Shown piece after piece: positions 1 to 64,000 of a DNA stretch of 64,000 nt. Each line of letters begins with the position of its first letter. Position 1 is the first letter of the stretch. The stretch lies in contig JANQEE010000015.1 in the NCBI GenBank assembly GCA_028278525.1, forward strand, positions 1 to 64,000, written 5' to 3'. The notes under the pieces were generated by a model. It had not been told where the DNA came from and searched no databases. It saw only the letters and a program-made list of their open reading frames with translations. This DNA is from Minwuiaceae bacterium (lineage in GTDB: Bacteria > Pseudomonadota > Alphaproteobacteria > Minwuiales > Minwuiaceae). Position numbers and translations under genes: made by a program.

Positions 1-395
1 GCTTCGACTACGAGATCACCGGCTACCGTGAGGGCAAGCTGGTCAAGATGTCGACCATGGTGAATTCGGAGCCGGTCGATGCGCCCTCGCTGGTGGTGCA
101 CGAAGACCGCGCCTATCAGCGCGTCCGCCAGCTTTGCGAGCGCCTGAAGGAGCTGATCCCGCGCCAACTGTTCAAGATCGCGATCCAGGCGGCGATCGGC
201 GGCCGCATCATCGCCCGCGAGACCGTCGGCGCGCTGCGCAAGGATGTGACCGCCAAGTGCTACGGCGGCGACGTCACCCGCAAGAAGAAGCTGCTGGAGA
301 AGCAGAAGGCCGGCAAGAAGAAGATGCGTCAGTTCGGCAAGGTCGACATCCCGCAGGAGGCCTTCCTCGCGGCGGTCAAGATGAGCAGCGAATAA
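1..395 (+). CDS. lepA: Elongation factor 4 (LepA), C-terminal part
   Basis: This is the 3' end of lepA; the 5' part lies outside the window and the reading frame enters at base 3. LepA is a ribosome-bound translational GTPase that back-translocates or remodels stalled ribosomes. The visible ~130 residues carry the family's C-terminal domain, including the stretch [14 protein letters not shown] and the conserved basic tail with [15 protein letters not shown] and [18 protein letters not shown], which is very characteristic of LepA and absent from EF-G. The GTPase domain is not seen. The stop is four bases before the start of the GST gene, so the two may be cotranscribed. Confidence 0.97.
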
Positions 396-399
396 GGCG

Positions 400-1014
400 A
401 TGATTCTGGTGGGCCAATACGATTCGCCATTCGTCCGCCGTGTTGCCGTCAGCATGCATTACTACCGCGTGCCGTACGAACGCCGGGTGCTGTCAGTCTA
501 TGGCGACTTTGACGAAATGCGCGGCATCCACCCGCTCGGCAAGGTGCCGGTCTTACAGCTCGACGACGGCGAACTGATCTACGACAGCAGCCTGATCCTC
601 GACTACCTCGACGAACGCGCCGGACCGGAAGACGCGCTGGTGCCGGCCAGCGGCCCGGACCGCCGTGCCGTGCAGCGCCTCGTCGCCATCGGTCTGGGCC
701 TGGCCGAGAAAAGCGTCGAATACCGCACCGAGACCTTCCGTCGCCCGGCAGACAAACAGGAGCCGGATCTCGCCGCCCGCCTGGCCTTACAGATCGAGTC
801 CGCGCTCGCCTGGCTGGAACCGCGCGCCGAGAAAACCTGGCTGCACGGCGACCGGCTGACCCAGGCCGACATCACCGCGGCCGTCGCCATCACCAACCTG
901 AAGGGGAAAATCCCCGCCTTCATGCCGGCCGGCCAATATCCCAACCTGGATGGCCTGACCGCCCGCGCGGAAGCCCTGGACTGCTTCCTGGCAGCGCCTT
1001 TTTCGGAAGCCTGA
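400..1014 (+). CDS. Glutathione S-transferase family protein
   Basis: A 204-aa protein with a thioredoxin-like N-terminal half (YDSPFVRRVAVSMHYYRVPYE, then the cis-proline segment GKVPVL and the glutathione-binding YDSS near residue 65) and an all-helical C-terminal half (residues ~85-200, with the N-capping TQADITAAVA segment). Length and domain order fit a bacterial GST. The substrate cannot be read from the sequence. Ser9 sits where catalytic Ser/Cys residues lie in several bacterial classes, but this is inference. It follows lepA after four bases, without an obvious promoter between them. Confidence 0.9.
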   Translation: MILVGQYDSPFVRRVAVSMHYYRVPYERRVLSVYGDFDEMRGIHPLGKVPVLQLDDGELIYDSSLILDYLDERAGPEDALVPASGPDRRAVQRLVAIGLGLAEKSVEYRTETFRRPADKQEPDLAARLALQIESALAWLEPRAEKTWLHGDRLTQADITAAVAITNLKGKIPAFMPAGQYPNLDGLTARAEALDCFLAAPFSEA

Positions 1015-1023
1015 CCGGCCTTA

Positions 1024-1359
1024 TCAGCCTCCCTCGAACACGCGCCGCTTGGCTGCCCGGCGCCGGCAGAAAACGATAATCGCCGCCGCCGGCACCACCG
1101 CCACCAGCCAAGCCGGCAACAGCAGGAACATGATGATCCCGGGATCCCAGATCGCCGGGTGCAGATAGCGCTGGACCACGGCCTGAACCAGGTTGAGGCT
1201 CGCCAGATCGATGCTCGCCCAGGCCTGGCCGAGCGTATACGGCTCCCACCCGCCGGACTGGATCGACATCGCCAACTCGCTGCCGCCGGCCAACAAAGCC
1301 AACACGACCAGCCCCCAACCGACGGCCTGGCAAAGCAGCCTGGCAACGCGCCGTCCCAT
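1024..1359 (-). CDS. Small inner-membrane protein of unknown function
   Basis: A 111-aa protein, convergent with the GST gene. The ATG at 1359 is chosen because TAGGAG lies five bases upstream; the open frame extends to 1473 but without a comparable ribosome site. Two hydrophobic segments are visible: residues ~13-30 (GWGLVVLALLAGGSELAM) and ~72-98 (WDPGIIMFLLLPAWLVAVVPAAAIIVF), followed by a short basic tail (CRRRAAKRR) that should be cytoplasmic. The first segment plus the AMSIQSGG stretch resembles small alphaproteobacterial membrane proteins seen next to various genes. No function is recognised. Confidence 0.6.
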   Translation of the reverse strand: MGRRVARLLCQAVGWGLVVLALLAGGSELAMSIQSGGWEPYTLGQAWASIDLASLNLVQAVVQRYLHPAIWDPGIIMFLLLPAWLVAVVPAAAIIVFCRRRAAKRRVFEGG

Positions 1360-1510
1360 CGCTTCTCCTAACCCCCAAACACCGCTCGCCCAGGCGGCAA
1401 CCGCCGCCCAGACTCGCAGATCGCCCGTCCCTGTCAATCGGACGCTCCGTCTAGTGCCTTTTTCCGATTGCAAGCGATGCTAAAGGCCATATCGCTTTAG
1501 TCAGGTGCTG

Positions 1511-1538
1511 TTGCAATCCCCTTGCCCGGGGTTATAGT
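1511..1538 (+). promoter_or_regulatory. Sigma-70-type promoter for tRNA-Ser
   Basis: TTGCAA at 1511-1516 and TATAGT at 1533-1538 are separated by 16 bases, and a start near 1545 would precede the tRNA by about 35 bases. Just upstream, CTAAAG and CTTTAG form a small inverted repeat (about 1479-1500). Confidence 0.55.
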
Positions 1539-1579
1539 GCCGCGCCGTTGCCCGGCGATGTACATCGACCGGGCCTCAA

Positions 1580-1669
1580 GGAGGGCTGGCCGAGTGGCTT
1601 AAGGCGCACGACTGGAAATCGTGTTCACGGGGAACCGTGTCGCGGGTTCGAATCCCGCGCCCTCCGCCA
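1580..1669 (+). tRNA. tRNA-Ser(GGA)
   Basis: A 90-base class II tRNA. The acceptor stem GGAGGGC/GCCCTCC closes at 1580-1586 and 1659-1665, with discriminator G and encoded CCA at 1667-1669. The anticodon stem CACGA/TCGTG encloses a loop with GGA at 1614-1616. The long variable arm (about 1624-1640) and the GGTTCGAATC T-loop complete the serine tRNA pattern. A lower-GC gene follows directly, but I found no copy of the tRNA 3' end downstream that would mark an attachment-site repeat. Confidence 0.97.
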
Positions 1670-1840
1670 TACGCCAGAACGCGACATTGTTTCTGTTTCT
1701 CGCGGCTTTCCGTAACGGCGAATTCTCGCCTGAAGTGGTCGTTTAGCGCTATGTCTGGCAAGCAATTGTTCCGCTGTTGCACAGGGTTTTGCAGGAGGCA
1801 GAACTCGTCCAATTCAGCCTGAGGAATATGCAGGCACCTG

Positions 1841-4177
1841 ATGATAAACGAGCTAAAACGGAAAGAGGCCGCTGCTTCCTTGTTGAAAGACATGGAAGCC
1901 ACTGCCGCCCGCATGCGCGAGCTCATCGTCGCCATGCCGCCGCACGATCTGCTTGGCTACATCTACGCCCAACACATTATGAGAGCGATGGCAGACCAAG
2001 GCGCCGTCGACGAGCAACGCAAACCGGACGGTCGGGGTGACCTGATCAACAACAACCAGTTCCTGTTGGAGTACGTGCATGCTGTTCTTGCATCAGATGC
2101 CGCTCCTGAGGACGTGACATTCGACGAAACGCGGTGCGCCGAGCTGTATGAACTTGGCCGGAAACTGCAAGAGCAGGCCATGTTTTTCGCCATGGCCACG
2201 TCCGCCGATACCAAGGATGGCGTCTTCGGTCCCGACACGGCCGACATTGAATTCCGCGCGAAATCCACCTGGGTCGTGCTACGCGGGAACCGCTACCAAG
2301 TCTTGGAAGGCGAGTTCTACCGCTACGTTCTGGCGCTACACGATGATGTCCTGAAAGAAGTGTACGGCGTCGGTGCTGCCGAAATCGCAGAAGGCTTCCA
2401 GGCGATGGCCGACGCCACTCGTTCTGGGCACGCCGACGCTATCACGGAGATGATGAAGCAATTTGAGGCAGCACAGACCTTCGCTGCGGCACAGGACAAG
2501 CCTCTGCAAGACGTCATGGACGCGTGGGCTGCGGCCAATGCGGAACAGTCGAATGCTGCCGGGCGGGCGGTGGATGACATGTTTCGGGGCGGCATCGCCA
2601 ACGTGAGCCGTCACACTAAGCTACCGCCAACGCTATTGGCGGACCTGGCGTACCGGCGCGGAGAAGAAACCGAGTTCTTCGCAGCAGGCGATTTTGCGGG
2701 GACACCCTACCGGACACTGCCTGCCCGTAAGAAACCCCTGATCCAGCTTGGATCGGACTACTACGCCGTCGACCCCTGCTTCGCGCGCGATGCGGGGTAT
2801 CGTGCGCTTCTCCACAATCTCCTTCAGCGAAAGCCGGACTACAAGAAGACCTTTGAAGATCGGCAGAAGACGATGAGCGAAGCTGCCTTCGCCGATATTC
2901 TGGCCGCCCAGCTTCCCGGCGCCACAGTCTTCCAGGAAATCTACTACAAGGACCCTGCCAGCACGCAGTGGTCCGAAAATGACACCCTCATCCTGGTCGA
3001 TGACGTGCTGTTCCTTGTTGAAGCCAAGGCCGGCGCGGCCGCCACCATCGCATCGCCAGCGCTTGATTTCGGCCGCCACGCCCAGTCGGTACAGGACTTG
3101 GTACTCAAGGCCTACAACCAATGTGAGCGCTTCTTCAATTATCTGAATTCGGCGGATGAAGTGCCGCTTTACCACTTGGTGGACGGCCAATACGAAGAGT
3201 GCGGTCGTGTCCGCCACTCCGATTACCGCGTGATGGTTCCGATCGGTCTGACGGTCGAGTCGTTTTCGCCCTTTTCCACGTATTGCAAGGAGCTGCCACA
3301 GGTTGAGCCGCTACTTGGAAGGCATGCCTTCGTTTCGCTGTCCGTCGATGACTTGTTTGTTCTCAAACGTTTCCTGCCCACACCCGGCGAGTTCGCCCAC
3401 TACATGGAGGTTCGGCAGGCCGTGGCGGGGATGCGCCGCGCTCATCTCTTCGACGAGTTCGACCACCTGGGCGCGTACCTAACGAAGAACCGTTTCGATC
3501 AGGACATTGCCGAGCAGCTCAAGGATGGCAAGGCGAACCTGGTTATCTGGGATGGCATGAGCGACATCGTCGACAGGAGCTTCGAGGGTGAAGACTGGGA
3601 AAGCGGGCCGTTTCCGACGCAGGACTTCCCGGAGGAGGTGCTGAAGCTGCTTGGGGCGCTCGACGCCACTCGAGCACGCGGCTGGCTTTCAGCGGAGAGC
3701 CATATCCGTGATCTAAATGAAGAGGGCCGGATTAATCTGGCGAAGATGCTGTCCGACCTCCGCCAAACCCTGAGCCAGCACTCCGCTCGTTACTTTGTTT
3801 TGTCCGGGGACGGACAGCCGCTTTTCACTTGGCTTCAACGATACGGCCAAGAAATTGACTGGACCAAGGTGAATGACAAGGCTAGCGCCGCTGCGTTGGC
3901 CACCAAGGCTTTGAACGTCATCGGCGTCGTGGCGCAGGTTAGTGCCGATGGAACTTACCATCAGGCGCAGTCTTTCGCGGTCCACATACCGACGGCGCGA
4001 ATGGAAGAAAACGCCTACATTTACGAAGACGCCGCGCGAATGGCTCAACCCAGGCGGTTGGTAAATCTCAAGCAGCCGAAAAATGTCATCCGCCGAGTGA
4101 AGACCAAAGAGCCGGGGCGCAATGAGCCGTGCCCTTGTGGGAGTGGATTAAAATACAAGAAGTGTCATGGCCGTTGA
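1841..4177 (+). CDS. PD-(D/E)XK-nuclease-like protein with C-terminal SEC-C motif
   Basis: A 778-aa protein that I do not recognise by name. Its middle section carries the pattern of a PD-(D/E)XK nuclease core: Asp381 in ENDTLILVDD, then Glu394-Ala-Lys396 in FLVEAKAG at the end of the next strand, preceded by a helix around residues 345-360. The C-terminus is a clear SEC-C metal-binding motif with Cys764, Cys766, Cys775 and His776 (EPCPCGSG...KKCHG). The N-terminal ~200 residues are mostly helical. There is no signal peptide or membrane segment, so it should be cytoplasmic. Base composition is visibly less GC-rich than the neighbours, and it sits just after tRNA-Ser, a common integration site; horizontal origin is likely. 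No ribosome site is strong, so the start could be later (Met18). A DNA- or RNA-targeting defence role is possible but unproven. Confidence 0.8.
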   Translation: MINELKRKEAAASLLKDMEATAARMRELIVAMPPHDLLGYIYAQHIMRAMADQGAVDEQRKPDGRGDLINNNQFLLEYVHAVLASDAAPEDVTFDETRCAELYELGRKLQEQAMFFAMATSADTKDGVFGPDTADIEFRAKSTWVVLRGNRYQVLEGEFYRYVLALHDDVLKEVYGVGAAEIAEGFQAMADATRSGHADAITEMMKQFEAAQTFAAAQDKPLQDVMDAWAAANAEQSNAAGRAVDDMFRGGIANVSRHTKLPPTLLADLAYRRGEETEFFAAGDFAGTPYRTLPARKKPLIQLGSDYYAVDPCFARDAGYRALLHNLLQRKPDYKKTFEDRQKTMSEAAFADILAAQLPGATVFQEIYYKDPASTQWSENDTLILVDDVLFLVEAKAGAAATIASPALDFGRHAQSVQDLVLKAYNQCERFFNYLNSADEVPLYHLVDGQYEECGRVRHSDYRVMVPIGLTVESFSPFSTYCKELPQVEPLLGRHAFVSLSVDDLFVLKRFLPTPGEFAHYMEVRQAVAGMRRAHLFDEFDHLGAYLTKNRFDQDIAEQLKDGKANLVIWDGMSDIVDRSFEGEDWESGPFPTQDFPEEVLKLLGALDATRARGWLSAESHIRDLNEEGRINLAKMLSDLRQTLSQHSARYFVLSGDGQPLFTWLQRYGQEIDWTKVNDKASAAALATKALNVIGVVAQVSADGTYHQAQSFAVHIPTARMEENAYIYEDAARMAQPRRLVNLKQPKNVIRRVKTKEPGRNEPCPCGSGLKYKKCHGR

Positions 4178-4367
4178 TCGCTTGGTGCTTCACGGCAGTG
4201 AAGTCTTTACCCGCTGTGGAACGGCTACTCGGGGCTCATCTCGATCATAGTACGAAGGCGTGTTCGGGTGGGCATTCGGTTAATCTATCGCGTTCCGACA
4301 TCCGTCAATCGTAGTGCAATAGCGAACAAATAGTTCGTATCTTTGTCGCGGATGGCCCGCCAGCAAA

Positions 4368-4745
4368 TCAATCGGAACGCCGGTCCGCCAGCTTGTTGAC
4401 CGCCGAGATGATCTCGGCATTGGCAAAGGGCTTGGTAATGAACAGGTCGGCGCCGCATTTCAGCGCCATTTCGCGGTCCTCCCGCTGCCCCTTGGCGGTC
4501 AGCATCAGGACCGGCAGGGTCTCGGCGCGCCGGTCGGCGCGCAATTGGCGTAAGACCTCATAGCCGTCCAGGTCCGGCAGCATCACGTCCAGGACAAGAA
4601 CGTCCGGCAGATCCGCCATCGCCGCTTCCAGAGCCAGGCGGCCGTTGGTCTCGACCGTGACGTCGAACCCCGCCCGCTCCAACAGAAAGGTCAGGGATTC
4701 GACGATGTTCGGCTCATCCTCCGCCAACAGCACGCGCTTCGTCAT
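4368..4745 (-). CDS. Single-domain response regulator (CheY-like receiver)
   Basis: A 125-aa stand-alone receiver domain. The acidic pair Asp10/Glu11, phosphoacceptor Asp53 (VLVLDVMLPD), Thr83 (LTAK) and Lys105 (TKPF) are all present, so it should be phosphorylatable. No output domain follows. The ATG at 4745 has GAGGAG about ten bases upstream; a GTG at 4769 in the same frame would add eight residues but has its purine run almost touching the codon. No histidine kinase is adjacent; the kinase-like protein at 11678-12358 lacks the phosphoacceptor His, so it is not an obvious partner. It lies downstream of the ScfR-type regulator in the same direction with a gap of about 100 bases. Confidence 0.9.
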   Translation of the reverse strand: MTKRVLLAEDEPNIVESLTFLLERAGFDVTVETNGRLALEAAMADLPDVLVLDVMLPDLDGYEVLRQLRADRRAETLPVLMLTAKGQREDREMALKCGADLFITKPFANAEIISAVNKLADRRSD

Positions 4746-4842
4746 CGCCCGGTCGCTCCTCACCTTCACGCCTCTTTTTTTATCCGAGTATTAACGACGA
4801 ACTGGCGGGAATTCGCAAGGCGGCCTGTCCACCGCGCCACCG

Positions 4843-6258
4843 TTACTCGGACAATGGATCCTCCACACGGTGGCCGCAGGCCCGGCGCGGACAAAGCCGG
4901 CAGCTCGGGCCGACTTCCTCGACGAAGGTGGAGGGATCGGGGGCGTAGACCGTCCGGGCGGCGTCATCCTCCGTCATCACCAGCATGTCGGTGAGGTAGT
5001 GGCGCGGCTTGCCGAAGCCGATCGGACCGGCCAGACGAGCGCGGGCGACGAACACGAACCGCGCACCCGACGGAAAAAGCGCGCGCTGCCGTAGCACCGC
5101 CTCCGGCGATTGTTGCGCACGGTACAGCACCCAGAGCGGACAGGCCGCGGCGTAGCGCGGCACGGCGAGTCCTTCGAGACCGATCATCTCGATGATCGTG
5201 CCCGCGGCGTTGGCGCGGAAATAGCCGAACCGTGGCAGGCCCTCCCCGGCCAGCGCGGTCAGCCGGTGGCAGACCGCTTCCACATCGGTGGAGAACGACG
5301 CCGCAAGGGCTTCGATATCGTAGCCAAGCTCGGCCGACCGCGTGGCAAAGGTGTCCATCGGCATCAAAATCGCGCCGGCGGCATAGTCGACCAGCGCGCG
5401 CCGCGCCCGCGCCCGGGCCGCCGCCGTCGCGATCCGCGACCGGTTCATGATCACGTCGTCGATCACCTCGCCAAGCTTTTCCTCCGCCAGCGCGTCGGCC
5501 TTCGCCCGGCGCGGGATCGGGTGTGGGTCCGTCAATTGCGGCGTCAGCGCGCCGGCGGCGGCTTCGATTTCCGCGAAACGGTTGCCGCGCGCCTCGAACA
5601 CCGCCTCTACCTCGTCGATCGGTGTCAGCACCGGGTCCGCCTCCTCGGCCTTGTCGAGGTAGGAGGCCAGCGCCTCGCCGACTTCCGACAAGGCGGCGCT
5701 CTCTTCGTGGATGATGCGATTGAACCGGTCGCGACGGTCGGCGGGCAGGTCTGCATATTCGGTCACGATCTCGGCCGCGGAGCGGATCGCGGCGATCCGT
5801 GTCAACATGCGGTGAACCGTCTCGCCGAGGAACGGATCGTTCGACAGCCGGTCGGACAGGATATTGGCGCGGGCCAACGCCGCGCGTTCCGACCGCGCCA
5901 GGGCGGCAACCCCGCGGGCCCAGCCGGGAAACCGTCCGATCAACTCTCCGATCCGCTTGTCTTCAATGCCGAGCGCGCCGAGCGCCGGGAAGTGCGCGAC
6001 CTCCGCCAACGTCTCCGCGAGGCGCCGCTCGGACGACCCGTCAAGCTCGTCCAGCGGCAGATCCAGCGCCTCGGCGGTTTCGCGCAGCAGGGTGCCAGCA
6101 ATCCGCCGCTTGTTCCATTCGATCAGGTTCAAATAGGACGCGGAGATGCCGATACGCCGCGCCAGTTCGCTCTGGGTCACGCCGATCTCGCGCCGGCGCT
6201 GGCGGATGCGGGCGCCGAGAATCGATACGTCCGTCTGAAAATCGCCCTTTCGATTCAT
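4843..6258 (-). CDS. ScfR/RamB-like XRE-family transcriptional regulator
   Basis: A 471-aa regulator with an N-terminal XRE helix-turn-helix (residues ~14-70, GARIRQRRREIGVTQSELARRIG...YLNLIEWNKRRIAG) and the long C-terminal region typical of short-chain fatty acyl-CoA responsive regulators such as RamB and ScfR. The part after residue ~285 (RALVDYAAGAILMP...F) matches the second half of an ImmA/IrrE-like domain, but the zinc-binding HExxH of active IrrE proteases is not visible. It ends in a Cys cluster (SCRLCPRRACGHRV) common in this family. It is divergent from the ABC transporter operon across an AT-rich 203-bp gap, which suggests it controls that operon. In relatives, such regulators tie acetate or propionate metabolism to acyl-CoA levels. 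Confidence 0.82.
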   Translation of the reverse strand: MNRKGDFQTDVSILGARIRQRRREIGVTQSELARRIGISASYLNLIEWNKRRIAGTLLRETAEALDLPLDELDGSSERRLAETLAEVAHFPALGALGIEDKRIGELIGRFPGWARGVAALARSERAALARANILSDRLSNDPFLGETVHRMLTRIAAIRSAAEIVTEYADLPADRRDRFNRIIHEESAALSEVGEALASYLDKAEEADPVLTPIDEVEAVFEARGNRFAEIEAAAGALTPQLTDPHPIPRRAKADALAEEKLGEVIDDVIMNRSRIATAAARARARRALVDYAAGAILMPMDTFATRSAELGYDIEALAASFSTDVEAVCHRLTALAGEGLPRFGYFRANAAGTIIEMIGLEGLAVPRYAAACPLWVLYRAQQSPEAVLRQRALFPSGARFVFVARARLAGPIGFGKPRHYLTDMLVMTEDDAARTVYAPDPSTFVEEVGPSCRLCPRRACGHRVEDPLSE

Positions 6259-6461
6259 GCGCTTACCCGAAGAAGTGTCAATTTTTTACAGATAAACAGA
6301 TTAGAGAGTTAATATTTTGACAGAAAATATCTTTATTATCAATAAGTTATTGAATTTTTGACTAACGCCGATCATCCTGCCTTTGGCGCTTTAGCCTCAC
6401 ACCGTACACAGAACAATTTTCGTCACTCGTCGAAGTAGCGACGTAAAGGGAGAGACGTCAG
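6259..6461. promoter_or_regulatory. Divergent AT-rich promoter region between the ScfR-like regulator and the ABC operon
   Basis: This gap is much richer in A and T than its surroundings, mainly at 6280-6365. A TTGACA lies at 6317-6322 on the plus strand with weak -10 candidates about 17 bases on (near 6340). TTATT-ATC-AATAA, a short inverted repeat around 6332-6345, could be part of a regulator site. AAGGGAGAG precedes the ATG of the binding-protein gene. The individual promoter assignments are tentative. Confidence 0.45.
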
Positions 6462-7802
6462 ATGAAGGATTTCAAGATTAATCGCCGGAAAATGCTGCAG
6501 GGCACGGCCTTGGCCGGAGCCGGGATTGCCGCGCCGATGGTGCTTACCAGCCGCGCTTTCGCCGCCAGCTACACCAACGAGCCGAAGGGCGGGACCGTCA
6601 CCCTCGGCTTCAACGTGCCGCAAACCGGCGCCTATGCCGACGAGGGCGCGGACGAACTGCGCGCCTATCAGTTGGCCGTCGAGCATATCAACGGCGAAGG
6701 CGACGGCGGCATGCTGAACACCTTCTCGTCCAAGGCGCTGAAAGGCAACGGCATCAACGGCAAGAAGGTCGTCTACGTCACCGGCGACACGCAGACCAAG
6801 TCGGACGCCGCCCGGGCCAGCGCCAAGCGCATGATCGAAAAGGACGGCGCCATCATGATCACCGGCGGCTCGTCCTCCGGCGTGGCCATCGCGGTCCAAG
6901 GCCTCTGCCAGGACGCGGGCGTTATCTTCATGGCCGGCCTGACCCACTCCAACGACACCACCGGCAAGGACAAGCGGGCGAACGGCTTCCGCCACTTCTT
7001 CAACACCGAGATGTCGGGCGCTGCCCTCGGCCCGGTGCTGAAAAACGCCTTCGGTTCCGAACGCGTCGCCTATCACCTGACGGCCGACTACACCTGGGGC
7101 TGGAGCCAGGAAGGCTCGATCAAGAAGTACACCGAGGAGCTCGGCTGGAATACCTCGGCCGCGGTCCGCACGCCGCTCGGCGCCGGCGACTTCTCGCAAT
7201 ACATCACCCCGGTGCTGAATTCCGGCGCCGACGTGCTGGTGCTGAACCATTACGGCCGCGACATGGTCAACTCGTTGACCCAGGCGGTGCAGTTCGGCCT
7301 GCGCGACAAACAGGTCAATGGCAAGGACTTCGCCATCGTCGTTCCGCTCTACAGCCGTTTGATGGCGCAGGGCGCCGGCGAGAACGTCAAGGGCATTTTC
7401 GGCTCGACCAACTGGCACTGGTCGCTGCAGGACGAAGGCTCCAAGGCCTTCGTGAAGTCCTTCGGCCAGAAGTACGGCTTCCCGCCGAGCCAGGCGGCGC
7501 ATACGACCTACTGCCAGGCGATCCTGTACGCGGACGCCTGCCAACGCGCCGAAACGTTCCGTCCCTCCGGCGTCGGCGCGGCCCTCGAGGGCTTCAAGTT
7601 CGACGGCCTGGGCAATGGGCCGACCGAATACCGCGCAGAAGACCACCAGTGCTTCAAGGACGTCCTGGTCGTGAAGGGTAAGGAAAACCCGAGCTCGAAG
7701 TTCGACGTTCTGGAAGTGGTGGAAGTCACCCCCCGGAAGCAGGTCGAATACCCGGCCGAGCTGCTGGGCGGGGAACTGGGCCCGTACAACGACGGCGCCT
7801 GA
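6462..7802 (+). CDS. ABC transporter substrate-binding protein, branched-chain amino acid type (Tat-exported)
   Basis: A 446-aa periplasmic binding protein of the Leu/Ile/Val-urea type (Peripla_BP_6). The N-terminus has a twin-arginine signal (NRRKMLQG followed by a hydrophobic stretch and SRAFAAS near residue 35), so it is probably exported folded. The mature part begins with VTLGFNVPQTGAYADEGADELRAYQLAVEHING, the usual opening of this family. The ligand is not readable: amino acids, urea, amides or short acids are all known for this family. It is the first gene of a five-gene unit with livH-, livM-, livG- and livF-type genes, and a stable hairpin follows its stop codon. Confidence 0.88.
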   Translation: MKDFKINRRKMLQGTALAGAGIAAPMVLTSRAFAASYTNEPKGGTVTLGFNVPQTGAYADEGADELRAYQLAVEHINGEGDGGMLNTFSSKALKGNGINGKKVVYVTGDTQTKSDAARASAKRMIEKDGAIMITGGSSSGVAIAVQGLCQDAGVIFMAGLTHSNDTTGKDKRANGFRHFFNTEMSGAALGPVLKNAFGSERVAYHLTADYTWGWSQEGSIKKYTEELGWNTSAAVRTPLGAGDFSQYITPVLNSGADVLVLNHYGRDMVNSLTQAVQFGLRDKQVNGKDFAIVVPLYSRLMAQGAGENVKGIFGSTNWHWSLQDEGSKAFVKSFGQKYGFPPSQAAHTTYCQAILYADACQRAETFRPSGVGAALEGFKFDGLGNGPTEYRAEDHQCFKDVLVVKGKENPSSKFDVLEVVEVTPRKQVEYPAELLGGELGPYNDGA

Positions 7803-7820
7803 TCCTTCCTTAACTCGTAT

Positions 7821-7853
7821 CCGGTCGCTTCCGGGCATAACGGAAGCGGCCGG
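7821..7853 (+). promoter_or_regulatory. Intercistronic hairpin between binding-protein and permease genes
   Basis: A 13-bp stem (7821-7833 with 7841-7853, one G-U pair) closes a seven-base loop, GGCATAA. ACTTTCT follows but there is no real T tract, so it is more likely an RNA-stabilising or attenuating structure than a full terminator. Such hairpins commonly protect the 3' end of binding-protein mRNA so that it is made in excess over the permease. Confidence 0.6.
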
Positions 7854-7876
7854 ACTTTCTCGGGAGGAGGGGACCG

Positions 7877-8905
7877 ATGGACGCAATTGTTCTGCAAATT
7901 CTGAATGGGCTCGACAAGGGCGGCGCCTATGCCTTGATCGCCCTCGGCCTGACGATCATTTTCGGCACCCTGGGCGTCGTGAACTTCGCCCATGGCGCCT
8001 TGTTCATGCTTGGCGCGTTCTGCGCCGTCACCGTGAAGGCGCTGCTCAGCCTGGAGAAGGTCGCGCTCGACCCGACCCAGACGACGGCCTGGGGCACGCC
8101 GTTGGAAATCCGCACGCCCTACGTGGAGGCCTGGTTCGGCGATTTCGGCACGGCGATGCTGAACTATTCGGTGCCGATTTCGATCCTCATCGCGATCCCG
8201 GTGATGCTGTTGATCGGCGTTTCGATGGAACGCGGCCTGATCCGCTTCTTCTACAAGCGCCCGCACGCGGAGCAGATTCTGGTGACCTTCGGTCTCGCGA
8301 TCGTCCTTCAGGAGATCGTCAAGAGCCTGTTCGGCGCGAACCCGATCCCGCAGCCCGCACCGGACGCCGCGAAGGGCATGATCGACTTCGGCGTTGCCAT
8401 CGGCTTCCAGGCAGGCAACGTCGTCTATCCGGCCTGGCGCCTGATCTATTTCCTGTTCTCGGTCGCCATCATCGGCGGCGTCTTCGCCTTCCTTCAGTTC
8501 ACGACCTTCGGCATGGTGGTTCGCGCCGGCATGGCGGACCGCGAGACGGTGGGGCTGCTCGGAATCGATATCGACCGCCGCTTTACCATCGTGTTCGGCA
8601 TGGCGGCCGTTGTCGCCGGCCTCGCCGGCGCGATGTATACGCCGATCCTCAGCCCCGATTACCACATGGGCATGGACTTCCTGGTCCTGAGCTTCGTCGT
8701 CGTGGTCGTCGGCGGCATGGGCTCGCTCGGCGGCGCGGTGGTCGCCGGTTTCACGCTCGGAATCCTGCAAAGCTTCGCCTCGATGAACGAGGTGAAGGAC
8801 ATCCTGCCGGGCATCGATCAGATCATCATCTACCTGATCGCCGTCGTCATCCTGCTGACCCGCCCGCGTGGCCTGATGGGCCGCAAGGGCGTCATGGAGC
8901 ACTGA
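7877..8905 (+). CDS. Branched-chain amino acid-type ABC transporter permease (LivH family)
   Basis: A 342-aa integral membrane protein. It opens with LQILNGLDKGGAYALIALGLTIIFGTLGVVNFAHGALFMLGAF, the hallmark of LivH-type permeases, and about eight hydrophobic segments follow. The cytoplasmic loop for ATPase contact is recognisable around GMVVRAGMADRETVGLLGID. It is longer than typical LivH (about 300 aa) because of a loop at residues ~55-95 (DPTQTTAWGTPLEIRTPYVE). GGGAGGAGGGG precedes the ATG. The stop lies three bases before the next start, so translation is probably coupled. Confidence 0.9.
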   Translation: MDAIVLQILNGLDKGGAYALIALGLTIIFGTLGVVNFAHGALFMLGAFCAVTVKALLSLEKVALDPTQTTAWGTPLEIRTPYVEAWFGDFGTAMLNYSVPISILIAIPVMLLIGVSMERGLIRFFYKRPHAEQILVTFGLAIVLQEIVKSLFGANPIPQPAPDAAKGMIDFGVAIGFQAGNVVYPAWRLIYFLFSVAIIGGVFAFLQFTTFGMVVRAGMADRETVGLLGIDIDRRFTIVFGMAAVVAGLAGAMYTPILSPDYHMGMDFLVLSFVVVVVGGMGSLGGAVVAGFTLGILQSFASMNEVKDILPGIDQIIIYLIAVVILLTRPRGLMGRKGVMEH

Positions 8906-8908
8906 GCC

Positions 8909-10051
8909 ATGACCACGTCGATGACCAAATCCGACCTCCTCCTGTTGCTCTGCTTCGCCGCCGCGGTGCTGGCCGGCCCGGTGCTGCTCGCGCCGATCGG
9001 CGCCGGCTATCCGGATCTTTTGCAGAAGTTCGCAATCTTCGGGATCTTCGCGCTCGGCTTCAACATCCTGTTCGGCCTGACAGGATACCTCTCGTTCGGA
9101 CATGCCGCGTTCCTCGGCGTCGGGTCCTACACCGCCGTCTGGACGTTCAAGCTGCTCAGCATGAACCCGATACCGGCGATCCTGTTGGCGACGTTGCTCG
9201 GCGGCCTGTTCGCGGCGGTGATCGGTTTCGTATCGCTGCGCCGCACCGGGATCTACTTCTCGATCCTCACCCTCGCCTTCGCGCAGATGAGCTACAACCT
9301 CGCTTACTCGGTTCTGACGCCGGTGACCAACGGCGAAACCGGTCTGCAGCTCGCGCAGTCGGACCCGCGGGTGCTGGATATCGCGTTCGGCCGCGACTAC
9401 GGCGCTGTCCTGCCGTCTTCCGACTTGTTCGGCATCAGCATGACCGGCTATCCCGGCTTCTATTTCTGCGGCGTGATGCTGATTCTCTGCTTCTTCGTCT
9501 CGATGCGGATATTCCGCTCGCCCTTCGGCATGATGCTGCGCGCCGTCAAGTCCAACCAGAACCGCCTGAACTACACCGGGCTGAACACGCGCCCATACGC
9601 GCTGGCGGCGTTCGTGATCTCCGGCATGTATGCCGGTCTGGCCGGCGGCCTGCTGGCGGTGACCGACCCGCTCGCCGGCGCCGAGCGCATGCAATGGACG
9701 GCGTCCGGCGAGGTGGTGCTAATGACCATCCTCGGCGGCTCCGGCACTCTGCTCGGTCCCGTGATCGGCGCGGGCGCCATCAAGTACTTCGAGAACATCT
9801 TCTCGGCCTTCAACGAAGGCGTCCTGGTCCAGGCTTACAGCTTCCTGCCGGAAGGCCTGCAGCACGTCATGGTCTGGATCTCGTCGCTGTTCGTCGGCGA
9901 GGGCTGGCACCTGACGCTCGGCGCGCTGTTCATGATCATCGTCATCTTCCTGCCCGGCGGGCTGATGGAAGGCTTCAACAGGATCCGCGCCTGGATCACC
10001 GGCCGCTTCGGCGGCGGCGGTGGCAGCTTGGCGCCCGCGGCGGCCGAATAG
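8909..10051 (+). CDS. Branched-chain amino acid-type ABC transporter permease (LivM family)
   Basis: A 380-aa integral membrane protein of the LivM family, the second half of the permease heterodimer. The conserved block [29 protein letters not shown] is at residues ~43-72, followed by [19 protein letters not shown] and the ATPase-contact loop around [19 protein letters not shown]. Around nine membrane segments can be counted. The C-terminus ends in a Gly-rich tail ([12 protein letters not shown]), which is not conserved. It lies directly after the LivH gene and 11 bases before the first ATPase. Confidence 0.9.
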
Positions 10052-10062
10052 GGGGACACGGC

Positions 10063-10814
10063 ATGAGCATTCTCTCTGTCCAGAATGTCCACAAGCGCTT
10101 CGGTGGCCTCCGGGCGCTGAACGAGGTCAACCTCGAAGTCGAGGCCGGCACGGTGCACGCCATCATCGGCCCCAACGGTGCGGGCAAGTCGACGCTGCTG
10201 AACTGCTTCGTCGGCCGGCTCGAACCGGATACCGGCACGGTCACCTTCGACGGCAAGTCGCTGCTCGGCCTGAAGCCGCACGAGATCAATCAGGCCGGGG
10301 TCAGCCGCGTGTTTCAGACGCCGGAGATCTTCGGCGACCTGAGCCTGCTGGAAAACGTCATGATCCCGGCCTTCGCCACCCGCGACGGGGCGTTCAAGAT
10401 GAACGCCTGGCGCGCGGTCGACAGCGAAAACAGCCTGCACGACAAGGCGATGGGCATGCTGGCCGATGTCGGCCTTGCGGAAAAGGCGGGCGAGATCGCC
10501 AGCCACCTGTCGCGCGGCGACAAACGGCGGCTGGAGCTTGCCATGTGCCTCGTCCAGGACCCGAAGCTGCTGCTGCTCGACGAGCCCACGGCCGGCATGG
10601 CGCGCGCCGATACCAACAACACCATCGACCTGATGAAACGAATCGCGAAGCGTGGCATTACCATGGTGGTCATCGAACACGACATGCACGTTGTCTTTTC
10701 GCTCGCCGATCGGATTTCAGTGCTCGCGCAGGGAACCGTGATCGCCGAGGATCTACCGGACGGGATCAAGGGCAATCCCAAGGTGCAGGAAGCCTATCTC
10801 GGAGGGGCCCACTT

Positions 10815-10818
<4 letters not shown>
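10063..10818 (+). CDS. ABC transporter ATP-binding protein (LivG family)
   Basis: A 251-aa ATPase. Walker A is GPNGAGKST (near residue 38) and Walker B is LLLLDEPTAGM. The signature reads LSRGDKRRLEL instead of the usual LSGGQQR; Arg in the third position is a departure from the consensus, although some LivG relatives share it. The ATG at 10063 is preceded by GGGGGACACGGC and gives the standard N-terminus MSILSVQNVHKRFGG; the longer open frame upstream is a shadow of livM. The stop overlaps the next gene's ATG in ATGA. Confidence 0.92.
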
Positions 10819-11645
<827 letters not shown>

Positions 11646-11677
11646 TCGCGGCCATTCGATTGTCGGAGCTTTATGCC

Positions 11678-12358
11678 ATGCCAGTGGACGAGGCAGGCCC
11701 GCAGTCTACCCTGGCTCTGAGCACCAAGGTCGAGGAGGATTTCGTCTCGCCGCTAACGGCGGTCCGCGGCTCGCTCGAAATCCTGCGCGATTTTCCCAAG
11801 CTGGCGCCGGACGAACGGCAGCGTTTTGTCGAGACGGCCTTGCGCGGTTGTGCGCGGCTGGAGAAAAGCATCGAACAGCTCGCCGAGACGGTTTATGCGG
11901 CCGGCCAATTCGCGCAATCGCCAGCGCCGGACGACGATACGCTGCCCGAACAAGCGGAAGGGTACGCGGGCCGGATTCACTTTCTGGAAGACATCGAGGT
12001 CGTCGAGATCGATTTCGGCGGCTTCGTATTCCGGAACTCGAAAATCGTCAACGATGTCTACGATGTGATCGAGAAGCTGGTCGGCGCGACGGAACGCGAC
12101 TGGTACTTCCTGGTCAACCACGGCGGCTGCCGGGTCTGGCCTGAAGCCTGGGTCGCCTTCGCCCATCGCGGCAAGAAGATCAACGCCGTCTGCTCGCGGG
12201 GCACGGTCCGCTACGCGGCGGCCGAAGAGTCCGATAGCCACGGCCAAAGCGGGCCCGGATCGGACGACGCCGATCCGGACTTTTTCAGTTCAAGGGACGC
12301 CGCGCTGGCGAAAATCGCGGAGATGAGATCGACGGAGCCTGGGCAACAGGCCCGCTAG
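11678..12358 (+). CDS. HisKA-like protein lacking the phospho-His and ATPase domain, with a C-terminal unknown domain
   Basis: A 226-aa protein whose first ~75 residues look like a histidine-kinase dimerisation helix pair: KVEEDFVSPLTAVRGSLEILRDF aligns with the SHELRTPLTAIRG box, but Glu20 stands where the phosphoacceptor His should be. No HATPase domain follows. Residues ~105-180 form a compact alpha/beta domain (IHFLEDIEVVEIDFGGFVFRN...WYFLVNHGGCRVWPEAWVAFAHRGKKINAVCSRGTVRYA) resembling a STAS-like or SpoIIAA-like fold; this is only a guess. The acidic C-terminus is probably disordered. It starts 32 bases after livF with GGAG before the ATG, so it is likely the last gene of the ABC operon and may be a scaffold or adaptor. 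Confidence 0.7.
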   Translation: MPVDEAGPQSTLALSTKVEEDFVSPLTAVRGSLEILRDFPKLAPDERQRFVETALRGCARLEKSIEQLAETVYAAGQFAQSPAPDDDTLPEQAEGYAGRIHFLEDIEVVEIDFGGFVFRNSKIVNDVYDVIEKLVGATERDWYFLVNHGGCRVWPEAWVAFAHRGKKINAVCSRGTVRYAAAEESDSHGQSGPGSDDADPDFFSSRDAALAKIAEMRSTEPGQQAR

Positions 12359-12360
12359 CC

Positions 12361-13872
12361 TCAACCCACTCCCCGAAACCGCCCGGCCCAAGGGGTTGAA
12401 CGCTCTCTTGTACGGTCCGGCGGGATCCCAACTAGCTTTCGCAGGGCGCCATCCAAGTCCGGCGAGTCGAACCGGAAGCCGCTTTCCAGCGCCTTGGTGG
12501 GACGCAGGTTCTGGCTGCCCAGGAAAATCTCGCGGGCCAGATCGCCGAGCGCGGTTTCCAGAACGAACGCCGGAACCGGAATCACGGCCGGGCGATGCAG
12601 CGCGCGGCCCAGCGCCGCGGCGAACTCGCGGTTGCGTGCGGGGTTCGGCGCCACGCCGTTGACCGCGCCGCGGAGCGTCGGCTCGCGGAGACAGTGGCCG
12701 ATCAGGCGCACCAGATCGTCGCGGGTAATCCAGCTCATCCAATGCCCGCCGTCGCCGAACGGCCCGCCTGCGCCGAATTCGAACGGAACGAGCATCTGGC
12801 CGAGCGAGCCGCCTTCGGTATCGAGCACGATGCCGGTCCGCAGCAGAACGGTGCGGATGGCGAATCGCTCCATTTTCAAGGCCTCGGCCTCCCAGGCCGC
12901 GCAGAGCCGATAGGCGAACGACCCGTCGTCGCCGATCCGTGTCTGCTCGTCGGCAACCGCGTCGGCATTTGCGCCGTAGATTCCGATGGCCGAACCGCTG
13001 ACGAAACAGGCCGGCCTGTGGTCGAGCCGCGCGGCCAGGGCGACCAGCTTGCGCGTCGTCCTGAGCCGCGACCGCAGCAGGGTGCGGCGCCGCCGCGCCG
13101 TCCACGGCCACCCTGCAATCGGCTCGCCGGCCAGGTTGACGATGGCGTCGATGGGCTCGTCGTTCGCAATCTGCGCCAGATCGGTAACGATGCGAACCGG
13201 CCCGTCCAACCCGATGGCATTCTCGAACCGGCGCGTCAGGACCGTGACGCGATGCCCGCGGGCAATCAGCGCGTTGGCGAGCCGGCTGCCGATGAAGCCG
13301 GTTCCGCCGGCAATCAGAACCGACTGTTTCGGCAAGCTCGCGGGGATTAGCGTCGCCGCCCGCCGCGCCGGCATCCGGCCCAGGCGCCGCGCGGCGGCCA
13401 GGTCGCGCACGGCGAAAACGGAGACTCCGGCTGCCGACATCAGCATGAAATAAGTCCACAGTCCGCGATCCACGCCGACCAGCCCGGTCGGTTGGCCCGA
13501 CCAAACGACCAGGATCGGCAACAGGTAGGCGAGAATAGCCCCGTAATTGAGCGCCAGCAGCGTATGGGCCACGCGCTCGCTCGCCGGCAGCTTCCGCGAC
13601 CGGTCTTCTTCGACGAAGTCCTTCAGCGTAATCAGAAGCTCCAGCACCAGGATCGCGACCGCCACCCAGGCGAACGCGCCATGAACCTCGACAAGGCCAA
13701 GCCCAGCGAACAGAACGGCGTAGAACAGGTTGCGCATGCCATGCAGGAATAGCTCGTGGCGCTGCGATCTGCGCCAGGCCAGGCGCTCGGTCAGTTCATG
13801 ATGGAACAGCATGTCGAACGTGCCGAGAGCGATTTGCAGGCATAGCAGCAGCCAAAGCGTGGTCGGGATCAT
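12361..13872 (-). CDS. Membrane-anchored TIGR01777-family NAD(P)-dependent epimerase/dehydrogenase
   Basis: A 503-aa two-part protein. Residues 1 to ~170 hold about four membrane helices, with charged loops such as HHELTERLAWRRSQRHELFLHGMRN and EEDRSRKLPASERVAH. From residue ~183 comes a Rossmann domain (SVLIAGGTGFIGSRLANALIARGHRVTVLTRR) of the extended SDR type, with the TIGR01777 (YfcH-like) hallmarks NLAGEPIAG, SGSAIGIYG, the R-T-G-I-V-L strand and the C-terminal EIFLGSQNLRPTKALESGF. The fusion of the membrane part to a YfcH-like domain is unusual. It follows the DUF4166 gene with a one-base gap (TGACATG). Its substrate is unknown. It ends two bases from the convergent kinase-like gene. 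Confidence 0.85.
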   Translation of the reverse strand: MIPTTLWLLLCLQIALGTFDMLFHHELTERLAWRRSQRHELFLHGMRNLFYAVLFAGLGLVEVHGAFAWVAVAILVLELLITLKDFVEEDRSRKLPASERVAHTLLALNYGAILAYLLPILVVWSGQPTGLVGVDRGLWTYFMLMSAAGVSVFAVRDLAAARRLGRMPARRAATLIPASLPKQSVLIAGGTGFIGSRLANALIARGHRVTVLTRRFENAIGLDGPVRIVTDLAQIANDEPIDAIVNLAGEPIAGWPWTARRRRTLLRSRLRTTRKLVALAARLDHRPACFVSGSAIGIYGANADAVADEQTRIGDDGSFAYRLCAAWEAEALKMERFAIRTVLLRTGIVLDTEGGSLGQMLVPFEFGAGGPFGDGGHWMSWITRDDLVRLIGHCLREPTLRGAVNGVAPNPARNREFAAALGRALHRPAVIPVPAFVLETALGDLAREIFLGSQNLRPTKALESGFRFDSPDLDGALRKLVGIPPDRTRERSTPWAGRFRGVG

Positions 13873-13873
13873 G

Positions 13874-14551
13874 TCAGGCCTCCGTCATGTCGCGGAAGAC
13901 GATGCGCTGATGCACAAGCGCGCCCAGCAGCGGGTGAACGAGGTCGAGCGTGAAGGCGAACCGGCCGCCGCCAAGATCTTCGTGGCCGACCGTCAACCGA
14001 CCGGGCTCCAGAAAACGCGGCAGGTAGACCCGCCGACCGAACAGCGTGCAGAAATACCGGTCGCTGACGAACAGCAGCCTATCCGCCGCGGTGCGGAGCC
14101 TGAGAGTCATGCCGATTCCGCCGCCGACGCACTCCTCCAGTCCGGTCGGACCGGCAAAAGCCTTGGCGCTGTGAATAACCTGCGGAAAGCGGCCGGCGCG
14201 GTTGTACTGCCGGGTCCAATATTGACCGGCATTGTCCGCGGCCTCGGTCACCGTCACGATGGCCAGCGTGCCTTCATTGTCGTCGTCGACGGGGAGCGGG
14301 CCGCCGATCACCGTCAGCAGACGCGCCAGCCAGCGGCCGGCCCAGCTCAGACGCGTTTCGGCGATCCGCCCGCAATAGACGGCGCTCTCGCCGCCACGCA
14401 ATCGCTTGGCGAACCGACGTCGCACCGCCTCCGGCAGGCCCGCCCAGGCTTCCGCTGAAAGCAGCCTGCGAAAACGCATGTCTCCAAGAAAGTCGGGCAC
14501 CCGACCGGGCAATGCCGGTCTATCCCGCTTGACTGCCGGGTAAGCTCTCAT
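13874..14551 (-). CDS. DUF4166 domain protein
   Basis: A 225-aa soluble protein of the DUF4166 family, which is often fused to or next to SDR or saccharopine-dehydrogenase-like oxidoreductases, as here. Recognisable segments are the start FLGDMRFRRLLSAEAWAGLPEAVRRRFAKRL, then YCGRIAETRLSWAGRWLARLLTVIGGPLP, WTRQYNRAGRFPQVIHSAKAF, and the C-terminal DLVHPLLGALVHQRIVFRD. The ATG at 14551 is chosen because GGAGGAG lies seven bases upstream; the longer frame starting at 14605 would cover the palindromic operator. Function is unknown; coupling to the following oxidoreductase gene suggests a shared pathway. Confidence 0.82.
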   Translation of the reverse strand: MRAYPAVKRDRPALPGRVPDFLGDMRFRRLLSAEAWAGLPEAVRRRFAKRLRGGESAVYCGRIAETRLSWAGRWLARLLTVIGGPLPVDDDNEGTLAIVTVTEAADNAGQYWTRQYNRAGRFPQVIHSAKAFAGPTGLEECVGGGIGMTLRLRTAADRLLFVSDRYFCTLFGRRVYLPRFLEPGRLTVGHEDLGGGRFAFTLDLVHPLLGALVHQRIVFRDMTEA

Positions 14552-14575
14552 AACGCTACTCCTCCAACATCGGTT

Positions 14576-14595
14576 GTTTCTGTAGAGACAGAAAC
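14576..14595. promoter_or_regulatory. Palindromic operator upstream of the DUF4166 gene
   Basis: GTTTCTGT, four bases, ACAGAAAC: perfect 8-bp arms, ending 24 bases before the DUF4166 start codon and between the stop of the regulator gene and that start. The same palindrome (one base different in each outer position) lies at the start of the regulator gene at 15176-15195. The GbsR/MarR-type protein encoded here is the likely binder. Confidence 0.75.
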
Positions 14596-14610
14596 ACCGG
14601 CTCAAAAAAA

Positions 14611-15186
14611 CTACGCAGCCTTCCCCTTCGATTTACCCCCGAAACCCAGCAGCCCGACGACCCGGTCGCCCATCTTGATGATCCGCATCAGGGTTGCCGT
14701 CGGCACTTTCAACATCTGGCCATACCACCGGTCCATCGTGCCGGTGAAGTCGTGCATCGCCCGCAGGCGATCGCGTTGCACCTCGCTTACGCGCGGGTCG
14801 GCGGCGGCTTCGCTGAGGCAGATTTCCAGCGTGGCCAGCGCCGGATCGATTTCGCGTTGCTTGCGCCCGGCGGCGATGCGCATCGCCACTTCCCAGATAT
14901 CGGTTTCCGCCGTGAAATGGTCGCGCCGGTCGCCCGGCACCGGAACGCGATGAATGATGCGCCAGGTCTGCAGTTCCTTGATCGAGGTCGAGACGTTCGA
15001 CCGCGCGATGCCCAGCGTGTCCGCGATCTGTTCGGCATTCAGCGGCTTTTCCGTGATGTAGAGCAGTGCGTGGATCTGCGCGACCGAACGGTTCACGCCC
15101 CACTGCGTGCCCATGTCGCCCCACTGCAGAACGAAGCGCCGGATCGCCGCCGGCATTGCGCCTATATTGTTTGTAATTTCTGTCAT
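14611..15186 (-). CDS. GbsR/MarR-type transcriptional regulator
   Basis: A 191-aa winged-helix regulator. The N-terminal part (AIRRFVLQWGDMGTQWGVNRSVAQIHALLYITEKPLNAEQIADTLGIARSNVSTSIKELQTWRIIHRV) is typical of the GbsR branch of the MarR superfamily, with a longer C-terminal helical region than ordinary MarR proteins. GbsR of Bacillus senses choline; the ligand here is unknown. The ATG at 15186 lies inside a palindromic operator and has no ribosome site, but a good -35/-10 pair places the transcription start at or next to its A, so the mRNA may be leaderless. An ATG at 15156, with AGG upstream, is the alternative. It is upstream of the DUF4166/epimerase pair in the same direction. Confidence 0.85.
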   Translation of the reverse strand: MTEITNNIGAMPAAIRRFVLQWGDMGTQWGVNRSVAQIHALLYITEKPLNAEQIADTLGIARSNVSTSIKELQTWRIIHRVPVPGDRRDHFTAETDIWEVAMRIAAGRKQREIDPALATLEICLSEAAADPRVSEVQRDRLRAMHDFTGTMDRWYGQMLKVPTATLMRIIKMGDRVVGLLGFGGKSKGKAA

Positions 15187-15195
15187 AACAGAAAT
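15176..15195. promoter_or_regulatory. Palindromic operator at the GbsR-type regulator start
   Basis: ATTTCTGT, four bases, ACAGAAAT: perfect 8-bp arms covering the end of the -10 box and the start codon of the regulator gene. Together with 14576-14595 it gives the consensus RTTTCTGT-N4-ACAGAAAY. A bound repressor would block the promoter at 15193-15221, so autorepression is the natural reading. Confidence 0.78.
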
Positions 15196-15221
15196 ATAAG
15201 ACACCATCGAAACGATTGCAA
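15193..15221 (-). promoter_or_regulatory. Sigma-70-type promoter of the GbsR-type regulator gene
   Basis: On the minus strand TTGCAA (15221-15216), 17 bases, TATATT (15198-15193), then six bases to the ATG at 15186. Transcription would start at or next to the A of the start codon, consistent with a leaderless message. Confidence 0.6.
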
Positions 15222-15230
15222 GGTACCCGG

Positions 15231-16016
15231 TCAGATGCTGATAAGGCGCGCGGTGTCGCCCGCGCGCCGGTCGACGCGGACCGTGCAGCCATACCAGGCG
15301 CTGAGCTGCTCCGCAGTCAGCACCTCGTTCGGCGGACCGTCGGCGGCGAGCCGGCCCCTGGTCATGACCATAATGCGGTCGGCGAAGCCGGCGGCGAGAT
15401 TGAGATCGTGCAGGACGGCAAGCACCGTCGCGCCGTTGTCTGCGATCCGCCGCGCGGCGCCCATGGCGGTGAGCTGCTGGGCGAGGTCCAACGCCGATGT
15501 CGGCTCGTCGAGCAGCATCAGGCTCCCCGCCCCCGGCAGGACGCCCGGCGCGGGCGTGACCTGGGCGATGGCCTTGGCGAGGAATACCCGCTGGCGCTCG
15601 CCGCCCGAAAGCTGCAGTACGCTGCGCCCGGCGAAGCCCGCCATCCCGACGGCGGCGAGCGCATCGGCGACGATCGCCCGATCCGCCGACGGCGCGCTCT
15701 CGCCGCGATGCGGTGCGCGGCCGAGGCCGACCAGTTCCGAAACCGTAAAGTCGAACCGCATGTCCGGACTCTGGGCCATCACGGCGACCTGGCGCGCAAG
15801 CGCCTTCGGCGGCCATTGGCCTCGCGACCGCCCAGCAATCGCGACCGTTCCGCCGACATCCCGCCATTCCCCGCTTATCGCCTTCAACAGGGAGGATTTG
15901 CCGGCGCCGTTGGGACCGATCAACGCTACGAACTCGCCGGCGCCGGCCCGGAAGCCGACGCCATCGACCAGGGCCCGGCCGCGCCGCTCGACCGTGACGC
16001 CGGAAACTTCAAGCAT
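15231..16016 (-). CDS. hmuV: Heme ABC transporter ATP-binding protein HmuV
   Basis: A 261-aa ATPase that energises heme import across the inner membrane with HmuU and HmuT. Walker A is GPNGAGKSS, signature LSGGERQRV, Walker B LMLLDEPTSALD, and the switch His is in LHDLNLAAGFAD. The insertion between signature and Walker B (KAIAQVTPAPGVLPGAGSL) is typical of HmuV and separates it from generic FecE-type ATPases. It overlaps the 3' end of hmuU by eight bases. Last gene of the hmuRSTUV unit; the GbsR-type gene starts 44 bases downstream from its own promoter. Confidence 0.94.
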   Translation of the reverse strand: MLEVSGVTVERRGRALVDGVGFRAGAGEFVALIGPNGAGKSSLLKAISGEWRDVGGTVAIAGRSRGQWPPKALARQVAVMAQSPDMRFDFTVSELVGLGRAPHRGESAPSADRAIVADALAAVGMAGFAGRSVLQLSGGERQRVFLAKAIAQVTPAPGVLPGAGSLMLLDEPTSALDLAQQLTAMGAARRIADNGATVLAVLHDLNLAAGFADRIMVMTRGRLAADGPPNEVLTAEQLSAWYGCTVRVDRRAGDTARLISI

Positions 16017-17106
16017 GGAACCCGCTCCCGCGCCGTTGCCTGAGCAGCCAGAGGAACACCGGGCCGCCGATCAGCGCGGTCAGGACGCCGATGGGCAGCT
16101 CCGCCGGCGACACCGCCGTGCGCGCCACGATATCCGCACCCGTCAACAGCGCCGCGCCCAGCAGCGCGGCAAGCGGCATGACGTATCGATGGTCCGGCCC
16201 GACGATCAGGCGGCTCATATGCGGCGCGATCAGCCCGATGAAGCCGATCACCCCGCACATCGCCACCACGGCGCCCGCGCCGACACAGGTAAGCAGCAGG
16301 ATCGCGATCTTCAGCCGCTCCACCCGATAGCCGAGATGCAGCGCCTCCGCGTCGCCGAGCAGCAGGGCGTTCAACCCCATCGTCAGGAACGGCGCGGCGA
16401 TCAAAATCGCAATCAGTGCCGGGCCGACCGCCTGGATCTGCCACCAGCTCGCCGCGCCCAGGCTGCCCAGGCTCCAGAACGTCAGGTCGCGAAGCTGTGC
16501 GTCGTCGGCCATGAAGCTGAGAAAGCCGATGCCCGCCCCCGCCATCGCGTTCACCGCGATACCGCAGAGCAGCATGGTGGTCACGCTGACGATCCCGTCC
16601 TGCCGCGCCAGCACGAAGACGACGGCGCAGGCCCCGAGGCTGCCGAGAAAGGCGGCGGTCGGCAGCGCAAAGACCGAGGCCGCCTGCGACAGCCCCTGCA
16701 TGAACGCGGCGCCGAGGACGATCATGCAGACCGCGCCAAGGGCGCCGCCTGCGGAAACGCCGATCAGCGCCGGGTCGGCCAGCGGGTTGCGAAAAAACCC
16801 CTGCATCAGCACGCCGGTCAGCGCGAGCGCGGCACCGCCCAACAGACCCAGCATCACCCGCGGCACACGGACATTCATCAGGATGCTCTGCTCGATTGCT
16901 GTGGATCCGTCGCCGGCGCCCGGCAGACCAACCGCCGCGGCGATTGCGTCGATTACCGACAACGGGCCGATCGCCACCGCGCCGACGCCAAGCGCCAGGA
17001 ACAGTGTGGCGACCAGCAAAACCGCCGCCGCCGCGACGGCAAGGCGTGGCCGGGCGCGCAGGCCGCCCTCGGCCCTATCGTCCCCGACGGCCGCTGCCAC
17101 GGTCAC
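16009..17106 (-). CDS. hmuU: Heme ABC transporter permease HmuU (FecCD family)
   Basis: A 365-aa permease of the FecCD/BtuC type with about ten membrane helices. Clear landmarks are NVRVPRVMLGLLGGAALALTGVLMQGFFRNPLADPALIGVSAGGALGAV, GIAVNAMAGAGIGFLSFMADDAQLRDLTFWSLGSLG and GVIGFIGLIAPHMSRLIVGPDHRYVMPLAALLGAALL. It forms the homodimeric channel for heme with HmuV. The ATG overlaps the stop codon of hmuT by four bases (ATGA), indicating translational coupling. Confidence 0.94.
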   Translation of the reverse strand: MTVAAAVGDDRAEGGLRARPRLAVAAAAVLLVATLFLALGVGAVAIGPLSVIDAIAAAVGLPGAGDGSTAIEQSILMNVRVPRVMLGLLGGAALALTGVLMQGFFRNPLADPALIGVSAGGALGAVCMIVLGAAFMQGLSQAASVFALPTAAFLGSLGACAVVFVLARQDGIVSVTTMLLCGIAVNAMAGAGIGFLSFMADDAQLRDLTFWSLGSLGAASWWQIQAVGPALIAILIAAPFLTMGLNALLLGDAEALHLGYRVERLKIAILLLTCVGAGAVVAMCGVIGFIGLIAPHMSRLIVGPDHRYVMPLAALLGAALLTGADIVARTAVSPAELPIGVLTALIGGPVFLWLLRQRRGSGFHA

Positions 17107-17963
17107 TCCGCTTTGCCGTCCAGGTCGGGATGCACGCGTTCGGCAATCGCACGGATCGCCTTCGGACTGTTCAGCCCCAAACCCGTCAGATAGCCGCTCG
17201 GCAGCGCAAAATAGGTTCCTGATTGGCCGGCGGGCGTCAGCGCCGCACCCGGGGCCTTCAGCGCCACGGGAACGCCGCCGGAGAGTTCAAGTCCTTCCTT
17301 GTTCACCAGAATGAAATCCGGCGCCGCCTTCAGCATCGCCTCCTGGCTCATCGGCTTGAAATAGGTGATGCCGTCGGTGACGTTCTTGGCCCCGGCCAGT
17401 TCGATCAGCAACGCGATATGGCTGTCCTCGCCCGCGACCAGGGTCGGCCGCCCGCCTCCCGACAGGATAAACAGCCCGCGCGGCCGGGTCTTGGCCCCGG
17501 CGACGAACGCGAGCGCCGCCTCAAGCTCGGCTTCGAACCGCGCCGCAAGGACGGCGGCCTCCTTTTCCCGGCCGAGCAGGGCACCGATACGGCCGATCCG
17601 CTCCGGCACCACATCCAGGCTCGCCACATCGTCCGGGAAGACATGCACCGTGACGCCAGCCCCTTCCAGCTGCTCCACGACTTCCGGCCGGGTCTGCCGC
17701 CCCGCCATCAGCGCGACGGTCGGCCCAAGCGACAGCATCGGCTCCGCGGACGTGTTTCGAAAGCCACGAATCGTCGGCACGCCTTCCAGTTCCCCGATAT
17801 GGTCCATGCCGCCGCCGATACCGACGATCTGGTCGGCCTCGCCCAGCGCCACCACGATTTCGGCCAGGTAGCTGCCGATGATCAGATAGCGGTCTTTGCT
17901 CGCAGCCTGCGCGCCGAATGCAAACGTGCAAAGGCCAGCGATGAGAAGCATGAGGCGGGTCAT
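17103..17963 (-). CDS. hmuT: Heme ABC transporter substrate-binding protein HmuT
   Basis: A 286-aa periplasmic heme-binding protein. A signal peptide is evident (residues 1-20, ending FGAQA) before the cluster-A binding-protein fold. Family features include DRYLIIGSYLAEIVVALGEADQIVGI, then VPTIRGFRNTSAEPMLSLGPTVALMAG, the helix backbone around PDFILVNKEG and a C-terminal GLNSPKAIRAIAERVHPD. It delivers heme from the outer-membrane receptor HmuR to HmuUV. It overlaps hmuS upstream and hmuU downstream by four bases each, so the three genes are coupled. Confidence 0.93.
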   Translation of the reverse strand: MTRLMLLIAGLCTFAFGAQAASKDRYLIIGSYLAEIVVALGEADQIVGIGGGMDHIGELEGVPTIRGFRNTSAEPMLSLGPTVALMAGRQTRPEVVEQLEGAGVTVHVFPDDVASLDVVPERIGRIGALLGREKEAAVLAARFEAELEAALAFVAGAKTRPRGLFILSGGGRPTLVAGEDSHIALLIELAGAKNVTDGITYFKPMSQEAMLKAAPDFILVNKEGLELSGGVPVALKAPGAALTPAGQSGTYFALPSGYLTGLGLNSPKAIRAIAERVHPDLDGKAE

Positions 17964-18859
17964 CGATTCATGCCTTTCTCGATCCGCAGCAGGCGTCCGT
18001 CCTCCCCGTCAAAGGCGACAGCGCCGCCTGCCGTCCGCGCGGCCTGGCGCAGCGGGCCATATCGAAGATGGGATCGGATGTCCGCCTCATGCAGGTGAAA
18101 CATTCGTTTGTCCATCCGGATACCGGAGAGAACGCCTTGCCAGACAACGCGCGCATGGTCGCCCACCGCCTCAACGGTAAAACCATCGCCAGTGTCCGGG
18201 CTGAGCAGATCGGCAAGGATTGCCCGCATGTCGGCCCCCTCCAGCGGCATGCCTACCGGATCTTCGGCACGCGACGCGGCGCGCGCGTCAAATCCGCTCA
18301 CCACGGGAACAGCGATCCGAACCGTCCGCGACTGATCGTCCGCCTTGAAACTGGCAAGATAACGTTCGGCCGCCTCGAACAGCGTCTTATGAAAGATGAA
18401 GACCTTCATGATCGGCGCGCCTGCCGCGTTGTAGAACTGGACGCTCCGCGTATTGCCGTGGCTGTCGTCCCGGTCGACGAACAGGTAGGCGTCGGCCACC
18501 GCACCGGCGTCGACTTCCGCCCGCATATGCGCGCCGCGCAGGCGAAAGGCACCGTCCTCGCCCGGCTCAGCCCCCACCGCGCCGAGCGGCATGTGCACGC
18601 CGCAGGCGTTGGAAAAGGCGCAGAGCACCCGGCCCCATTCGGAGACCGGCGCCAGGACGGCACGGATATCCGGTTTCAGACGCACCGCGCCCGACCCGAT
18701 GCGCGCCGCGGCAAGCGCCGAATCCGGCACCGCCAGCATTCGAGCCGCATCGGGCGCATGCAGGTGCGCATGAGTCTCGAGCAGACGGCCCCAGGCCGCC
18801 AGCAGCGCATCCGGGTCGTTCATATGGTCTGTCGTCGTCTCGGTCTCAGGCAGGGACAT
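17960..18859 (-). CDS. hmuS: Hemin-degrading/heme-handling factor HmuS
   Basis: A 299-aa cytoplasmic protein of the HmuS/HemS/ChuS family, which takes imported heme and either stores or degrades it to free iron. The two structurally repeated halves can be seen: residues ~10-150 (LKPDIRAVLAPVSEWGRVLCAFSNACGVHMPLG) and ~180-299 (MRAILADLLSPDTGDGFTVEAVGDHARVVWQGVLSGIRMDKRMFHLHEADIRSHL). It is shorter than typical members (about 340-350 aa). The ATG at 18859 is preferred because GAGG is eight bases upstream; a GTG at 18868 lies in the same frame. It begins ten bases past the end of hmuR. Confidence 0.88.
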   Translation of the reverse strand: MSLPETETTTDHMNDPDALLAAWGRLLETHAHLHAPDAARMLAVPDSALAAARIGSGAVRLKPDIRAVLAPVSEWGRVLCAFSNACGVHMPLGAVGAEPGEDGAFRLRGAHMRAEVDAGAVADAYLFVDRDDSHGNTRSVQFYNAAGAPIMKVFIFHKTLFEAAERYLASFKADDQSRTVRIAVPVVSGFDARAASRAEDPVGMPLEGADMRAILADLLSPDTGDGFTVEAVGDHARVVWQGVLSGIRMDKRMFHLHEADIRSHLRYGPLRQAARTAGGAVAFDGEDGRLLRIEKGMNR

Positions 18860-18869
18860 GTCGATCACC

Positions 18870-20849
18870 TCATAAGGCGTAGCGAAGGGAGACGTAGATG
18901 AACCGTCCGGGCGGGTCCTCGATCGTGCCGTTCGTTGACCAGTTGTCCGGCACCTGCTCGTCGAACAGGTTGTCGACGCCGAACGAAATCGCCGCCTTGT
19001 CGGTCACGTCGTAGCGAAGATTGATGTCCGCCACCGTGTATTCCGTGTCGAACGCCGGCCGCGTGCGGTCGTCCGGATCGATGCCGAAGAAATCGTCGAT
19101 GTGCCGCCCGCGCAGCGTGATGCGCCACCGGTCCTCGGTATAGGTCAGCGCGGCTTTTACGGTATGCCGGGCCCGCCCCGTCAGCCGGTCGCCCGTATCC
19201 TCGTCCTCCGCGTCCAGGTATTCGTACGAAGCGTCGACCGCGAAACCGGCGCCGATATCGTAGAATCCGGACAGTTCGATACCGGAGATCTTGGCTTCGG
19301 CAATGTTCCGATACTGGAAGACCGTCAGGCCATTTTCGACCTGGCCATTCGGGGCCGCCTGAATCAGATTGTCTATCTTCGTGTAGTGGTAGACGAGTTC
19401 GACGTTCCCTTTTCTCCCGCGCCAGCCGACGGCGGCTTCGACCGTATCCGCCTCTTCCGGTTTCAGGTCTTCGTCGCCGACGATCAGGAACCGGCCGCGC
19501 GTAAAGCGGGAGAAGCGCTCGACGACCACCGGTGCGCGGAATGCCTGGCCGTAACCCAGCCGCCAGGTAAAGCCGTCGCCGCGCGAGCCGACCGTCACCC
19601 GGGGCGTTACTTCGGTGCCGAACGAGTCGAAGTCGTCGACCCGCAGGCCGACGATCAGCCGGACATGCTCCGACAGGTTCCATTCGTCCTGCGCGAAACC
19701 GAACAGGTTGGTCTCTTCGTTCTCCTCCGACAGGATCGAGACGTCGATCTCGTCACGCTGCGCGCCGGCCCCGACCAACAGGTTGTGGTCGCCGGCTTCG
19801 AAGAAGTACCGGCCTTGGGAGATGGTCTGGGTGAAGTCTGTATCTTCGTCGTCGCCGGCAAGGCTACGTTTCGCCGACGCATCGGAATAGCCGTGTGAAC
19901 CCTCGACCGTCAGCACACCCGGCCCGATATCGGCGTCGTAGGTCAGCGACCCGTAGTAGCGGTCTTCCTCTTCGAAACGCTCGAAAGCCGTGCCCGGCAC
20001 GCCGGGAATTCGGGAGACGGCGAACCCGTCCGACCGGTCGTCCTGGAAAAAACCCTCCAGCGTCCAGCCGAGTTCTCCCCCTTCGCCAATCTCAGCGGCG
20101 CCTTTATAGGTGAGCGCAAGATGCTCCAGGCTGGAAAGATCGTCCTCGTTGACGGTGTCGTCGAACTGAAAGGCCTCGGCCCGCCGATAATCCACCGACA
20201 CCCGGTGGCTGACCACGCCGGTGGCGAAGTTGCCGGTCGCGCCAACGTTGCCGGTGTCCCGCCCGTCGCCTTCGCCGCTTGCCACCGTGCCAAGCGTACC
20301 GCGCACCGAAAGCGGCGGCCCCTCGCCGGCCGGCTTGGTGATGACGTTGATCACGCCGCCGGAAGCATTGGCTCCGTACAGCGCCGACATCGGCCCGCGG
20401 ATTATCTCGATCCGCTCCACGTCCTCGATGCCGAAATTGTTCAGATTGGGGACGCCGAACTTGCCGGTGCGTGGCAGGCCGTCAAACAGGATCAGCACCG
20501 ACGTGCCGGCGTTCGGCACCTGGCCGCGTATCGTGACCGTCGAATTCGCGCCCGACGTCCTGGCGTCGACACCGACGGATTGGCGCAGGACTTCCGTGAC
20601 CGACGCGCCGGAATAGCTTTCGATCTCCTCCCGGTCGATGACCTCGATGCTCGCCTGGACGTCTGAGATCTGCTGTTCGCGCCGGCCGGCGGTTACCACG
20701 ATGGCGTCGAGATGTCGGGCCGCGCCCGACTTGGCCTCGTCGGCGGGTGAAGATGGGGATTGGGCGAAAGATGGAAAAGAGAATGCCGACGCCGCCAGCG
20801 CGACGCCCGCGGCGGCCCAAACTGGGCCGCCCGAGAATGGATTAAGCAC
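18870..20849 (-). CDS. hmuR: TonB-dependent outer-membrane heme receptor HmuR
   Basis: A 659-aa outer-membrane receptor. It has a signal peptide (residues 1 to ~30, ending SFAQS), a plug domain (DAIVVTAGRREQQISDVQASIEVIDREEIESYSGASVTEVLRQSVGVDARTS...) and a 22-strand barrel ending in the C-terminal aromatic motif RFIYVSLRYAL. The TonB box region precedes the plug (IVVTAG). Its place at the head of hmuSTUV makes heme the likely ligand. The start is GTG at 20849 with GAGTGAG upstream. No convincing Fur box is visible in the 82-base gap before it; a short GGGAGCG/CGCTCCC hairpin lies there (20875-20904). Confidence 0.92.
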   Translation of the reverse strand: MLNPFSGGPVWAAAGVALAASAFSFPSFAQSPSSPADEAKSGAARHLDAIVVTAGRREQQISDVQASIEVIDREEIESYSGASVTEVLRQSVGVDARTSGANSTVTIRGQVPNAGTSVLILFDGLPRTGKFGVPNLNNFGIEDVERIEIIRGPMSALYGANASGGVINVITKPAGEGPPLSVRGTLGTVASGEGDGRDTGNVGATGNFATGVVSHRVSVDYRRAEAFQFDDTVNEDDLSSLEHLALTYKGAAEIGEGGELGWTLEGFFQDDRSDGFAVSRIPGVPGTAFERFEEEDRYYGSLTYDADIGPGVLTVEGSHGYSDASAKRSLAGDDEDTDFTQTISQGRYFFEAGDHNLLVGAGAQRDEIDVSILSEENEETNLFGFAQDEWNLSEHVRLIVGLRVDDFDSFGTEVTPRVTVGSRGDGFTWRLGYGQAFRAPVVVERFSRFTRGRFLIVGDEDLKPEEADTVEAAVGWRGRKGNVELVYHYTKIDNLIQAAPNGQVENGLTVFQYRNIAEAKISGIELSGFYDIGAGFAVDASYEYLDAEDEDTGDRLTGRARHTVKAALTYTEDRWRITLRGRHIDDFFGIDPDDRTRPAFDTEYTVADINLRYDVTDKAAISFGVDNLFDEQVPDNWSTNGTIEDPPGRFIYVSLRYAL

Positions 20850-20931
20850 GGTAACTCACTCGCAACTGAAGATGGGGAGCGCACAGCCCCCGACAGACGC
20901 TCCCTTTCCGGGAACGGCGATTTATCGATCT

Positions 20932-21333
20932 TCAGATGACGGCGGGAGGGGCGCGTCCGCCGAGGGGCGGCCCATTGTGGCGCTCGACGAAACGGATCGT
21001 GTAATCGGGAAATCCAAGCTCCGCCGAAACCAGGGCCGGCGCGGCGAGGCCGACAGCCGGCACCGGAAGCTTGCCCTTTTGAAGCGTGCAGAGCGGGCAG
21101 TCGCCGGAAGCGTTGGATTCCACCGGCGCTTCCTCGCCCAGCAGTTGCGCCATCTCGCGCGCGTACTGCTTGGCCTCTTCCGACGGTTCCGTGCCGGGCG
21201 TGATACAGAGAATTTTGGAGAGGTCGATGCCTGACGCCTGCGCCATCGCCAGGGTGCCGGGCAGAATCGCCTGAAACAGCACCAATACAACGGCCAGCGC
21301 ACGCAGCGCCGGATTACGGACACGTCCCCTCAT
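20932..21333 (-). CDS. Exported DUF2946-like protein with CxxC motif
   Basis: A 133-aa small protein. Residues 10-32 form a signal peptide or membrane anchor (LRALAVVLVLFQAILPGTLAMAQASG). The mature part contains Cys43 and a Cys79-Pro-Leu-Cys82 pair and ends in a GPPLGGRAPPAV tail, a pattern I associate with DUF2946 proteins, which often lie next to TonB-dependent receptors and may handle metals. The assignment is tentative. It sits 82 bases upstream of hmuR in the same direction and may be the first gene of the heme unit, or a separate gene. Confidence 0.6.
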   Translation of the reverse strand: MRGRVRNPALRALAVVLVLFQAILPGTLAMAQASGIDLSKILCITPGTEPSEEAKQYAREMAQLLGEEAPVESNASGDCPLCTLQKGKLPVPAVGLAAPALVSAELGFPDYTIRFVERHNGPPLGGRAPPAVI

Positions 21334-21398
21334 TTTCTACTGAATATCATGCGCAATGCGAAAAGGCATCGCAGCAAAATGTCGCAGCCTCGCGGCGC

Positions 21399-22157
21399 TC
21401 AGTCGCGCAGCACCCAACTTTCGCGCCGTTGTGCTGTCGGAAAGCGTTCCTCAAGTCCCAACTCGAATATGCGCTCCATAGACCGCTCAAATAACGCGCG
21501 CATAACCGGCACACTCTCCGGCTCCAACGCAACTTGCCGCAGGACCGCCTCCTGATCACCATGGGCGATATACAGGCCGCGCAGGGCGGAAACCGCTTCT
21601 TCTGCCAGGTCGACCCGCAGGTCGCAGCGGTCGACGCCGTCCGGCGCGGTCACCCGCAGCGCTGAGGAGCGAACGGGTTCCAGAATTTCGCCGCCGGCGT
21701 CACGCCCGGCTTCCAGCCCGCGCAGCAGGCGCTCTTCCAGCGGAGCGCCTGACGCGGCCTCGTGGGCCGCCACCATCGCGTCGGTCACCCGATCGTTGGC
21801 CAGAATATTGCCGACGGCCACGCAGTCCTGTCCGACCGAATGGGTGTAGATCGAATACATGCGCCGGCCGTGATGGACCGCGGCGCGCCCGGCCGCGTCC
21901 AACGCCGCCAGTTGGCGCCATTCGATATCCGGCGTGCCCTTGACGACCCGAGCGACCGCGTCCTCGGCCGATAAGCCGTTGTCGAGCAGGGCAATGCCCC
22001 GGTCGCCGAGCCGCGGATCCGTCCGGTGCTGGCTCAGAAAAGCGCCTTTGCCGTGGCTGACCCGCAGGCAGCGGTTGCCGACCGCCATCGCGGAGGTGCC
22101 GATGATCCCGCCGAAGGCGCCGGTCTCCGTACAGCGGGCGATCATCGAATACGTCAT
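21399..22157 (-). CDS. DUF1028 family protein (Ntn-hydrolase-like)
   Basis: A 252-aa protein of the DUF1028 family. The N-terminus MTYSMIARCTETGAFGGIIGTSAMAVGNRCLRVSHGKGAFLSQHRTDPRLGDRGIALLDNG is highly characteristic; many DUF1028 proteins are thought to have an Ntn-hydrolase fold and to be involved in amide or peptide cleavage, though no reaction is established. The ATG at 22157 is 13 bases past the FAH gene stop and is preceded by a GGGGGG run. As the last gene of the operon starting at the binding-protein gene 30485, it may hydrolyse an amide product of that pathway; this is inference. Confidence 0.85.
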   Translation of the reverse strand: MTYSMIARCTETGAFGGIIGTSAMAVGNRCLRVSHGKGAFLSQHRTDPRLGDRGIALLDNGLSAEDAVARVVKGTPDIEWRQLAALDAAGRAAVHHGRRMYSIYTHSVGQDCVAVGNILANDRVTDAMVAAHEAASGAPLEERLLRGLEAGRDAGGEILEPVRSSALRVTAPDGVDRCDLRVDLAEEAVSALRGLYIAHGDQEAVLRQVALEPESVPVMRALFERSMERIFELGLEERFPTAQRRESWVLRD

Positions 22158-22170
22158 CTGCGCCCCCCGG

Positions 22171-23007
22171 TCAGCCGGCGACGCACAATTGGTTCTGCTC
22201 GCCCAGCCCGTCGACACCCAGACGCAGCCGCTGCCCGGCGCTCAGGAATACCGGCGGGTTCTGGCCGAGGCCCACGCCCGGCGGAGTCCCCGTCGAGATC
22301 ACGTCACCCGGCTGCAGCGACATGAAATGCGAGATGTAGCTGACCAGATGAGCCACCCCGAAGATCATCGTCTTGGTCGATCCGTTCTGATAGTGGTGCC
22401 CGTCGACCTCCAGCCATATCGACAGATCCTGCGGATCGGGCACCTCGTCGCGGGTGACCAGCCAGGGACCGATTGGCCCGAAACCGTCGGACGACTTCCC
22501 CTTGGTCCATTGTCCGCTGCGCTCCGTCTGCCAGGCGCGCTCCGACACGTCGTTGGACACGCAGTAACCGAACACATGGTCCAAGGCGTTCGCTTCCGAG
22601 ACGCGCAGCGCCGGCTTGCCGATCACGACGCCCAGTTCGACTTCCCAATCCGACTTCTCCGAGCCCGGCGGGATCGGCAGATCGTCGTCCGGTCCGGCAA
22701 TGGCCGAGGTCGCCTTCATGAACAGGATCGGCTCGTCCGGCACGGCGGCCCCGGTCTCGGCCGCGTGGTCGGAATAGTTCAGCCCGACGCAGATGAATTT
22801 GCCGACGCCGCCGACGCAGGGCCCGATCCGACCGTCGTCCGGCAGCACAGGCAGTACCGTCGGGTCCAACCCGCTCATCCATCCCGTATCGGCCAGCGCC
22901 GCGCCGCCGATATCGCTTACCACCCCTTCCAGCGAGCGGCGCGTCCCGTCACTATGCAACAGCGCCGGCTGCTCCGCGCCGCGCTCTCCGATCCGCATCA
23001 GTTTCAT
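22171..23007 (-). CDS. Fumarylacetoacetate hydrolase (FAH) family protein
   Basis: A 278-aa enzyme of the FAH/2-hydroxyhepta-2,4-diene-1,7-dioate isomerase family, which uses a divalent metal held by Glu/Glu/Asp to cleave or isomerise beta-diketo or ureidoglycolate-like acids. Typical blocks are GKFICVGLNYSDHAAETG, PILFMKATSAIAGPDDDLPIPPGSEKSDWEVELGVVIGK, FGYCVSNDVSERAWQ, and QPGDVISTGTPPGVGLGQNPPVFL. Members range from fumarylacetoacetase to ureidoglycolate lyase and acylpyruvases, so the substrate is open. It lies 48 bases after the dimethylglycine-oxidase-type gene and reads into DUF1028. Confidence 0.9.
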   Translation of the reverse strand: MKLMRIGERGAEQPALLHSDGTRRSLEGVVSDIGGAALADTGWMSGLDPTVLPVLPDDGRIGPCVGGVGKFICVGLNYSDHAAETGAAVPDEPILFMKATSAIAGPDDDLPIPPGSEKSDWEVELGVVIGKPALRVSEANALDHVFGYCVSNDVSERAWQTERSGQWTKGKSSDGFGPIGPWLVTRDEVPDPQDLSIWLEVDGHHYQNGSTKTMIFGVAHLVSYISHFMSLQPGDVISTGTPPGVGLGQNPPVFLSAGQRLRLGVDGLGEQNQLCVAG

Positions 23008-23055
23008 GAATCGATCCCTTGACCAGCCAACTACTCATCGTCGCAATCCGCCGAC

Positions 23056-25506
23056 TTACGCTTTGATCCGCTCCATCCCGGGATCGTAAAGCGGCTTCAG
23101 ATGAACTTGGGCCGGCACCCGTTCGGTGGCGACTTCCAGTTCGTAGTCACCGCCCGTCACATAGGCCGCGTCGACGCCTTGCGAATTGCGGACGTAACCG
23201 TAGCCGATATTCTTACCGACCGTATAGCCGTAGCCGGCGGAGGTCAGCCAGCCGGCCCGCTGCCCGTTCCGGTAGATCGTCTCCCGGCCCAGTAGGATAA
23301 CGTCCGGATCGTCGACGGTGAAACAGGCGAGCATCTTTTTCACGCCGTCCGCCTTCTGAGCCAAAATCGCGTCCCGGCCCTTGAAGGCGATGTTCTTGTT
23401 CGTCTTCGCCGCCCAGCCGAGGCCCGCTTCGACCGGCGTATGGTCCGGCCCGATATCCGCGGCCCAGGCGCGGTAGCCCTTCTCCAGGCGCAGGGTCTCG
23501 ATAGCCCGGTAGCCGGCGTTGACAAGACTGTGCGGCTGCCCCGCCTCCATCAGCCTGTCGTAAACCGCCGTCGCGTACTCGACGGGCAGGTGCAATTCCC
23601 AGCCGAGCTCGCCCACATAGGTAACCCGAAGCGCCCGCACCGGGCAGCCGGCAATACCGATCACCTTGGTGGTCGCGAACGGAAAAGCCTCGTTGGAGAC
23701 GTCATCGCGGGTTACCGCCTGAAGGATGTCGCGCGCCCGCGGGCCCATCAGCGACAGCACCGTGTTCGACGAGGTGATATCGACAAGCTGCGCGTTCAGC
23801 TCATCTGGAATGTTCCGGCCGATCCAATCGAAATCATGCGTCGCGAAGCCCGTACCGGTGACGATGTAGTACTCGTCCTCGGCAATCCGCGCGACGGTCA
23901 GGTCGCATTGGATGCCGCCACGGTCGTTCAGCATCTGCGTATAGATCAGCGATCCCACTGGTTTCGCCACGTCGTTCGCTGCGATCCACGACAGCGCCGC
24001 CTCCGCGTCCGGTCCCTTCAACGCAAACTTGGCGAAGGACGTCTGGTCGAACAAAGCCGCCTCCTCGCGCGCCGCCCGATGCTCCCGCCCGACCGCGTCG
24101 AACCAGTTCGGCCGCCCGAAGGTATAGGCATCTTCCGCGGCCTCGCCGGCCGCCTCGTCTGCAAACCAGTTCGGCCGCTCCCAACCCAGCTTTTCGCCGA
24201 ACACGGCGCCTGCCGCCCTCAGCCGGTCGTAGAGCGGCGACTTGCGGCACGGACGCCCGGACGCATGCTCCTCGCTCGGCCATGCCATGGTGTAATGCTT
24301 GGCATAGGCTTCCAGGGTGCGGGTTCGGACCCAGTCGGTATCGAAATGCGGCCGCCCGAAGCGGCGGATATCGACCGGCCAGAGGTCGTAAGGCGGTTCC
24401 CCCTTATGCACCCATTCCGCCAGTGCCATGCCGGCGCCGCCGCCCGCCGCGATGCCGTAGGCATTGAAGCCGGCGCCGACGAAGAAACCGTTCTGTTCCG
24501 GCGCTTCGCCCAGGATGAAGTTGCCGTCAGGCGTAAAGCTCTCCGGCCCGTTGATCAGTTCCTTGATCCCGGCGTTATGCAGTGCCGGAACGCGGCCCAA
24601 CGCCAGTTCGATCATCGGCTCGAAGTGATCGAAATTCGACTCCAGCAGCGTGAAGTGAAAACCGTCCGGAATCCCGTCCACCGCCCAGGGAATCGGATTC
24701 GGTTCGTAGCCGCCCATCACCAGGCCGCCCACCTCTTCCTTGTAATAGGTAAGCCGGTCCGGATCGCGCAAGGTCGGCAGGTCCGAAGTGACCCCCTCGA
24801 TCTGCTCGGTCACGAAGTATTGGTGCTGCACGGGAACCAGCGGCACGTTGACACCCAGGGTCTTCGCGAAATCCCGCGTCCATTGTCCGGCGCAGCAGAT
24901 CACGGTGTTGGTGTCGATCCTCCCCGCCGATGTCTCCACGCCTGTGATGCAGCCGCCCTCGCGCGCGACCGACAGCACCTCGACATCTTCTACAATCCTG
25001 GCCCCCGCCATGCGCGCGCCCCGGGCCAGCGCCTGGGTGATGTCGGACGGGTTGGCCTGCCCGTCGGTCGACAGGTAAGCCGCGCCGATAACGTCGTCCA
25101 CATTCATCAGCGGCCAGAGGTCCTGGGCTTCCTTCGGCGTCAGAAGCTGCATGTCCAGGCCGAAGGAATGCGCCGTTGTCGCCTGCCGCTTCACCTCGGT
25201 CCAGCGCTCCGCGTTGCAGGCAAGCCGAAGCCCGCCGTTCATCTTCCACCCGGTGCCGAGCCCGGTCTCCTCTTCCAGGCTTTTGTAAAGCGCGACCGAC
25301 TCTCCCAGCAGCTGCGTGATATTGGCGCTCGACCGCAACTGGCCGACCAGCCCCGCAGCGTGGAACGTGGTGCCGGAGGTGAGTTTCTTCCGTTCCAGCA
25401 GCACGATCTCCGTCCAGCCCAGCCGGGCCAGATGGTAGGCGGTCGAGCAGCCGACGATGCCGCCGCCGATAATGACGGCCTGCGCGGATTTGGGTAACTC
25501 GGTCAC
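23056..25506 (-). CDS. FAD-dependent dimethylglycine/sarcosine dehydrogenase-like protein
   Basis: An 816-aa flavoenzyme with the dimethylglycine dehydrogenase architecture. Residues ~8-370 are a DAO-type FAD domain (VIIGGGIVGCSTAYHLARLGW at the N-terminus, and GFFVGAGFNAYGIAAGGGAGMALAEWV near the C-terminal part of the FAD domain); from ~430 comes the tetrahydrofolate-binding GcvT-like domain (REEAALFDQTSFAKFALKGPDAEAAL..., DLTVARIAEDEYYIVTGTGFATHDFDWI, LGWELHLPVEYATAVYD). Such enzymes demethylate N-methylated amines and hand formaldehyde to folate. The actual amine here is unknown. It lies between a small-molecule kinase and FAH gene in a ProXVW-type operon, which suggests it oxidises the compound imported by that transporter. 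Confidence 0.88.
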   Translation of the reverse strand: MTELPKSAQAVIIGGGIVGCSTAYHLARLGWTEIVLLERKKLTSGTTFHAAGLVGQLRSSANITQLLGESVALYKSLEEETGLGTGWKMNGGLRLACNAERWTEVKRQATTAHSFGLDMQLLTPKEAQDLWPLMNVDDVIGAAYLSTDGQANPSDITQALARGARMAGARIVEDVEVLSVAREGGCITGVETSAGRIDTNTVICCAGQWTRDFAKTLGVNVPLVPVQHQYFVTEQIEGVTSDLPTLRDPDRLTYYKEEVGGLVMGGYEPNPIPWAVDGIPDGFHFTLLESNFDHFEPMIELALGRVPALHNAGIKELINGPESFTPDGNFILGEAPEQNGFFVGAGFNAYGIAAGGGAGMALAEWVHKGEPPYDLWPVDIRRFGRPHFDTDWVRTRTLEAYAKHYTMAWPSEEHASGRPCRKSPLYDRLRAAGAVFGEKLGWERPNWFADEAAGEAAEDAYTFGRPNWFDAVGREHRAAREEAALFDQTSFAKFALKGPDAEAALSWIAANDVAKPVGSLIYTQMLNDRGGIQCDLTVARIAEDEYYIVTGTGFATHDFDWIGRNIPDELNAQLVDITSSNTVLSLMGPRARDILQAVTRDDVSNEAFPFATTKVIGIAGCPVRALRVTYVGELGWELHLPVEYATAVYDRLMEAGQPHSLVNAGYRAIETLRLEKGYRAWAADIGPDHTPVEAGLGWAAKTNKNIAFKGRDAILAQKADGVKKMLACFTVDDPDVILLGRETIYRNGQRAGWLTSAGYGYTVGKNIGYGYVRNSQGVDAAYVTGGDYELEVATERVPAQVHLKPLYDPGMERIKA

Positions 25507-25515
25507 CGTGACACC

Positions 25516-26391
25516 TCAGGTCTGAACGAAGTCGGCATAGGCGGCCTCGAACCGGGCCAGGTTTTCCGCCGTGTAGGCGGCGTAATCGAATTCCAGGCTG
25601 GAATGGATTTCCGACACCATGCTCCACATGCTCTCGCGCAGCAGCGAGGCGCATTTCATGGCCTGATAGCGGCGCCAGAGATCGTCCGTGACCGGCGCCT
25701 CGAAGTACGTTTCCAGCAGCCAGCGTTCCCGGGCTTCCGTGAGCTCGTTGTTGGAGGCCAGCCCGCCCAGATCGAACAGCGGGCTGTTGAAGCCCGCATA
25801 GTCCCAATCGAGCAGCCAGAGCCGGTCGCCGTCGTCGAGAATGTTCGCGGCCAGCAGGTCGTTGTGGCCGAACACGATATCGAACGGCCCGGCTGCAGCC
25901 TCCAACCGCTCGGACGCCGCCAGCAGATCCGGCAGTTTCGACAAATGCACACTGTCGCCGTCGCGCAGCGTCGCGGCGTAGTCGCGGACCACCTGGAACA
26001 CCCAGAAGATGAGCGCCGCCCCGCGTAGATGCTTGGGGATATCCCGGTGGCACGCAGCGATGAGCGGCACGATCCGATCCAGGTTCTTCTGTTGCCGGAT
26101 GTCGTCTGGCTCAAAGGCACGCCCGTCGATGAACTCGAGCACCAGGACGCCGGGCGCCGCATGGACCACCGCCGGCGACAGACCGGTCGCCGCCGCCGCG
26201 CGGCTCGCGGCCAACTCATTGAAGCGCATCACCTGATGCACCGGAATGTCGTCGCCAAGGCGTACGACAAAGGTGCCCTTGTCGTCCGTCACCTTGTAGT
26301 TCTTGTTGGTGATACCGCCTTCCAGCGGTTCGATCCGCGGCTTGCCCCGCCAGATCGGCAGGGCGCGAATGGGCGCGAGCGCATCAGCCAT
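25516..26391 (-). CDS. Choline-kinase/APH-type small-molecule phosphotransferase
   Basis: A 291-aa kinase of the aminoglycoside-phosphotransferase/choline-kinase superfamily. It contains the N-terminal lobe (GGITNKNYKV...FVVRLGDDIPVHQV), the catalytic HNDLLAANIL motif near residue 185, and the metal-binding DWDYAGFNS. The similarity of the GGITNKNYKV opening to LicA/choline kinase is notable. The ATG at 26391 has GAAGG seven bases upstream and overlaps the permease stop by eight bases. With a ProXVW-type importer upstream and a DeoR-type regulator divergent, it may phosphorylate the imported amine or alcohol; that link is inference. Confidence 0.85.
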   Translation of the reverse strand: MADALAPIRALPIWRGKPRIEPLEGGITNKNYKVTDDKGTFVVRLGDDIPVHQVMRFNELAASRAAAATGLSPAVVHAAPGVLVLEFIDGRAFEPDDIRQQKNLDRIVPLIAACHRDIPKHLRGAALIFWVFQVVRDYAATLRDGDSVHLSKLPDLLAASERLEAAAGPFDIVFGHNDLLAANILDDGDRLWLLDWDYAGFNSPLFDLGGLASNNELTEARERWLLETYFEAPVTDDLWRRYQAMKCASLLRESMWSMVSEIHSSLEFDYAAYTAENLARFEAAYADFVQT

Positions 26392-28423
26392 GACCACCTT
26401 CCAATCCGTAACGCCGCCGCGCCGCCCTGGCCGACGCCGAAATCAGCCGGTCGGCGATGATGGCGATAAACGCAACGGCCAGGCCCGCCACCAGGCCGCG
26501 GCCGGTGTCCGCCTTGGTCAGCGCGATATAGACCTCCTGGCCCAGGTCGCGCGTGCCGACCAGCGCCGTGATCACCAGCATCGACAGCGCCAGCATGATC
26601 GTCTGATTGATCCCCAGCAGGATTTCAGGGAACGCCAGCGGCAGGCGAATGCGCGTCAGCAGTTGACGCGGCGTGCAGCCGGAAACGATACCGGCTTCGA
26701 TCAATTGTCCGTCGACCGAACGGATGCCGTGCGCCGTATAACGGATCGCCGGGGCCAGTGCGTACAGCACCACCGCGATCATCGCGGTGAAGTCGCCGAC
26801 CCGGAACAGCATCACCACGGGGATCAGGTAGACGAAGCTCGGCAGCGTCTGCAGCGTATCAATGACGACGCCGATGACCTTGCCGGCGCGCTGGCTTAAC
26901 GCCGCCCAGATGCCGAGGGGAATGCCGATGGCGGACGCGATGATCACCGACGCCCCGCAGAGGTATACGGTCGTCATCGCCTTCGGCCAAAGCCCGGTTA
27001 CCGCGATGAAACCGGCAAGCGAAGCGCAGAGCAGCGCCAGCTTCCAGCGTCCGAAATGCCAGCCCGCCAGCGTCACGACCACGATGCCCCAGGGCCAGGG
27101 AATGCCCAGCAGGAACCGTTTGATCGGCAGCAGAAACCAGGTCAGCAGCGCCGTCTTGATCGCCTCCAGCGTGTCGAACAGGTTGACGTTCAGCCACGCG
27201 ACCAGGCTCTCCCAGAACGCTGCGGTCGTCACGGTGTAAGCGTCCGGATAGGCCTGAAAGACCGGCGCCAACCGTCCCAAAAGGAACGCCCCGAGGATCG
27301 CCGCAATCACGATCAGCAGCCGTCGATGCCGCGCGATCAGGCCGGCCTCGGCGCCGCTTTCGCGATGATCGGGCCGGCGTGCCGCCAGGGCCTGGCTTAT
27401 CCGGTCGAGCGCGATGGCAAGCACGACGATCGCGATCCCCGCCTCCAGCCCGGCGCCGATATCCAGACGGCGCAACGAAGCGAGAACGTCGTAGCCGAGC
27501 CCGCCCGCGCCGATCATCGATGCAATGATCACCATGTTCAGCGACAGCATGATGACCTGGTTCACGCCGACCATCAGGCCCGGTCCGGCTGCAGGCACCA
27601 GCACGCGCCACATCATCTGCCGCGGCGTGCACCCGGCCATGACGCCGAAATCGACAATCTCCGGGTCGACGCCCTTCAGCGACAGGGTCGCGATACGGAC
27701 CATCGGCGGCATGGCGTAGATGATCGTCGCGACCAGCGCCGAGACCGGCCCGAAGCCGAACAGGAACAGGATCGGCACCAGATAGGCGAAGATCGGAATC
27801 GTCTGCATCAGGTCCAGCACCGGCATGATCGCCCGCTCGAACCAGGGCGCGCGGTAGGCCGCGATACCGAGCAGCAACCCGCCGGCAACGCCAATCGGCA
27901 CGGCGATGGCGATCGACGCCAGGGTCACCATCGCGCTGTCCCACTGGCCGAACACCGCGAGGTAGACGAACGCGCCGCCGGCTAAGGCGGCGAGCCGCCA
28001 GTCGCGGGCGTAATGGCCAAGGGCGACGACTCCGAGCGTCACCGCGATCCACGACAGCGGCGGCACAAGCTGCACGGCGTCGGAGCCGAGCCCTTGCATC
28101 AGGCCGGTCGACAAAAGGGCCAGCGCCAAGTCGTAGGGCACCTCGATCGCCCAGGCGATGCCGCGCGTCATTTCCCTGAACGTGAACAGACCGAAGCTCG
28201 CCTCTTCGACCAACCATTTCATGGCCGCGGAGATCTCGGATGCAATCGGCAGTTTCCAGCCGGACGGATAACGCACCATCCAGCGCGCGTCCCACGCCTT
28301 CGACAGGTCGCGCCCGTAGTTCGACAGCAAGACCGTCACGATCAGCACGGCGAACCAGAACGCGGGCACCGGCGCGACCCAACGGTGCCCAGCCTCCCGG
28401 CTTGCCGCGGCCACCGCCGTCAT
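26384..28423 (-). CDS. Fused double permease of a glycine-betaine/proline-type ABC transporter (ProW-like)
   Basis: A 679-aa membrane protein with two ProW-type permease domains in tandem. Each carries the conserved cytoplasmic loop and following segment: residues ~235-330 (GCTPRQMMWRVLVPAAGPGLMVGVNQVIMLSLNMVIIASMIGAGGLG) and ~560-660 (GCTPRQLLTRIRLPLAFPEILLGINQTIMLALSMLVITALVGTRDLG). Standard ProW has a single domain, so this is a fused version of the usual homodimer. The start is at 28423, overlapping the ATPase gene by four bases. Confidence 0.9.
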   Translation of the reverse strand: MTAVAAASREAGHRWVAPVPAFWFAVLIVTVLLSNYGRDLSKAWDARWMVRYPSGWKLPIASEISAAMKWLVEEASFGLFTFREMTRGIAWAIEVPYDLALALLSTGLMQGLGSDAVQLVPPLSWIAVTLGVVALGHYARDWRLAALAGGAFVYLAVFGQWDSAMVTLASIAIAVPIGVAGGLLLGIAAYRAPWFERAIMPVLDLMQTIPIFAYLVPILFLFGFGPVSALVATIIYAMPPMVRIATLSLKGVDPEIVDFGVMAGCTPRQMMWRVLVPAAGPGLMVGVNQVIMLSLNMVIIASMIGAGGLGYDVLASLRRLDIGAGLEAGIAIVVLAIALDRISQALAARRPDHRESGAEAGLIARHRRLLIVIAAILGAFLLGRLAPVFQAYPDAYTVTTAAFWESLVAWLNVNLFDTLEAIKTALLTWFLLPIKRFLLGIPWPWGIVVVTLAGWHFGRWKLALLCASLAGFIAVTGLWPKAMTTVYLCGASVIIASAIGIPLGIWAALSQRAGKVIGVVIDTLQTLPSFVYLIPVVMLFRVGDFTAMIAVVLYALAPAIRYTAHGIRSVDGQLIEAGIVSGCTPRQLLTRIRLPLAFPEILLGINQTIMLALSMLVITALVGTRDLGQEVYIALTKADTGRGLVAGLAVAFIAIIADRLISASARAARRRYGLEGGHG

Positions 28424-29436
28424 TGCTCCCGGCCCCGCCCGATCATCACGTCGATAATCGCGGCCCGGTCGACGGAGCCGACGATTCTGCCGTCCTCGTC
28501 GGCGACCGGCACCGGCATTTCGGCGTCGATCACCCGCTCCGCGACCTCGGCAATCGTCGACGCTCGGGCAACCGGCTCGCCTTCACCGCCGGCCGCAGCG
28601 GCCATCACCGCACCGACGGTCAACACCTTGTCGCGCGGAATATGCCGCGTGAACTCCGCCACGTAGTCGGTCGCCGGCGCGCGCACCAGGCCTTCCGGCG
28701 TATCAACCTGGATGATCGCCCCGTCCTTCATGATGGCGATCCGGTCGGCCAGGCGGATCGCCTCGTCGAAGTCGTGGGTGATAAACACGATGGTCTTCTT
28801 CAAAATCGCCTGCAGCCGCAGGAACTCGTCCTGCATCTCGCGGCGGATCAGCGGGTCCAGCGCCGAGAACGGCTCGTCCAGGAACCAGACCTCCGGCTCG
28901 ACGGCCAGGGACCGGGCGATGCCGACCCGCTGCTGCTGCCCGCCGGAAAGCTCGCGCGGATAGTAGCTTTCGCGGCCCTTCAGTCCGACCAGGTCGATCA
29001 CCTGGCGGGCCCGTTCCCGGCGCTTGGCCTTCTTCTCGCCCTGGATATCCAGGGGGAACTCGACGTTTTGCAGCACCGTCAAATGCGGCAGCAGCGCGAA
29101 ATGCTGGAACACCATGCCGAATTTATAGCGACGGATATCGATCATCTCGCGCTCGGTGGCGGTGCGCAGATCGCGTCCTTCGAACAGCAATGCCCCCGCG
29201 GTCGGCTCTATCAGGCGGGAGAGACAGCGCACCAGCGTCGATTTTCCCGACCCCGAAAGCCCCATGATGACGAAGATCTCGCCTTCGCGAATCTCCAGGT
29301 CGGCGGCGCGGACCGCGGCGATCAGGCCACGCTCACGAATCTCTTCCGGCGATGGCGAAGGGTCGGCGCGCAACAGGGCCTCGGCCTCCGCGCCGAACAG
29401 CTTCCAGAGATTGCGGCAACTCAGCTTAGCGGACAC
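28420..29436 (-). CDS. Glycine-betaine/proline-type ABC transporter ATP-binding protein (ProV-like)
   Basis: A 338-aa ATPase. It starts at GTG 29436 (GGAGGG nine bases upstream), giving SAKLSCRNLWKLFG, the usual ProV opening; the much longer open frame running back into the binding-protein gene is not used. Walker A is GLSGSGKST, signature LSGGQQQR, Walker B VWFLDEPFSALD. A long ProV-type loop (GMVFQHFALLPHLTVLQNVEFPLDIQG) follows the Q-loop. The C-terminal ~80 residues hold a single CBS-like regulatory module (VGSVDRAAIIDVM), which in OpuA/ProV senses ionic strength; half the usual number of CBS repeats is visible. Confidence 0.9.
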   Translation of the reverse strand: MSAKLSCRNLWKLFGAEAEALLRADPSPSPEEIRERGLIAAVRAADLEIREGEIFVIMGLSGSGKSTLVRCLSRLIEPTAGALLFEGRDLRTATEREMIDIRRYKFGMVFQHFALLPHLTVLQNVEFPLDIQGEKKAKRRERARQVIDLVGLKGRESYYPRELSGGQQQRVGIARSLAVEPEVWFLDEPFSALDPLIRREMQDEFLRLQAILKKTIVFITHDFDEAIRLADRIAIMKDGAIIQVDTPEGLVRAPATDYVAEFTRHIPRDKVLTVGAVMAAAAGGEGEPVARASTIAEVAERVIDAEMPVPVADEDGRIVGSVDRAAIIDVMIGRGREQ

Positions 29437-29528
29437 CGGCGCAAAGCCCTCCGGCGGAGCGGCGATGCCGCGCCTGAGCGGTGGAAAGCGCGAGCCAAGG
29501 CTGTCGGATGCCCCAGCCCGCGATGCTG

Positions 29529-30485
29529 TTACTGAATCCAGCTTTTCCAGTGCTTCTCGTTCTTCGCCATCCACTCCGCGACCACCTCTTCCAGCGGCCG
29601 CTTGTCCAGGTCGACGGCGGAGACCATCGCGCCCATCTCCGCGTTGGAGATGTTGAACGCCTCGATCGCCCTGTAGGCGCCGGGCCACTTGTCCTTGACG
29701 CCGGCCCAGGTGACCTTCCAGATCGGGCCGCGCGGCTTGCCGCAGTCATAGGCGGCATCGGGGTTGGAGCCCCACGACGCATCCTCGTAGCACTCTTTCG
29801 TGTAAGGCGGGAATTCGACCCATTCGCCTTCGAACTTCGTCGGTGCCCAATGCGGTGCGTAAACCCATAAGACGATCGGCGCCTTGCGCTGGTAAGCCGA
29901 TTGCAGTTCCGCGAAGAGTGCGGCATCGGTACCCGCATGGACAACCTCGAAATCCATTTCCAACGCTTCGACCCGCTCGTCGTCAAAGCCGCCCCAGGTC
30001 ACCGGCGCGCCGAGATAGCGGCCCATCGGCGCGGTCTCGGGCGTCGCGAATTCCTCGGCGCAGTCGTTCAGCGCCTGCCAGTCCGGCAGGCCGGGGCAGG
30101 CTTCCTTCATGTAGGCCGGGTACCACCATTCCTCGATCGCCTGCATGCCGGTCGATCCGGCATTGACCACCTTGCCGGTCGCCGTCGCCTCGTCCATCGC
30201 CTCGCGGCCGGTGGTTTCCCAGATCTCCATGGCGACATGCAGGTCGCCGGTCTTCAGGCCCGCGAACTGGGCGATGTAGTCGGCCTGGACCAGTTCGACA
30301 TTGTAGCCGGCGTTCTTCAGAACCTCCGCCATCAGGTTGGTGGTGAGCAACTGCCCGGTCCAGTCGTGCAATGTCATCTTAATCGGGTCTTTGGATTCGA
30401 CCTCGGCCATGGCCGGTGTCACGGCCAGAGCCAGCCCAAGCACAATCCCTGTCAGGTGCGTTTTCGCTATCGTCAGTGTTTTCAT
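29529..30485 (-). CDS. Glycine-betaine/proline-type ABC transporter substrate-binding protein (ProX/OpuAC-like)
   Basis: A 318-aa periplasmic binding protein with a signal peptide (residues 1-27, ending TPAMA). The body starts IKMTLHDWTGQLLTTNLMAEVLKNAGYNVELVQADYIAQFAGLKTGDLHVAMEIW, the OpuAC/ProX type, and contains several Trp residues that in relatives form the aromatic box around a quaternary ammonium group. Which amine is bound (choline, betaine, carnitine or other) cannot be read. It is the first gene of the operon, and its promoter lies in the divergent gap with deoR. Confidence 0.9.
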   Translation of the reverse strand: MKTLTIAKTHLTGIVLGLALAVTPAMAEVESKDPIKMTLHDWTGQLLTTNLMAEVLKNAGYNVELVQADYIAQFAGLKTGDLHVAMEIWETTGREAMDEATATGKVVNAGSTGMQAIEEWWYPAYMKEACPGLPDWQALNDCAEEFATPETAPMGRYLGAPVTWGGFDDERVEALEMDFEVVHAGTDAALFAELQSAYQRKAPIVLWVYAPHWAPTKFEGEWVEFPPYTKECYEDASWGSNPDAAYDCGKPRGPIWKVTWAGVKDKWPGAYRAIEAFNISNAEMGAMVSAVDLDKRPLEEVVAEWMAKNEKHWKSWIQ

Positions 30486-30653
30486 TATCGGTCCCCATTT
30501 CGTCCGGGAAGCCTCTATCCCGCGCGCCAGTATGAGTGTCTACCGGGAAAGTGTTCGCCAAAACGGAGAGACCGTCAACAAAAACCCACAAAAAGCCTCT
30601 TTAACGTGTTTTTATATTGATTCTGATTGTCGGATAAGGAGATGGATCGCCCG
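30486..30653. promoter_or_regulatory. Divergent promoter region between binding-protein gene and deoR
   Basis: A 168-base gap that becomes AT-rich at 30575-30625. ACAAAAA occurs twice, at 30578-30584 and 30588-30594, ten bases apart, that is on the same helix face; direct repeats of this kind are typical DeoR-family sites. AAGGAG at 30636-30641 serves the deoR start. The repeat is a candidate only. Confidence 0.4.
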
Positions 30654-31448
30654 ATGCCTCGGACCCAGACACGCGGCAACCATCGCGAACGCGAGATACT
30701 CGACGAAGTGCGCCTTGCCGGCGGCGCCGCCCGCATTCACTTCCTGGCCGAGCGGCTCGGCGTTTCCGAAGAGACCATCCGCCGCAACGTGAAGGCACTG
30801 GAAGCCGGCGGCCAGATCCAAAAGGTCCACGGCGGGGTCTACCTGGTCGAACCCCAGAACGAACAGCCCTTCCGTCAGCGCATGGACGAGAACGCGGACG
30901 CCAAGCGCCGGATCGCCGCCGAAGTCGCGAACATCATCCAGGACGGCGATGCCCTGTTTCTCGACATCGGTTCGACCACCGCCTACATCGCACAGGCTTT
31001 GCAGCGCCACGCGGACCTGTTCGTCGTGACGAACTCCCTGGCCGTGGCGCACACCCTCGCCGCGCGCAACGGCAATCGGGTCTTCATGGCCGGCGGCGAG
31101 TTGCGGGCGCATGACGGCGGCGCCTTCGGCGTCGAGGCGCTGGAGTTCGTCCGCCGCTTCAGTGTGCGCTATGCGGTGCTCTCGGTCGGCGCAATCCATG
31201 CCGATGCCGGCTTCATGCTGCACGACATGCAGGAGGCAGAGTTCTCCCGGGCCGTTATGGGCTGCGCGCAAACCCGGATCGTCGCCGCCGACAGCGAAAA
31301 GTTCGGCAGGAACGCCCCGATCGTCCTGACGGAGCCCGCGACCGTCGACATGCTGGTGACCGAAGCCCCGCCGCCCCGGCCCATCGCGGACCTGCTGGCG
31401 CAAAACGACGTCGACATCGTCCTGGCCGGCGTCGGCAGAGGCGGCTGA
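30654..31448 (+). CDS. DeoR-family transcriptional regulator
   Basis: A 264-aa regulator with an N-terminal DeoR helix-turn-helix (REREILDEVRLAGGAARIHFLAERLGVSEETIRRNVKALEAGGQIQKVHGGVYL) and the C-terminal sugar-phosphate-isomerase-like sensor domain (DIGSTTAYIAQAL..., FVVTNSLAVAHTL). DeoR regulators generally respond to phosphorylated metabolites. It is divergent from the transporter/kinase/oxidase operon, so the phosphorylated product of the APH-type kinase is a plausible inducer. The ATG at 30654 follows AAGGAG by 12 bases; an ATG at 30642 touches it and a TTG at 30627 precedes it. Its 3' end is duplicated, diverged, at 35752-35913. Confidence 0.9.
   Translation: MPRTQTRGNHREREILDEVRLAGGAARIHFLAERLGVSEETIRRNVKALEAGGQIQKVHGGVYLVEPQNEQPFRQRMDENADAKRRIAAEVANIIQDGDALFLDIGSTTAYIAQALQRHADLFVVTNSLAVAHTLAARNGNRVFMAGGELRAHDGGAFGVEALEFVRRFSVRYAVLSVGAIHADAGFMLHDMQEAEFSRAVMGCAQTRIVAADSEKFGRNAPIVLTEPATVDMLVTEAPPPRPIADLLAQNDVDIVLAGVGRGG
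31284..31448 (+). repeat. Direct repeat: 3' end of deoR (left copy)
   Basis: The last ~165 bases of the intact deoR gene match the remnant at 35752-35913 at most positions, including the shared ends GTCGACATGCTGGTGACC and GGCAGAGGCGGCTGA. The two copies flank the lipoprotein gene pair in direct orientation. Confidence 0.85.
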
Positions 31449-31590
31449 ACCAGCGGGCCTAACGGCCGATCATTGGCCAAATCCCGAAGTTGCCGGCGGC
31501 GGCAGCAACCTGGACCGTACCGCGCGGCACGCCTCTCTTTGGGAAGCCTATGGTCGATCCCGTGTACGCAAAAGATTGAGCAACCGACTC

Positions 31591-34500
31591 TCAGCCTGAC
31601 GGCGCTTGACCTGTGACTTGAATGGTTTCACGAAAATCGTCGATAGCGTCACGGCGGCCTTCAACCATGGCTGTCAGGGTTTCTTGTATTGCGCCCCTCA
31701 CGACATCTTTGAGCGCTGCGACCCTGCCTTTTGCAAATGCTAAGGCTTCAGCCGCCTTCGACACATCATTGTGAAGCGTGTCTAAGGTCGCTGATGCGCT
31801 TGTCAAGTCTTCCCGAGCTTGATTGAGAGCGCCTTCCGCATCGGAAACCGCTGTTTCATAGTCGCCTTTTTGGGGAGCTTCTGCATTACCAACCAGCAGA
31901 CTGTCTCGCTTCGCTCTCGCCAACTCTAGCTCGCGTTCCCTCGACGCCAGCTTTTTTTTGGCTTCCGTAATCGCGGCCTGCTTGGCGGAAAGCGCTTTCT
32001 TCGCCGTTTCATGCTTGGTTGCAGCATCCGACGCCAATTCTACGCCATCGAGGCTGCGCAACAGACCTGCGCGCCTGTTTATCAACAGGTCGAGCACACG
32101 GCCAATACTATTCGTCTGCGCCTTGGCCCGCGCCAGACAACCGGCCCGCTGCTCCGCGAGCTTGTCCAAATCGCATGCCATCTCCGGCTTCATCAATTCA
32201 CTTTCGGCCTGGCTCACCTCGCGCCCGGCCAGAGTAAAAGGAACAGGTTGACCGGCATTGTCCTGAACCAAGGCAAGCGCGTTCGCACGGTTAGGCAACG
32301 TCCCATCGTCGGGCAACGCAGCCAGCCAACCATCGCGAATTTTGGTTGGCAGTCCTTTGTTTGCAACGCGTTCCTTCAACAACTCAAAGTCGGCGCCGGT
32401 GCGCTCCAAGAATTTCCGTTCCGCCGTATCAAAAATTGCTCGGTATGCCCTATTCGGGCCGCCGGCTGCGGCATCAGCTCGGTTCATGCTTTGCAGGTTG
32501 CCCAATTCATCGCTTTCTTGCTCGGATAGCTCCCCGTCTTTCTTGTCGCGTTTGAGTTCCAGATTGCGTTGCCGCAATAGGTTCATGTTCAAATTGCCGC
32601 CGGCGGAAAACAGCGCCAGACTTTGCGCACCGCGTATGATCGGCTCCGGATCGGCCGAGAATCCCTTTGCGTACCAGTTCCCGATATCGTCTTTCACCAG
32701 CGCATAGTTGGTGATACCCGCGCCGGCCAAGCGAACGCTGTTGATGTTCTGCCAGAACTGTTTATCGATTTTCTGTAGTGTCTCTAGGCGGCCCTCGTCA
32801 TCCTTATTGACCCATTTCTCGCCGATGAATGGTATCGACCGTTTCATGTGCGCCCACAACATATTTTCCCAAGAAAGCCTCGGATCGCTTTGTAATCCGG
32901 TTGCGGCGTAGCTGGTCCTGAGATAAGCGCTGGGTGGACGGATGTAGACCATGCCAGAACGGTGCTCCAACGCGATAGCGAGCGCCCGTTCTAGATATCG
33001 TACGCGATCTGATTTCGGCAGGTCGGACGGCCCCGTGGGTCGGCTCTCCCTGTCGCCGTCCTCATCCACGGAGACATCATCCTTTGCCGGATCTGACTCA
33101 CTTTTATCCAAGGCGCCGGTGTTCGTCTCCAGCGAGTCGGTCGTGCGCGGGATCAATGGAAGGACCACAACCGGCTCGAGCCCGCCATGCGTAGACCTTT
33201 CGTCGATTTCCGCTCCTTCACTTTTCGTCATCTGCGAACCGGTTTCGGCTGCTTGTGCCCGAGTTGCAGCAATCAGCTCACCTCGCAATACAGCGATCAG
33301 CCTGTCCATCACTTGGCGCTTCGTTATTATCCTTCGTTTTGATTCAAGCGGTTCGACGCATGTGTCAGCAGAGCAGTAAGTGCTCCTCCTAAGGTCGTCT
33401 AACCCTGGGGCCATTAGGAACTCTGCACCAAGCGCTACCTCGATGCCCTCCAACTCCGATTTGAGCGCCGTCAAGTCTGTTTCCTTGAATTTATGTTCCT
33501 TCTGGCGCACTAACTCATCTGCTTGAACGAGTATAGAGTTCCCGATCGCTTGAAGGACAAGCGTGTATGTCCTAACTGACTTATCCGTGACTTGACCGGA
33601 CCGTAGCAACTCTTCGTTGTTAGCCATTTTCAGTATCTTGACCGCAAACCGTATCAACGCCTTTATTAGTTGATCATCCGTTCTTGTCACCTCTGTATCT
33701 GTGCTAAGTGAGGTCGGTTCCATCCGCCCCAAATCTTCGACCAATTGGCTCCTTAAGTAGTCCTGGATCAGCGTCTCCAAGCCTTCTTCCAAGCGACCGC
33801 CGCCAAGGCCGCCTGTTGCCAAAAGGATTTTCAAGTCTCCCCCGCCTCCAAGTGCCGCTGTGAATAGCGCCGGCGAACCTCCGCGAACGCCGCCGAAGCG
33901 AAGGCTCAGGCTCCGAGCTATGCCATAACGGCGTCGCACATCCTTGGCTAGTTTGGCTTCCGCAGCAGGATGATCACCTACACCCAGAAAGTCATTGTCG
34001 TCTTGCCTACTCTTTACCCAGTCATGAGCTTGCTGTAGTTGATTAACCGTGGCTTCGGGATACTTGATCAGTATATCCTTCAAAACCCTGACGGCTTCGT
34101 CATAGTGATCATCTGTCCATTTCTCTTCGCGCCAGAATTCACTTCCGGCCGGAGTTGCTCTTTCCAATCGCTTGCGGAGCGTCTCACGCACAGCCTTCGG
34201 TGCTGTCGGTGCATACATTACGATAGCAACGCTACGTGGTTGCGTAAGCCTAGAAACCATCGCAGCAGCCTCGGCGCGAAATTCGGGCCGCTTATCCCCA
34301 AACACAAAAACACTTTCGGTAAAAATATCGACCGAAATTTGCCAAAGTTTTTCCACCAGGTTTCTTAACCTAACGTAGTCTTTGCTCGGCGTCGTATCGC
34401 GGTTGCTACGAAGTTTGTCTTCGTCAGCTTTTTGAATCTCTGATTGATAGAACTTTGAAAACCGGGTGAATTCATCAATCGAACTGGAGAGCCTGGGCGA

Positions 34501-34923
34501 AGGTTTCGGTAGTTCCTCATGCGGCAAGGCACAGACAGCCAAGTCAGCTTTGTTTTTGTATAAACCCAAGATCTCGTTGACACGTACGGCCTGGTACTTC
34601 TCCAGATGGCCATCTATGTCGTCACGATCGCTAGGTGGGAGGTCTGGACAAACCTTCATGTAGTCATATTTATAGCCATGTTTGTGAACGTCCAAACTCG
34701 GAATCTCTGTAAGAATTCCGCTGTTGCCCCACTCGATGTTGTCTCGCAGCTCGATCAGCAAGGGCTTTGCTCCAATGGCCATCGTAGCGAGTTCCTGAAA
34801 TTGAACATGCGTATGATTGGCTAGTGGGCCTTTGTATACATCGACGTCGATACGCAGAACGGAACAGGCACCGAGGCATAGAATGCTCGCGCCAAGCGTG
34901 ATCGGGCGGAGAAGTGCGATCAT
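31591..34923 (-). CDS. Large unrecognised lipoprotein
   Basis: A 1110-aa protein that I do not recognise. The N-terminus is a lipoprotein signal with lipobox LGAC (Cys20), followed by SVLRID, so it is probably anchored to a membrane and faces the periplasm or cell surface. There are charged helical regions, an Asp/Glu/Ser-rich linker (about 590-640) and, near residues 960-1080, a long Ala/Lys/Glu/Arg-rich heptad-like coiled coil (TKHETAKKALSAKQAAITEAKKKLASREREL). No catalytic motif is evident. Its ATG overlaps the stop of the upstream lipoprotein gene by four bases. Lower GC than neighbours suggests transfer. A surface, secretion-linked or conflict-related role is possible but not supported by a motif. 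Confidence 0.8.
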   Translation of the reverse strand: MIALLRPITLGASILCLGACSVLRIDVDVYKGPLANHTHVQFQELATMAIGAKPLLIELRDNIEWGNSGILTEIPSLDVHKHGYKYDYMKVCPDLPPSDRDDIDGHLEKYQAVRVNEILGLYKNKADLAVCALPHEELPKPSPRLSSSIDEFTRFSKFYQSEIQKADEDKLRSNRDTTPSKDYVRLRNLVEKLWQISVDIFTESVFVFGDKRPEFRAEAAAMVSRLTQPRSVAIVMYAPTAPKAVRETLRKRLERATPAGSEFWREEKWTDDHYDEAVRVLKDILIKYPEATVNQLQQAHDWVKSRQDDNDFLGVGDHPAAEAKLAKDVRRRYGIARSLSLRFGGVRGGSPALFTAALGGGGDLKILLATGGLGGGRLEEGLETLIQDYLRSQLVEDLGRMEPTSLSTDTEVTRTDDQLIKALIRFAVKILKMANNEELLRSGQVTDKSVRTYTLVLQAIGNSILVQADELVRQKEHKFKETDLTALKSELEGIEVALGAEFLMAPGLDDLRRSTYCSADTCVEPLESKRRIITKRQVMDRLIAVLRGELIAATRAQAAETGSQMTKSEGAEIDERSTHGGLEPVVVLPLIPRTTDSLETNTGALDKSESDPAKDDVSVDEDGDRESRPTGPSDLPKSDRVRYLERALAIALEHRSGMVYIRPPSAYLRTSYAATGLQSDPRLSWENMLWAHMKRSIPFIGEKWVNKDDEGRLETLQKIDKQFWQNINSVRLAGAGITNYALVKDDIGNWYAKGFSADPEPIIRGAQSLALFSAGGNLNMNLLRQRNLELKRDKKDGELSEQESDELGNLQSMNRADAAAGGPNRAYRAIFDTAERKFLERTGADFELLKERVANKGLPTKIRDGWLAALPDDGTLPNRANALALVQDNAGQPVPFTLAGREVSQAESELMKPEMACDLDKLAEQRAGCLARAKAQTNSIGRVLDLLINRRAGLLRSLDGVELASDAATKHETAKKALSAKQAAITEAKKKLASRERELELARAKRDSLLVGNAEAPQKGDYETAVSDAEGALNQAREDLTSASATLDTLHNDVSKAAEALAFAKGRVAALKDVVRGAIQETLTAMVEGRRDAIDDFRETIQVTGQAPSG

Positions 34924-35618
34924 TTTTCCGCGCCCTTAACTTGTTGCTCGAGTTTCGAGATGCGCTCGCCTTCTTCGCTGATGAGCTCCAGCGCTTCGAA
35001 TAGGTCCCGTTGTAGCGTTGCATCGCCGGTGCCGCCCTGGGTCGCCGTCGCAATCGCGCCCAGCGCTTCGTTGATCGCATCGAAATATGTCTCCGGGCTG
35101 GACCCCATGGCGATGACCAGTCGGTGATTCCCCGGCGACTCTCGAAAGCCCTCCGGCCCGAATACGATGAGACGTCGGCCCTTCGTCGCCGACGTCTTCA
35201 GTCCTTCGGTTTTGTCGAGCTCGACTTTGCCGGAGTCTTTGTTGAAAGAAATGCTGGTCCCCAGCGCGTCGGCGAATTCCGCCGGCACCCAACCGCTGGC
35301 AAACCGGCCGAAGCTGATGAGGCTCGACTGACCGTGCACCCGTACGCGGTAGACAGATGGTGGAACCTGTTCCTGTGGATCGAAAACACCCAGATAATAC
35401 GTTTGTTGGATTTCGCCGGCTGGAGACTGCGCGCCGAGCGCTGTAAGACCGACCGCCAGACCCGCCGTTTGTTCAGGCGTGCTGCAAGCAGTCAACAAAG
35501 CGACGCCGACCGCAGTGACGCCCACGCGCAAAGGCCGCAAATGGCGATACTTTGATTGGACCGTTCGCCGCTTCCCAGGCACGACGAAAGGATTCTTTTC
35601 CCCCAACACAGCGCCCAC
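34920..35618 (-). CDS. Unrecognised lipoprotein, first gene of the pair
   Basis: A 232-aa protein with lipobox LTAC (Cys45) after a hydrophobic run (VGVTAVGVALLTACSTPEQ) that is preceded by a basic stretch (KRRTVQSKYRHLRPLR). The mature part is a small mixed alpha/beta domain (YYLGVFDPQEQVPPSVYRVRVHGQSSLISFGRFASGWVPAEFADALGTSISFNKD) ending in a short acidic/basic coiled-coil (RDLFEALELISEEGERISKLEQQVKGAEK). The first in-frame codon is GTG at 35618, with its purine run touching it; GTG 35609 has AAGGGG at a better distance and may be the true start. It reads directly into the 1110-aa lipoprotein; the two are likely to act together. Confidence 0.75.
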   Translation of the reverse strand: MGAVLGEKNPFVVPGKRRTVQSKYRHLRPLRVGVTAVGVALLTACSTPEQTAGLAVGLTALGAQSPAGEIQQTYYLGVFDPQEQVPPSVYRVRVHGQSSLISFGRFASGWVPAEFADALGTSISFNKDSGKVELDKTEGLKTSATKGRRLIVFGPEGFRESPGNHRLVIAMGSSPETYFDAINEALGAIATATQGGTGDATLQRDLFEALELISEEGERISKLEQQVKGAEK

Positions 35619-35751
35619 CCCTTACACATTTTTGTCAGACCACTTCGTTTGAGTGGCCTACCAATTTCTTATTCTTTAAGTTGTACTATATCATTGATCT
35701 TGCCGCAACACGCGAATTTCACCTGGTGAGTCCGCGCCTGGCTTTCATGTC

Positions 35752-35913
35752 GTGGCCGACAGCGAAAAGCTCGGCAGAAGCGCCCCGATCGTCCTGGCCG
35801 AGCCCGCGACCGTCGACATGCTGGTGACCGAGGCGCCGCCCCCGCCGATCGCCGACCTGCTGACGCAAAACGACGTCGATATCGTCCTGGCCGGCGCCGG
35901 CAGAGGCGGCTGA
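35752..35913 (+). pseudogene. Remnant of a DeoR-family regulator 3' end (direct repeat, right copy)
   Basis: Translates as VADSEKLGRSAPIVLAEPATVDMLVTEAPPPPIADLL... and ends VLAGAGRGG followed by a stop, nearly the same as the last 53 residues of the intact DeoR protein (AADSEKFGRNAPIVLTEPATVDMLVTEAPP...). It has a few substitutions and a three-base deletion, so it is diverged rather than a recent copy. There is no promoter, start or N-terminal domain. Weak similarity may extend to about 35735 (GGCTTTCATG versus the GGCTTCATG of deoR), which would mean an internal deletion. Confidence 0.85.
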
Positions 35914-35963
35914 TCGCGCCGCCGTCAGGTGCTACTCTTTGCCCCGGCTACGGATGGACAACG

Positions 35964-36764
35964 ATGGATAGCAGCGACAAACCGGTTGCCGTCGAACGGC
36001 GCGACCGTGTCCTTTGGCTGACAGTCAACCGGCCGGAACGGCGCAATTCCCTGAACGGCGTCGTGTTCGACGCCCTGATCGAGGCGCTGACCGCGGCGGA
36101 TCGGGATGCCGGAATCCGCGCTGTCGTGCTGACGGGCGCCGGCGATAAGGCGTTTTCGGCCGGCGCGGATCTAAAGCCGGATACCCAATACACCGCACTC
36201 TCGCTCGGTGACGACGTGGCCGAACATCCCTATGTGCGTTTCGCCCGGGCGGCGCGCCGGTTCAGCAAGCCGCTGGTCGCGCGGGTCAACGGAGACGCGC
36301 TCGCCGGCGGGCTCGGCCTGCTCTCGCTCTGCGATATGGCGGTAGCGGCGGACCATGCCCGGGTCGGCCTGCCGGAAGTGAGGATCGGCCTGTTCCCGCT
36401 GGTCATCGTCGCCTCGCTGCGTCGGCTGATCCCGCGCCGCATCCTGATGGAAATGGCGATCACGGGGGAATTCCTGGACGCGGCAACGGCGAAGGAAATC
36501 GGCCTGTTCAACTACATCGTGCCTCGGGACGAGTTGGACGCCAAGACCGACTGGCTGATCCAACGCATCCTCGACAAGTCGCCGACCGCGGCCCGCCGCG
36601 GCAAGCTCGCCATGCAGCGCATGTGGGAAATGACGGAGGACGATTCCCTGTCCCACGCGCAATCCGAACTGGCGCTGCTGTTCGCGACAGCCGATCACGC
36701 GGAAGGCCTGGCCGCCTTCAACGAAAAGCGCGCGCCCAACTGGCCAGGCTCGCGCGACGACTAA
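35964..36764 (+). CDS. Enoyl-CoA hydratase/isomerase family protein
   Basis: A 266-aa crotonase-fold protein. Key regions are the oxyanion-hole loop SAGADLK (residues ~65-72, in [19 protein letters not shown]) and the second hole segment [21 protein letters not shown]. The position of the first catalytic Glu is not obvious from the linear sequence (NGDALAGG then [10 protein letters not shown]); Glu in LPEVRIG probably serves as the second. Substrate unknown. Its stop overlaps that of the convergent pta gene by two bases. Confidence 0.88.
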
Positions 36765-37768
36765 CCGACCGCCCCGTCCATCGCGTTCGCCTGCACGCCG
36801 GTCACGGCGATCATATGATAGACATCGTCGGCGCTGCAGCCGCGCGACAGGTCGTTGGCGGGGCGGGCCAGCCCCTGCAGGATCGGACCGATCGCCTTCG
36901 CGCCGCCGATCCGCTGCGCGATCTTGTAGCCGATATTGGCGGCGTCCAGATTGGGAAAAACCATCACGTTCGCCCGCCCTTTCAGGGGCGAGTCGGGCGC
37001 TTTAGCGGCGCTGACCGCCGGCACGAAGGCGGCGTCGAACTGCAGGTCGCCGTAGACCTTCAGGTCCGGCCGCATGGAACCGACCAACCCCGACGCCTCG
37101 ACCACATGACTCACCCGGTCGTGCCGGGCGCTGCCGCTGGTCGAGAACGAGAGCATGGCGACACGCGGCTCCTCGCCGATCAGCGCGCGGAAGGACTCGG
37201 CGGAAGCGATGGCGATGGTGGCCAGTTCCTTGACCGTCGGCTCGACGATCAGGCCGCAATCGGCAAACACCAGCGCGCCTTTCTGCTCGTGGTGCGGCTC
37301 GCACAGCATCATCAGGAAGAAGCTGGAGACCGTTTCGACACCCGGTGCGCGGCCGATGATCTGCAAGGCGGCCCGCACCGTATCGGCGGTTGTCGCGACC
37401 GCGCCGCCGACGGCCCCGTCGGCGGCCCCCAGGCGCACCATCATCGCCGCGAAACCCAACGGATCGGTCATCGCCGTCCGGGCCCTGTCGATGTCGATGC
37501 CCTTATGCTTTCGCAGCTCGTAATACGCGGCGGCGTAAGTCTCGGGCGTTTCCGCCGGATCGACGATATCCAACCCCACCTCATCGGCGCCCAGCGCGGC
37601 AATCTTCTCCTGGATGACCGCCGGTTGTCCAAGCAGGGTGATGCGGGCGATGCCGTCGCGCACCGCACGCACGGCACCTTCAACAACGCGCGAATCCTCC
37701 CCTTCGGCAAGGACGATCCGTTTCGGGTTCGCCGCGGCGGCGGCAAGAATATCGTCGAGCGGTTTCAT
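36761..37768 (-). CDS. pta: Phosphate acetyltransferase, short type
   Basis: A 335-aa Pta (catalytic domain only), converting acetyl phosphate plus CoA to acetyl-CoA. It begins [32 protein letters not shown] and contains [45 protein letters not shown] and the [14 protein letters not shown] end block. GAGG lies six bases before the ATG. It stands last in the unit iseJ-xsc-yeiH-pta, where it would turn the acetyl phosphate made by Xsc into acetyl-CoA. Confidence 0.93.
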
Positions 37769-37785
37769 CGGGACCTCACAACGGG

Positions 37786-38820
37786 TCACGCGAGATAGTG
37801 AATGCCGGCGAGGATGATGCCGGCGATCAAAAGCGTCTCGGCGACGATCAGCGTGATGGCCTGACCGCCGACATCGAAAACGCTGCGGAACGATGTCTTC
37901 ATCCCGACCGCCGCGATCGCGACCAGCAGCGCCCAGCGCGACAGGTCGCCCAGTTGTTCGCCGACCGCCGCGGGAATCAGGCCGAAAGAGTTCAGCGCCG
38001 CGAGGCCGATGAAGGGCAGGACGAACCCCGGGATCAGCGGCGGCCGCTTCGTCTGGCACGGCTGTTCCGCGCCCGCCGCCCGGATCGCAAGCGCGAAAAC
38101 CAGCACGACCGGGGCCAGCATGGTCACGCGGATCAGCTTGACGACGGTCGCCGTCTCGCCCGTCTCCGCCGAGACCGAGAATCCGGCGCCGACCACCTGC
38201 GCCACGTCGTGAATGGTGCCGCCGAGGAAGATGCCGGTCGCCCGCGCATCCAGATCGAAGATCTCCGTGATCATCGGATAGGCGATCATGGCGATCGTGC
38301 TCAGCACCGTGACGCTCAGCACCGTGAAGATCAGGTTGCGTTCGGAGAACTGGTTCTTCGGTAAAACGGCGGCGATCGCCATGGCAGCCGACGCGCCGCA
38401 GATCGCGACCGAGCCACCGGTCAAAAGCGCCAGCCGCCAGCCCCGGCCAAGCAGCCGCGCCCCGAGCAGGCCGAACAGGATGGTGGCGATAACGCTGAGG
38501 ACGACCAGCGCGATCATTTCCGCCCCAAGGCCGATCAGCAATTCGACGCTGATCCTGACGCCCAGAAGCGCCACGCCGAAGCGCAGTACCGTCGTTGCCG
38601 TGAACTGGATACCCGGAACGCAGCGCCCTTCTTCCGCCAGAAAGTGAAACGCGATGCCCAGCAGCAGCGCCATCAGCATCGCCGGCGCGCCGTAGTGATC
38701 GGACAGGAACTGTGCCGTGATGGCGACGGCCACGGACACCAGGAAACCGGGGCCGGCTTCTCTGAGAAACGCCCGTGTTCGTCCCAGTCCCGTTGCTACG
38801 ACACCTGTATCGCTTGTCAT
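37786..38820 (-). CDS. YeiH-family putative anion exporter
   Basis: A 344-aa membrane protein (about ten hydrophobic segments) of the UPF0324/YeiH family. Recognisable blocks: [56 protein letters not shown] and [19 protein letters not shown]. In sulfonate-degradation clusters YeiH- or TauZ-type proteins are thought to export sulfite or sulfate released by Xsc, which fits its position between xsc and pta. This is inference from context; the transported ion is not read from the sequence. Confidence 0.85.
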
Positions 38821-38871
38821 CTTTTTATTCGGCGGCGGCCGATTGCGTCGGCCGCCGCCTTATCCATGGGT

Positions 38872-40650
38872 TCAGGCGATCTGCTGCGGGCGCATATCGT
38901 CCTTGCTGATGCCGGCAACGACCGTCGGCTTCTTCATCGCGTCGCGGCGGAACGGCTCGCCCAGTTCCTGGTTGAGCACGACTTCCAGGAACGTGGTCAC
39001 GTTGTCTTCCATCTGCGCCTTGACCGCCGCCCGCAGGCCCTCGGTCAGTTCGTCCATGGTGGTGACCTGTACGCCCTTGACCCCGCAACCCTCGGCGACC
39101 TTCGCGTACTCGACGCCGAGATTGAGTTCGGTGCCAACGAAGTTGTCGTCGAACCAAAGCGTCGTGTTGCGCTTTTCCGCGCCCCATTGGTAGTTGCGGA
39201 AGATCACCATGGTGATCGGCGGCCAGTCGTTGCGGCCGCAGGCGGTCATCTCGCTCATCGAGATGCCGAAGGCGCCGTCGCCGGCAAAGCCGATGACCGG
39301 CACGTCGGGGCGGCCGATCTTGGCGCCGAGAATCGCCGGGAAGCCATAGCCGCAAGGACCGAACAGGCCCGGCGCGAGATACTTCCGGCCCTCCTCGAAG
39401 GTCGGGTAGGCATTGCCGATGGCGCAGTTATTGCCGATGTCCGACGAGATGATCGCATCCTTCGGCATCGCCGCCTGAATGGCGCGCCAGGCCATGCGCG
39501 GCGACATCCGTTCCGGCTGGCGGTTGCGCGCCCGCTCGTTCCAGTTGGTGCCCGGATCGTCGTCCTCATGGTCCATCGACGAGAGCGTCTGCAGCCAGCG
39601 CGACTTGGTCTCGGCGACCAGTTCCCGCCGCTCTTTCCGGCCCTCGTCGCCGGCGTTGCCGGAGAGTTGCTGGAAGACCTGCTCCGCCACGGCCTTGGCA
39701 TCGCCCTGGATGGCGACCGTGACTTTCTTGGTCAGCCCGATCCGGTCGGCGTTGATGTCGACCTGGATGACCTTGGCTTCCGTCGGCCAGTAGTCGATAC
39801 CGTAACCCGGCAGCGTCGAGAACGGATTGAGCCGGGTGCCGAGCGCCAGCACCACGTCCGCCTTGGCGATCAGTTCCATCGCCGCCTTCGAGCCGTTATA
39901 GCCGAGCGGACCGACCGACAGAGGATGCGAGCCGGGGAAGGCGTCGTTGTGCTGGTAGCCGCAGCAGACCGGTGCATCCAGACGCTCCGCCAGGACCTTC
40001 GAGGCGTCGATCGCGCCGGAAAGGACCACTCCGGCGCCATTCAGGATCACCGGGAATTGCGCCTTCGACAGCAGCCTCGCGGCATCGGCGATCGCTTCCG
40101 GCCCGCCCGCCGGCCGTTCCAGCCGCACCGTCTGCGGCAGGTCGATATCGACTACCTGGGTCCAGTAATCGCGCGGTACGTTGATCTGCGCCGGGGCGCA
40201 GCCGCGCCAGGATTTCTCGATCACCCGGTTCAGGACTTCCGCGATGCGCGACGGATCGCGTACCTCCTCCTGATAGCAGACCATGTCCTCGAACAGTTTC
40301 ATCTGCTCGATTTCCTGGAAGCCGCCCTGCCCGATCGTCTTATTGGCGGCCTGCGGCGTCACCAGCAGCATCGGCGTATGGTTCCAGTAAGCGGTCTTGA
40401 TCGGGGTCACGAAGTTGGTGATGCCCGGCCCGTTCTGGGCGATGGCCATGCACATCTTGCCGGTCGACCGGGTGTAGCCGTCCGCGATCATGCCGGCGTT
40501 GCCCTCATGCGCGCAGTCCCAGAAGGTAATGCCGGCTGCCGGAAACAAATCGGAGATCGGCATCATCGCCGATCCAATGATGCCGAAGGAGTGCTCAATC
40601 CCGTGCATCTGCAAAACCTTCACGAAGGCTTCTTCCGTGGTCATTTTCAT
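38872..40650 (-). CDS. xsc: Sulfoacetaldehyde acetyltransferase (Xsc)
   Basis: A 592-aa thiamine-diphosphate enzyme converting sulfoacetaldehyde plus phosphate to acetyl phosphate plus sulfite. The ThDP-binding pattern (GDGAFGISMSEMTACGRNDWPPITMVIFRNYQWG, residues ~455-490) and the N-terminal MKMTTEEAFVKVLQMHGIEHSFGIIGSAMMPISDLFPAAGITFWDCAHEGNAGMIADGY, which is specific to Xsc among acetolactate-synthase relatives, are clear. The ATG at 40650 (AGGA nine bases upstream) is preferred over the longer frame from 40677. It joins iseJ on one side and a YeiH-type exporter and pta on the other, i.e. a full path from C2 sulfonate to acetyl-CoA. Confidence 0.95.
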   Translation of the reverse strand: MKMTTEEAFVKVLQMHGIEHSFGIIGSAMMPISDLFPAAGITFWDCAHEGNAGMIADGYTRSTGKMCMAIAQNGPGITNFVTPIKTAYWNHTPMLLVTPQAANKTIGQGGFQEIEQMKLFEDMVCYQEEVRDPSRIAEVLNRVIEKSWRGCAPAQINVPRDYWTQVVDIDLPQTVRLERPAGGPEAIADAARLLSKAQFPVILNGAGVVLSGAIDASKVLAERLDAPVCCGYQHNDAFPGSHPLSVGPLGYNGSKAAMELIAKADVVLALGTRLNPFSTLPGYGIDYWPTEAKVIQVDINADRIGLTKKVTVAIQGDAKAVAEQVFQQLSGNAGDEGRKERRELVAETKSRWLQTLSSMDHEDDDPGTNWNERARNRQPERMSPRMAWRAIQAAMPKDAIISSDIGNNCAIGNAYPTFEEGRKYLAPGLFGPCGYGFPAILGAKIGRPDVPVIGFAGDGAFGISMSEMTACGRNDWPPITMVIFRNYQWGAEKRNTTLWFDDNFVGTELNLGVEYAKVAEGCGVKGVQVTTMDELTEGLRAAVKAQMEDNVTTFLEVVLNQELGEPFRRDAMKKPTVVAGISKDDMRPQQIA

Positions 40651-40725
40651 GTGAGAGATCCTTTCTTTCTTATGCATGACCCGCCGGTCGTCGCGCGATG
40701 GGCGGATCGGGCGCTTCCCCAGTAC

Positions 40726-42330
40726 TCAGACGCGGTGATCCTCCAGGATCATGTCGCTGGCTTTCTCGCCGATCATGATCGCGGGAGCGTTGGTATTGCC
40801 GGAAACGATCTCCGGCATGATCGAACAGTCGGCGACACGAAGACCGCGGACACCGTGCACCTTCAGCCTCGCGTCCACCACAGCCATCGGGTCGGGGCCC
40901 ATCTTGCAGGTTCCGGTCGGATGATAGATCGTCGTCGCGCTATCGCGCACCCATTCCAGCATGTCGTCGTCGCTCTCGACCTCTCGGCCGGGCTGGAACT
41001 CACTGGCGATCTTGCCCGACAGCGGCTTATGTTCGGCGATCTGCCGTGCGATCTTGAAGCCGTCGACGATGGTTCGCCGGTCGGTTTCCGTCGCCAGATA
41101 ATTCGGATGGATGGCCGGATAAGTCCCGGGCTTATCGTCCTTCAGGCGGATCTCGCCGCGGCTTTCAGGGCGAAGCTGACAGACCGACATGGTGAAGGCG
41201 GAGAACGGATGCACCCCTTCTCCCGGGCTGTCGGCCGACCACGGCTGGATGTGGAACTGAATGTCCGGCGTCTCGACCTCCGGCCTGGTTTTCAGGAAGC
41301 CGGTGGCCAGGCTGGCGGCCATGGTCATCGGTCCCGACCGGAACAGGATGTACTTCAGCCCGATCCGCAGTTTGTTGAACAGGCTCCGCACTTCGTCGTT
41401 CAGCGTCGGCTCGTTGCACTTGTAGACCAGCCGCGCCTGCAGGTGGTCCTGCAGGTTCTTGCCGACACCCGGCAGGGCGGCGTGCACGTCGATGCCGTGT
41501 TTCCTCAGTTGGTCCGCCTCGCCAACACCTGACAGCATCAGGATCTGCGGCGAGCCGATCGCGCCGGAGGAGAGCACCACCTCGCCCCTGGCGCGGACCG
41601 ACTGCTCGCGGCCATGTCTGTCCAGGTAGGCGACGCCGACCGCGCGGTTGTCCTCGAACAGGATGCGGGTCGTATGGGCCCGTGTCACGATCTTCAGGTT
41701 CGGCCGGTTTTTGACCGGATGCAGATAGGCGACCGCGGCCGAACACCGTCGCCCCTGGCGCGCCGTTAGTTGGAAGTAGCCGACGCCCTCCTGGTCGGCG
41801 CCGTTGTAGTCGTCATTGAAGGGATAACCTGCGTCCTGCGCCGCGGCGACCCAGGCATCGCAGATCGGCCGGCTCAGCCGCATGTTCGATACCGTGAGCG
41901 GCCCGCCGGTGCCGTGATAGTCGTCGGCGCCGCGCTCCTGGTCCTCCGCCCGCTTGAACACCGGCAGCACGTCGTCCCAGCCCCAGCCCTGATTGCCCAT
42001 CTGGCGCCAGCGGTCATAGTCCTGCGGCTGCCCGCGCACGTACAGCAGGCCGTTCAGGGACGAAGACCCGCCGATCACCTTGCCGCGCGGCCAGTCGAGT
42101 TGGCGCCCGTTCAGTCCAGGGTCCGGCTCGGTCTTGTAGCACCAGTCGACGCTGGGATTGTGCATCGTCTTGAAGTAGCCGACGGGGACATGGATCCACG
42201 GGTTGATATCGCGCCCGCCGGCCTCCAACAGGACCACGCGGTTCGACGGATCGGCGCTCAGCCGGTTAGCCAGGACGCAGCCCGCCGATCCGGCACCGAC
42301 GACGACATAGTCGGCTTCGAGCTCATCCAT
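40726..42330 (-). CDS. iseJ: Isethionate dehydrogenase-like GMC oxidoreductase
   Basis: A 534-aa FAD enzyme of the GMC/choline-dehydrogenase type. It has the FAD-binding N-terminus ([32 protein letters not shown]), [20 protein letters not shown], the second GMC signature ([20 protein letters not shown]) and the C-terminal active-site end ([10 protein letters not shown]...[20 protein letters not shown]). In known isethionate-degradation clusters IseJ is this kind of flavoprotein, oxidising isethionate to sulfoacetaldehyde. Position next to xsc supports it; choline dehydrogenase is the main alternative. ATG 42330 has GGAGG about ten bases upstream. Confidence 0.8.
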
Positions 42331-42439
42331 TTGGTGTGTTCCCTCCCGGCTTGCAATTTTCTGGCTTGCTATCGCGACAATATTATGCTCTTTTTGAGAA
42401 TACAAGTCTCAATTATCAAAAATCCGTGGGAGGAAACGA
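42331..42439. promoter_or_regulatory. Divergent promoter region between iseJ and the TRAP operon
   Basis: A 109-base gap whose second half (42360-42425) is AT-rich. TTGAGA and TCTCAA (42394-42399 and 42407-42412) form a 6-bp inverted repeat with a seven-base spacer, a plausible site for the IclR-type regulator encoded downstream. GGGAGGAAAC before 42440 is the ribosome site of the binding-protein gene. Confidence 0.5.
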
Positions 42440-43675
42440 ATGACGGTCTCGGAAAAATTCAGAGGCATTTCGCGCCGCGATGTCCTCAAGCTGACACGGC
42501 AGTTCGGCGTAACCTCAACCCTGCTGGCCGCCGGCGGTTTCGGCGGCGCCATGACCTTCGCCTCGCTCGCCCGGGCAGCGGAATCGACCTATGAAAAGCG
42601 GTTCGCCAAGCAACCGAAGCACCAGCTCAAATTCGGCGCATCCGGTTTCAACGCCCGCAACCTGTTGATCGAACGGGCTGGCTGCCTGGAGTTCGCGCGC
42701 GACCTGGAAGAGCGCACCGAGGGTGAGATCCGCATCGAATTCATCGGCGACAACCAGATCTGCGGTCAGCTTTCCTGCGTCGAGAAGACCCAGCTCGGCA
42801 TCGTCGACATCTATGCCGCCTCGACCCAGAACTCGGCCGGCGGCGCGCCCTACCTCAATGTGCTCGACTACGCCTACATGTTCCCAAGCCGCGCCTCGCA
42901 GTACTACTTCCTCTACAGCCCCGCGAGTCAGAAGATCCTGCGCGAACCGCTGGAGAAGCGGCACGGCCTGAAGTTCCTGTTCTCGCATTGCGAACTGCGT
43001 GGCATTCAGCTCGGCCTCAGCTCGAAGGACAAGCCGACGGTGACGAAGCTGGAAGAGCTTTTCGGCACCAAGAACCGGGTCACCGGCACGCAGCTCGGCC
43101 GCATCGCCATGCAGCAGCTGAACCTCAACCCGGTGCCCGTCGCCTGGGAAGAGACGCTCGACGGGCTGAAACAGGGCCTAATCGACGGCGCGGAAACCTG
43201 GGCCTCCGCCGTCGCCTACGCCAACATGTCGCCGGTGGTCTCGCAATCCGTTGACCTGAAGTTCTTCTGCGGCACCGAACACACCTCGATGTCGGCCAAG
43301 GTGTTCGACTCGCTGGAACCGCACCTCCAGGATGCCGTCATGGAATCCGCCTATCTGGCGCAGGTGCATGTCCAGGCCGCGAACGAGGCGGCGCTGGTCA
43401 AGACGGTTGGCTTCTCCGAGCCGCAGCTGCCGGACACGATCTTCGTCGAGCACGGCGTCCGGCCGGCCTTCCTGGCGCCCGATCAGATCAAGATGGCGGA
43501 GGAAATGTGCTCGCCGGAGTTCAACCCGAAACCCTGGGCCCAGTGGCGCGAACGTCTCAACAAATGGGCCGGCGGCATCGACACCTACGCCGAAATCCAC
43601 AAGGTCGCCCGCGAGATTCCGGCCGACATGAAGCCCGAAAACGTGGAGCCGCGGCGCTGGTGGCGCGCCGCCTGA
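42440..43675 (+). CDS. iseK: TRAP transporter substrate-binding protein (probable isethionate)
   Basis: A 411-aa TRAP binding protein (DctP family). The N-terminus carries a twin-arginine-type signal (SRRDVLKLTRQFG, then a hydrophobic stretch ending near ARAAE). The mature part shows the family pattern: LKFGASGFNARNLLIERAGCLEFARDLEERTEGEIRIEF, then VEKTQLGIVDIYAASTQNS and WEETLDGLKQGLIDGAETWASAVAY, the segment that lies across the ligand-binding cleft. In isethionate users a three-gene TRAP system, IseKLM, carries the substrate; the assignment rests on divergence from iseJ-xsc. A stable hairpin follows its stop. Confidence 0.78.
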   Translation: MTVSEKFRGISRRDVLKLTRQFGVTSTLLAAGGFGGAMTFASLARAAESTYEKRFAKQPKHQLKFGASGFNARNLLIERAGCLEFARDLEERTEGEIRIEFIGDNQICGQLSCVEKTQLGIVDIYAASTQNSAGGAPYLNVLDYAYMFPSRASQYYFLYSPASQKILREPLEKRHGLKFLFSHCELRGIQLGLSSKDKPTVTKLEELFGTKNRVTGTQLGRIAMQQLNLNPVPVAWEETLDGLKQGLIDGAETWASAVAYANMSPVVSQSVDLKFFCGTEHTSMSAKVFDSLEPHLQDAVMESAYLAQVHVQAANEAALVKTVGFSEPQLPDTIFVEHGVRPAFLAPDQIKMAEEMCSPEFNPKPWAQWRERLNKWAGGIDTYAEIHKVAREIPADMKPENVEPRRWWRAA

Positions 43676-43692
43676 CCGTCGGCGAGTGACAA

Positions 43693-43724
43693 CGGGCGGC
43701 CCGGCTTAAAAAGAAGGCCGCCCG
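43693..43724 (+). promoter_or_regulatory. Intercistronic hairpin after the TRAP binding-protein gene
   Basis: CGGGCGGCC (43693-43701) and GGCCGCCCG (43716-43724) form a perfect 9-bp stem with a 14-base loop, followed by AAAACCAAAA. It lacks a T tract. It resembles the structure at 7821-7853: both stand between a binding-protein gene and its permease genes and may protect or attenuate the mRNA. A second weaker hairpin (43739-43760) lies just before the next ribosome site. Confidence 0.6.
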
Positions 43725-43776
43725 AAAACCAAAATGGCGGAGCCGGCCCGAACCGGTTCCGCGGGAGGGAATTCCT

Positions 43777-44445
43777 ATGGCGGCCCTGTTTGCCGAGGCC
43801 GGCGCCCTTCTCGGCGCCTTATTCTCCAACGACGCCTGGACGCTCAGCGAAGCGCTCCGCACCGACGGCGCCTGGCTGGTCAGTCTGGTCGGAACGATGC
43901 TCGGCGCGGTGGTCGTCCTGTTCGTCTACCGTCTCGTGCCGTTCCTCGACCGGCAGCTCGAACGCACCGTGATGGTCTGGAGCTATCTGATCATCGCCGG
44001 CATCATCTTCGTCGAGGTGTTCCGACGCTTCGTGCTGAACGAACAGGTGCCGTGGTCGACGACCGTGCCGCCGTTCCTGTTCCTGGTCATGACCTGGTTC
44101 GGCTGCGCCTATAACGTCCAGCTTCGCACGCATCTCGCCTTCAGCGAATTCCGCATGAACCTGCCCCGGGGCGGCCAGCTGATCTGCCTCGGCCTCGATG
44201 CCCTTCTATGGTTCGTGTTTTGCTGGGTCGTCGTCACGACGTCGGCCCGGGTCACCGCCAATTCGGCCGCGAATTTTCAGATCCTGCTGGGCACCGACAA
44301 CGTCCTGCAATGGTGGTTTCTCGCTACCGTGCCGCTTGCCTTCATCCTGCTGGCCGCGCGGGTGCTGGAGAACCTGATCCAGGATATCGGCAATTACCGC
44401 TCCGGCGCGCCGATCATCGAACAAGCCGTAATCGGCGGAGAGTGA
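43777..44445 (+). CDS. iseL: TRAP transporter small permease (DctQ family)
   Basis: A 222-aa protein with four membrane helices (residues ~27-50, ~65-90, ~140-160 and ~180-205) and the DctQ-type central region (QLERTVMVWSYLIIAGIIFVEVFRRFV...PWSTTVPPFLFLVMTWFGCAYNVQLRTHLAF). It joins the large permease and binding protein of the TRAP system. GGGAGGGAA lies before the ATG. Ten bases separate it from the DctM gene. The gene symbol rests on the cluster, not on the sequence alone. Confidence 0.83.
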   Translation: MAALFAEAGALLGALFSNDAWTLSEALRTDGAWLVSLVGTMLGAVVVLFVYRLVPFLDRQLERTVMVWSYLIIAGIIFVEVFRRFVLNEQVPWSTTVPPFLFLVMTWFGCAYNVQLRTHLAFSEFRMNLPRGGQLICLGLDALLWFVFCWVVVTTSARVTANSAANFQILLGTDNVLQWWFLATVPLAFILLAARVLENLIQDIGNYRSGAPIIEQAVIGGE

Positions 44446-44455
44446 GCGAACCGCG

Positions 44456-45823
44456 ATGACTGACGGAACCTGGATCACGTTAATCTCCCTCGGCGTGACC
44501 GTGCTCTTCATGGTCGGCGTGCCGGTCTTTCTTGTAATTGCCTACTGGGTCATCGGCTGCAGCTTCGTCCTCGGCATGACGCTCGACAATATCGGCGCGG
44601 CCCTGTCGGACGTCTTCACAGACGGCTTCGCGCTGCTGGCGATGCCGCTGTTCATCCTCACGGGCGATCTGATCAACAAGTCCGGCATCGCGCGCCGGCT
44701 GTCGGACTTTGCCTATGCCTGCCTCGGCTGGCTGCGCGGCGGCCTGGCGATGGCCAGCCTCGGCGCCTGCGGCCTGTTCGCGGCAATTTCCGGCTCGAAC
44801 TCGGCCACCACGGCGACCATTGGCTCGATGCTGCATCCGGAAATGGTCAAGGGCGGCTACGACGAACGGTTCTCGGCGGCGACCGCCGCGGCCGGCGGCA
44901 CGGTCGGCATCATCATTCCGCCCTCGATCATCTTCATCGTTTACGGCTTCCTGATGAACCTGCCGATCTCCGACCTGTTCGTCGCCGGCATCATCCCGGG
45001 CGCGCTGATGGTGATCGGCATGCAGCTCGTTTGCTGGATCCTCTGCACGATGAACGGCTGGGGGCACCTGATCCCGCTGCAGCTAAGTCGTGTATTGAAA
45101 ACCGCATTCGGCGCCTGGCTCGGCTTCTTTGCCATCGGGCTGGTCCTCTGGGGGATTTACACGGGCAAGTTCTCGCCGACCGAGGCTGCGGGCGTCACTG
45201 TCGGCTTCTGCATCATCGTCGGCCTCGTCTCGCTGCCGCTCTATCGCTTGATGGGCGCGAAGGACAGCATGCGGCCGGTGGCAGACAAGAGCTACCAGGA
45301 GATGCTGGTCGTCGAAGGCTTCCGGTTCGCGGAGATTCCGTCGATCACCATGCGCTCGGCGCAGATCACCGGCATCCTGGCGCCGCTGATCGCGATCTCG
45401 GTCGTGATGCAGCAGATCCTCTCGCTTCTGGGTGCCCAGCAGGTGATCGGCGATTTCGTGACCGGTATGGGCGGCTACCATGCGGTGCTGCTCACCGCCA
45501 TGGCCATCGTGTTCGTGTCCGGCATGATCCTGGAAAGCCTGCCGGTCACCATCATCCTCGCGCCGATCCTGGCGCCGATCGCCGCCACCGTCGGCGTCGA
45601 TCCCGTGCATTTCGCGGTGATCTTCCTGGTCGGCGCCTCGATCGGCTTCGTCACGCCGCCCTACGGCTTGAACCTTTATGTCGCCAGCGGCGTGACCGGT
45701 GTTCCCTATTTCCGTCTTCTGAAATATACCGTGGCCTACCTGGTATCGCTGATCGTCGTTTGGTTCGTCGTGGCGCTGACGCCCGAACTCTCGACCGTTC
45801 TCCTGCCGGGCCGGGGCAACTGA
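44456..45823 (+). CDS. iseM: TRAP transporter large permease (DctM family)
   Basis: A 455-aa protein with about twelve hydrophobic segments, the ion-coupled transport channel of the TRAP system. DctM family hallmarks are TDGFALLAMPLFILTGDLINKSGIARRLSDFAYACLGWLRGGLAMASLGACGLFAAISGSNSATTATIG, YDERFSAATAAAGGTVGIIIPPSIIFIVYGF and, in the second half, GMILESLPVTIILAPILAPIA...HFAVIFLVGASIGFVTPPYGLNLYV. It ends 15 bases before the IclR gene. Confidence 0.88.
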   Translation: MTDGTWITLISLGVTVLFMVGVPVFLVIAYWVIGCSFVLGMTLDNIGAALSDVFTDGFALLAMPLFILTGDLINKSGIARRLSDFAYACLGWLRGGLAMASLGACGLFAAISGSNSATTATIGSMLHPEMVKGGYDERFSAATAAAGGTVGIIIPPSIIFIVYGFLMNLPISDLFVAGIIPGALMVIGMQLVCWILCTMNGWGHLIPLQLSRVLKTAFGAWLGFFAIGLVLWGIYTGKFSPTEAAGVTVGFCIIVGLVSLPLYRLMGAKDSMRPVADKSYQEMLVVEGFRFAEIPSITMRSAQITGILAPLIAISVVMQQILSLLGAQQVIGDFVTGMGGYHAVLLTAMAIVFVSGMILESLPVTIILAPILAPIAATVGVDPVHFAVIFLVGASIGFVTPPYGLNLYVASGVTGVPYFRLLKYTVAYLVSLIVVWFVVALTPELSTVLLPGRGN

Positions 45824-45838
45824 TACGGAGGAGCGTAA

Positions 45839-46624
45839 GTGAGTATCGCGGAGCCGGAGCAGAAGAGCGACAACATCCCGACCAACCTCCGGCTGCTTTT
45901 GATCCTGGAGGAAATCGCCAGGATCGGGGTGCCGGTGACACCGACGGACGTGAACGCGAACGTCGGTCTGCCGAAACCCACCATCCACCGCCTGTTCGCC
46001 ACACTGGAAGCCGAAGGCTTCCTGCAACGCGAACTCGACGGCCGTTCTTACACCCCCGGCCGACGGTTCAGAAGATTGTCGATCAATGTGCTCTCCTCGC
46101 TTCGTGTCCGCACCGCCCGGCTCGCGGTGCTCAACGCGCTGGCCGAACAGATCGGGGAGACCTGCAACATCGCCGTGCCCGATCGCGACGCGATGATCTA
46201 TCTCGACCGCGTCGAGACCAAATGGCCGCTTCGCATCCAGCTGCCGACCGGCACCCACGTGCCGTTCTACTGTACGGCCAGCGGAAAGATGTATCTATCG
46301 ACGCTCAAGAAGTCGCACCTCCTCCGCTACCTCGGGGCGGCGAAGCTGGAGGCGCGCACGCCCACGACCATCACCGACCGCGACCGTCTGCGGGAAGAAA
46401 TCGCACGCACCCGCGACCGGGGCTACGCGGAGGACGCGGAGGAGTTCATGGAAGGCATGATCGCCCTCGCCGTCCCGATCAACGACGACCAGGGGCGGCT
46501 GCTTTCCACCCTCTCGTTCCATGCGCCAACGCAACGTCTGAGCCTCGAAGACGCCCAGGCCCATCTCACCCACCTGCGCGCCGCGGCCCAGGAGTTGTCC
46601 CGGCTCGTCATCGAGGACGTTTGA
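45839..46624 (+). CDS. iseR: IclR-family transcriptional regulator (probable isethionate-pathway regulator)
   Basis: A 261-aa regulator with an IclR-type N-terminal winged helix (LRLLLILEEIARIGVPVTPTDVNANVGLPKPTIHRLFATLEAEGFLQRE) and a C-terminal effector domain (residues ~95-250, VRTARLAVLNALAEQIGETCNIAVPDRDAMIYLDRVETKWPLRIQLPTGTHVPFYCTASGKMYLS). The start is GTG at 45839, with GGAGGAG upstream. IclR-type regulators accompany isethionate clusters (IseR). It closes the TRAP operon, and the TTGAGA-N7-TCTCAA site at 42394 is a candidate operator. Confidence 0.85.
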   Translation: MSIAEPEQKSDNIPTNLRLLLILEEIARIGVPVTPTDVNANVGLPKPTIHRLFATLEAEGFLQRELDGRSYTPGRRFRRLSINVLSSLRVRTARLAVLNALAEQIGETCNIAVPDRDAMIYLDRVETKWPLRIQLPTGTHVPFYCTASGKMYLSTLKKSHLLRYLGAAKLEARTPTTITDRDRLREEIARTRDRGYAEDAEEFMEGMIALAVPINDDQGRLLSTLSFHAPTQRLSLEDAQAHLTHLRAAAQELSRLVIEDV

Positions 46625-46687
46625 CCTGACCCGCCCGGCAGGGCCAGTCTTACGGCCTTGCATAACTGGCGTAACAGGGGTTGGACG

Positions 46688-47317
46688 ATGGCGAACACAC
46701 TCGATCATTTCATGTGGGCGGGACCGGATCTGGACGGCGCCACACGATGGTTTCACCAGATGAGCGGCGTCCAACCGGCCGTCGGCGGCTCGCACCCCAG
46801 CCACGGCACCCGCAACACCCTCGCGTCGCTCGGCGATAGTGTCTACCTGGAGATCATCGCGCCCGACCCCGCGCAACAGGCGACCAGCACGCTGCGCGCC
46901 GATTTCGAAAGCCTCGACCGCCCCGCCATTCAGGCGATGATCTTCGCCACCGCGGATTTGCAGGCGGTCCGGCAGACCTACGCCGACGCCGGCATCCAGG
47001 CCGAGGTGGTGGACATGTCGCGGCAGACCCCAAGCGGCGAGGTCATCCACTGGAGCATGACGCTACCCGGGGAAACCGACCTCGGCTATTTCGCGCCCTA
47101 CTTCATCGACTGGCGCGACACCCCGCATCCCGGTGTCACGACGCCGAAAGGATGCGGCTTGATCGATTTCGAGGTCGGCCACCCGGACGCGGACCGGATC
47201 GGACGCCTATGGCAGAGCCTCGACATCGCCCTGACGGTCGAACGCGCGGACGCGGCGTTCGCGCGCGCGGTTCTGCAAACGCCGAAAGGCCGTTTGATCC
47301 TGACCAGCCCCTGCTGA
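46688..47317 (+). CDS. Glyoxalase-like (VOC-type) domain protein
   Basis: A 209-aa protein of the glyoxalase-like type. It starts LDHFMWAGPDLDGATRWFHQMSGVQPAVGGSHPSHGTRNTLASLGDSVYLEIIAPDP, a pattern shared by proteins annotated as glyoxalase-like, with a second betaalphabetabetabeta-like module from ~115. The His in LDHF and Glu in YLEI may bind metal. The ATG at 46688 is chosen because the longer frame from 46658 has no ribosome site. Function unknown; it follows the isethionate unit but there is no evidence that it takes part in it. Confidence 0.78.
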   Translation: MANTLDHFMWAGPDLDGATRWFHQMSGVQPAVGGSHPSHGTRNTLASLGDSVYLEIIAPDPAQQATSTLRADFESLDRPAIQAMIFATADLQAVRQTYADAGIQAEVVDMSRQTPSGEVIHWSMTLPGETDLGYFAPYFIDWRDTPHPGVTTPKGCGLIDFEVGHPDADRIGRLWQSLDIALTVERADAAFARAVLQTPKGRLILTSPC

Positions 47318-47320
47318 AAC

Positions 47321-47338
47321 CGGCGGCGCCGGCCGCCG
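47321..47338. terminator. Possible terminator between convergent genes
   Basis: A GC-only inverted repeat, CGGCGG and CCGCCG around GCCGG, lies in the 34-base gap between the convergent VOC and ArsR genes. There is no clear T run on either side, so termination is uncertain. Confidence 0.3.
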
Positions 47339-47351
47339 CGAAATTTCGGCC

Positions 47352-47660
47352 TCAGTCGATTCCGTCGCCGTTGCAGTAAGTCTGGTAGAGGAAGGCCATC
47401 AACGGCTCGATATCGCTGCGGGCCAGGGAGTAATGGATCGTCTGGCCGTCGCGCCGGGTCTTGACCAGGCCGTCCTTGCGCAGCAGGGCAAGCTGTTGCG
47501 ACATCGCCTGCTCGCGAACGTCGATCAGGTCGGCCAGTTCGCGCACGGATTTTTCTCCCTCCACCAACTGGCACAGCACCATCAGTCGGTTCTTGTTGGA
47601 CAGCACCTTCATCAGGTCGCTGACCTTCTCGGCTGTCGCTTCCATTTCTTTCGGATTCAT
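47352..47660 (-). CDS. ArsR-family regulator of the BigR/SqrR persulfide-sensing type
   Basis: A 102-aa winged-helix repressor. The helix-turn-helix is at residues ~38-75 (KSVRELADLIDVREQAMSQQLALLRKDGLVKTRRDGQTIHYSL). Two Cys residues, Cys30 (LMVLCQLVEGE) and Cys96 (YQTYCNGDG), are 66 residues apart, exactly the spacing of the redox pair in SqrR (41/107) and BigR (42/108), which form a tetrasulfide bond on meeting persulfides. No metal-binding ArsR motif (ELCVCDL) is seen. It is divergent from peroxiredoxin, rhodanese and DsrE-like genes, which fit a sulfide/persulfide regulon. Confidence 0.85.
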   Translation of the reverse strand: MNPKEMEATAEKVSDLMKVLSNKNRLMVLCQLVEGEKSVRELADLIDVREQAMSQQLALLRKDGLVKTRRDGQTIHYSLARSDIEPLMAFLYQTYCNGDGID

Positions 47661-47700
47661 ACTTGCGAACTTTCGAAGGTATGATTATTTGCAAAATATC
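47657..47700. promoter_or_regulatory. Candidate BigR/SqrR-like operator region
   Basis: In the 69-base divergent gap, GATTATTTGCAAAATATC (47683-47700) is an imperfect 18-bp palindrome centred on TTTGCAAA with GAT/ATC ends and two mismatches per arm. TCATAC (47657-47662) and GTATGA (47679-47684) form a second inverted repeat overlapping the ArsR start. AT-rich palindromes of this kind are typical sites for BigR-type repressors. Confidence 0.45.
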
Positions 47701-47729
47701 AGGCTCGCATTCAACCATAGAAGGCAACG

Positions 47730-48389
47730 ATGGAAAACGAACAGTCCGAATTACCGCCCGCCATGCCGCAACTCAACAAACCGGCGCCCGCCTTTCAGAC
47801 GAACACCACGGCCGGGCCGCGAACGCTCGAAGACTACAAAGGCCGTTGGCTGGTCCTGTTCTCGCACCCGGCGGATTTCACGCCCGTCTGCACGACCGAA
47901 TTCATGGCATTCGCCAAGGCGCACGAGAAGTTCCAGGCCCTGAACTGCGAACTGCTCGGCCTGTCGATCGACAGCAACTTCGCCCACATCGCCTGGATGC
48001 GGAATATCGAAGAGAAGTTCGGCGTCGAGATTCCGTTCCCGATCATCGAGGACCTGTCGATGAAGGTGGCCGGCGCCTACGGCATGATCCAGCCGGGCGC
48101 CAGCGACACCTCCGCGGTGCGCGCAACCTTCCTGATCGACCCGGAAGGCACGCTCCGCGCCATGGTCTACTACCCGATGAGCAACGGTCGCTCGATCGAC
48201 GAATTCCTGCGTCTGCTCGAAGCGCTGCAGACCAGCGACGAGCACGGCGTCGCCACGCCGGAGAACTGGCGCCGCGGAGAGCCGGTGATCGTGCCGCCGC
48301 CGGCCACGGCTGAAGAAGCCGAGCAGCGGTTGGCCGAAGGCTACGACTGCACGGACTGGTACTTCTGCAAGAAGGACCTGGCGGCGTGA
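47730..48389 (+). CDS. 1-Cys peroxiredoxin
   Basis: A 219-aa peroxiredoxin of the Prx6 (1-Cys) type. The peroxidatic Cys54 lies in HPADFTPVCTTEF, with the conserved Thr51 (TPVC) and Arg in TSAVRATFLIDPEG. The C-terminal ~60-residue domain (HGVATPENWRRGEPVIVPPPATAEEAEQRLAEGYDCTDWYFCKKDL) is the Prx6-type dimerisation extension. No resolving Cys of the usual 2-Cys type is evident, though Cys207 and Cys213 in DCTDWYFC are worth noting. It probably destroys peroxides or hydropersulfides. It is the first of three genes in the ArsR-divergent operon and overlaps the rhodanese start by four bases. Confidence 0.92.
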   Translation: MENEQSELPPAMPQLNKPAPAFQTNTTAGPRTLEDYKGRWLVLFSHPADFTPVCTTEFMAFAKAHEKFQALNCELLGLSIDSNFAHIAWMRNIEEKFGVEIPFPIIEDLSMKVAGAYGMIQPGASDTSAVRATFLIDPEGTLRAMVYYPMSNGRSIDEFLRLLEALQTSDEHGVATPENWRRGEPVIVPPPATAEEAEQRLAEGYDCTDWYFCKKDLAA

Positions 48390-48973
48390 GAAACCTCGCC
48401 GTCGCCCTGGTCGCGGCGCTGGCTCTCGCCTTGACGTTTCCGGCCGTTGCGGCGCCCAAGCCCCAGGACCCGAAGAAGCAGACTCCCTGGCATCTCTATC
48501 TGGATGCCAGGGAAGCCTACGCCATGAAAATGGCGGCGGGCGACGGGGTGTTGTTCGTCGACGTGCGCGAACCGATCGAGATCATGTTCACCGGCTTCAC
48601 CGATGTCGTCGACGTCAACGTCCCGTTTCTCATCGCCAACCGCGACAAGTGGCACTCGACCAAACCGAACTTCGCCATGGAAAAGAACCCGGACTTCGAA
48701 CCGGGTATCGCCCGGGCGCTGGAGGCCCGCGGCCTGACCAAGGACGCCGCCGTGATTCTGATGTGCCGCTCCGGCGGCACGCGCGGCGCGCCGTCGGCCA
48801 ATGCGCTTTGGGGCAAGGGCTACAGCCGGGTTTACGTCGTCGTCGACGGCTTCGAAGGCGGCACCGTCAAGGAAGGACCGAAGAAGAACTGGCGCCTGAA
48901 GAACGGCTGGAAGAACGCCGGGCTGCCATGGAGCTACAAACTCAACAGAGAGAAAATGTACTTCGTCGAGTAG
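48386..48973 (+). CDS. Exported rhodanese-like protein
   Basis: A 195-aa protein with a signal peptide (residues 1 to ~23, MRNLAVALVAALALALTFPAVA) and a rhodanese domain: FVDVREPIEIMFTGF as the first element and the active-site loop CRSGGTR with Cys127. It probably works in the periplasm as a sulfurtransferase, moving sulfane sulfur from persulfides or thiosulfate. The start is a GTG at 48386 overlapping the peroxiredoxin stop (GTGA). Its C-terminal end (NREKMYFVE) is a short, unrecognised tail. Confidence 0.88.
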   Translation: MRNLAVALVAALALALTFPAVAAPKPQDPKKQTPWHLYLDAREAYAMKMAAGDGVLFVDVREPIEIMFTGFTDVVDVNVPFLIANRDKWHSTKPNFAMEKNPDFEPGIARALEARGLTKDAAVILMCRSGGTRGAPSANALWGKGYSRVYVVVDGFEGGTVKEGPKKNWRLKNGWKNAGLPWSYKLNREKMYFVE

Positions 48974-49005
48974 TCGACGACATCCCCCATCGAAGGAGAA
49001 CACCC

Positions 49006-49440
49006 GTGAAACCATTCGTGCTGGCAATCGCTCTTGCCGTTTTCACCGCTTTGGGCGTCGGCCCCGCCGCCGCCAGCGACGACGACGATCGTCTGTTCGT
49101 CGTCGTCACCTCGCCCGACCCGCAAACCCAGGGTATGGCAATGGTCCTGTCCATCCAGGCCCGCAAGCAGGGCGCCCCGGTGCAGGTGCTTTTGTGCGGT
49201 CCGGGCGGCGATCTGGCGCTGAAAGGCGCGCCGCAGACCGTCCTCAAACCGCGCGGCGCAACCCCGCAGGGCATGCTTTCGACGCTGATCGGCATGGGCG
49301 TGAAGCCAGAAGTCTGCGCGCTTTACCTGCCGAACAACGGTAAATCGCCCGCCGACCTGATCGACGGCGTCGGCGTCGCCAAACCGCCGGCAATCGCCAA
49401 AGCGATCCTCGACGACGACACAAGGCTGTTCACGTTCTGA
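49006..49440 (+). CDS. Exported DsrE-family-like protein
   Basis: A 144-aa protein with a signal peptide (residues 1-24, ending PAAAS) and a DsrE/F-type fold: LFVVVTSPDPQTQGMAMVLSIQARKQGAPVQVLLCGPGGDLAL, with Cys64 in LLCGPGG and Cys104 in PEVCALYLPN. DsrE-type proteins carry protein-bound persulfides in sulfur oxidation and sulfur transfer. The start is GTG at 49006 with AAGGAG upstream. It is the third gene of the operon and, like the rhodanese, exported, which suggests a periplasmic sulfur-handling pair. Confidence 0.85.
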   Translation: MKPFVLAIALAVFTALGVGPAAASDDDDRLFVVVTSPDPQTQGMAMVLSIQARKQGAPVQVLLCGPGGDLALKGAPQTVLKPRGATPQGMLSTLIGMGVKPEVCALYLPNNGKSPADLIDGVGVAKPPAIAKAILDDDTRLFTF

Positions 49441-49449
49441 AGAATTCCG

Positions 49450-49480
49450 CGACCGGCGGCGCCATCCACGCCGCCGGTCG
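49450..49480 (+). terminator. Terminator-like hairpin after the DsrE-like gene
   Basis: A 12-bp perfect stem (49450-49461 and 49469-49480) closes a seven-base loop, CCATCCA, just after the stop codon. No T tract follows, so it may be a stabilising hairpin or a terminator with a weak U run. Confidence 0.45.
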
Positions 49481-49639
49481 GCAATCCTCCATTTGCATTC
49501 CGCCCCACATTCATGACTAGAATTACAGACGTCACTTTGCCGTATCCGAACCTGCATGGGAGAGCCGGTGGGCTGTCGCGGAAAAAGGCAGGCACGGCCA
49601 AGGTGCGAAGCCATAAGAACACAGTCTGGGGAGAAGGTC

Positions 49640-50851
49640 ATGATAGCGAAAACAGTAAGAATAGGTCTCTACACCCTGCCGGTCGTATCGTTCCTCGCCG
49701 CGGCCATGTGCGGGACCGCCGCGGCGCAGGATAAAGAGGAAGAAGTGCCGTTCTGGGCCGTTGGCCGGCCGGCCGAAGGCCCGGGCGCCAAGCTGGCGCC
49801 GGTGCCCTCGCCGCCGATTGCGACTGCCGCCGACAAACTACCCACGCTCAGCGTGCCGGACGGCTTCAAGGTCGAGGTCTTCGCCAGTGGCATTCTCGAT
49901 GCCCGCGGCCTGCGCGAAGGCGATGAGGGCACGGTCTTCGTCAGCACGCTGTTTACCGGCGGCGGCAAGATCCACGCCATCAGCAACGGCGAGGTCAAGG
50001 AGATCGCCACCGAACTGTTCCTGCCGAACGGGATCGAATACCGCGACGGCGCGCTCTATGTCGCGACCCCGAAGGAAATTCTGCGTTACGACAACATCGA
50101 AACCAATCTGGACAAGCCGCCGGAGCCGGTGACGGTGTTCGACGACATGCCGGGCGTCATTCCGCACGGCTGGAAGTTCATCATGTTCGGGCCGGACGAC
50201 AAGCTCTATGTGCCGGTCGGCACGCCCTGCAACATCTGCCAGGAAGATGCCGATTACGCCAAGATCTTCCGCATCAACGCCGACGGCACGGGCAAGGAGG
50301 ACGTGGCGCTCGGCGTGCGCAACACGGTGGGCTTCGACTTCCATCCGGTCACCGGCAACCTCTGGTTCACGGACAATCAGCGCGACTGGCTGTCGGAAGA
50401 CATGCCGCTCGACGAACTGAACCGCGTCACCGACCCCGGCAAGCAGCATTTCGGCTACCCGTACTGCCATTCCGGCATCATGACCGACCCGCAGTTCGGC
50501 TGGGGTAAATCCTGCGACGACTACGTCTCGCCGGCCGCGACGCTTGGCCCGCATTCGGCGCCGCTCGGCATGCGCTTCTACACCGGCGACGCCTTCCCCG
50601 AGCAGTACAAGAACGCGATCTTCATCGCCCGGCACGGCCCGTGGAACCGGCACCAGAAGTACGCCGACGTGTCCGTCGCCTTCCTGAACGACGACGGCAC
50701 GGTAAAGAAGGTCGAACCGTTCCTGACCGGCTTCGTCGCCGACAACAAGTATCTCGGCCGGCCCGCCGACGTGATGGTCATGAAGGACGGCTCGATGCTC
50801 GTCTCGGACGACTTCAACGGAGCGATCTACCGCGTCTCGTATGGTGGCTGA
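49640..50851 (+). CDS. Exported sorbosone/glucose-dehydrogenase-like beta-propeller protein
   Basis: A 403-aa protein of the L-sorbosone dehydrogenase/PQQ-dependent sugar dehydrogenase type. A signal peptide (residues ~7-29, ending GTAAAQ) leads to a six-bladed propeller with recognisable elements: LPNGIEYRDGALYVATPKEILRYDNIE, GVRNTVGFDFHPVTGNLWFTDNQRDWLSEDMPLDELNRV, HSAPLGMRFYTG and GRPADVMVMKDGSMLVSDDFNGAIYRVSY. A CNIC pair (VPVGTPCNICQED) is an unusual element near residue 195. The ATG at 49640 follows GGGAGAAGG. It probably oxidises a sugar-like or small reduced compound in the periplasm and passes electrons to the diheme cytochrome encoded next. Confidence 0.82.
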   Translation: MIAKTVRIGLYTLPVVSFLAAAMCGTAAAQDKEEEVPFWAVGRPAEGPGAKLAPVPSPPIATAADKLPTLSVPDGFKVEVFASGILDARGLREGDEGTVFVSTLFTGGGKIHAISNGEVKEIATELFLPNGIEYRDGALYVATPKEILRYDNIETNLDKPPEPVTVFDDMPGVIPHGWKFIMFGPDDKLYVPVGTPCNICQEDADYAKIFRINADGTGKEDVALGVRNTVGFDFHPVTGNLWFTDNQRDWLSEDMPLDELNRVTDPGKQHFGYPYCHSGIMTDPQFGWGKSCDDYVSPAATLGPHSAPLGMRFYTGDAFPEQYKNAIFIARHGPWNRHQKYADVSVAFLNDDGTVKKVEPFLTGFVADNKYLGRPADVMVMKDGSMLVSDDFNGAIYRVSYGG

Positions 50852-50868
50852 CGCACGTCGTCCGTTTC

Positions 50869-51456
50869 GTGTTGTCTAAAGCAGTTGCGGCCGCGGCAAC
50901 GATTGCCGCGGCCGCCTTTTTCGGTACCGCCGCATCGGCCGAACCGCTCGACGCGCTGATCGAGCAATGCGCCCAATGCCACGGCGACGACCGGCGTCCG
51001 GCTGTATCGCCGGAGACACCGACGCTCGCCGGCCAGCCCGAGCTATACGCGCTCTACCAACTCGTCTATTTCCGGCAGGGCCAACGCAAACAGGCGGCGA
51101 TGAACGACCTCGTCCGCGATCTGGGCGACGATACCCTGCTCGCGCTCGCGAAATGGGTCGCGGAATTGCCGGAGGCGCCGCCGCACCAAGGCGAACCTGA
51201 CCCGGCCCGCTACAAACGCGGCGCCGACCTGGCCCGCCAGCACCGATGCCCCATCTGCCACAACGCCGACTTCGCCGGCCGTGAGCATATCCCGCGCCTC
51301 GCCGGCCAGCAGGAAGCCTATCTGTCGAAGGCGCTACAGGACTACAAGGCCGGGAACCGCATCGGCATTCAGGCGGCGATGGTCGAAGTGCTGACGGAAA
51401 TCGACGACGCCGGCCTCGACGACCTGGCCCACTACCTCGCCCACTTCCGACCCTGA
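50869..51456 (+). CDS. Exported diheme cytochrome c
   Basis: A 195-aa periplasmic cytochrome with signal peptide (residues 1-24, ending TAASA) and two CXXCH heme sites: Cys34-Ala-Gln-Cys37-His38 and Cys127-Pro-Ile-Cys130-His131. The spacing and overall size resemble cytochrome c4 or c553-type diheme proteins. Met ligands may lie in MNDL (Met78) and MVEVL regions. The start is uncertain (GTG 50869 or TTG 50872), with no clear ribosome site, but the frame is fixed by the heme motifs. It lies directly after the sorbosone-dehydrogenase-like gene, so it is probably its electron acceptor. Confidence 0.82.
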   Translation: MLSKAVAAAATIAAAAFFGTAASAEPLDALIEQCAQCHGDDRRPAVSPETPTLAGQPELYALYQLVYFRQGQRKQAAMNDLVRDLGDDTLLALAKWVAELPEAPPHQGEPDPARYKRGADLARQHRCPICHNADFAGREHIPRLAGQQEAYLSKALQDYKAGNRIGIQAAMVEVLTEIDDAGLDDLAHYLAHFRP

Positions 51457-51509
51457 CCGTCCGCCCTTCTATCATCTCTCCACTTGAGCGAAGACGTATC
51501 GACCTCGCT

Positions 51510-51681
51510 CCCTCTCCCCACGCTTGCGGGGGGAGAGGGCCGGGGTGAGGGGGGCGCCGATGACGGTCGATGTCCGCGCCAAGACCCGCCGAAACCACGA
51601 ATTGGCGCCAGTACTGCACAGCCGGCGCTCGCACCAAGCACCCCCTCACCCAACCCTCTCCCCCTAAAAAGGGGGCGAGGG
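51510..51681. repeat. Intergenic GC-rich inverted repeat
   Basis: A 30-base hairpin (CCCTCTCCCC/GGGGAGAGGG, 51510-51539) is followed by GGGGTGAGGGGG (51542-51554), and the combined sequence of 51529-51553 recurs as a near-perfect reverse complement at 51641-51664 (CCCCCTCACCC then CCCTCTCCCCC). Such elements occur as repeated intergenic sequences in alphaproteobacteria. It lies between the cytochrome c gene and the convergent cobB, and may act as terminator for both. The rest of 51457-51708 holds no gene that I can see. Confidence 0.6.
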
Positions 51682-51708
51682 CTTCCACCCCAAATCCCGA
51701 CGACGAAG

Positions 51709-53028
51709 TCAGTCCCTGTCGGCGGCGATGGCGTGAAAGAAGGTGCCGCTGACATTGCCGCGCTTGCCGCCGCTCGGTCCGAGATCCGTGCCCCAGCCGT
51801 CCGTCAGCCGCGCCACCGGATCGTCGTCGCCGGGATCGACAACCACGGCGTAGTGGTATTCGTGTCCGCGCAGCGCGGTATCGCGGGCGGCGATAGGCGT
51901 ATCCGTCAGCAGTTCGGCGCGGCGATAACCGAGATTGAGTTTGCGTTTGGCGAAGCTTGTGGCGTGGCTCAGCAGTCCGGCCATTCGATGCTCTTTGCCG
52001 TCGGCGTCGGTCAACGTTTTGCCGAGCGCGACATAGCCGCCGCATTCGCCGTGCACCGGGCGCGTCTCGGCGAACTGCGCCAGCCCGTTCCGAAAAGTCT
52101 CCGCGGCGCCCAGCGCGCCGGCATGCAGTTCCGGATACCCGCCCGGCAGCCAGCACGAATCGCAGGATCCCGGCGGCGGCTCGTCCGCCAGCGGCGAAAA
52201 CGGCACCATCTCCGCCCCGGCCCGCCGCCAGCTTTGCATCAGATGCGGATAAACGAAGGAAAACGCCACGTCGCTCGCCAGCGCGATCCGCTGCCCCGGC
52301 GGCGTCAACGGCTGAATCGGTGTCGCCGGCGCGGCGATATCGATATCTTCCGCGCAGCGAAGCAGCAGATCCAGATCGAGCTGCGCCTCGACCGCATCGG
52401 CCAGATGATTGAGGCGTTCATCCAGATCCGCGTGCTCGCCCGCCTGCACCAGGCCCAAATGCCGCTCCGGCAGGATCAGCGACGTATCGCGGTGCAACGC
52501 GCCGATAAACGGGATGCCGAGCGGCTCGATGGCCCTGGTCAGGCCGCGCAGGTGGCGGTCGCTGGCCACCCGGTTGGCCACCGTTGCGGTCACCCGCACC
52601 GCGGGATTGAGCGTCGCGAACCCATGCAGCACCGCCGCCGCCGACTGCGAATGGCCGGAAACGTCCATCGCCAGCAGGACCGGGATGTTCAACCGCGCCG
52701 CCAGGTCGGCCGACGCCCCCGTTCGTCCGGCCGGCCCGTCCGCCCCGTCGAACAGCCCCATGGCGGATTCGATCAGCAGCATGTCCGAGCCGGCGGCCGC
52801 CTGACAGACGAGATCGTCGATCAGGGACGGCGCCATCGCCCAGCTATCCAGGTTGAGGCTCGGCGCACCGCACGCCGCCTCGTGAAACGCCGGGTCGATA
52901 TAGTCCGGCCCCGACTTGGCCGCGCGCACCACGACGCCGCGTCGGCGAAGCGCCCGCAGAATGCCGAGGGTCAGCGTGGTTTTGCCGGAGCCGGAGCGCG
53001 GCGCCCCCAGAATAATGGCCCGCGTCAT
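51709..53028 (-). CDS. cobB: Cobyrinic/hydrogenobyrinic acid a,c-diamide synthase
   Basis: A 439-aa amidase. The N-terminal half is an ATP-binding domain with P-loop GAPRSGSGKTTLTLGILRALRRRG; the C-terminal half is a class I glutamine amidotransferase domain with the nucleophilic Cys in HGECGGYVALGKTL and a C-terminal HEYHYAVV segment. It amidates hydrogenobyrinic acid at side chains a and c. Its ATG overlaps the cobA stop (ATGA). It is the last gene of the cob unit in this window. Confidence 0.95.
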   Translation of the reverse strand: MTRAIILGAPRSGSGKTTLTLGILRALRRRGVVVRAAKSGPDYIDPAFHEAACGAPSLNLDSWAMAPSLIDDLVCQAAAGSDMLLIESAMGLFDGADGPAGRTGASADLAARLNIPVLLAMDVSGHSQSAAAVLHGFATLNPAVRVTATVANRVASDRHLRGLTRAIEPLGIPFIGALHRDTSLILPERHLGLVQAGEHADLDERLNHLADAVEAQLDLDLLLRCAEDIDIAAPATPIQPLTPPGQRIALASDVAFSFVYPHLMQSWRRAGAEMVPFSPLADEPPPGSCDSCWLPGGYPELHAGALGAAETFRNGLAQFAETRPVHGECGGYVALGKTLTDADGKEHRMAGLLSHATSFAKRKLNLGYRRAELLTDTPIAARDTALRGHEYHYAVVVDPGDDDPVARLTDGWGTDLGPSGGKRGNVSGTFFHAIAADRD

Positions 53029-53852
53029 TCCGCCACCTCCGCCAAAACGACTTCGACCGCATGCGCCAGCCGGCGCCGCTCCGCCACGATGTCGCCGATG
53101 GCGACGATGGCCGGCGGTTCCAGCCGCGCCATCGCGACGTCCTCGACAATCTGGTCCAATGTCGTGATCAGCACCTGTTGTTTCGGCGATGTGGCGGACA
53201 CGATAACCGCTGCCGGCGTTTTACCCGCCATGCCGCCCGCCACCAGTTGCTCCCGGATGATCGGCAGTTTTCGCATCGCCATATAGAGCAAGATCGGTTG
53301 CCCGAGCCGCGCGACCAGCCGCCAGTCGATCGAATCGGCGGCGCCGTTGTCGCCGGCGCCGTGCCCGGTGGCCAGGAAGATGCCCTGGTTAACCCCGCGC
53401 ATGGTGGTCGGTATGCGGGCCGAGATCAGCCCCGCCAGTCCGGCGGTCACTCCCGGCACGATGCGATAGGGAATGCCGGCCCTGGCGAGCGCCGCGCACT
53501 CCTCGCCGCCGCGTCCGAACACGAACGGATCGCCGCCTTTCAGGCGCAGGACCCGATGGCCGGCCTTCGCCTGTTCGATCAGCAGGGCCGTAATGTCGCG
53601 CTGGTCGACCGACGGTTTGCCGCCCCGCTTGCCGGCAAAGATCCGTTCAGCGCGCGGCGGCGCCAGCGCGAGAATGCGCTCGTCGACCAGCGCATCGAAC
53701 ACAATCAGGTCGGCCTGGGCCAGGGCCGACAGCGCGGCGACGGTCAGCAGCGCCGGATCGCCCGGCCCCGCGCCGACCAGCCACACGCTGCCCTGCTCGA
53801 ACGCCGGCTGGGTCGAAAGCAGTGCCTCCAGCGTCGAAACGTCGACCGTCAT
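53025..53852 (-). CDS. cobA: Uroporphyrinogen-III C-methyltransferase
   Basis: A 275-aa SAM-dependent methyltransferase that makes precorrin-2 from uroporphyrinogen III. Hallmarks: VWLVGAGPGDPALLTVAALSALAQADLIVFDALVDERILAL, AGKRGGKPSVDQRDITALLIEQAKAGHRVLRLKGGDPFVFGRGGEE and GVTAGLAGLISARIPTTMRGVNQGIFLATGH. Single-domain, so separate from siroheme CysG fusions. Start at 53852; it is divergent from cbiD across 56 bases. Confidence 0.95.
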   Translation of the reverse strand: MTVDVSTLEALLSTQPAFEQGSVWLVGAGPGDPALLTVAALSALAQADLIVFDALVDERILALAPPRAERIFAGKRGGKPSVDQRDITALLIEQAKAGHRVLRLKGGDPFVFGRGGEECAALARAGIPYRIVPGVTAGLAGLISARIPTTMRGVNQGIFLATGHGAGDNGAADSIDWRLVARLGQPILLYMAMRKLPIIREQLVAGGMAGKTPAAVIVSATSPKQQVLITTLDQIVEDVAMARLEPPAIVAIGDIVAERRRLAHAVEVVLAEVAE

Positions 53853-53872
53853 CGCTGCCTCGCCCCGCCGCC

Positions 53873-53901
53873 GTGACAGTGTGAAAGCCGGCCGCTATAT
53901 C
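53873..53901 (+). promoter_or_regulatory. Promoter of cbiD, probably giving a leaderless mRNA
   Basis: GTGACA (53873-53878), 17 bases, TATATC (53896-53901). The expected start, seven or eight bases further on, coincides with the A of the cbiD ATG at 53909, and there is no Shine-Dalgarno sequence (only CTTGGCCT) before it. Confidence 0.5.
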
Positions 53902-53908
53902 TTGGCCT

Positions 53909-55075
53909 ATGACCGGCGCCAAGCCCCACCCGGAAGACGACGGAACCAAGCCCGAGGGTCCGCTCCGCTACGGCTGGACCACCGGCGCCTGCGCCGCCGC
54001 CGCCGCCAAGGCGGCGTTCGAGGCGTTGCTGACCGGCGCCTTTCCCGACCCCGTGACCATCACCCTGCCGCGCGGCGAGCAGCCCGCCTTCGCCCTCGCC
54101 ATCCATGAACTGGATGGCGGCACCGCGATGGCCGGCATCGTCAAGGACGCGGGCGACGACCCGGACGTGACCCACGGCGCACTGGTGCGCGCGCGAGTCT
54201 CGCAAGGGTCGGTCGGGTCCGGCATCGAATTCCGTGCCGGCGACGGCGTCGGCACCGTCACCCTGGCCGGCCTGCCCGTTCCGCCGGGCGAGCCGGCCAT
54301 CAATCCCGGCCCTCGTGGCATGATCCGCGACGCCCTCGCCGAGGTCGCCAAACAGATGGACGCGCCGCTCGACCTGATCGTCGAGATCTCCATTCCCGGC
54401 GGCACGGATATCGCCCTCAAAACGCTCAATCCCCGTCTCGGCATCGTCGGCGGCTTGTCGGTCCTCGGCACCACCGGCATCGTCGTGCCCTATTCCTGCG
54501 CCGCCTGGATCCACTCCATTCACCGCGGCATCGACGTGGCCCGCGCGGCCGGCCTCACCCATGTCGCCGGCGCCACCGGCAGCACTTCCGAAGCCGCGGT
54601 CGCCGCGCATCACGGCCTGCCGTCCGCGGCGTTGATCGACATGGGCGATTTCGTCGGCGGCATGCTGAAATACCTGCGCAAGCACCCGGTCGGCCACGTG
54701 ACCATTGCCGGCGGCGTCGCGAAGATGACCAAGCTGGCGCAGGGTTTCCTCGACCTGCATTCCCGCCGCGGCCGTGTCGACATGAAAGCCCTCGCCGAGA
54801 CAGCCCGGGCCTGCGGTGCGAACGCGTCGCTGACGGCTAAAATCGCGGACGCGAACACCACGGCGCACGCTTTCAGCCTCGCGGCCGACGCATCCATAGA
54901 TCTGGGAAACGCCATCGCGGCGGCGGCCCGCGTCACCGCCGCGCGCGTCGTCGACGATGCGCCTATCGACGTCGAGGTCCTGCTCTTCGACCGCAAAGGG
55001 CAGTTGGTCGGATCGGCGCCGTTCGCTCATGACCCGCCCACTCCGCCGACGGACGGCCGAAACCGCCGGTCGTAG
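53909..55075 (+). CDS. cbiD: Cobalt-precorrin-5B C1-methyltransferase-type protein
   Basis: A 388-aa CbiD, methylating C-1 of the corrin ring. The family opening [24 protein letters not shown] is followed by the [33 protein letters not shown] and [20 protein letters not shown] segments. CbiD is known from the cobalt-early route; here it stands in a cluster that otherwise carries aerobic-route genes (cobG, cobN) and no cobF is visible, so it presumably replaces CobF. It is on the opposite strand to its neighbours and its 3' end overlaps cobM by 49 bases. Confidence 0.93.
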
Positions 55076-55803
55076 TCCGGATCGTAAAGCGCGCTATCGC
55101 GGAAATCGACGCTCGCCAGCGCCGGCCCCACCAAAATCGTCGCCGTCCGCTCGATGGGATCCGCGCCGTGCAGCGCCACGATATCGGCAAGCGTGCCGCG
55201 CAACACACGTTCGTCCGGCCAGGTTGCCCGGGCCACGATCGCCACGGGACAGTCAGCCCCGTAATACGGCGTCAATATATCGACGATCTCCACCAGCCGG
55301 TGTATCGCCAAGTGGATTGCCAGCGTCGCGCCGGTCGCGGCAAAAGCCTCCAGCCGTTCACCCGACGGCATCTTGGAGGCGCGGCCGGACAACCGGGTCA
55401 GCACGACGCTCTGCGCGACCTCCGGCACCGTCAATTCCCGCCCCAGTGCCGCCGCCGCCGCCGAAAAAGCCGGCACGCCCGGCGTCAGCGTATAGGCGAT
55501 GCCGCGCGCTTCCAGCCGCCGGATCTGCTCGGCGACCGCGCTCCAGATCGCCAGATCGCCGGAATGCAGCCGCGCCACGTCCAGTCCTGCCGCATCCGCC
55601 TTCACATACTCGGCTTCGATGGCATCCAAATCCAACGGCGCCGTATCGATCAGCCGCGCATCGTCCGGGCACCACGCCAGCAATTCCGGCGGCACGATGG
55701 ACCCGGCATAAAGACAGACCGGGCATCGCGCCAGCAGGTCACGCCCACGCACCGTGATCAGGTCGGCCGCGCCCGGCCCGGCGCCAATGAAATGCACCGT
55801 CAT
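55027..55803 (-). CDS. cobM: Precorrin-4 C11-methyltransferase
   Basis: A 258-aa SAM-dependent methyltransferase. Blocks: [108 protein letters not shown]. It methylates C-11 of precorrin-4. Its 3' end runs antisense through the last 49 bases of cbiD. Its start overlaps the cobE stop by four bases. Confidence 0.94.
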
Positions 55804-56183
55804 CGATCCGCCTCGTCGGTCGCAATCGCGCAGGTCGCGCGCGTATCGGCGATCCGCGGCAGCAGCAACCGCGCGTCCGGCCCCGCGGCGGCAAGCGCGG
55901 CGGCCTCCGCCACCGACGCGCTGCCGCAGCCCGGCATCGCATGCGACATGGTCGTAACGCAGCCCGGCGCCGCTTTGGCCAGATCTCCATTATCGATGCG
56001 CATCAAGCGCACCCCAAATCCCTCGGCAACGCGCGACACAGCCACGATATCCGTTTCCTTGAACGCCGGAACCGCCAGCCCGTTAATCGCCGGGACCGAT
56101 GCCTCCGCCATGGCGCGCCGGACAACGGCGTCGATTTCGCCCGCCGACGCCGCGTTTCGATAGCCGATGCCCGCCACGATCAT
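55800..56183 (-). CDS. cobE: CobE-type cobalamin biosynthesis protein (CbiG C-terminal-domain-like)
   Basis: A 127-aa protein of the CobE/GbiG type: [68 protein letters not shown]. CobE occurs in aerobic-route clusters; its precise role is not settled, though it resembles the CbiG C-terminal domain. It overlaps cobM downstream and cobL upstream by four bases each. Confidence 0.9.
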
Positions 56184-57427
56184 GGTTTCGTCACCGCGTA
56201 GTGCAGCACGGTCATCGCCGGTCGAAAGCCATGCATGCTGCCGACCGGCTCCAGACGTTCGATGGCGATACGCGTCAGCCTGCCGCCGTGTCGTTGGAAG
56301 GCATCGCTCAATGCCGTCTGGGTTTCAAGCGTAACGGCGTTCGCGACCAGCCGTCCGCCCGTTGGCAAAGCGCCCCACGCCCCAGCCAACACCGCGGGAT
56401 CGCCCGCGCCGCCGCCCAGGAACACCGCATTCGGCGCAGGTAACGTGGAAAATACGTCGGGCGCCATGCCCTCGCATAAGTCCAATCGCGGCACGCCAAG
56501 CGACGCCGCGTTGCGGCCGGCGCGGTCGAGACGGTCCCGGCGTCGGTCGACGGCAACGGCTTTCGCCGCCGGACAGGCCAGCAACCACTCGATGGAGACC
56601 GACCCCGACCCACAGCCGATATCCCACAGCGTCTCTTCCGGCGCGGGGCCGAGGCTCGCCAGCGTGATCGCCCGTATCTCCGCCTTCGTGATCTGACCGT
56701 CGTTCTCGAACCAGTCCTCGGACCGGCCCGGCACAGTCGGCAGAGATCGCACACCCACTTCCGCTTCGACCTCCACTCCGATCAAATTCAGCGGCCCGAT
56801 CCCGGCCAGGTCGAACCCGGCGGCGGTCGTCGTCCGGCATCGCTCGTGGGGTCCGCCGACCGCTTCGAACACATGCAGCCGGCTTGGCCCGAAACCGTGC
56901 TGCGTCATGTACGCCGCAACCTCGGCCGGCGTTTCCGCGCCCGCGCTCAAAACCAGCAGTCTTGCCCGGTCCCGAAGCCGGGGCCGGATCGTTTCCAGCG
57001 GCCGGCCGCACAATGTCACGGTCTCGACATCCGGCTGCGACCACCCGAGACGGCCGGCCGCCAGGGCTATCGAGGAAACCTGCGGCACCACGATCATCTC
57101 CGCCGCCGGCACATGCCTGGCCAGCTTCGACCCGACGCCGAAATAAAACGGATCTCCCGATGCAAGCACGGCCACCGGCCTGTCCCGCCTTGCCAGCAGA
57201 ATGGGAATCGTATCGGCAATCGGCGACGCCCACGCCATCGCCTCGCCACGGATCAGAGATTGCGCCAGTTGCAGGTGGCGTTTACCCCCGACAACCAACG
57301 CCGCGCTTTCGATCAGCCCTCGCGCCTTCGCCGTTAAACCCTCGACGCCATCTTCGCCGATCCCTACGATTGCCAGCCAAGGCTCGATGCCGGCCATCGC
57401 GCTGTTTTCATGTTCGGGGAGAATCAT
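56180..57427 (-). CDS. cobL: Precorrin-6Y C5,15-methyltransferase (decarboxylating)
   Basis: A 415-aa two-domain enzyme equal to fused CbiE and CbiT. Residues ~5-205 are the CbiE-type domain (WLAIVGIGEDGVEGLTAKARGLIESAALVVGGKRHLQL); from ~225 comes the CbiT-type Rossmann methyltransferase (LGPAPEETLWDIGCGSGSVSIEWLLACPAAKAVAVDRRRDRLDRAGRNAASLG). It methylates C-5 and C-15 and removes the C-12 acetate carboxyl. ATG 57427 is used; GTG 57436 in the same frame would overlap cobK. No strong ribosome site is visible. Confidence 0.93.
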   Translation of the reverse strand: MILPEHENSAMAGIEPWLAIVGIGEDGVEGLTAKARGLIESAALVVGGKRHLQLAQSLIRGEAMAWASPIADTIPILLARRDRPVAVLASGDPFYFGVGSKLARHVPAAEMIVVPQVSSIALAAGRLGWSQPDVETVTLCGRPLETIRPRLRDRARLLVLSAGAETPAEVAAYMTQHGFGPSRLHVFEAVGGPHERCRTTTAAGFDLAGIGPLNLIGVEVEAEVGVRSLPTVPGRSEDWFENDGQITKAEIRAITLASLGPAPEETLWDIGCGSGSVSIEWLLACPAAKAVAVDRRRDRLDRAGRNAASLGVPRLDLCEGMAPDVFSTLPAPNAVFLGGGAGDPAVLAGAWGALPTGGRLVANAVTLETQTALSDAFQRHGGRLTRIAIERLEPVGSMHGFRPAMTVLHYAVTKP

Positions 57428-57429
57428 AG

Positions 57430-58215
57430 GTGACACCGCCGCGCCGTCGCGTCCTCATACTCGGTGGTACCGGCGAGGGGCTCGCGCTCGGCCGCGCCCT
57501 GGCCGATGACCCTCGGTTCGAAATCACCTATTCCGTCGCCGGCCGTACGACTGCCCCCGTATTGCCACCGACCGAGACAAGGACCGGCGGGTTCGGTGGC
57601 GTCAACGGCCTTCAGCTTTACCTCGAAGGCCGAGAGATCGACCTCATCGTCGACGCAACCCATCCATTCGCCGCGCAGATGTCCGCCAACGCGGTCGAGG
57701 CGGCGGCCGAAACCGGCATCCCGGTGCTCGCCCTCCGACGGCCGCCCTGGACCGCCGACGACGGCGATCGTTGGATCGACGTACCGATCATGCAGGCGGC
57801 GGCCGACGCCATTGGCGCCGAAAGTCGCCGCGTCTTTCTCACCATCGGCCAGCACGATCTCGCGCCCTTTCTGACCGCGCCGCAACATCGCTACGTCTTG
57901 CGTAGCGTAGAGCCGCCACCGGAGAAGTTGCGGCCGCTGGACTGCCTGGTCATGGCGGAAAGAGGCCCCTTCGCCCTCGACGGCGAACGGGCGCTCCTCG
58001 CCGAGCATCGCATCGACATCCTGGTCACCAAGAATTCCGGCGGCGATGCGACCCGCCCGAAACTGATCGCCGCTCGCGAACGCGGCATTCCCGTCATCAT
58101 GGTCGCGCGCCCCGCCCTGCCCCCGGCCACCGCCGAAGTCCCGGATGTCGACGCCGCGTTGGCTTGGCTGGACGCCGCTCATGGGTTCGTTCTCCCGACC
58201 GACCGCGGCGTGTAG
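57430..58215 (+). CDS. cobK: Precorrin-6A reductase
   Basis: A 261-aa NADPH-dependent reductase. Hallmarks are RRVLILGGTGEGLALGRALADDPRFEITYSVAGRT, the GGFGGVNGLQLYLEGREIDLIVDATHPFAAQMSANA block and FLTIGQHDLAPF; the C-terminal VTKNSGGDATRPKLIAARERGIPVIMVARP is typical. Start is GTG 57430 with GGGGAG eight bases upstream. It is on the opposite strand: its start lies two bases from that of cobL, and its 3' end overlaps cobJ by 37 bases. Confidence 0.93.
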   Translation: MTPPRRRVLILGGTGEGLALGRALADDPRFEITYSVAGRTTAPVLPPTETRTGGFGGVNGLQLYLEGREIDLIVDATHPFAAQMSANAVEAAAETGIPVLALRRPPWTADDGDRWIDVPIMQAAADAIGAESRRVFLTIGQHDLAPFLTAPQHRYVLRSVEPPPEKLRPLDCLVMAERGPFALDGERALLAEHRIDILVTKNSGGDATRPKLIAARERGIPVIMVARPALPPATAEVPDVDAALAWLDAAHGFVLPTDRGV

Positions 58216-58943
58216 ATCCACGCGGTTCCGTCCGGCCGCGCGATCGTCCGGCTCTCTTCGGTGCCGACAATGACCAGCGTCCGCATATCCGCCTGATCGC
58301 TACTGGCGTTAGCCAGCGTCGTTCGGTCGATCCGTTCGTCGGCTCGGCTGATGGCACGGGCGAAAACCACCGGCACATCTCCCGGCAGGATTTCCCGCAA
58401 CCGGTCGAGAATGGCGTCCAGCTGCCAGGGCCGTGCTTTGGAAACGGGATTGTACAAAGCCATGGCCAGGCCGGCGCGTGCCGCCATGCCGACCCGGCCG
58501 AGCACCGTTTCCCAGGGTTTCAGGTTGTCCGACAGCGAAATCACGCAGAAGTCGTTGCCGCAGGGCGCGCCGATCCTCGCCGCCGCCGCCAACACGGCGG
58601 AGACGCCCGGCACCACCTCGATATCGGTCGCCCGCCGCGCCGCGTCGCCCTGCTCCAGCGCTTCGAACACCGCCGCGGCCATCGCGAACACGCCGGGATC
58701 GCCGGAGGACACCATCGCGACCTGCCGGCCCTGCTGCGCCAGATCCAGCGCCAGGTCGGCGCGCGCCAGTTCCTCCCGATTGTCGGAGGCGTGCCGGCGC
58801 TGATGCGGCGCCAGCGAGACGCGGTCGAGATAGGGGCCGTAGCCGACCAGATCCGTCGCCGCCTCAAGCGCCGCGGCGGCGCGCGGCGAACGGAGATCGT
58901 CCGCGCCCGGCCCGAGGCCGACGATGGCGAGCCGCCCGGTCAT
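58179..58943 (-). CDS. cobJ: Precorrin-3B C17-methyltransferase
   Basis: A 254-aa methyltransferase that contracts the ring after precorrin-3B. Features: GRLAIVGLGPGADDLRSPRAAAALEAATDLVGYGPYLDRV, ALDLAQQGRQVAMVSSGDPGVFAMAAAVFEAL, GVSAVLAAAARIGAPCGNDFCVISLSDNLKPW and the ALYNPVSKARPWQLDAILDRLREI segment. The 3' end overlaps cobK antisense by 37 bases. The ATG overlaps the cobI stop by four bases. Confidence 0.94.
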   Translation of the reverse strand: MTGRLAIVGLGPGADDLRSPRAAAALEAATDLVGYGPYLDRVSLAPHQRRHASDNREELARADLALDLAQQGRQVAMVSSGDPGVFAMAAAVFEALEQGDAARRATDIEVVPGVSAVLAAAARIGAPCGNDFCVISLSDNLKPWETVLGRVGMAARAGLAMALYNPVSKARPWQLDAILDRLREILPGDVPVVFARAISRADERIDRTTLANASSDQADMRTLVIVGTEESRTIARPDGTAWIYTPRSVGRTNP

Positions 58944-59683
58944 CGTGCCCCCCGCCGGCCCGGCACAAGGACCATGGAGAAATAGGGCGCCGGCTTGTCC
59001 GGGTCGCGCGCGGCCAACGGCTCGATCCGCTCGGCCGCCATCGTGCCGCGCTCCACATAGACCGACCGGTCGAGCAGGCCGACCCGGTCCAGAGCCCGGC
59101 GGATCTTCGGCAGGTTACGGCCGACCTTCATAATCACCGCTGCGTCCGCTTCCGCCAGCTTCCGCGCCAGAACCGCCGCTTCCAGCGTGCCCGGCAATAC
59201 CGAGAGGATGTCGTCGCCGTGGGTCATCGGTAGGTCGGCGGCGGCCCAGCAGCCGCTCATGCCCGTAATCCCGGCAATCGCCCGGGTGGAAAACCGCCCC
59301 GCCAATCGATCGTGAAGGTACATAAACGACCCATAAAAAAACGGATCGCCCTCGCACAAAACGGCGACGGACCGGCCCGACACCAAGTGCTCGGCGATCC
59401 GCCCGGCGCAGATATCGTAGAAGCCGCTCATTTCGGATCGGTAGCCGGCGTCGGTCGCCGGTACTTCCACGGTGAACGGATAGTCGAAGCGCAGCTCTTC
59501 CTGATCGCCGTGTAGATGCGGGTCGGCAATCGTGCGCGCATTTCCCACACAGCCGCGTTTGGCGAAAAAGGCGACGACCGGGCTTTCCCGCAGCACCCGC
59601 GCGGCTTTCAGCGTCAGCAGCTCCGGGTCTCCCGGCCCGACGCCGACGCCCCACAGCACGGCTGTTTCCAAAACCGCGCTCAT
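58940..59683 (-). CDS. cobI: Precorrin-2 C20-methyltransferase
   Basis: A 247-aa methyltransferase. It begins LWGVGVGPGDPELLTLKAARVLRESPVVAFFAKRG and contains VAVLCEGDPFFYGSFMYLHDRLAGRFSTRAIAGITGMSGCWAAADLPMTHGDDILSVLPGTL. ATG 59683 has GAGGTGGA immediately upstream; the much longer open frame is the shadow of cobH. It overlaps the cobH stop by four bases, and its own stop overlaps cobJ. Confidence 0.94.
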   Translation of the reverse strand: MSAVLETAVLWGVGVGPGDPELLTLKAARVLRESPVVAFFAKRGCVGNARTIADPHLHGDQEELRFDYPFTVEVPATDAGYRSEMSGFYDICAGRIAEHLVSGRSVAVLCEGDPFFYGSFMYLHDRLAGRFSTRAIAGITGMSGCWAAADLPMTHGDDILSVLPGTLEAAVLARKLAEADAAVIMKVGRNLPKIRRALDRVGLLDRSVYVERGTMAAERIEPLAARDPDKPAPYFSMVLVPGRRGAR

Positions 59684-60321
59684 TCCACCTCGCTCGCCAG
59701 CGCGTTGACCGCCGCGACCGCCATCGCGCTGCCGCCCCGCCGCCCATGCACCACCACGCTTTCCAGCCGGCCGTCCTCCGCCAGTGCCTGTTTGCTTTCG
59801 GCTGCGCCGACAAAGCCGACGGGCATGCCGATCACGGCCGCCGGACGCGGCGCGCCGCCGTCGATCATCTCCAGCAAATGGAACAACGCCGTCGGCGCGT
59901 TGCCGATGGCCACCACCGCGCCCTGCAGACGCTCTCCCCAGAGTTCCAGCGCCGCGGCGCTCCGCGTATTGCCGATCGATTTCGCCAGGTCGGGCACCCG
60001 CGAATCGGCCAACATGCAGACGACGTCGTTGTCCGCCGGCAGACGGGACCGCGTGATGCCGTGTTCTACCATGCGGCTGTCGCACAGCACCGGCGCGCCG
60101 GCCAACAACGCGCCGCGCGCCGCTTCGACAAAGCCGTTCGAAAAGCTCAGGTCGTCGACGATATCCACCATGCCGCAGGCGTGAATGACCCGCACGGCGA
60201 CCCGTGCCTCCCATTCCGAGAGGTGGTAAAGCTCAGCCTCGCGGCGAATGGTGGCGAACGACCGTTCATAGATCGCCGCGCCCTCGCGGATATAGTCGTA
60301 CCGTCCCGCCGTTTCCGTCAT
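59680..60321 (-). CDS. cobH: Precorrin-8X methylmutase
   Basis: A 213-aa enzyme moving the methyl group from C-11 to C-12. Distinct features are YDYIREGAAIYERSFATIRREA, RVIHACGMVDIVDDLSFSNGFVEAARGALLAGAPVLCDSRMVEHGITRSRLP (the catalytic His is in the IHACGMVD or EHGIT segment) and AIGNAPTALFHLLEMI. ATG 60321 has GGAG eight bases before it. It overlaps the stop of cobG by four bases. Confidence 0.95.
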   Translation of the reverse strand: MTETAGRYDYIREGAAIYERSFATIRREAELYHLSEWEARVAVRVIHACGMVDIVDDLSFSNGFVEAARGALLAGAPVLCDSRMVEHGITRSRLPADNDVVCMLADSRVPDLAKSIGNTRSAAALELWGERLQGAVVAIGNAPTALFHLLEMIDGGAPRPAAVIGMPVGFVGAAESKQALAEDGRLESVVVHGRRGGSAMAVAAVNALASEVE

Positions 60322-61604
60322 CGGCCACTCCGCCGGATTGCAGCAATGGCTGTGTCCCGTGTCAGGCTGGAGAGATCCGGCGTCTCGCCGGCCCGTCCCG
60401 CGCGCACCAGGTCGTAGCCTCCGTTGTCCGCCGTCAATGTCAGGTCCGCAGGGCGTCCGTAGGCGCATCCCTTGGCGCAGCCGGAGACATGAAGCGTCGC
60501 ACCCTCGGGCAGCGCCGCCGAGAATACGGCCGCATCCGTCAGGATGTCGGCGCCCGCATGCAGGCAGCCGGGCCTGCCGGTGCAGGCAAAGACGCGCAGG
60601 CGCGGATCGCAGGCGTCCACGATCAGGCCGAGCGCCGATATCTCGGTACGGACAAGCGCGGCGTCGGCGGCCGCGATTCCGGGCAGAACGGCGGCGCGCC
60701 ACGGCGTCAACCGGACCGTCCCGTCGCCGTTCGCCTCGGCGATATCGGCCAGCGCCACCAGCACCTCCGCGGGCAACCGCCCGAACGCCGGCGCGGCAAT
60801 CATCGCACCCGACGCCGTCGAAAGCCGTGTGAACCGCGGCACGCCCAACGACGACACCGCCGCCGGCGTTTCGCGCCACTGCCACGGTAGATCAAACGCG
60901 TCCAAAAACCGGTCCGGACCGATCTCCTCCAGCAGCGATGCGACGCGCCGGTGGGCAGGGCTCGCCTGCGCCTTAAAAGCGTGCAACAGCCGAACGGCCG
61001 TCGCCGCGACGCCCGGCGACGGTACGGCGATCTCCGCGAACCGCCCGTCGCCGTCGGCCGGCAGGCGCAATACAGCCGCCCCGTCCGCCGTGCCGGCAAT
61101 GGTAATGTCCGCCGTCTCGACCGGGCCGCCCGTCGTCAACGGCAGGACCCCGCCGCCGTCCACTGCAACCCCCACCTTGCCCGGCAGATCGCGCAGCGAA
61201 CGGTCGGCGACCAGCGCGGCCTCGATCGCCCGGGCAATCCCGTGCGCGTCGAGCGTGCAGGACGGATCCTCCGTCGGCGACAACGGCGCGGCCAGCACCG
61301 TGCGCACCGCCTCGGCCGCCGCGTCGGGCACCGCCAGACGGCAGGTCAGGACGATATCGGCGAACCGCGCATGACCGGCGGCGTCGAACCCCCTCGCCTG
61401 TAAATTGCCGCGCCGGGTTATCTCCAGTTGGCCGTTGCCGAACCGGTCGGCCGCCTCCGCGATCACCCGGGCCTGATCGGCGTTAAGCGTCGCCGCCGTC
61501 GGCTTGATGCGGGCGATCAGTCCGTCGCCGGCGGCCATCGGGCGCAACGCCGACGGACACCAGCCCTTGACGTCGGGCGCCAAAGGTCGATCCGTCGCGA
61601 TCAT
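60318..61604 (-). CDS. cobG: Precorrin-3B synthase (CobG)
   Basis: A 428-aa Fe-S/Fe enzyme of the nitrite/sulfite-reductase type that hydroxylates C-20 of precorrin-3A using oxygen. The iron-sulfur Cys residues are visible in FACTGRPGCLHAGAD and HVSGCAKGCAYG; the first domain contains QLEITRRGNLQARGF. CobG marks the aerobic route. ATG 61604 is supported by GGAGG; its ATGA overlaps the stop of cobN. Confidence 0.93.
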   Translation of the reverse strand: MIATDRPLAPDVKGWCPSALRPMAAGDGLIARIKPTAATLNADQARVIAEAADRFGNGQLEITRRGNLQARGFDAAGHARFADIVLTCRLAVPDAAAEAVRTVLAAPLSPTEDPSCTLDAHGIARAIEAALVADRSLRDLPGKVGVAVDGGGVLPLTTGGPVETADITIAGTADGAAVLRLPADGDGRFAEIAVPSPGVAATAVRLLHAFKAQASPAHRRVASLLEEIGPDRFLDAFDLPWQWRETPAAVSSLGVPRFTRLSTASGAMIAAPAFGRLPAEVLVALADIAEANGDGTVRLTPWRAAVLPGIAAADAALVRTEISALGLIVDACDPRLRVFACTGRPGCLHAGADILTDAAVFSAALPEGATLHVSGCAKGCAYGRPADLTLTADNGGYDLVRAGRAGETPDLSSLTRDTAIAAIRRSGR

Positions 61605-64000
61605 GCGTCCCTCCCACCCGACAGTTCGGCCACCACGCTGTTGCGGCGCGGCCGCCACAGGTCGCGCCGCATGGCTTCGTCGAACCGGGCGCGCATGGCG
61701 TCGCGCGCCTCCGGGTTCTCCCGGCGCAGGAAGGCGTCGACACCGTCATCGCCAAGCGTCGCGTCGAACACCAGGTCGAACTGCTGATCCAGGCGTGTTG
61801 GCACCGTCGCGGCGAAACCGAACAACGCGTCCAGCGCGCGCGCCATCTCCGCGCCGCCGCGATAGCCATGCCGCATCATGCCGTCCAGCCAGGCCGGGTT
61901 GGCGACCCGGCCGCGCACCACCCGGGCGATTTCTTCCTGTACGGTCCGGTCGACCGGCTTATCCGGATCGCTGATATCCGCGTGATACAGCGTCGGCGAC
62001 CCGCCCAGGGATTCGGCGGCGGCGGCGAACCCGCCCTCGTGATTGGCGTATTCGCCGTCCTCCAGCAGGTCGATCTCGCGATGGTCCTGATGGTGCACGA
62101 ACGCCTGGGCCGATTTCACCCGCGCCGCGAAGCCGTCCAGGTCGACGCGCCCCTCCAGACCCTTCCCGTAACTGCCGGCGCTCGCTGCAAGGTAGGCCTC
62201 GCCCAGATCGTTCTTTGCCCGCCACGCCCCCCGCTCGAGGATGGGGTTGAGGCCGACGCCGTAATCGCCGGGAACCGCGCCGTATATCCGCGCGGTCGCG
62301 CTGCGCAGCGCCTCGCCGTCAAGCCCCCGCGCCGCCGCCAGCAGCGGGTTCGACTCGTCGTCCTCGTGGTCGCGCGCGGCAACGGCCCGCACCGCCGCGT
62401 CGAACAGGGCGATCTGCGGCTCGAACGTGTCCCTGAACAAACCGGAGATGCGCAGCGTCACGTCCGCCCGCGGCCGGTCCAGCACGGCCAGCGGCAGCAC
62501 CTCGAACCCGTTCACCCGGTTCGACCCGTTGTCCCAGACCGGCGCGACACCCATCAGCACCAGAGCCAGAGCAAGATCCTCGCCGCCGGTGCGGATGGTC
62601 GTCGATCCCCACAGGTCGACAAGCCAGGTTCGCGGCCAGTCGCCGTGCTCCTGCAGATGCCGCGCGATCAGCGCGTCCGCCGCTTTCTGCGCCAGCGCCA
62701 GGGCCGAACGCGTCGGCACGGCGCGCGGGTCGATGGTGTAGAGGTTGCGCCCGGTCGGCAGCACGTCGGCCCGTCCCCGCGTCGGCGCGCCGGCCGCACC
62801 CGGCTCGACGAAGCGCCCGTCCAGCCCGGCCAGCAGCGCGTTCTTCTCCGCCGCCGCACAGGCATCCAGCCTGGCGGTCAGATCGGCCGGGTCCAGCGAC
62901 GGACAGGCGCGAACCAGCGCCTCCTTCAGCAACGCCATTCGCTCGCCGGCAGGCGGCCGGCCGAAGATATGCAGGCCGTCGCGGATCTGCAGCTCCTTCA
63001 CGTCGCAGAGATAAGCATCAAGCCGCGCCAGCCGCTCGTCCTCGTCCATCTCCTCGGTCGCGCCGCTTTCCGCCAGCAGCCCCTGGTCGGTGGCGCGCTC
63101 CAGGATTTCGTCGCGCAGCAAGGTCATACGCCGCGCATCCAGCCCGTCGGCGGCGGCGTATTCGTCGATCAGCTTTTCCAGCTCCTGGGCCGCGCCATGG
63201 CTGCCGGCGGACTTCAGCGGCGGCGTCAGATGGCCGATGGTCACCGCACCCAACCGGCGCTTGGCGGCGGCCGCCTCGCCCGGATTGTTGACGATAAACG
63301 GATAAAGCACCGGCAGCCCCCCGGTCAGCCGCGCCGGAAAACAATCGCCGGATTGCGCGACGGCCTTGCCCGGCAGCCATTCCAGCGTCCCATGCGTGCC
63401 GAAATGAACGATAGCATGCACGTCCCGCACATAACGGAGCCAGAGATAGAACGCCACATAGCCGTGCCGCGGCGGCAGGTCCGGGTCGTGATAGGACGCC
63501 TTGCGGTCCAGCGCATTGCCCCGGTCCGGCTGAATGGCGGCCACGACATTACCCAGTTCGACAACGTTTAAACCGAACGCGCCATCCCGCACGGCCGGAT
63601 CATCGGCCGCCGGTCCCCAGGCTTCCAGCACCTTGCGCCGCAAACCCGCCGGCAACGCGGCGAACAATCGGCCATATGTCTCAAGTTCCATGATCCGCGC
63701 GGGCGTCGACCGGCAGAGGTCACGCGCCAGATCGCCGGAACTCGGAATGCGGCCGGACAACCGATAGCCGGCCTCGCCCATGTCTTCCAGGAAAGCGCTC
63801 AGGCTGGCGGGCGCATCCAGCCCTACCGCATGGGCCGCCTGTCCCGCCGCGCCCGGATAATCGGACAATACGATTCCGACCCGCCGGTCGGATGGCGCCG
63901 TTGTCGCCAGACGCGCCCAGGCCGCCGCCCGGTCGGCCGCCGCCGCGATACCATCCGCATCCGCCAGATGCCGGGCCCGCGGGAATTCCAACGCCGCGAC
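61601..64000 (-). CDS. cobN: Cobaltochelatase subunit CobN, partial (5' end beyond the window)
   Basis: About 800 residues of the C-terminal two thirds of CobN, the large ATP-dependent cobalt-inserting chelatase subunit, normally about 1200-1300 aa. The frame is open to the window edge, and the Met at 63991 is internal. Diagnostic stretches: HFGTHGTLEWLPGKAVAQSGDCFPARLTGGLPVLYPFIVNNPGEAAAAKRRLGAVTIGHLTPPL, WLVDLWGSTTIRTGGEDLALALVLMGVAPVWD, GLNPILERGAWRAKNDLGEAYLAASAGSYG. CobS and CobT are not in the window. It is the first of the minus-strand cob genes here. Confidence 0.95.
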   Translation of the reverse strand, partial: VAALEFPRARHLADADGIAAAADRAAAWARLATTAPSDRRVGIVLSDYPGAAGQAAHAVGLDAPASLSAFLEDMGEAGYRLSGRIPSSGDLARDLCRSTPARIMELETYGRLFAALPAGLRRKVLEAWGPAADDPAVRDGAFGLNVVELGNVVAAIQPDRGNALDRKASYHDPDLPPRHGYVAFYLWLRYVRDVHAIVHFGTHGTLEWLPGKAVAQSGDCFPARLTGGLPVLYPFIVNNPGEAAAAKRRLGAVTIGHLTPPLKSAGSHGAAQELEKLIDEYAAADGLDARRMTLLRDEILERATDQGLLAESGATEEMDEDERLARLDAYLCDVKELQIRDGLHIFGRPPAGERMALLKEALVRACPSLDPADLTARLDACAAAEKNALLAGLDGRFVEPGAAGAPTRGRADVLPTGRNLYTIDPRAVPTRSALALAQKAADALIARHLQEHGDWPRTWLVDLWGSTTIRTGGEDLALALVLMGVAPVWDNGSNRVNGFEVLPLAVLDRPRADVTLRISGLFRDTFEPQIALFDAAVRAVAARDHEDDESNPLLAAARGLDGEALRSATARIYGAVPGDYGVGLNPILERGAWRAKNDLGEAYLAASAGSYGKGLEGRVDLDGFAARVKSAQAFVHHQDHREIDLLEDGEYANHEGGFAAAAESLGGSPTLYHADISDPDKPVDRTVQEEIARVVRGRVANPAWLDGMMRHGYRGGAEMARALDALFGFAATVPTRLDQQFDLVFDATLGDDGVDAFLRRENPEARDAMRARFDEAMRRDLWRPRRNSVVAELSGGRDA

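Follow-up and report, generated by a model that had tools for sequence, protein, structure and literature searches.

A two-lipoprotein gene pair between two copies of a deoR 3' end in a Minwuiaceae genome: a probable insertion scar

The window analysed here is a stretch of 64,000 nucleotides from a Minwuiaceae bacterium (contig JANQEE010000015.1, positions 1 to 64,000). It contains an intact deoR-family regulator gene, directly followed by a segment of lower GC content with two lipoprotein genes on the opposite strand, a headless second copy of the deoR 3' end and an enoyl-CoA hydratase gene (Table 1). On its left side the regulator belongs to a block (window 23056-31448) together with a betaine-type ABC transporter and an oxidoreductase of the sarcosine or dimethylglycine type, and this block is syntenic in many alphaproteobacteria. 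The association of deoR with the transporter and oxidoreductase cluster is conserved in many relatives, including G001 from the same family, and the nearest deoR relatives, which are 64-65% identical, adjoin the same transporter cluster. In none of the relatives compared for their deoR neighbourhood was the enoyl-CoA hydratase gene adjacent to deoR. Further to the right (window 36761-40677) are the genes for phosphate acetyltransferase (pta) and sulfoacetaldehyde acetyltransferase (xsc), a sulfonate degradation cluster.

Table 1. Features at the deoR site, in window coordinates
Feature	Position	Strand	Evidence or remark
deoR-family regulator, intact	30627..31448	+	Pfam DeoRC (E 2e-45) and HTH_DeoR; final 168 bases form the left repeat
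Left repeat copy, 3' end of intact deoR	31281..31448	+	Repeat alignment
Inserted segment, lower GC	31449..35748		Lies between the repeat copies
Large lipoprotein gene, 1110 aa	31591..34923	-	LGAC lipobox, IDVDVYKGPLANH motif, coiled-coil-like C terminus
Small lipoprotein gene, 232 aa	34920..35618	-	LTAC lipobox
Right repeat copy, headless deoR 3' fragment	35749..35913	+	Repeat alignment; open frame to TGA
Enoyl-CoA hydratase gene bordering the site	35964..36764	+	Pfam ECH_1 (E 1e-52)

The two deoR tails, of 168 and 165 bases, are in direct orientation and 90% identical (BLAST E 9e-59), and differ by 15 substitutions and one in-frame 3-nt deletion, the latter in the right copy. The alignment has a sharp start at a GTC codon and extends exactly to the TGA stop codon in both copies, and no similarity between the flanking sequences was detected beyond the repeat. 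This agrees with the original prediction that some 160 bases of the deoR 3' end recur headless beyond the lipoprotein genes, apart from coordinates that were a few bases off. A search of the whole genome (5.95 Mb) found the tail in these two places only, with no third copy, and the insert showed nothing that would correspond to the first 218 codons of another deoR. Since the copies are 10% diverged, an assembly artefact is unlikely. Homology to the recipient is present at one border of the insert at least.

The GC content of the insert is 0.547, compared with 0.648 for the window, and its gene content is restricted to the two lipoprotein genes, as had been predicted. These overlap by 4 bases, are both on the minus strand and each encode a lipobox cysteine. 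Their GC3 values (0.57 and 0.67) are below the mean of 0.79 over 20 window genes, which is only suggestive, since the lowest value among those 20 genes is 0.43. The predicted absence of a transposase or integrase was also borne out; neither an intact integrase nor a remnant was found in the insert, and the spacers, at 142 and 130 bp, could not accommodate a recombinase. A comparison of these spacers with the other lipoprotein pairs described below revealed nothing in common, and a scan for promoters and terminators gave nothing above chance. Useful family matches for either lipoprotein were absent from Pfam, NCBIfam, PHROGs, PADLOC and the PDB sequences, where the matches were weak and mainly within the coiled-coil region. 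Neither lipoprotein matched plasmid records, and the small one had no match in viral contigs. AlphaFold models of the two proteins (pLDDT 42 and 40) were too poor for a fold search. The pair is an orphan, undescribed two-lipoprotein operon family. Its members would be two envelope lipoproteins made from one operon, and we infer that they probably act jointly at a membrane.

Profile and protein searches located the pair in nine genomes of one class, namely the present one, G007 (of the same family as the host), G009, G287, G340, G759, G770, G782 and G800. The occurrence is sporadic, with 4 of 385 class genomes, in addition to G007 and a further four from the order to which G340 belongs. Species lacking the pair also occur in the genera of G759, G770 and G800. 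In all nine pairs the small gene lies immediately ahead of the large one, with a lipobox cysteine in both. The large gene of G287 (L087:10698-11381) ends after 227 codons, about 150 bp from the contig end, and is perhaps broken or affected by a sequence error. Besides the pair itself, no conserved neighbourhood was found when five loci were compared and the window proteins were searched against the other loci; the scattered cross-matches among the five were to common enzymes of metabolism, among them enoyl-CoA hydratases and acyl-CoA dehydrogenases. In the tree of the small lipoprotein, G340 is placed with G009 and G287 (support 98/96), apart from the four genomes of its own order. This conflict with taxonomy, together with the sporadic occurrence, indicates that the pair has been transferred horizontally and is foreign to the present chromosome. 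Weak relatives of the small lipoprotein are present in G498 and G505 (L133:409-2845 and L132:6042-6836), from the same phylum and outside the class, and in G498 the relative is followed by a 470-aa gene weakly matching the large lipoprotein.

Two of the other carriers, G007 and G340, were compared with their congeners, and empty sites for the pair were found in both genera. The closest congeners of G007 (G003 and G004) and the next closest (G008 and G002) are collinear across the site and all lack the pair, which in G007 occupies the gap from fadJ to a transporter gene's stop codon. Over its final 129 aligned bases this transporter gene is 24.8% different from that of G003, compared with 5.2% over the other 1190 bases, and the change is sharp, with a breakpoint at 133 bp (L080:12282-12415; 2dLL 46, shuffle maximum 17). 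The tail is about equally distant from all congeners. The tail of this gene is also faster-evolving where no insert is present (19% versus 10% between G003 and G004). The sequence comparison suggests that the G007 tail is probably imported. The empty site of G003 contains a palindromic repeated intergenic element (L108:11289-11358) related to L080:3207-3267 and 16667-16752.

Three congeners of G340 lack the pair, and in two of these, G749 and G750, 29 or 20 bp separate convergent gene ends where G340 has 5.5 kb including the pair. The borders of the G340 insertion are clean, with neither a repeat nor a replaced tail, and tail exchange is therefore not general across the pair insertions. In both G007 and G340 nothing but the pair entered, at the 3' ends of genes, and neither a recombinase nor a direct repeat accompanies it; the three other complete pairs tested had no flanking repeats. 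From these two congener comparisons, the pair is mobile as a minimal unit, and tail exchange is an optional part of the process.

The differences between the two deoR tails can be polarised only at conserved residues. The right copy has a leucine in place of a phenylalanine that is invariant in 28 of 28 relatives, and a loop that is one residue shorter, while all 28 relatives match the left copy in loop length. By these two features the left tail is the constrained copy and the right one has decayed in part. Such derived states are expected for any headless fragment and do not identify the native tail. Of the 15 substitutions, 4 are towards AT, 5 towards GC and 6 are G/C swaps, a GC-neutral pattern which does not look like the product of pure AT-biased decay. 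Seven of the 15 are at third codon positions (P 0.20), which also fits duplication followed by decay, and the codon-position and GC tests taken together do not separate decay from foreign origin.

The geometry of the site is compatible with three models, namely import on a homologous tail, duplication of the target with later decay, and a stripped integrative element. We consider it somewhat more probable than its opposite that the resident deoR recombined with incoming foreign DNA on which the pair lay together with a related deoR tail. The two lipoprotein genes would have been acquired horizontally as a two-gene unit, on DNA with a related deoR 3' end, which would have paired and recombined with the resident tail. 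This exchange would have been a Campbell-type single crossover, if the incoming piece was circularised, or else would have combined one homologous crossover with one illegitimate join. The outcome would be a complete deoR, perhaps a hybrid, with the lipoprotein pair behind it; beyond the pair the displaced resident tail would have remained without its head and decayed in part. The crossover in the deoR tail and the identity of the foreign copy are the inferred parts of this scheme. Our preference for the import is moderate and is based on the GC-neutral changes, the probably imported tail in G007 and the known recombination routes; the geometry, with an intact gene, cargo, a headless tail with the same stop codon and no recombinase, also favours it. 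As regards the original prediction of an insertion by homologous recombination, the insertion of the pair is upheld by its patchy distribution, the disagreement between tree and taxonomy and the empty sites in the congeners of two other carriers, while recombination with a related tail fits the data and has a likely parallel in G007.

It is possible, although rather unlikely, that the pair was inserted by illegitimate or break-repair joining, with duplication of some 165 bp at the end of the resident deoR, and that all divergence came later, mostly in the headless copy. The derived states at conserved sites, which are those of the right copy, and the near-neutral spread of changes over codon positions are in line with this; the lack of AT bias and the many G/C swaps are not, and no such duplication was found at the other pair insertions checked. 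The other alternative suggested originally, an old tandem duplication of deoR in which most of the second copy was lost and the lipoprotein pair is incidental, would account for the direct orientation of two tails that are in register. The head of the supposed second deoR is missing, none of the relatives found has two adjacent copies at this locus, and the pair is independently mobile, which makes this reading highly improbable.

Integrative elements are known that replace the 3' end of their target gene, as do e14 and phage 21 at icd, and they likewise leave an intact gene with a diverged end and the headless original end on the far side. A site-specific element of this type, which would have attached at a deoR 3' end and restored the end of the gene, could have been stripped of its integrase. 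Cis-mobilizable elements (CIMEs) do keep att sites without integration genes (PMC5704250), and resemble the deoR site in that a duplicated gene end encloses the cargo. A CIME proper is one whose integrase has gone, but its recognition requires some trace of that gene or a parent element. In contrast to the e14 and phage 21 type, the deoR insert has no integrase, not even a remnant within its short spacers, and its cargo is the two lipoprotein genes only; in contrast to a CIME, it has no identified att core or parent element. With the pair found elsewhere without flanking repeats, we regard a stripped element as unlikely.

Import by recombination on the deoR tail would follow established routes. 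DNA, linear or circularised, is known to integrate by homology-facilitated illegitimate recombination and by single crossover (PMC3240628), and the same routes are used in the evolution of gene arrays (PMC5361080). Such imports share with the deoR site one homologous anchor, foreign cargo, orphaned 3' ends and the lack of a recombinase, but have been shown experimentally or among strains of one species, whereas the deoR case is read from one genome. It is tempting to speculate that the pair is a mobile cassette without recombinase, spreading through alphaproteobacterial genomes and entering repeatedly at stop codons on the short 3' tails of its neighbours, with gene tails as homing arms. This is quite improbable; selection against disruption would leave insertions at unbroken gene ends, and special targeting is therefore not needed.

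Overall, the insertion scar at deoR is probably real and its mechanism ordinary. What is new is the lipoprotein family, while the recombination mechanism is of a kind already known. The site would represent a readable case in which a gene pair entered the chromosome at a gene end and the scar was preserved, and it defines an undescribed family of two-lipoprotein operons that moves between distant families as a minimal unit.
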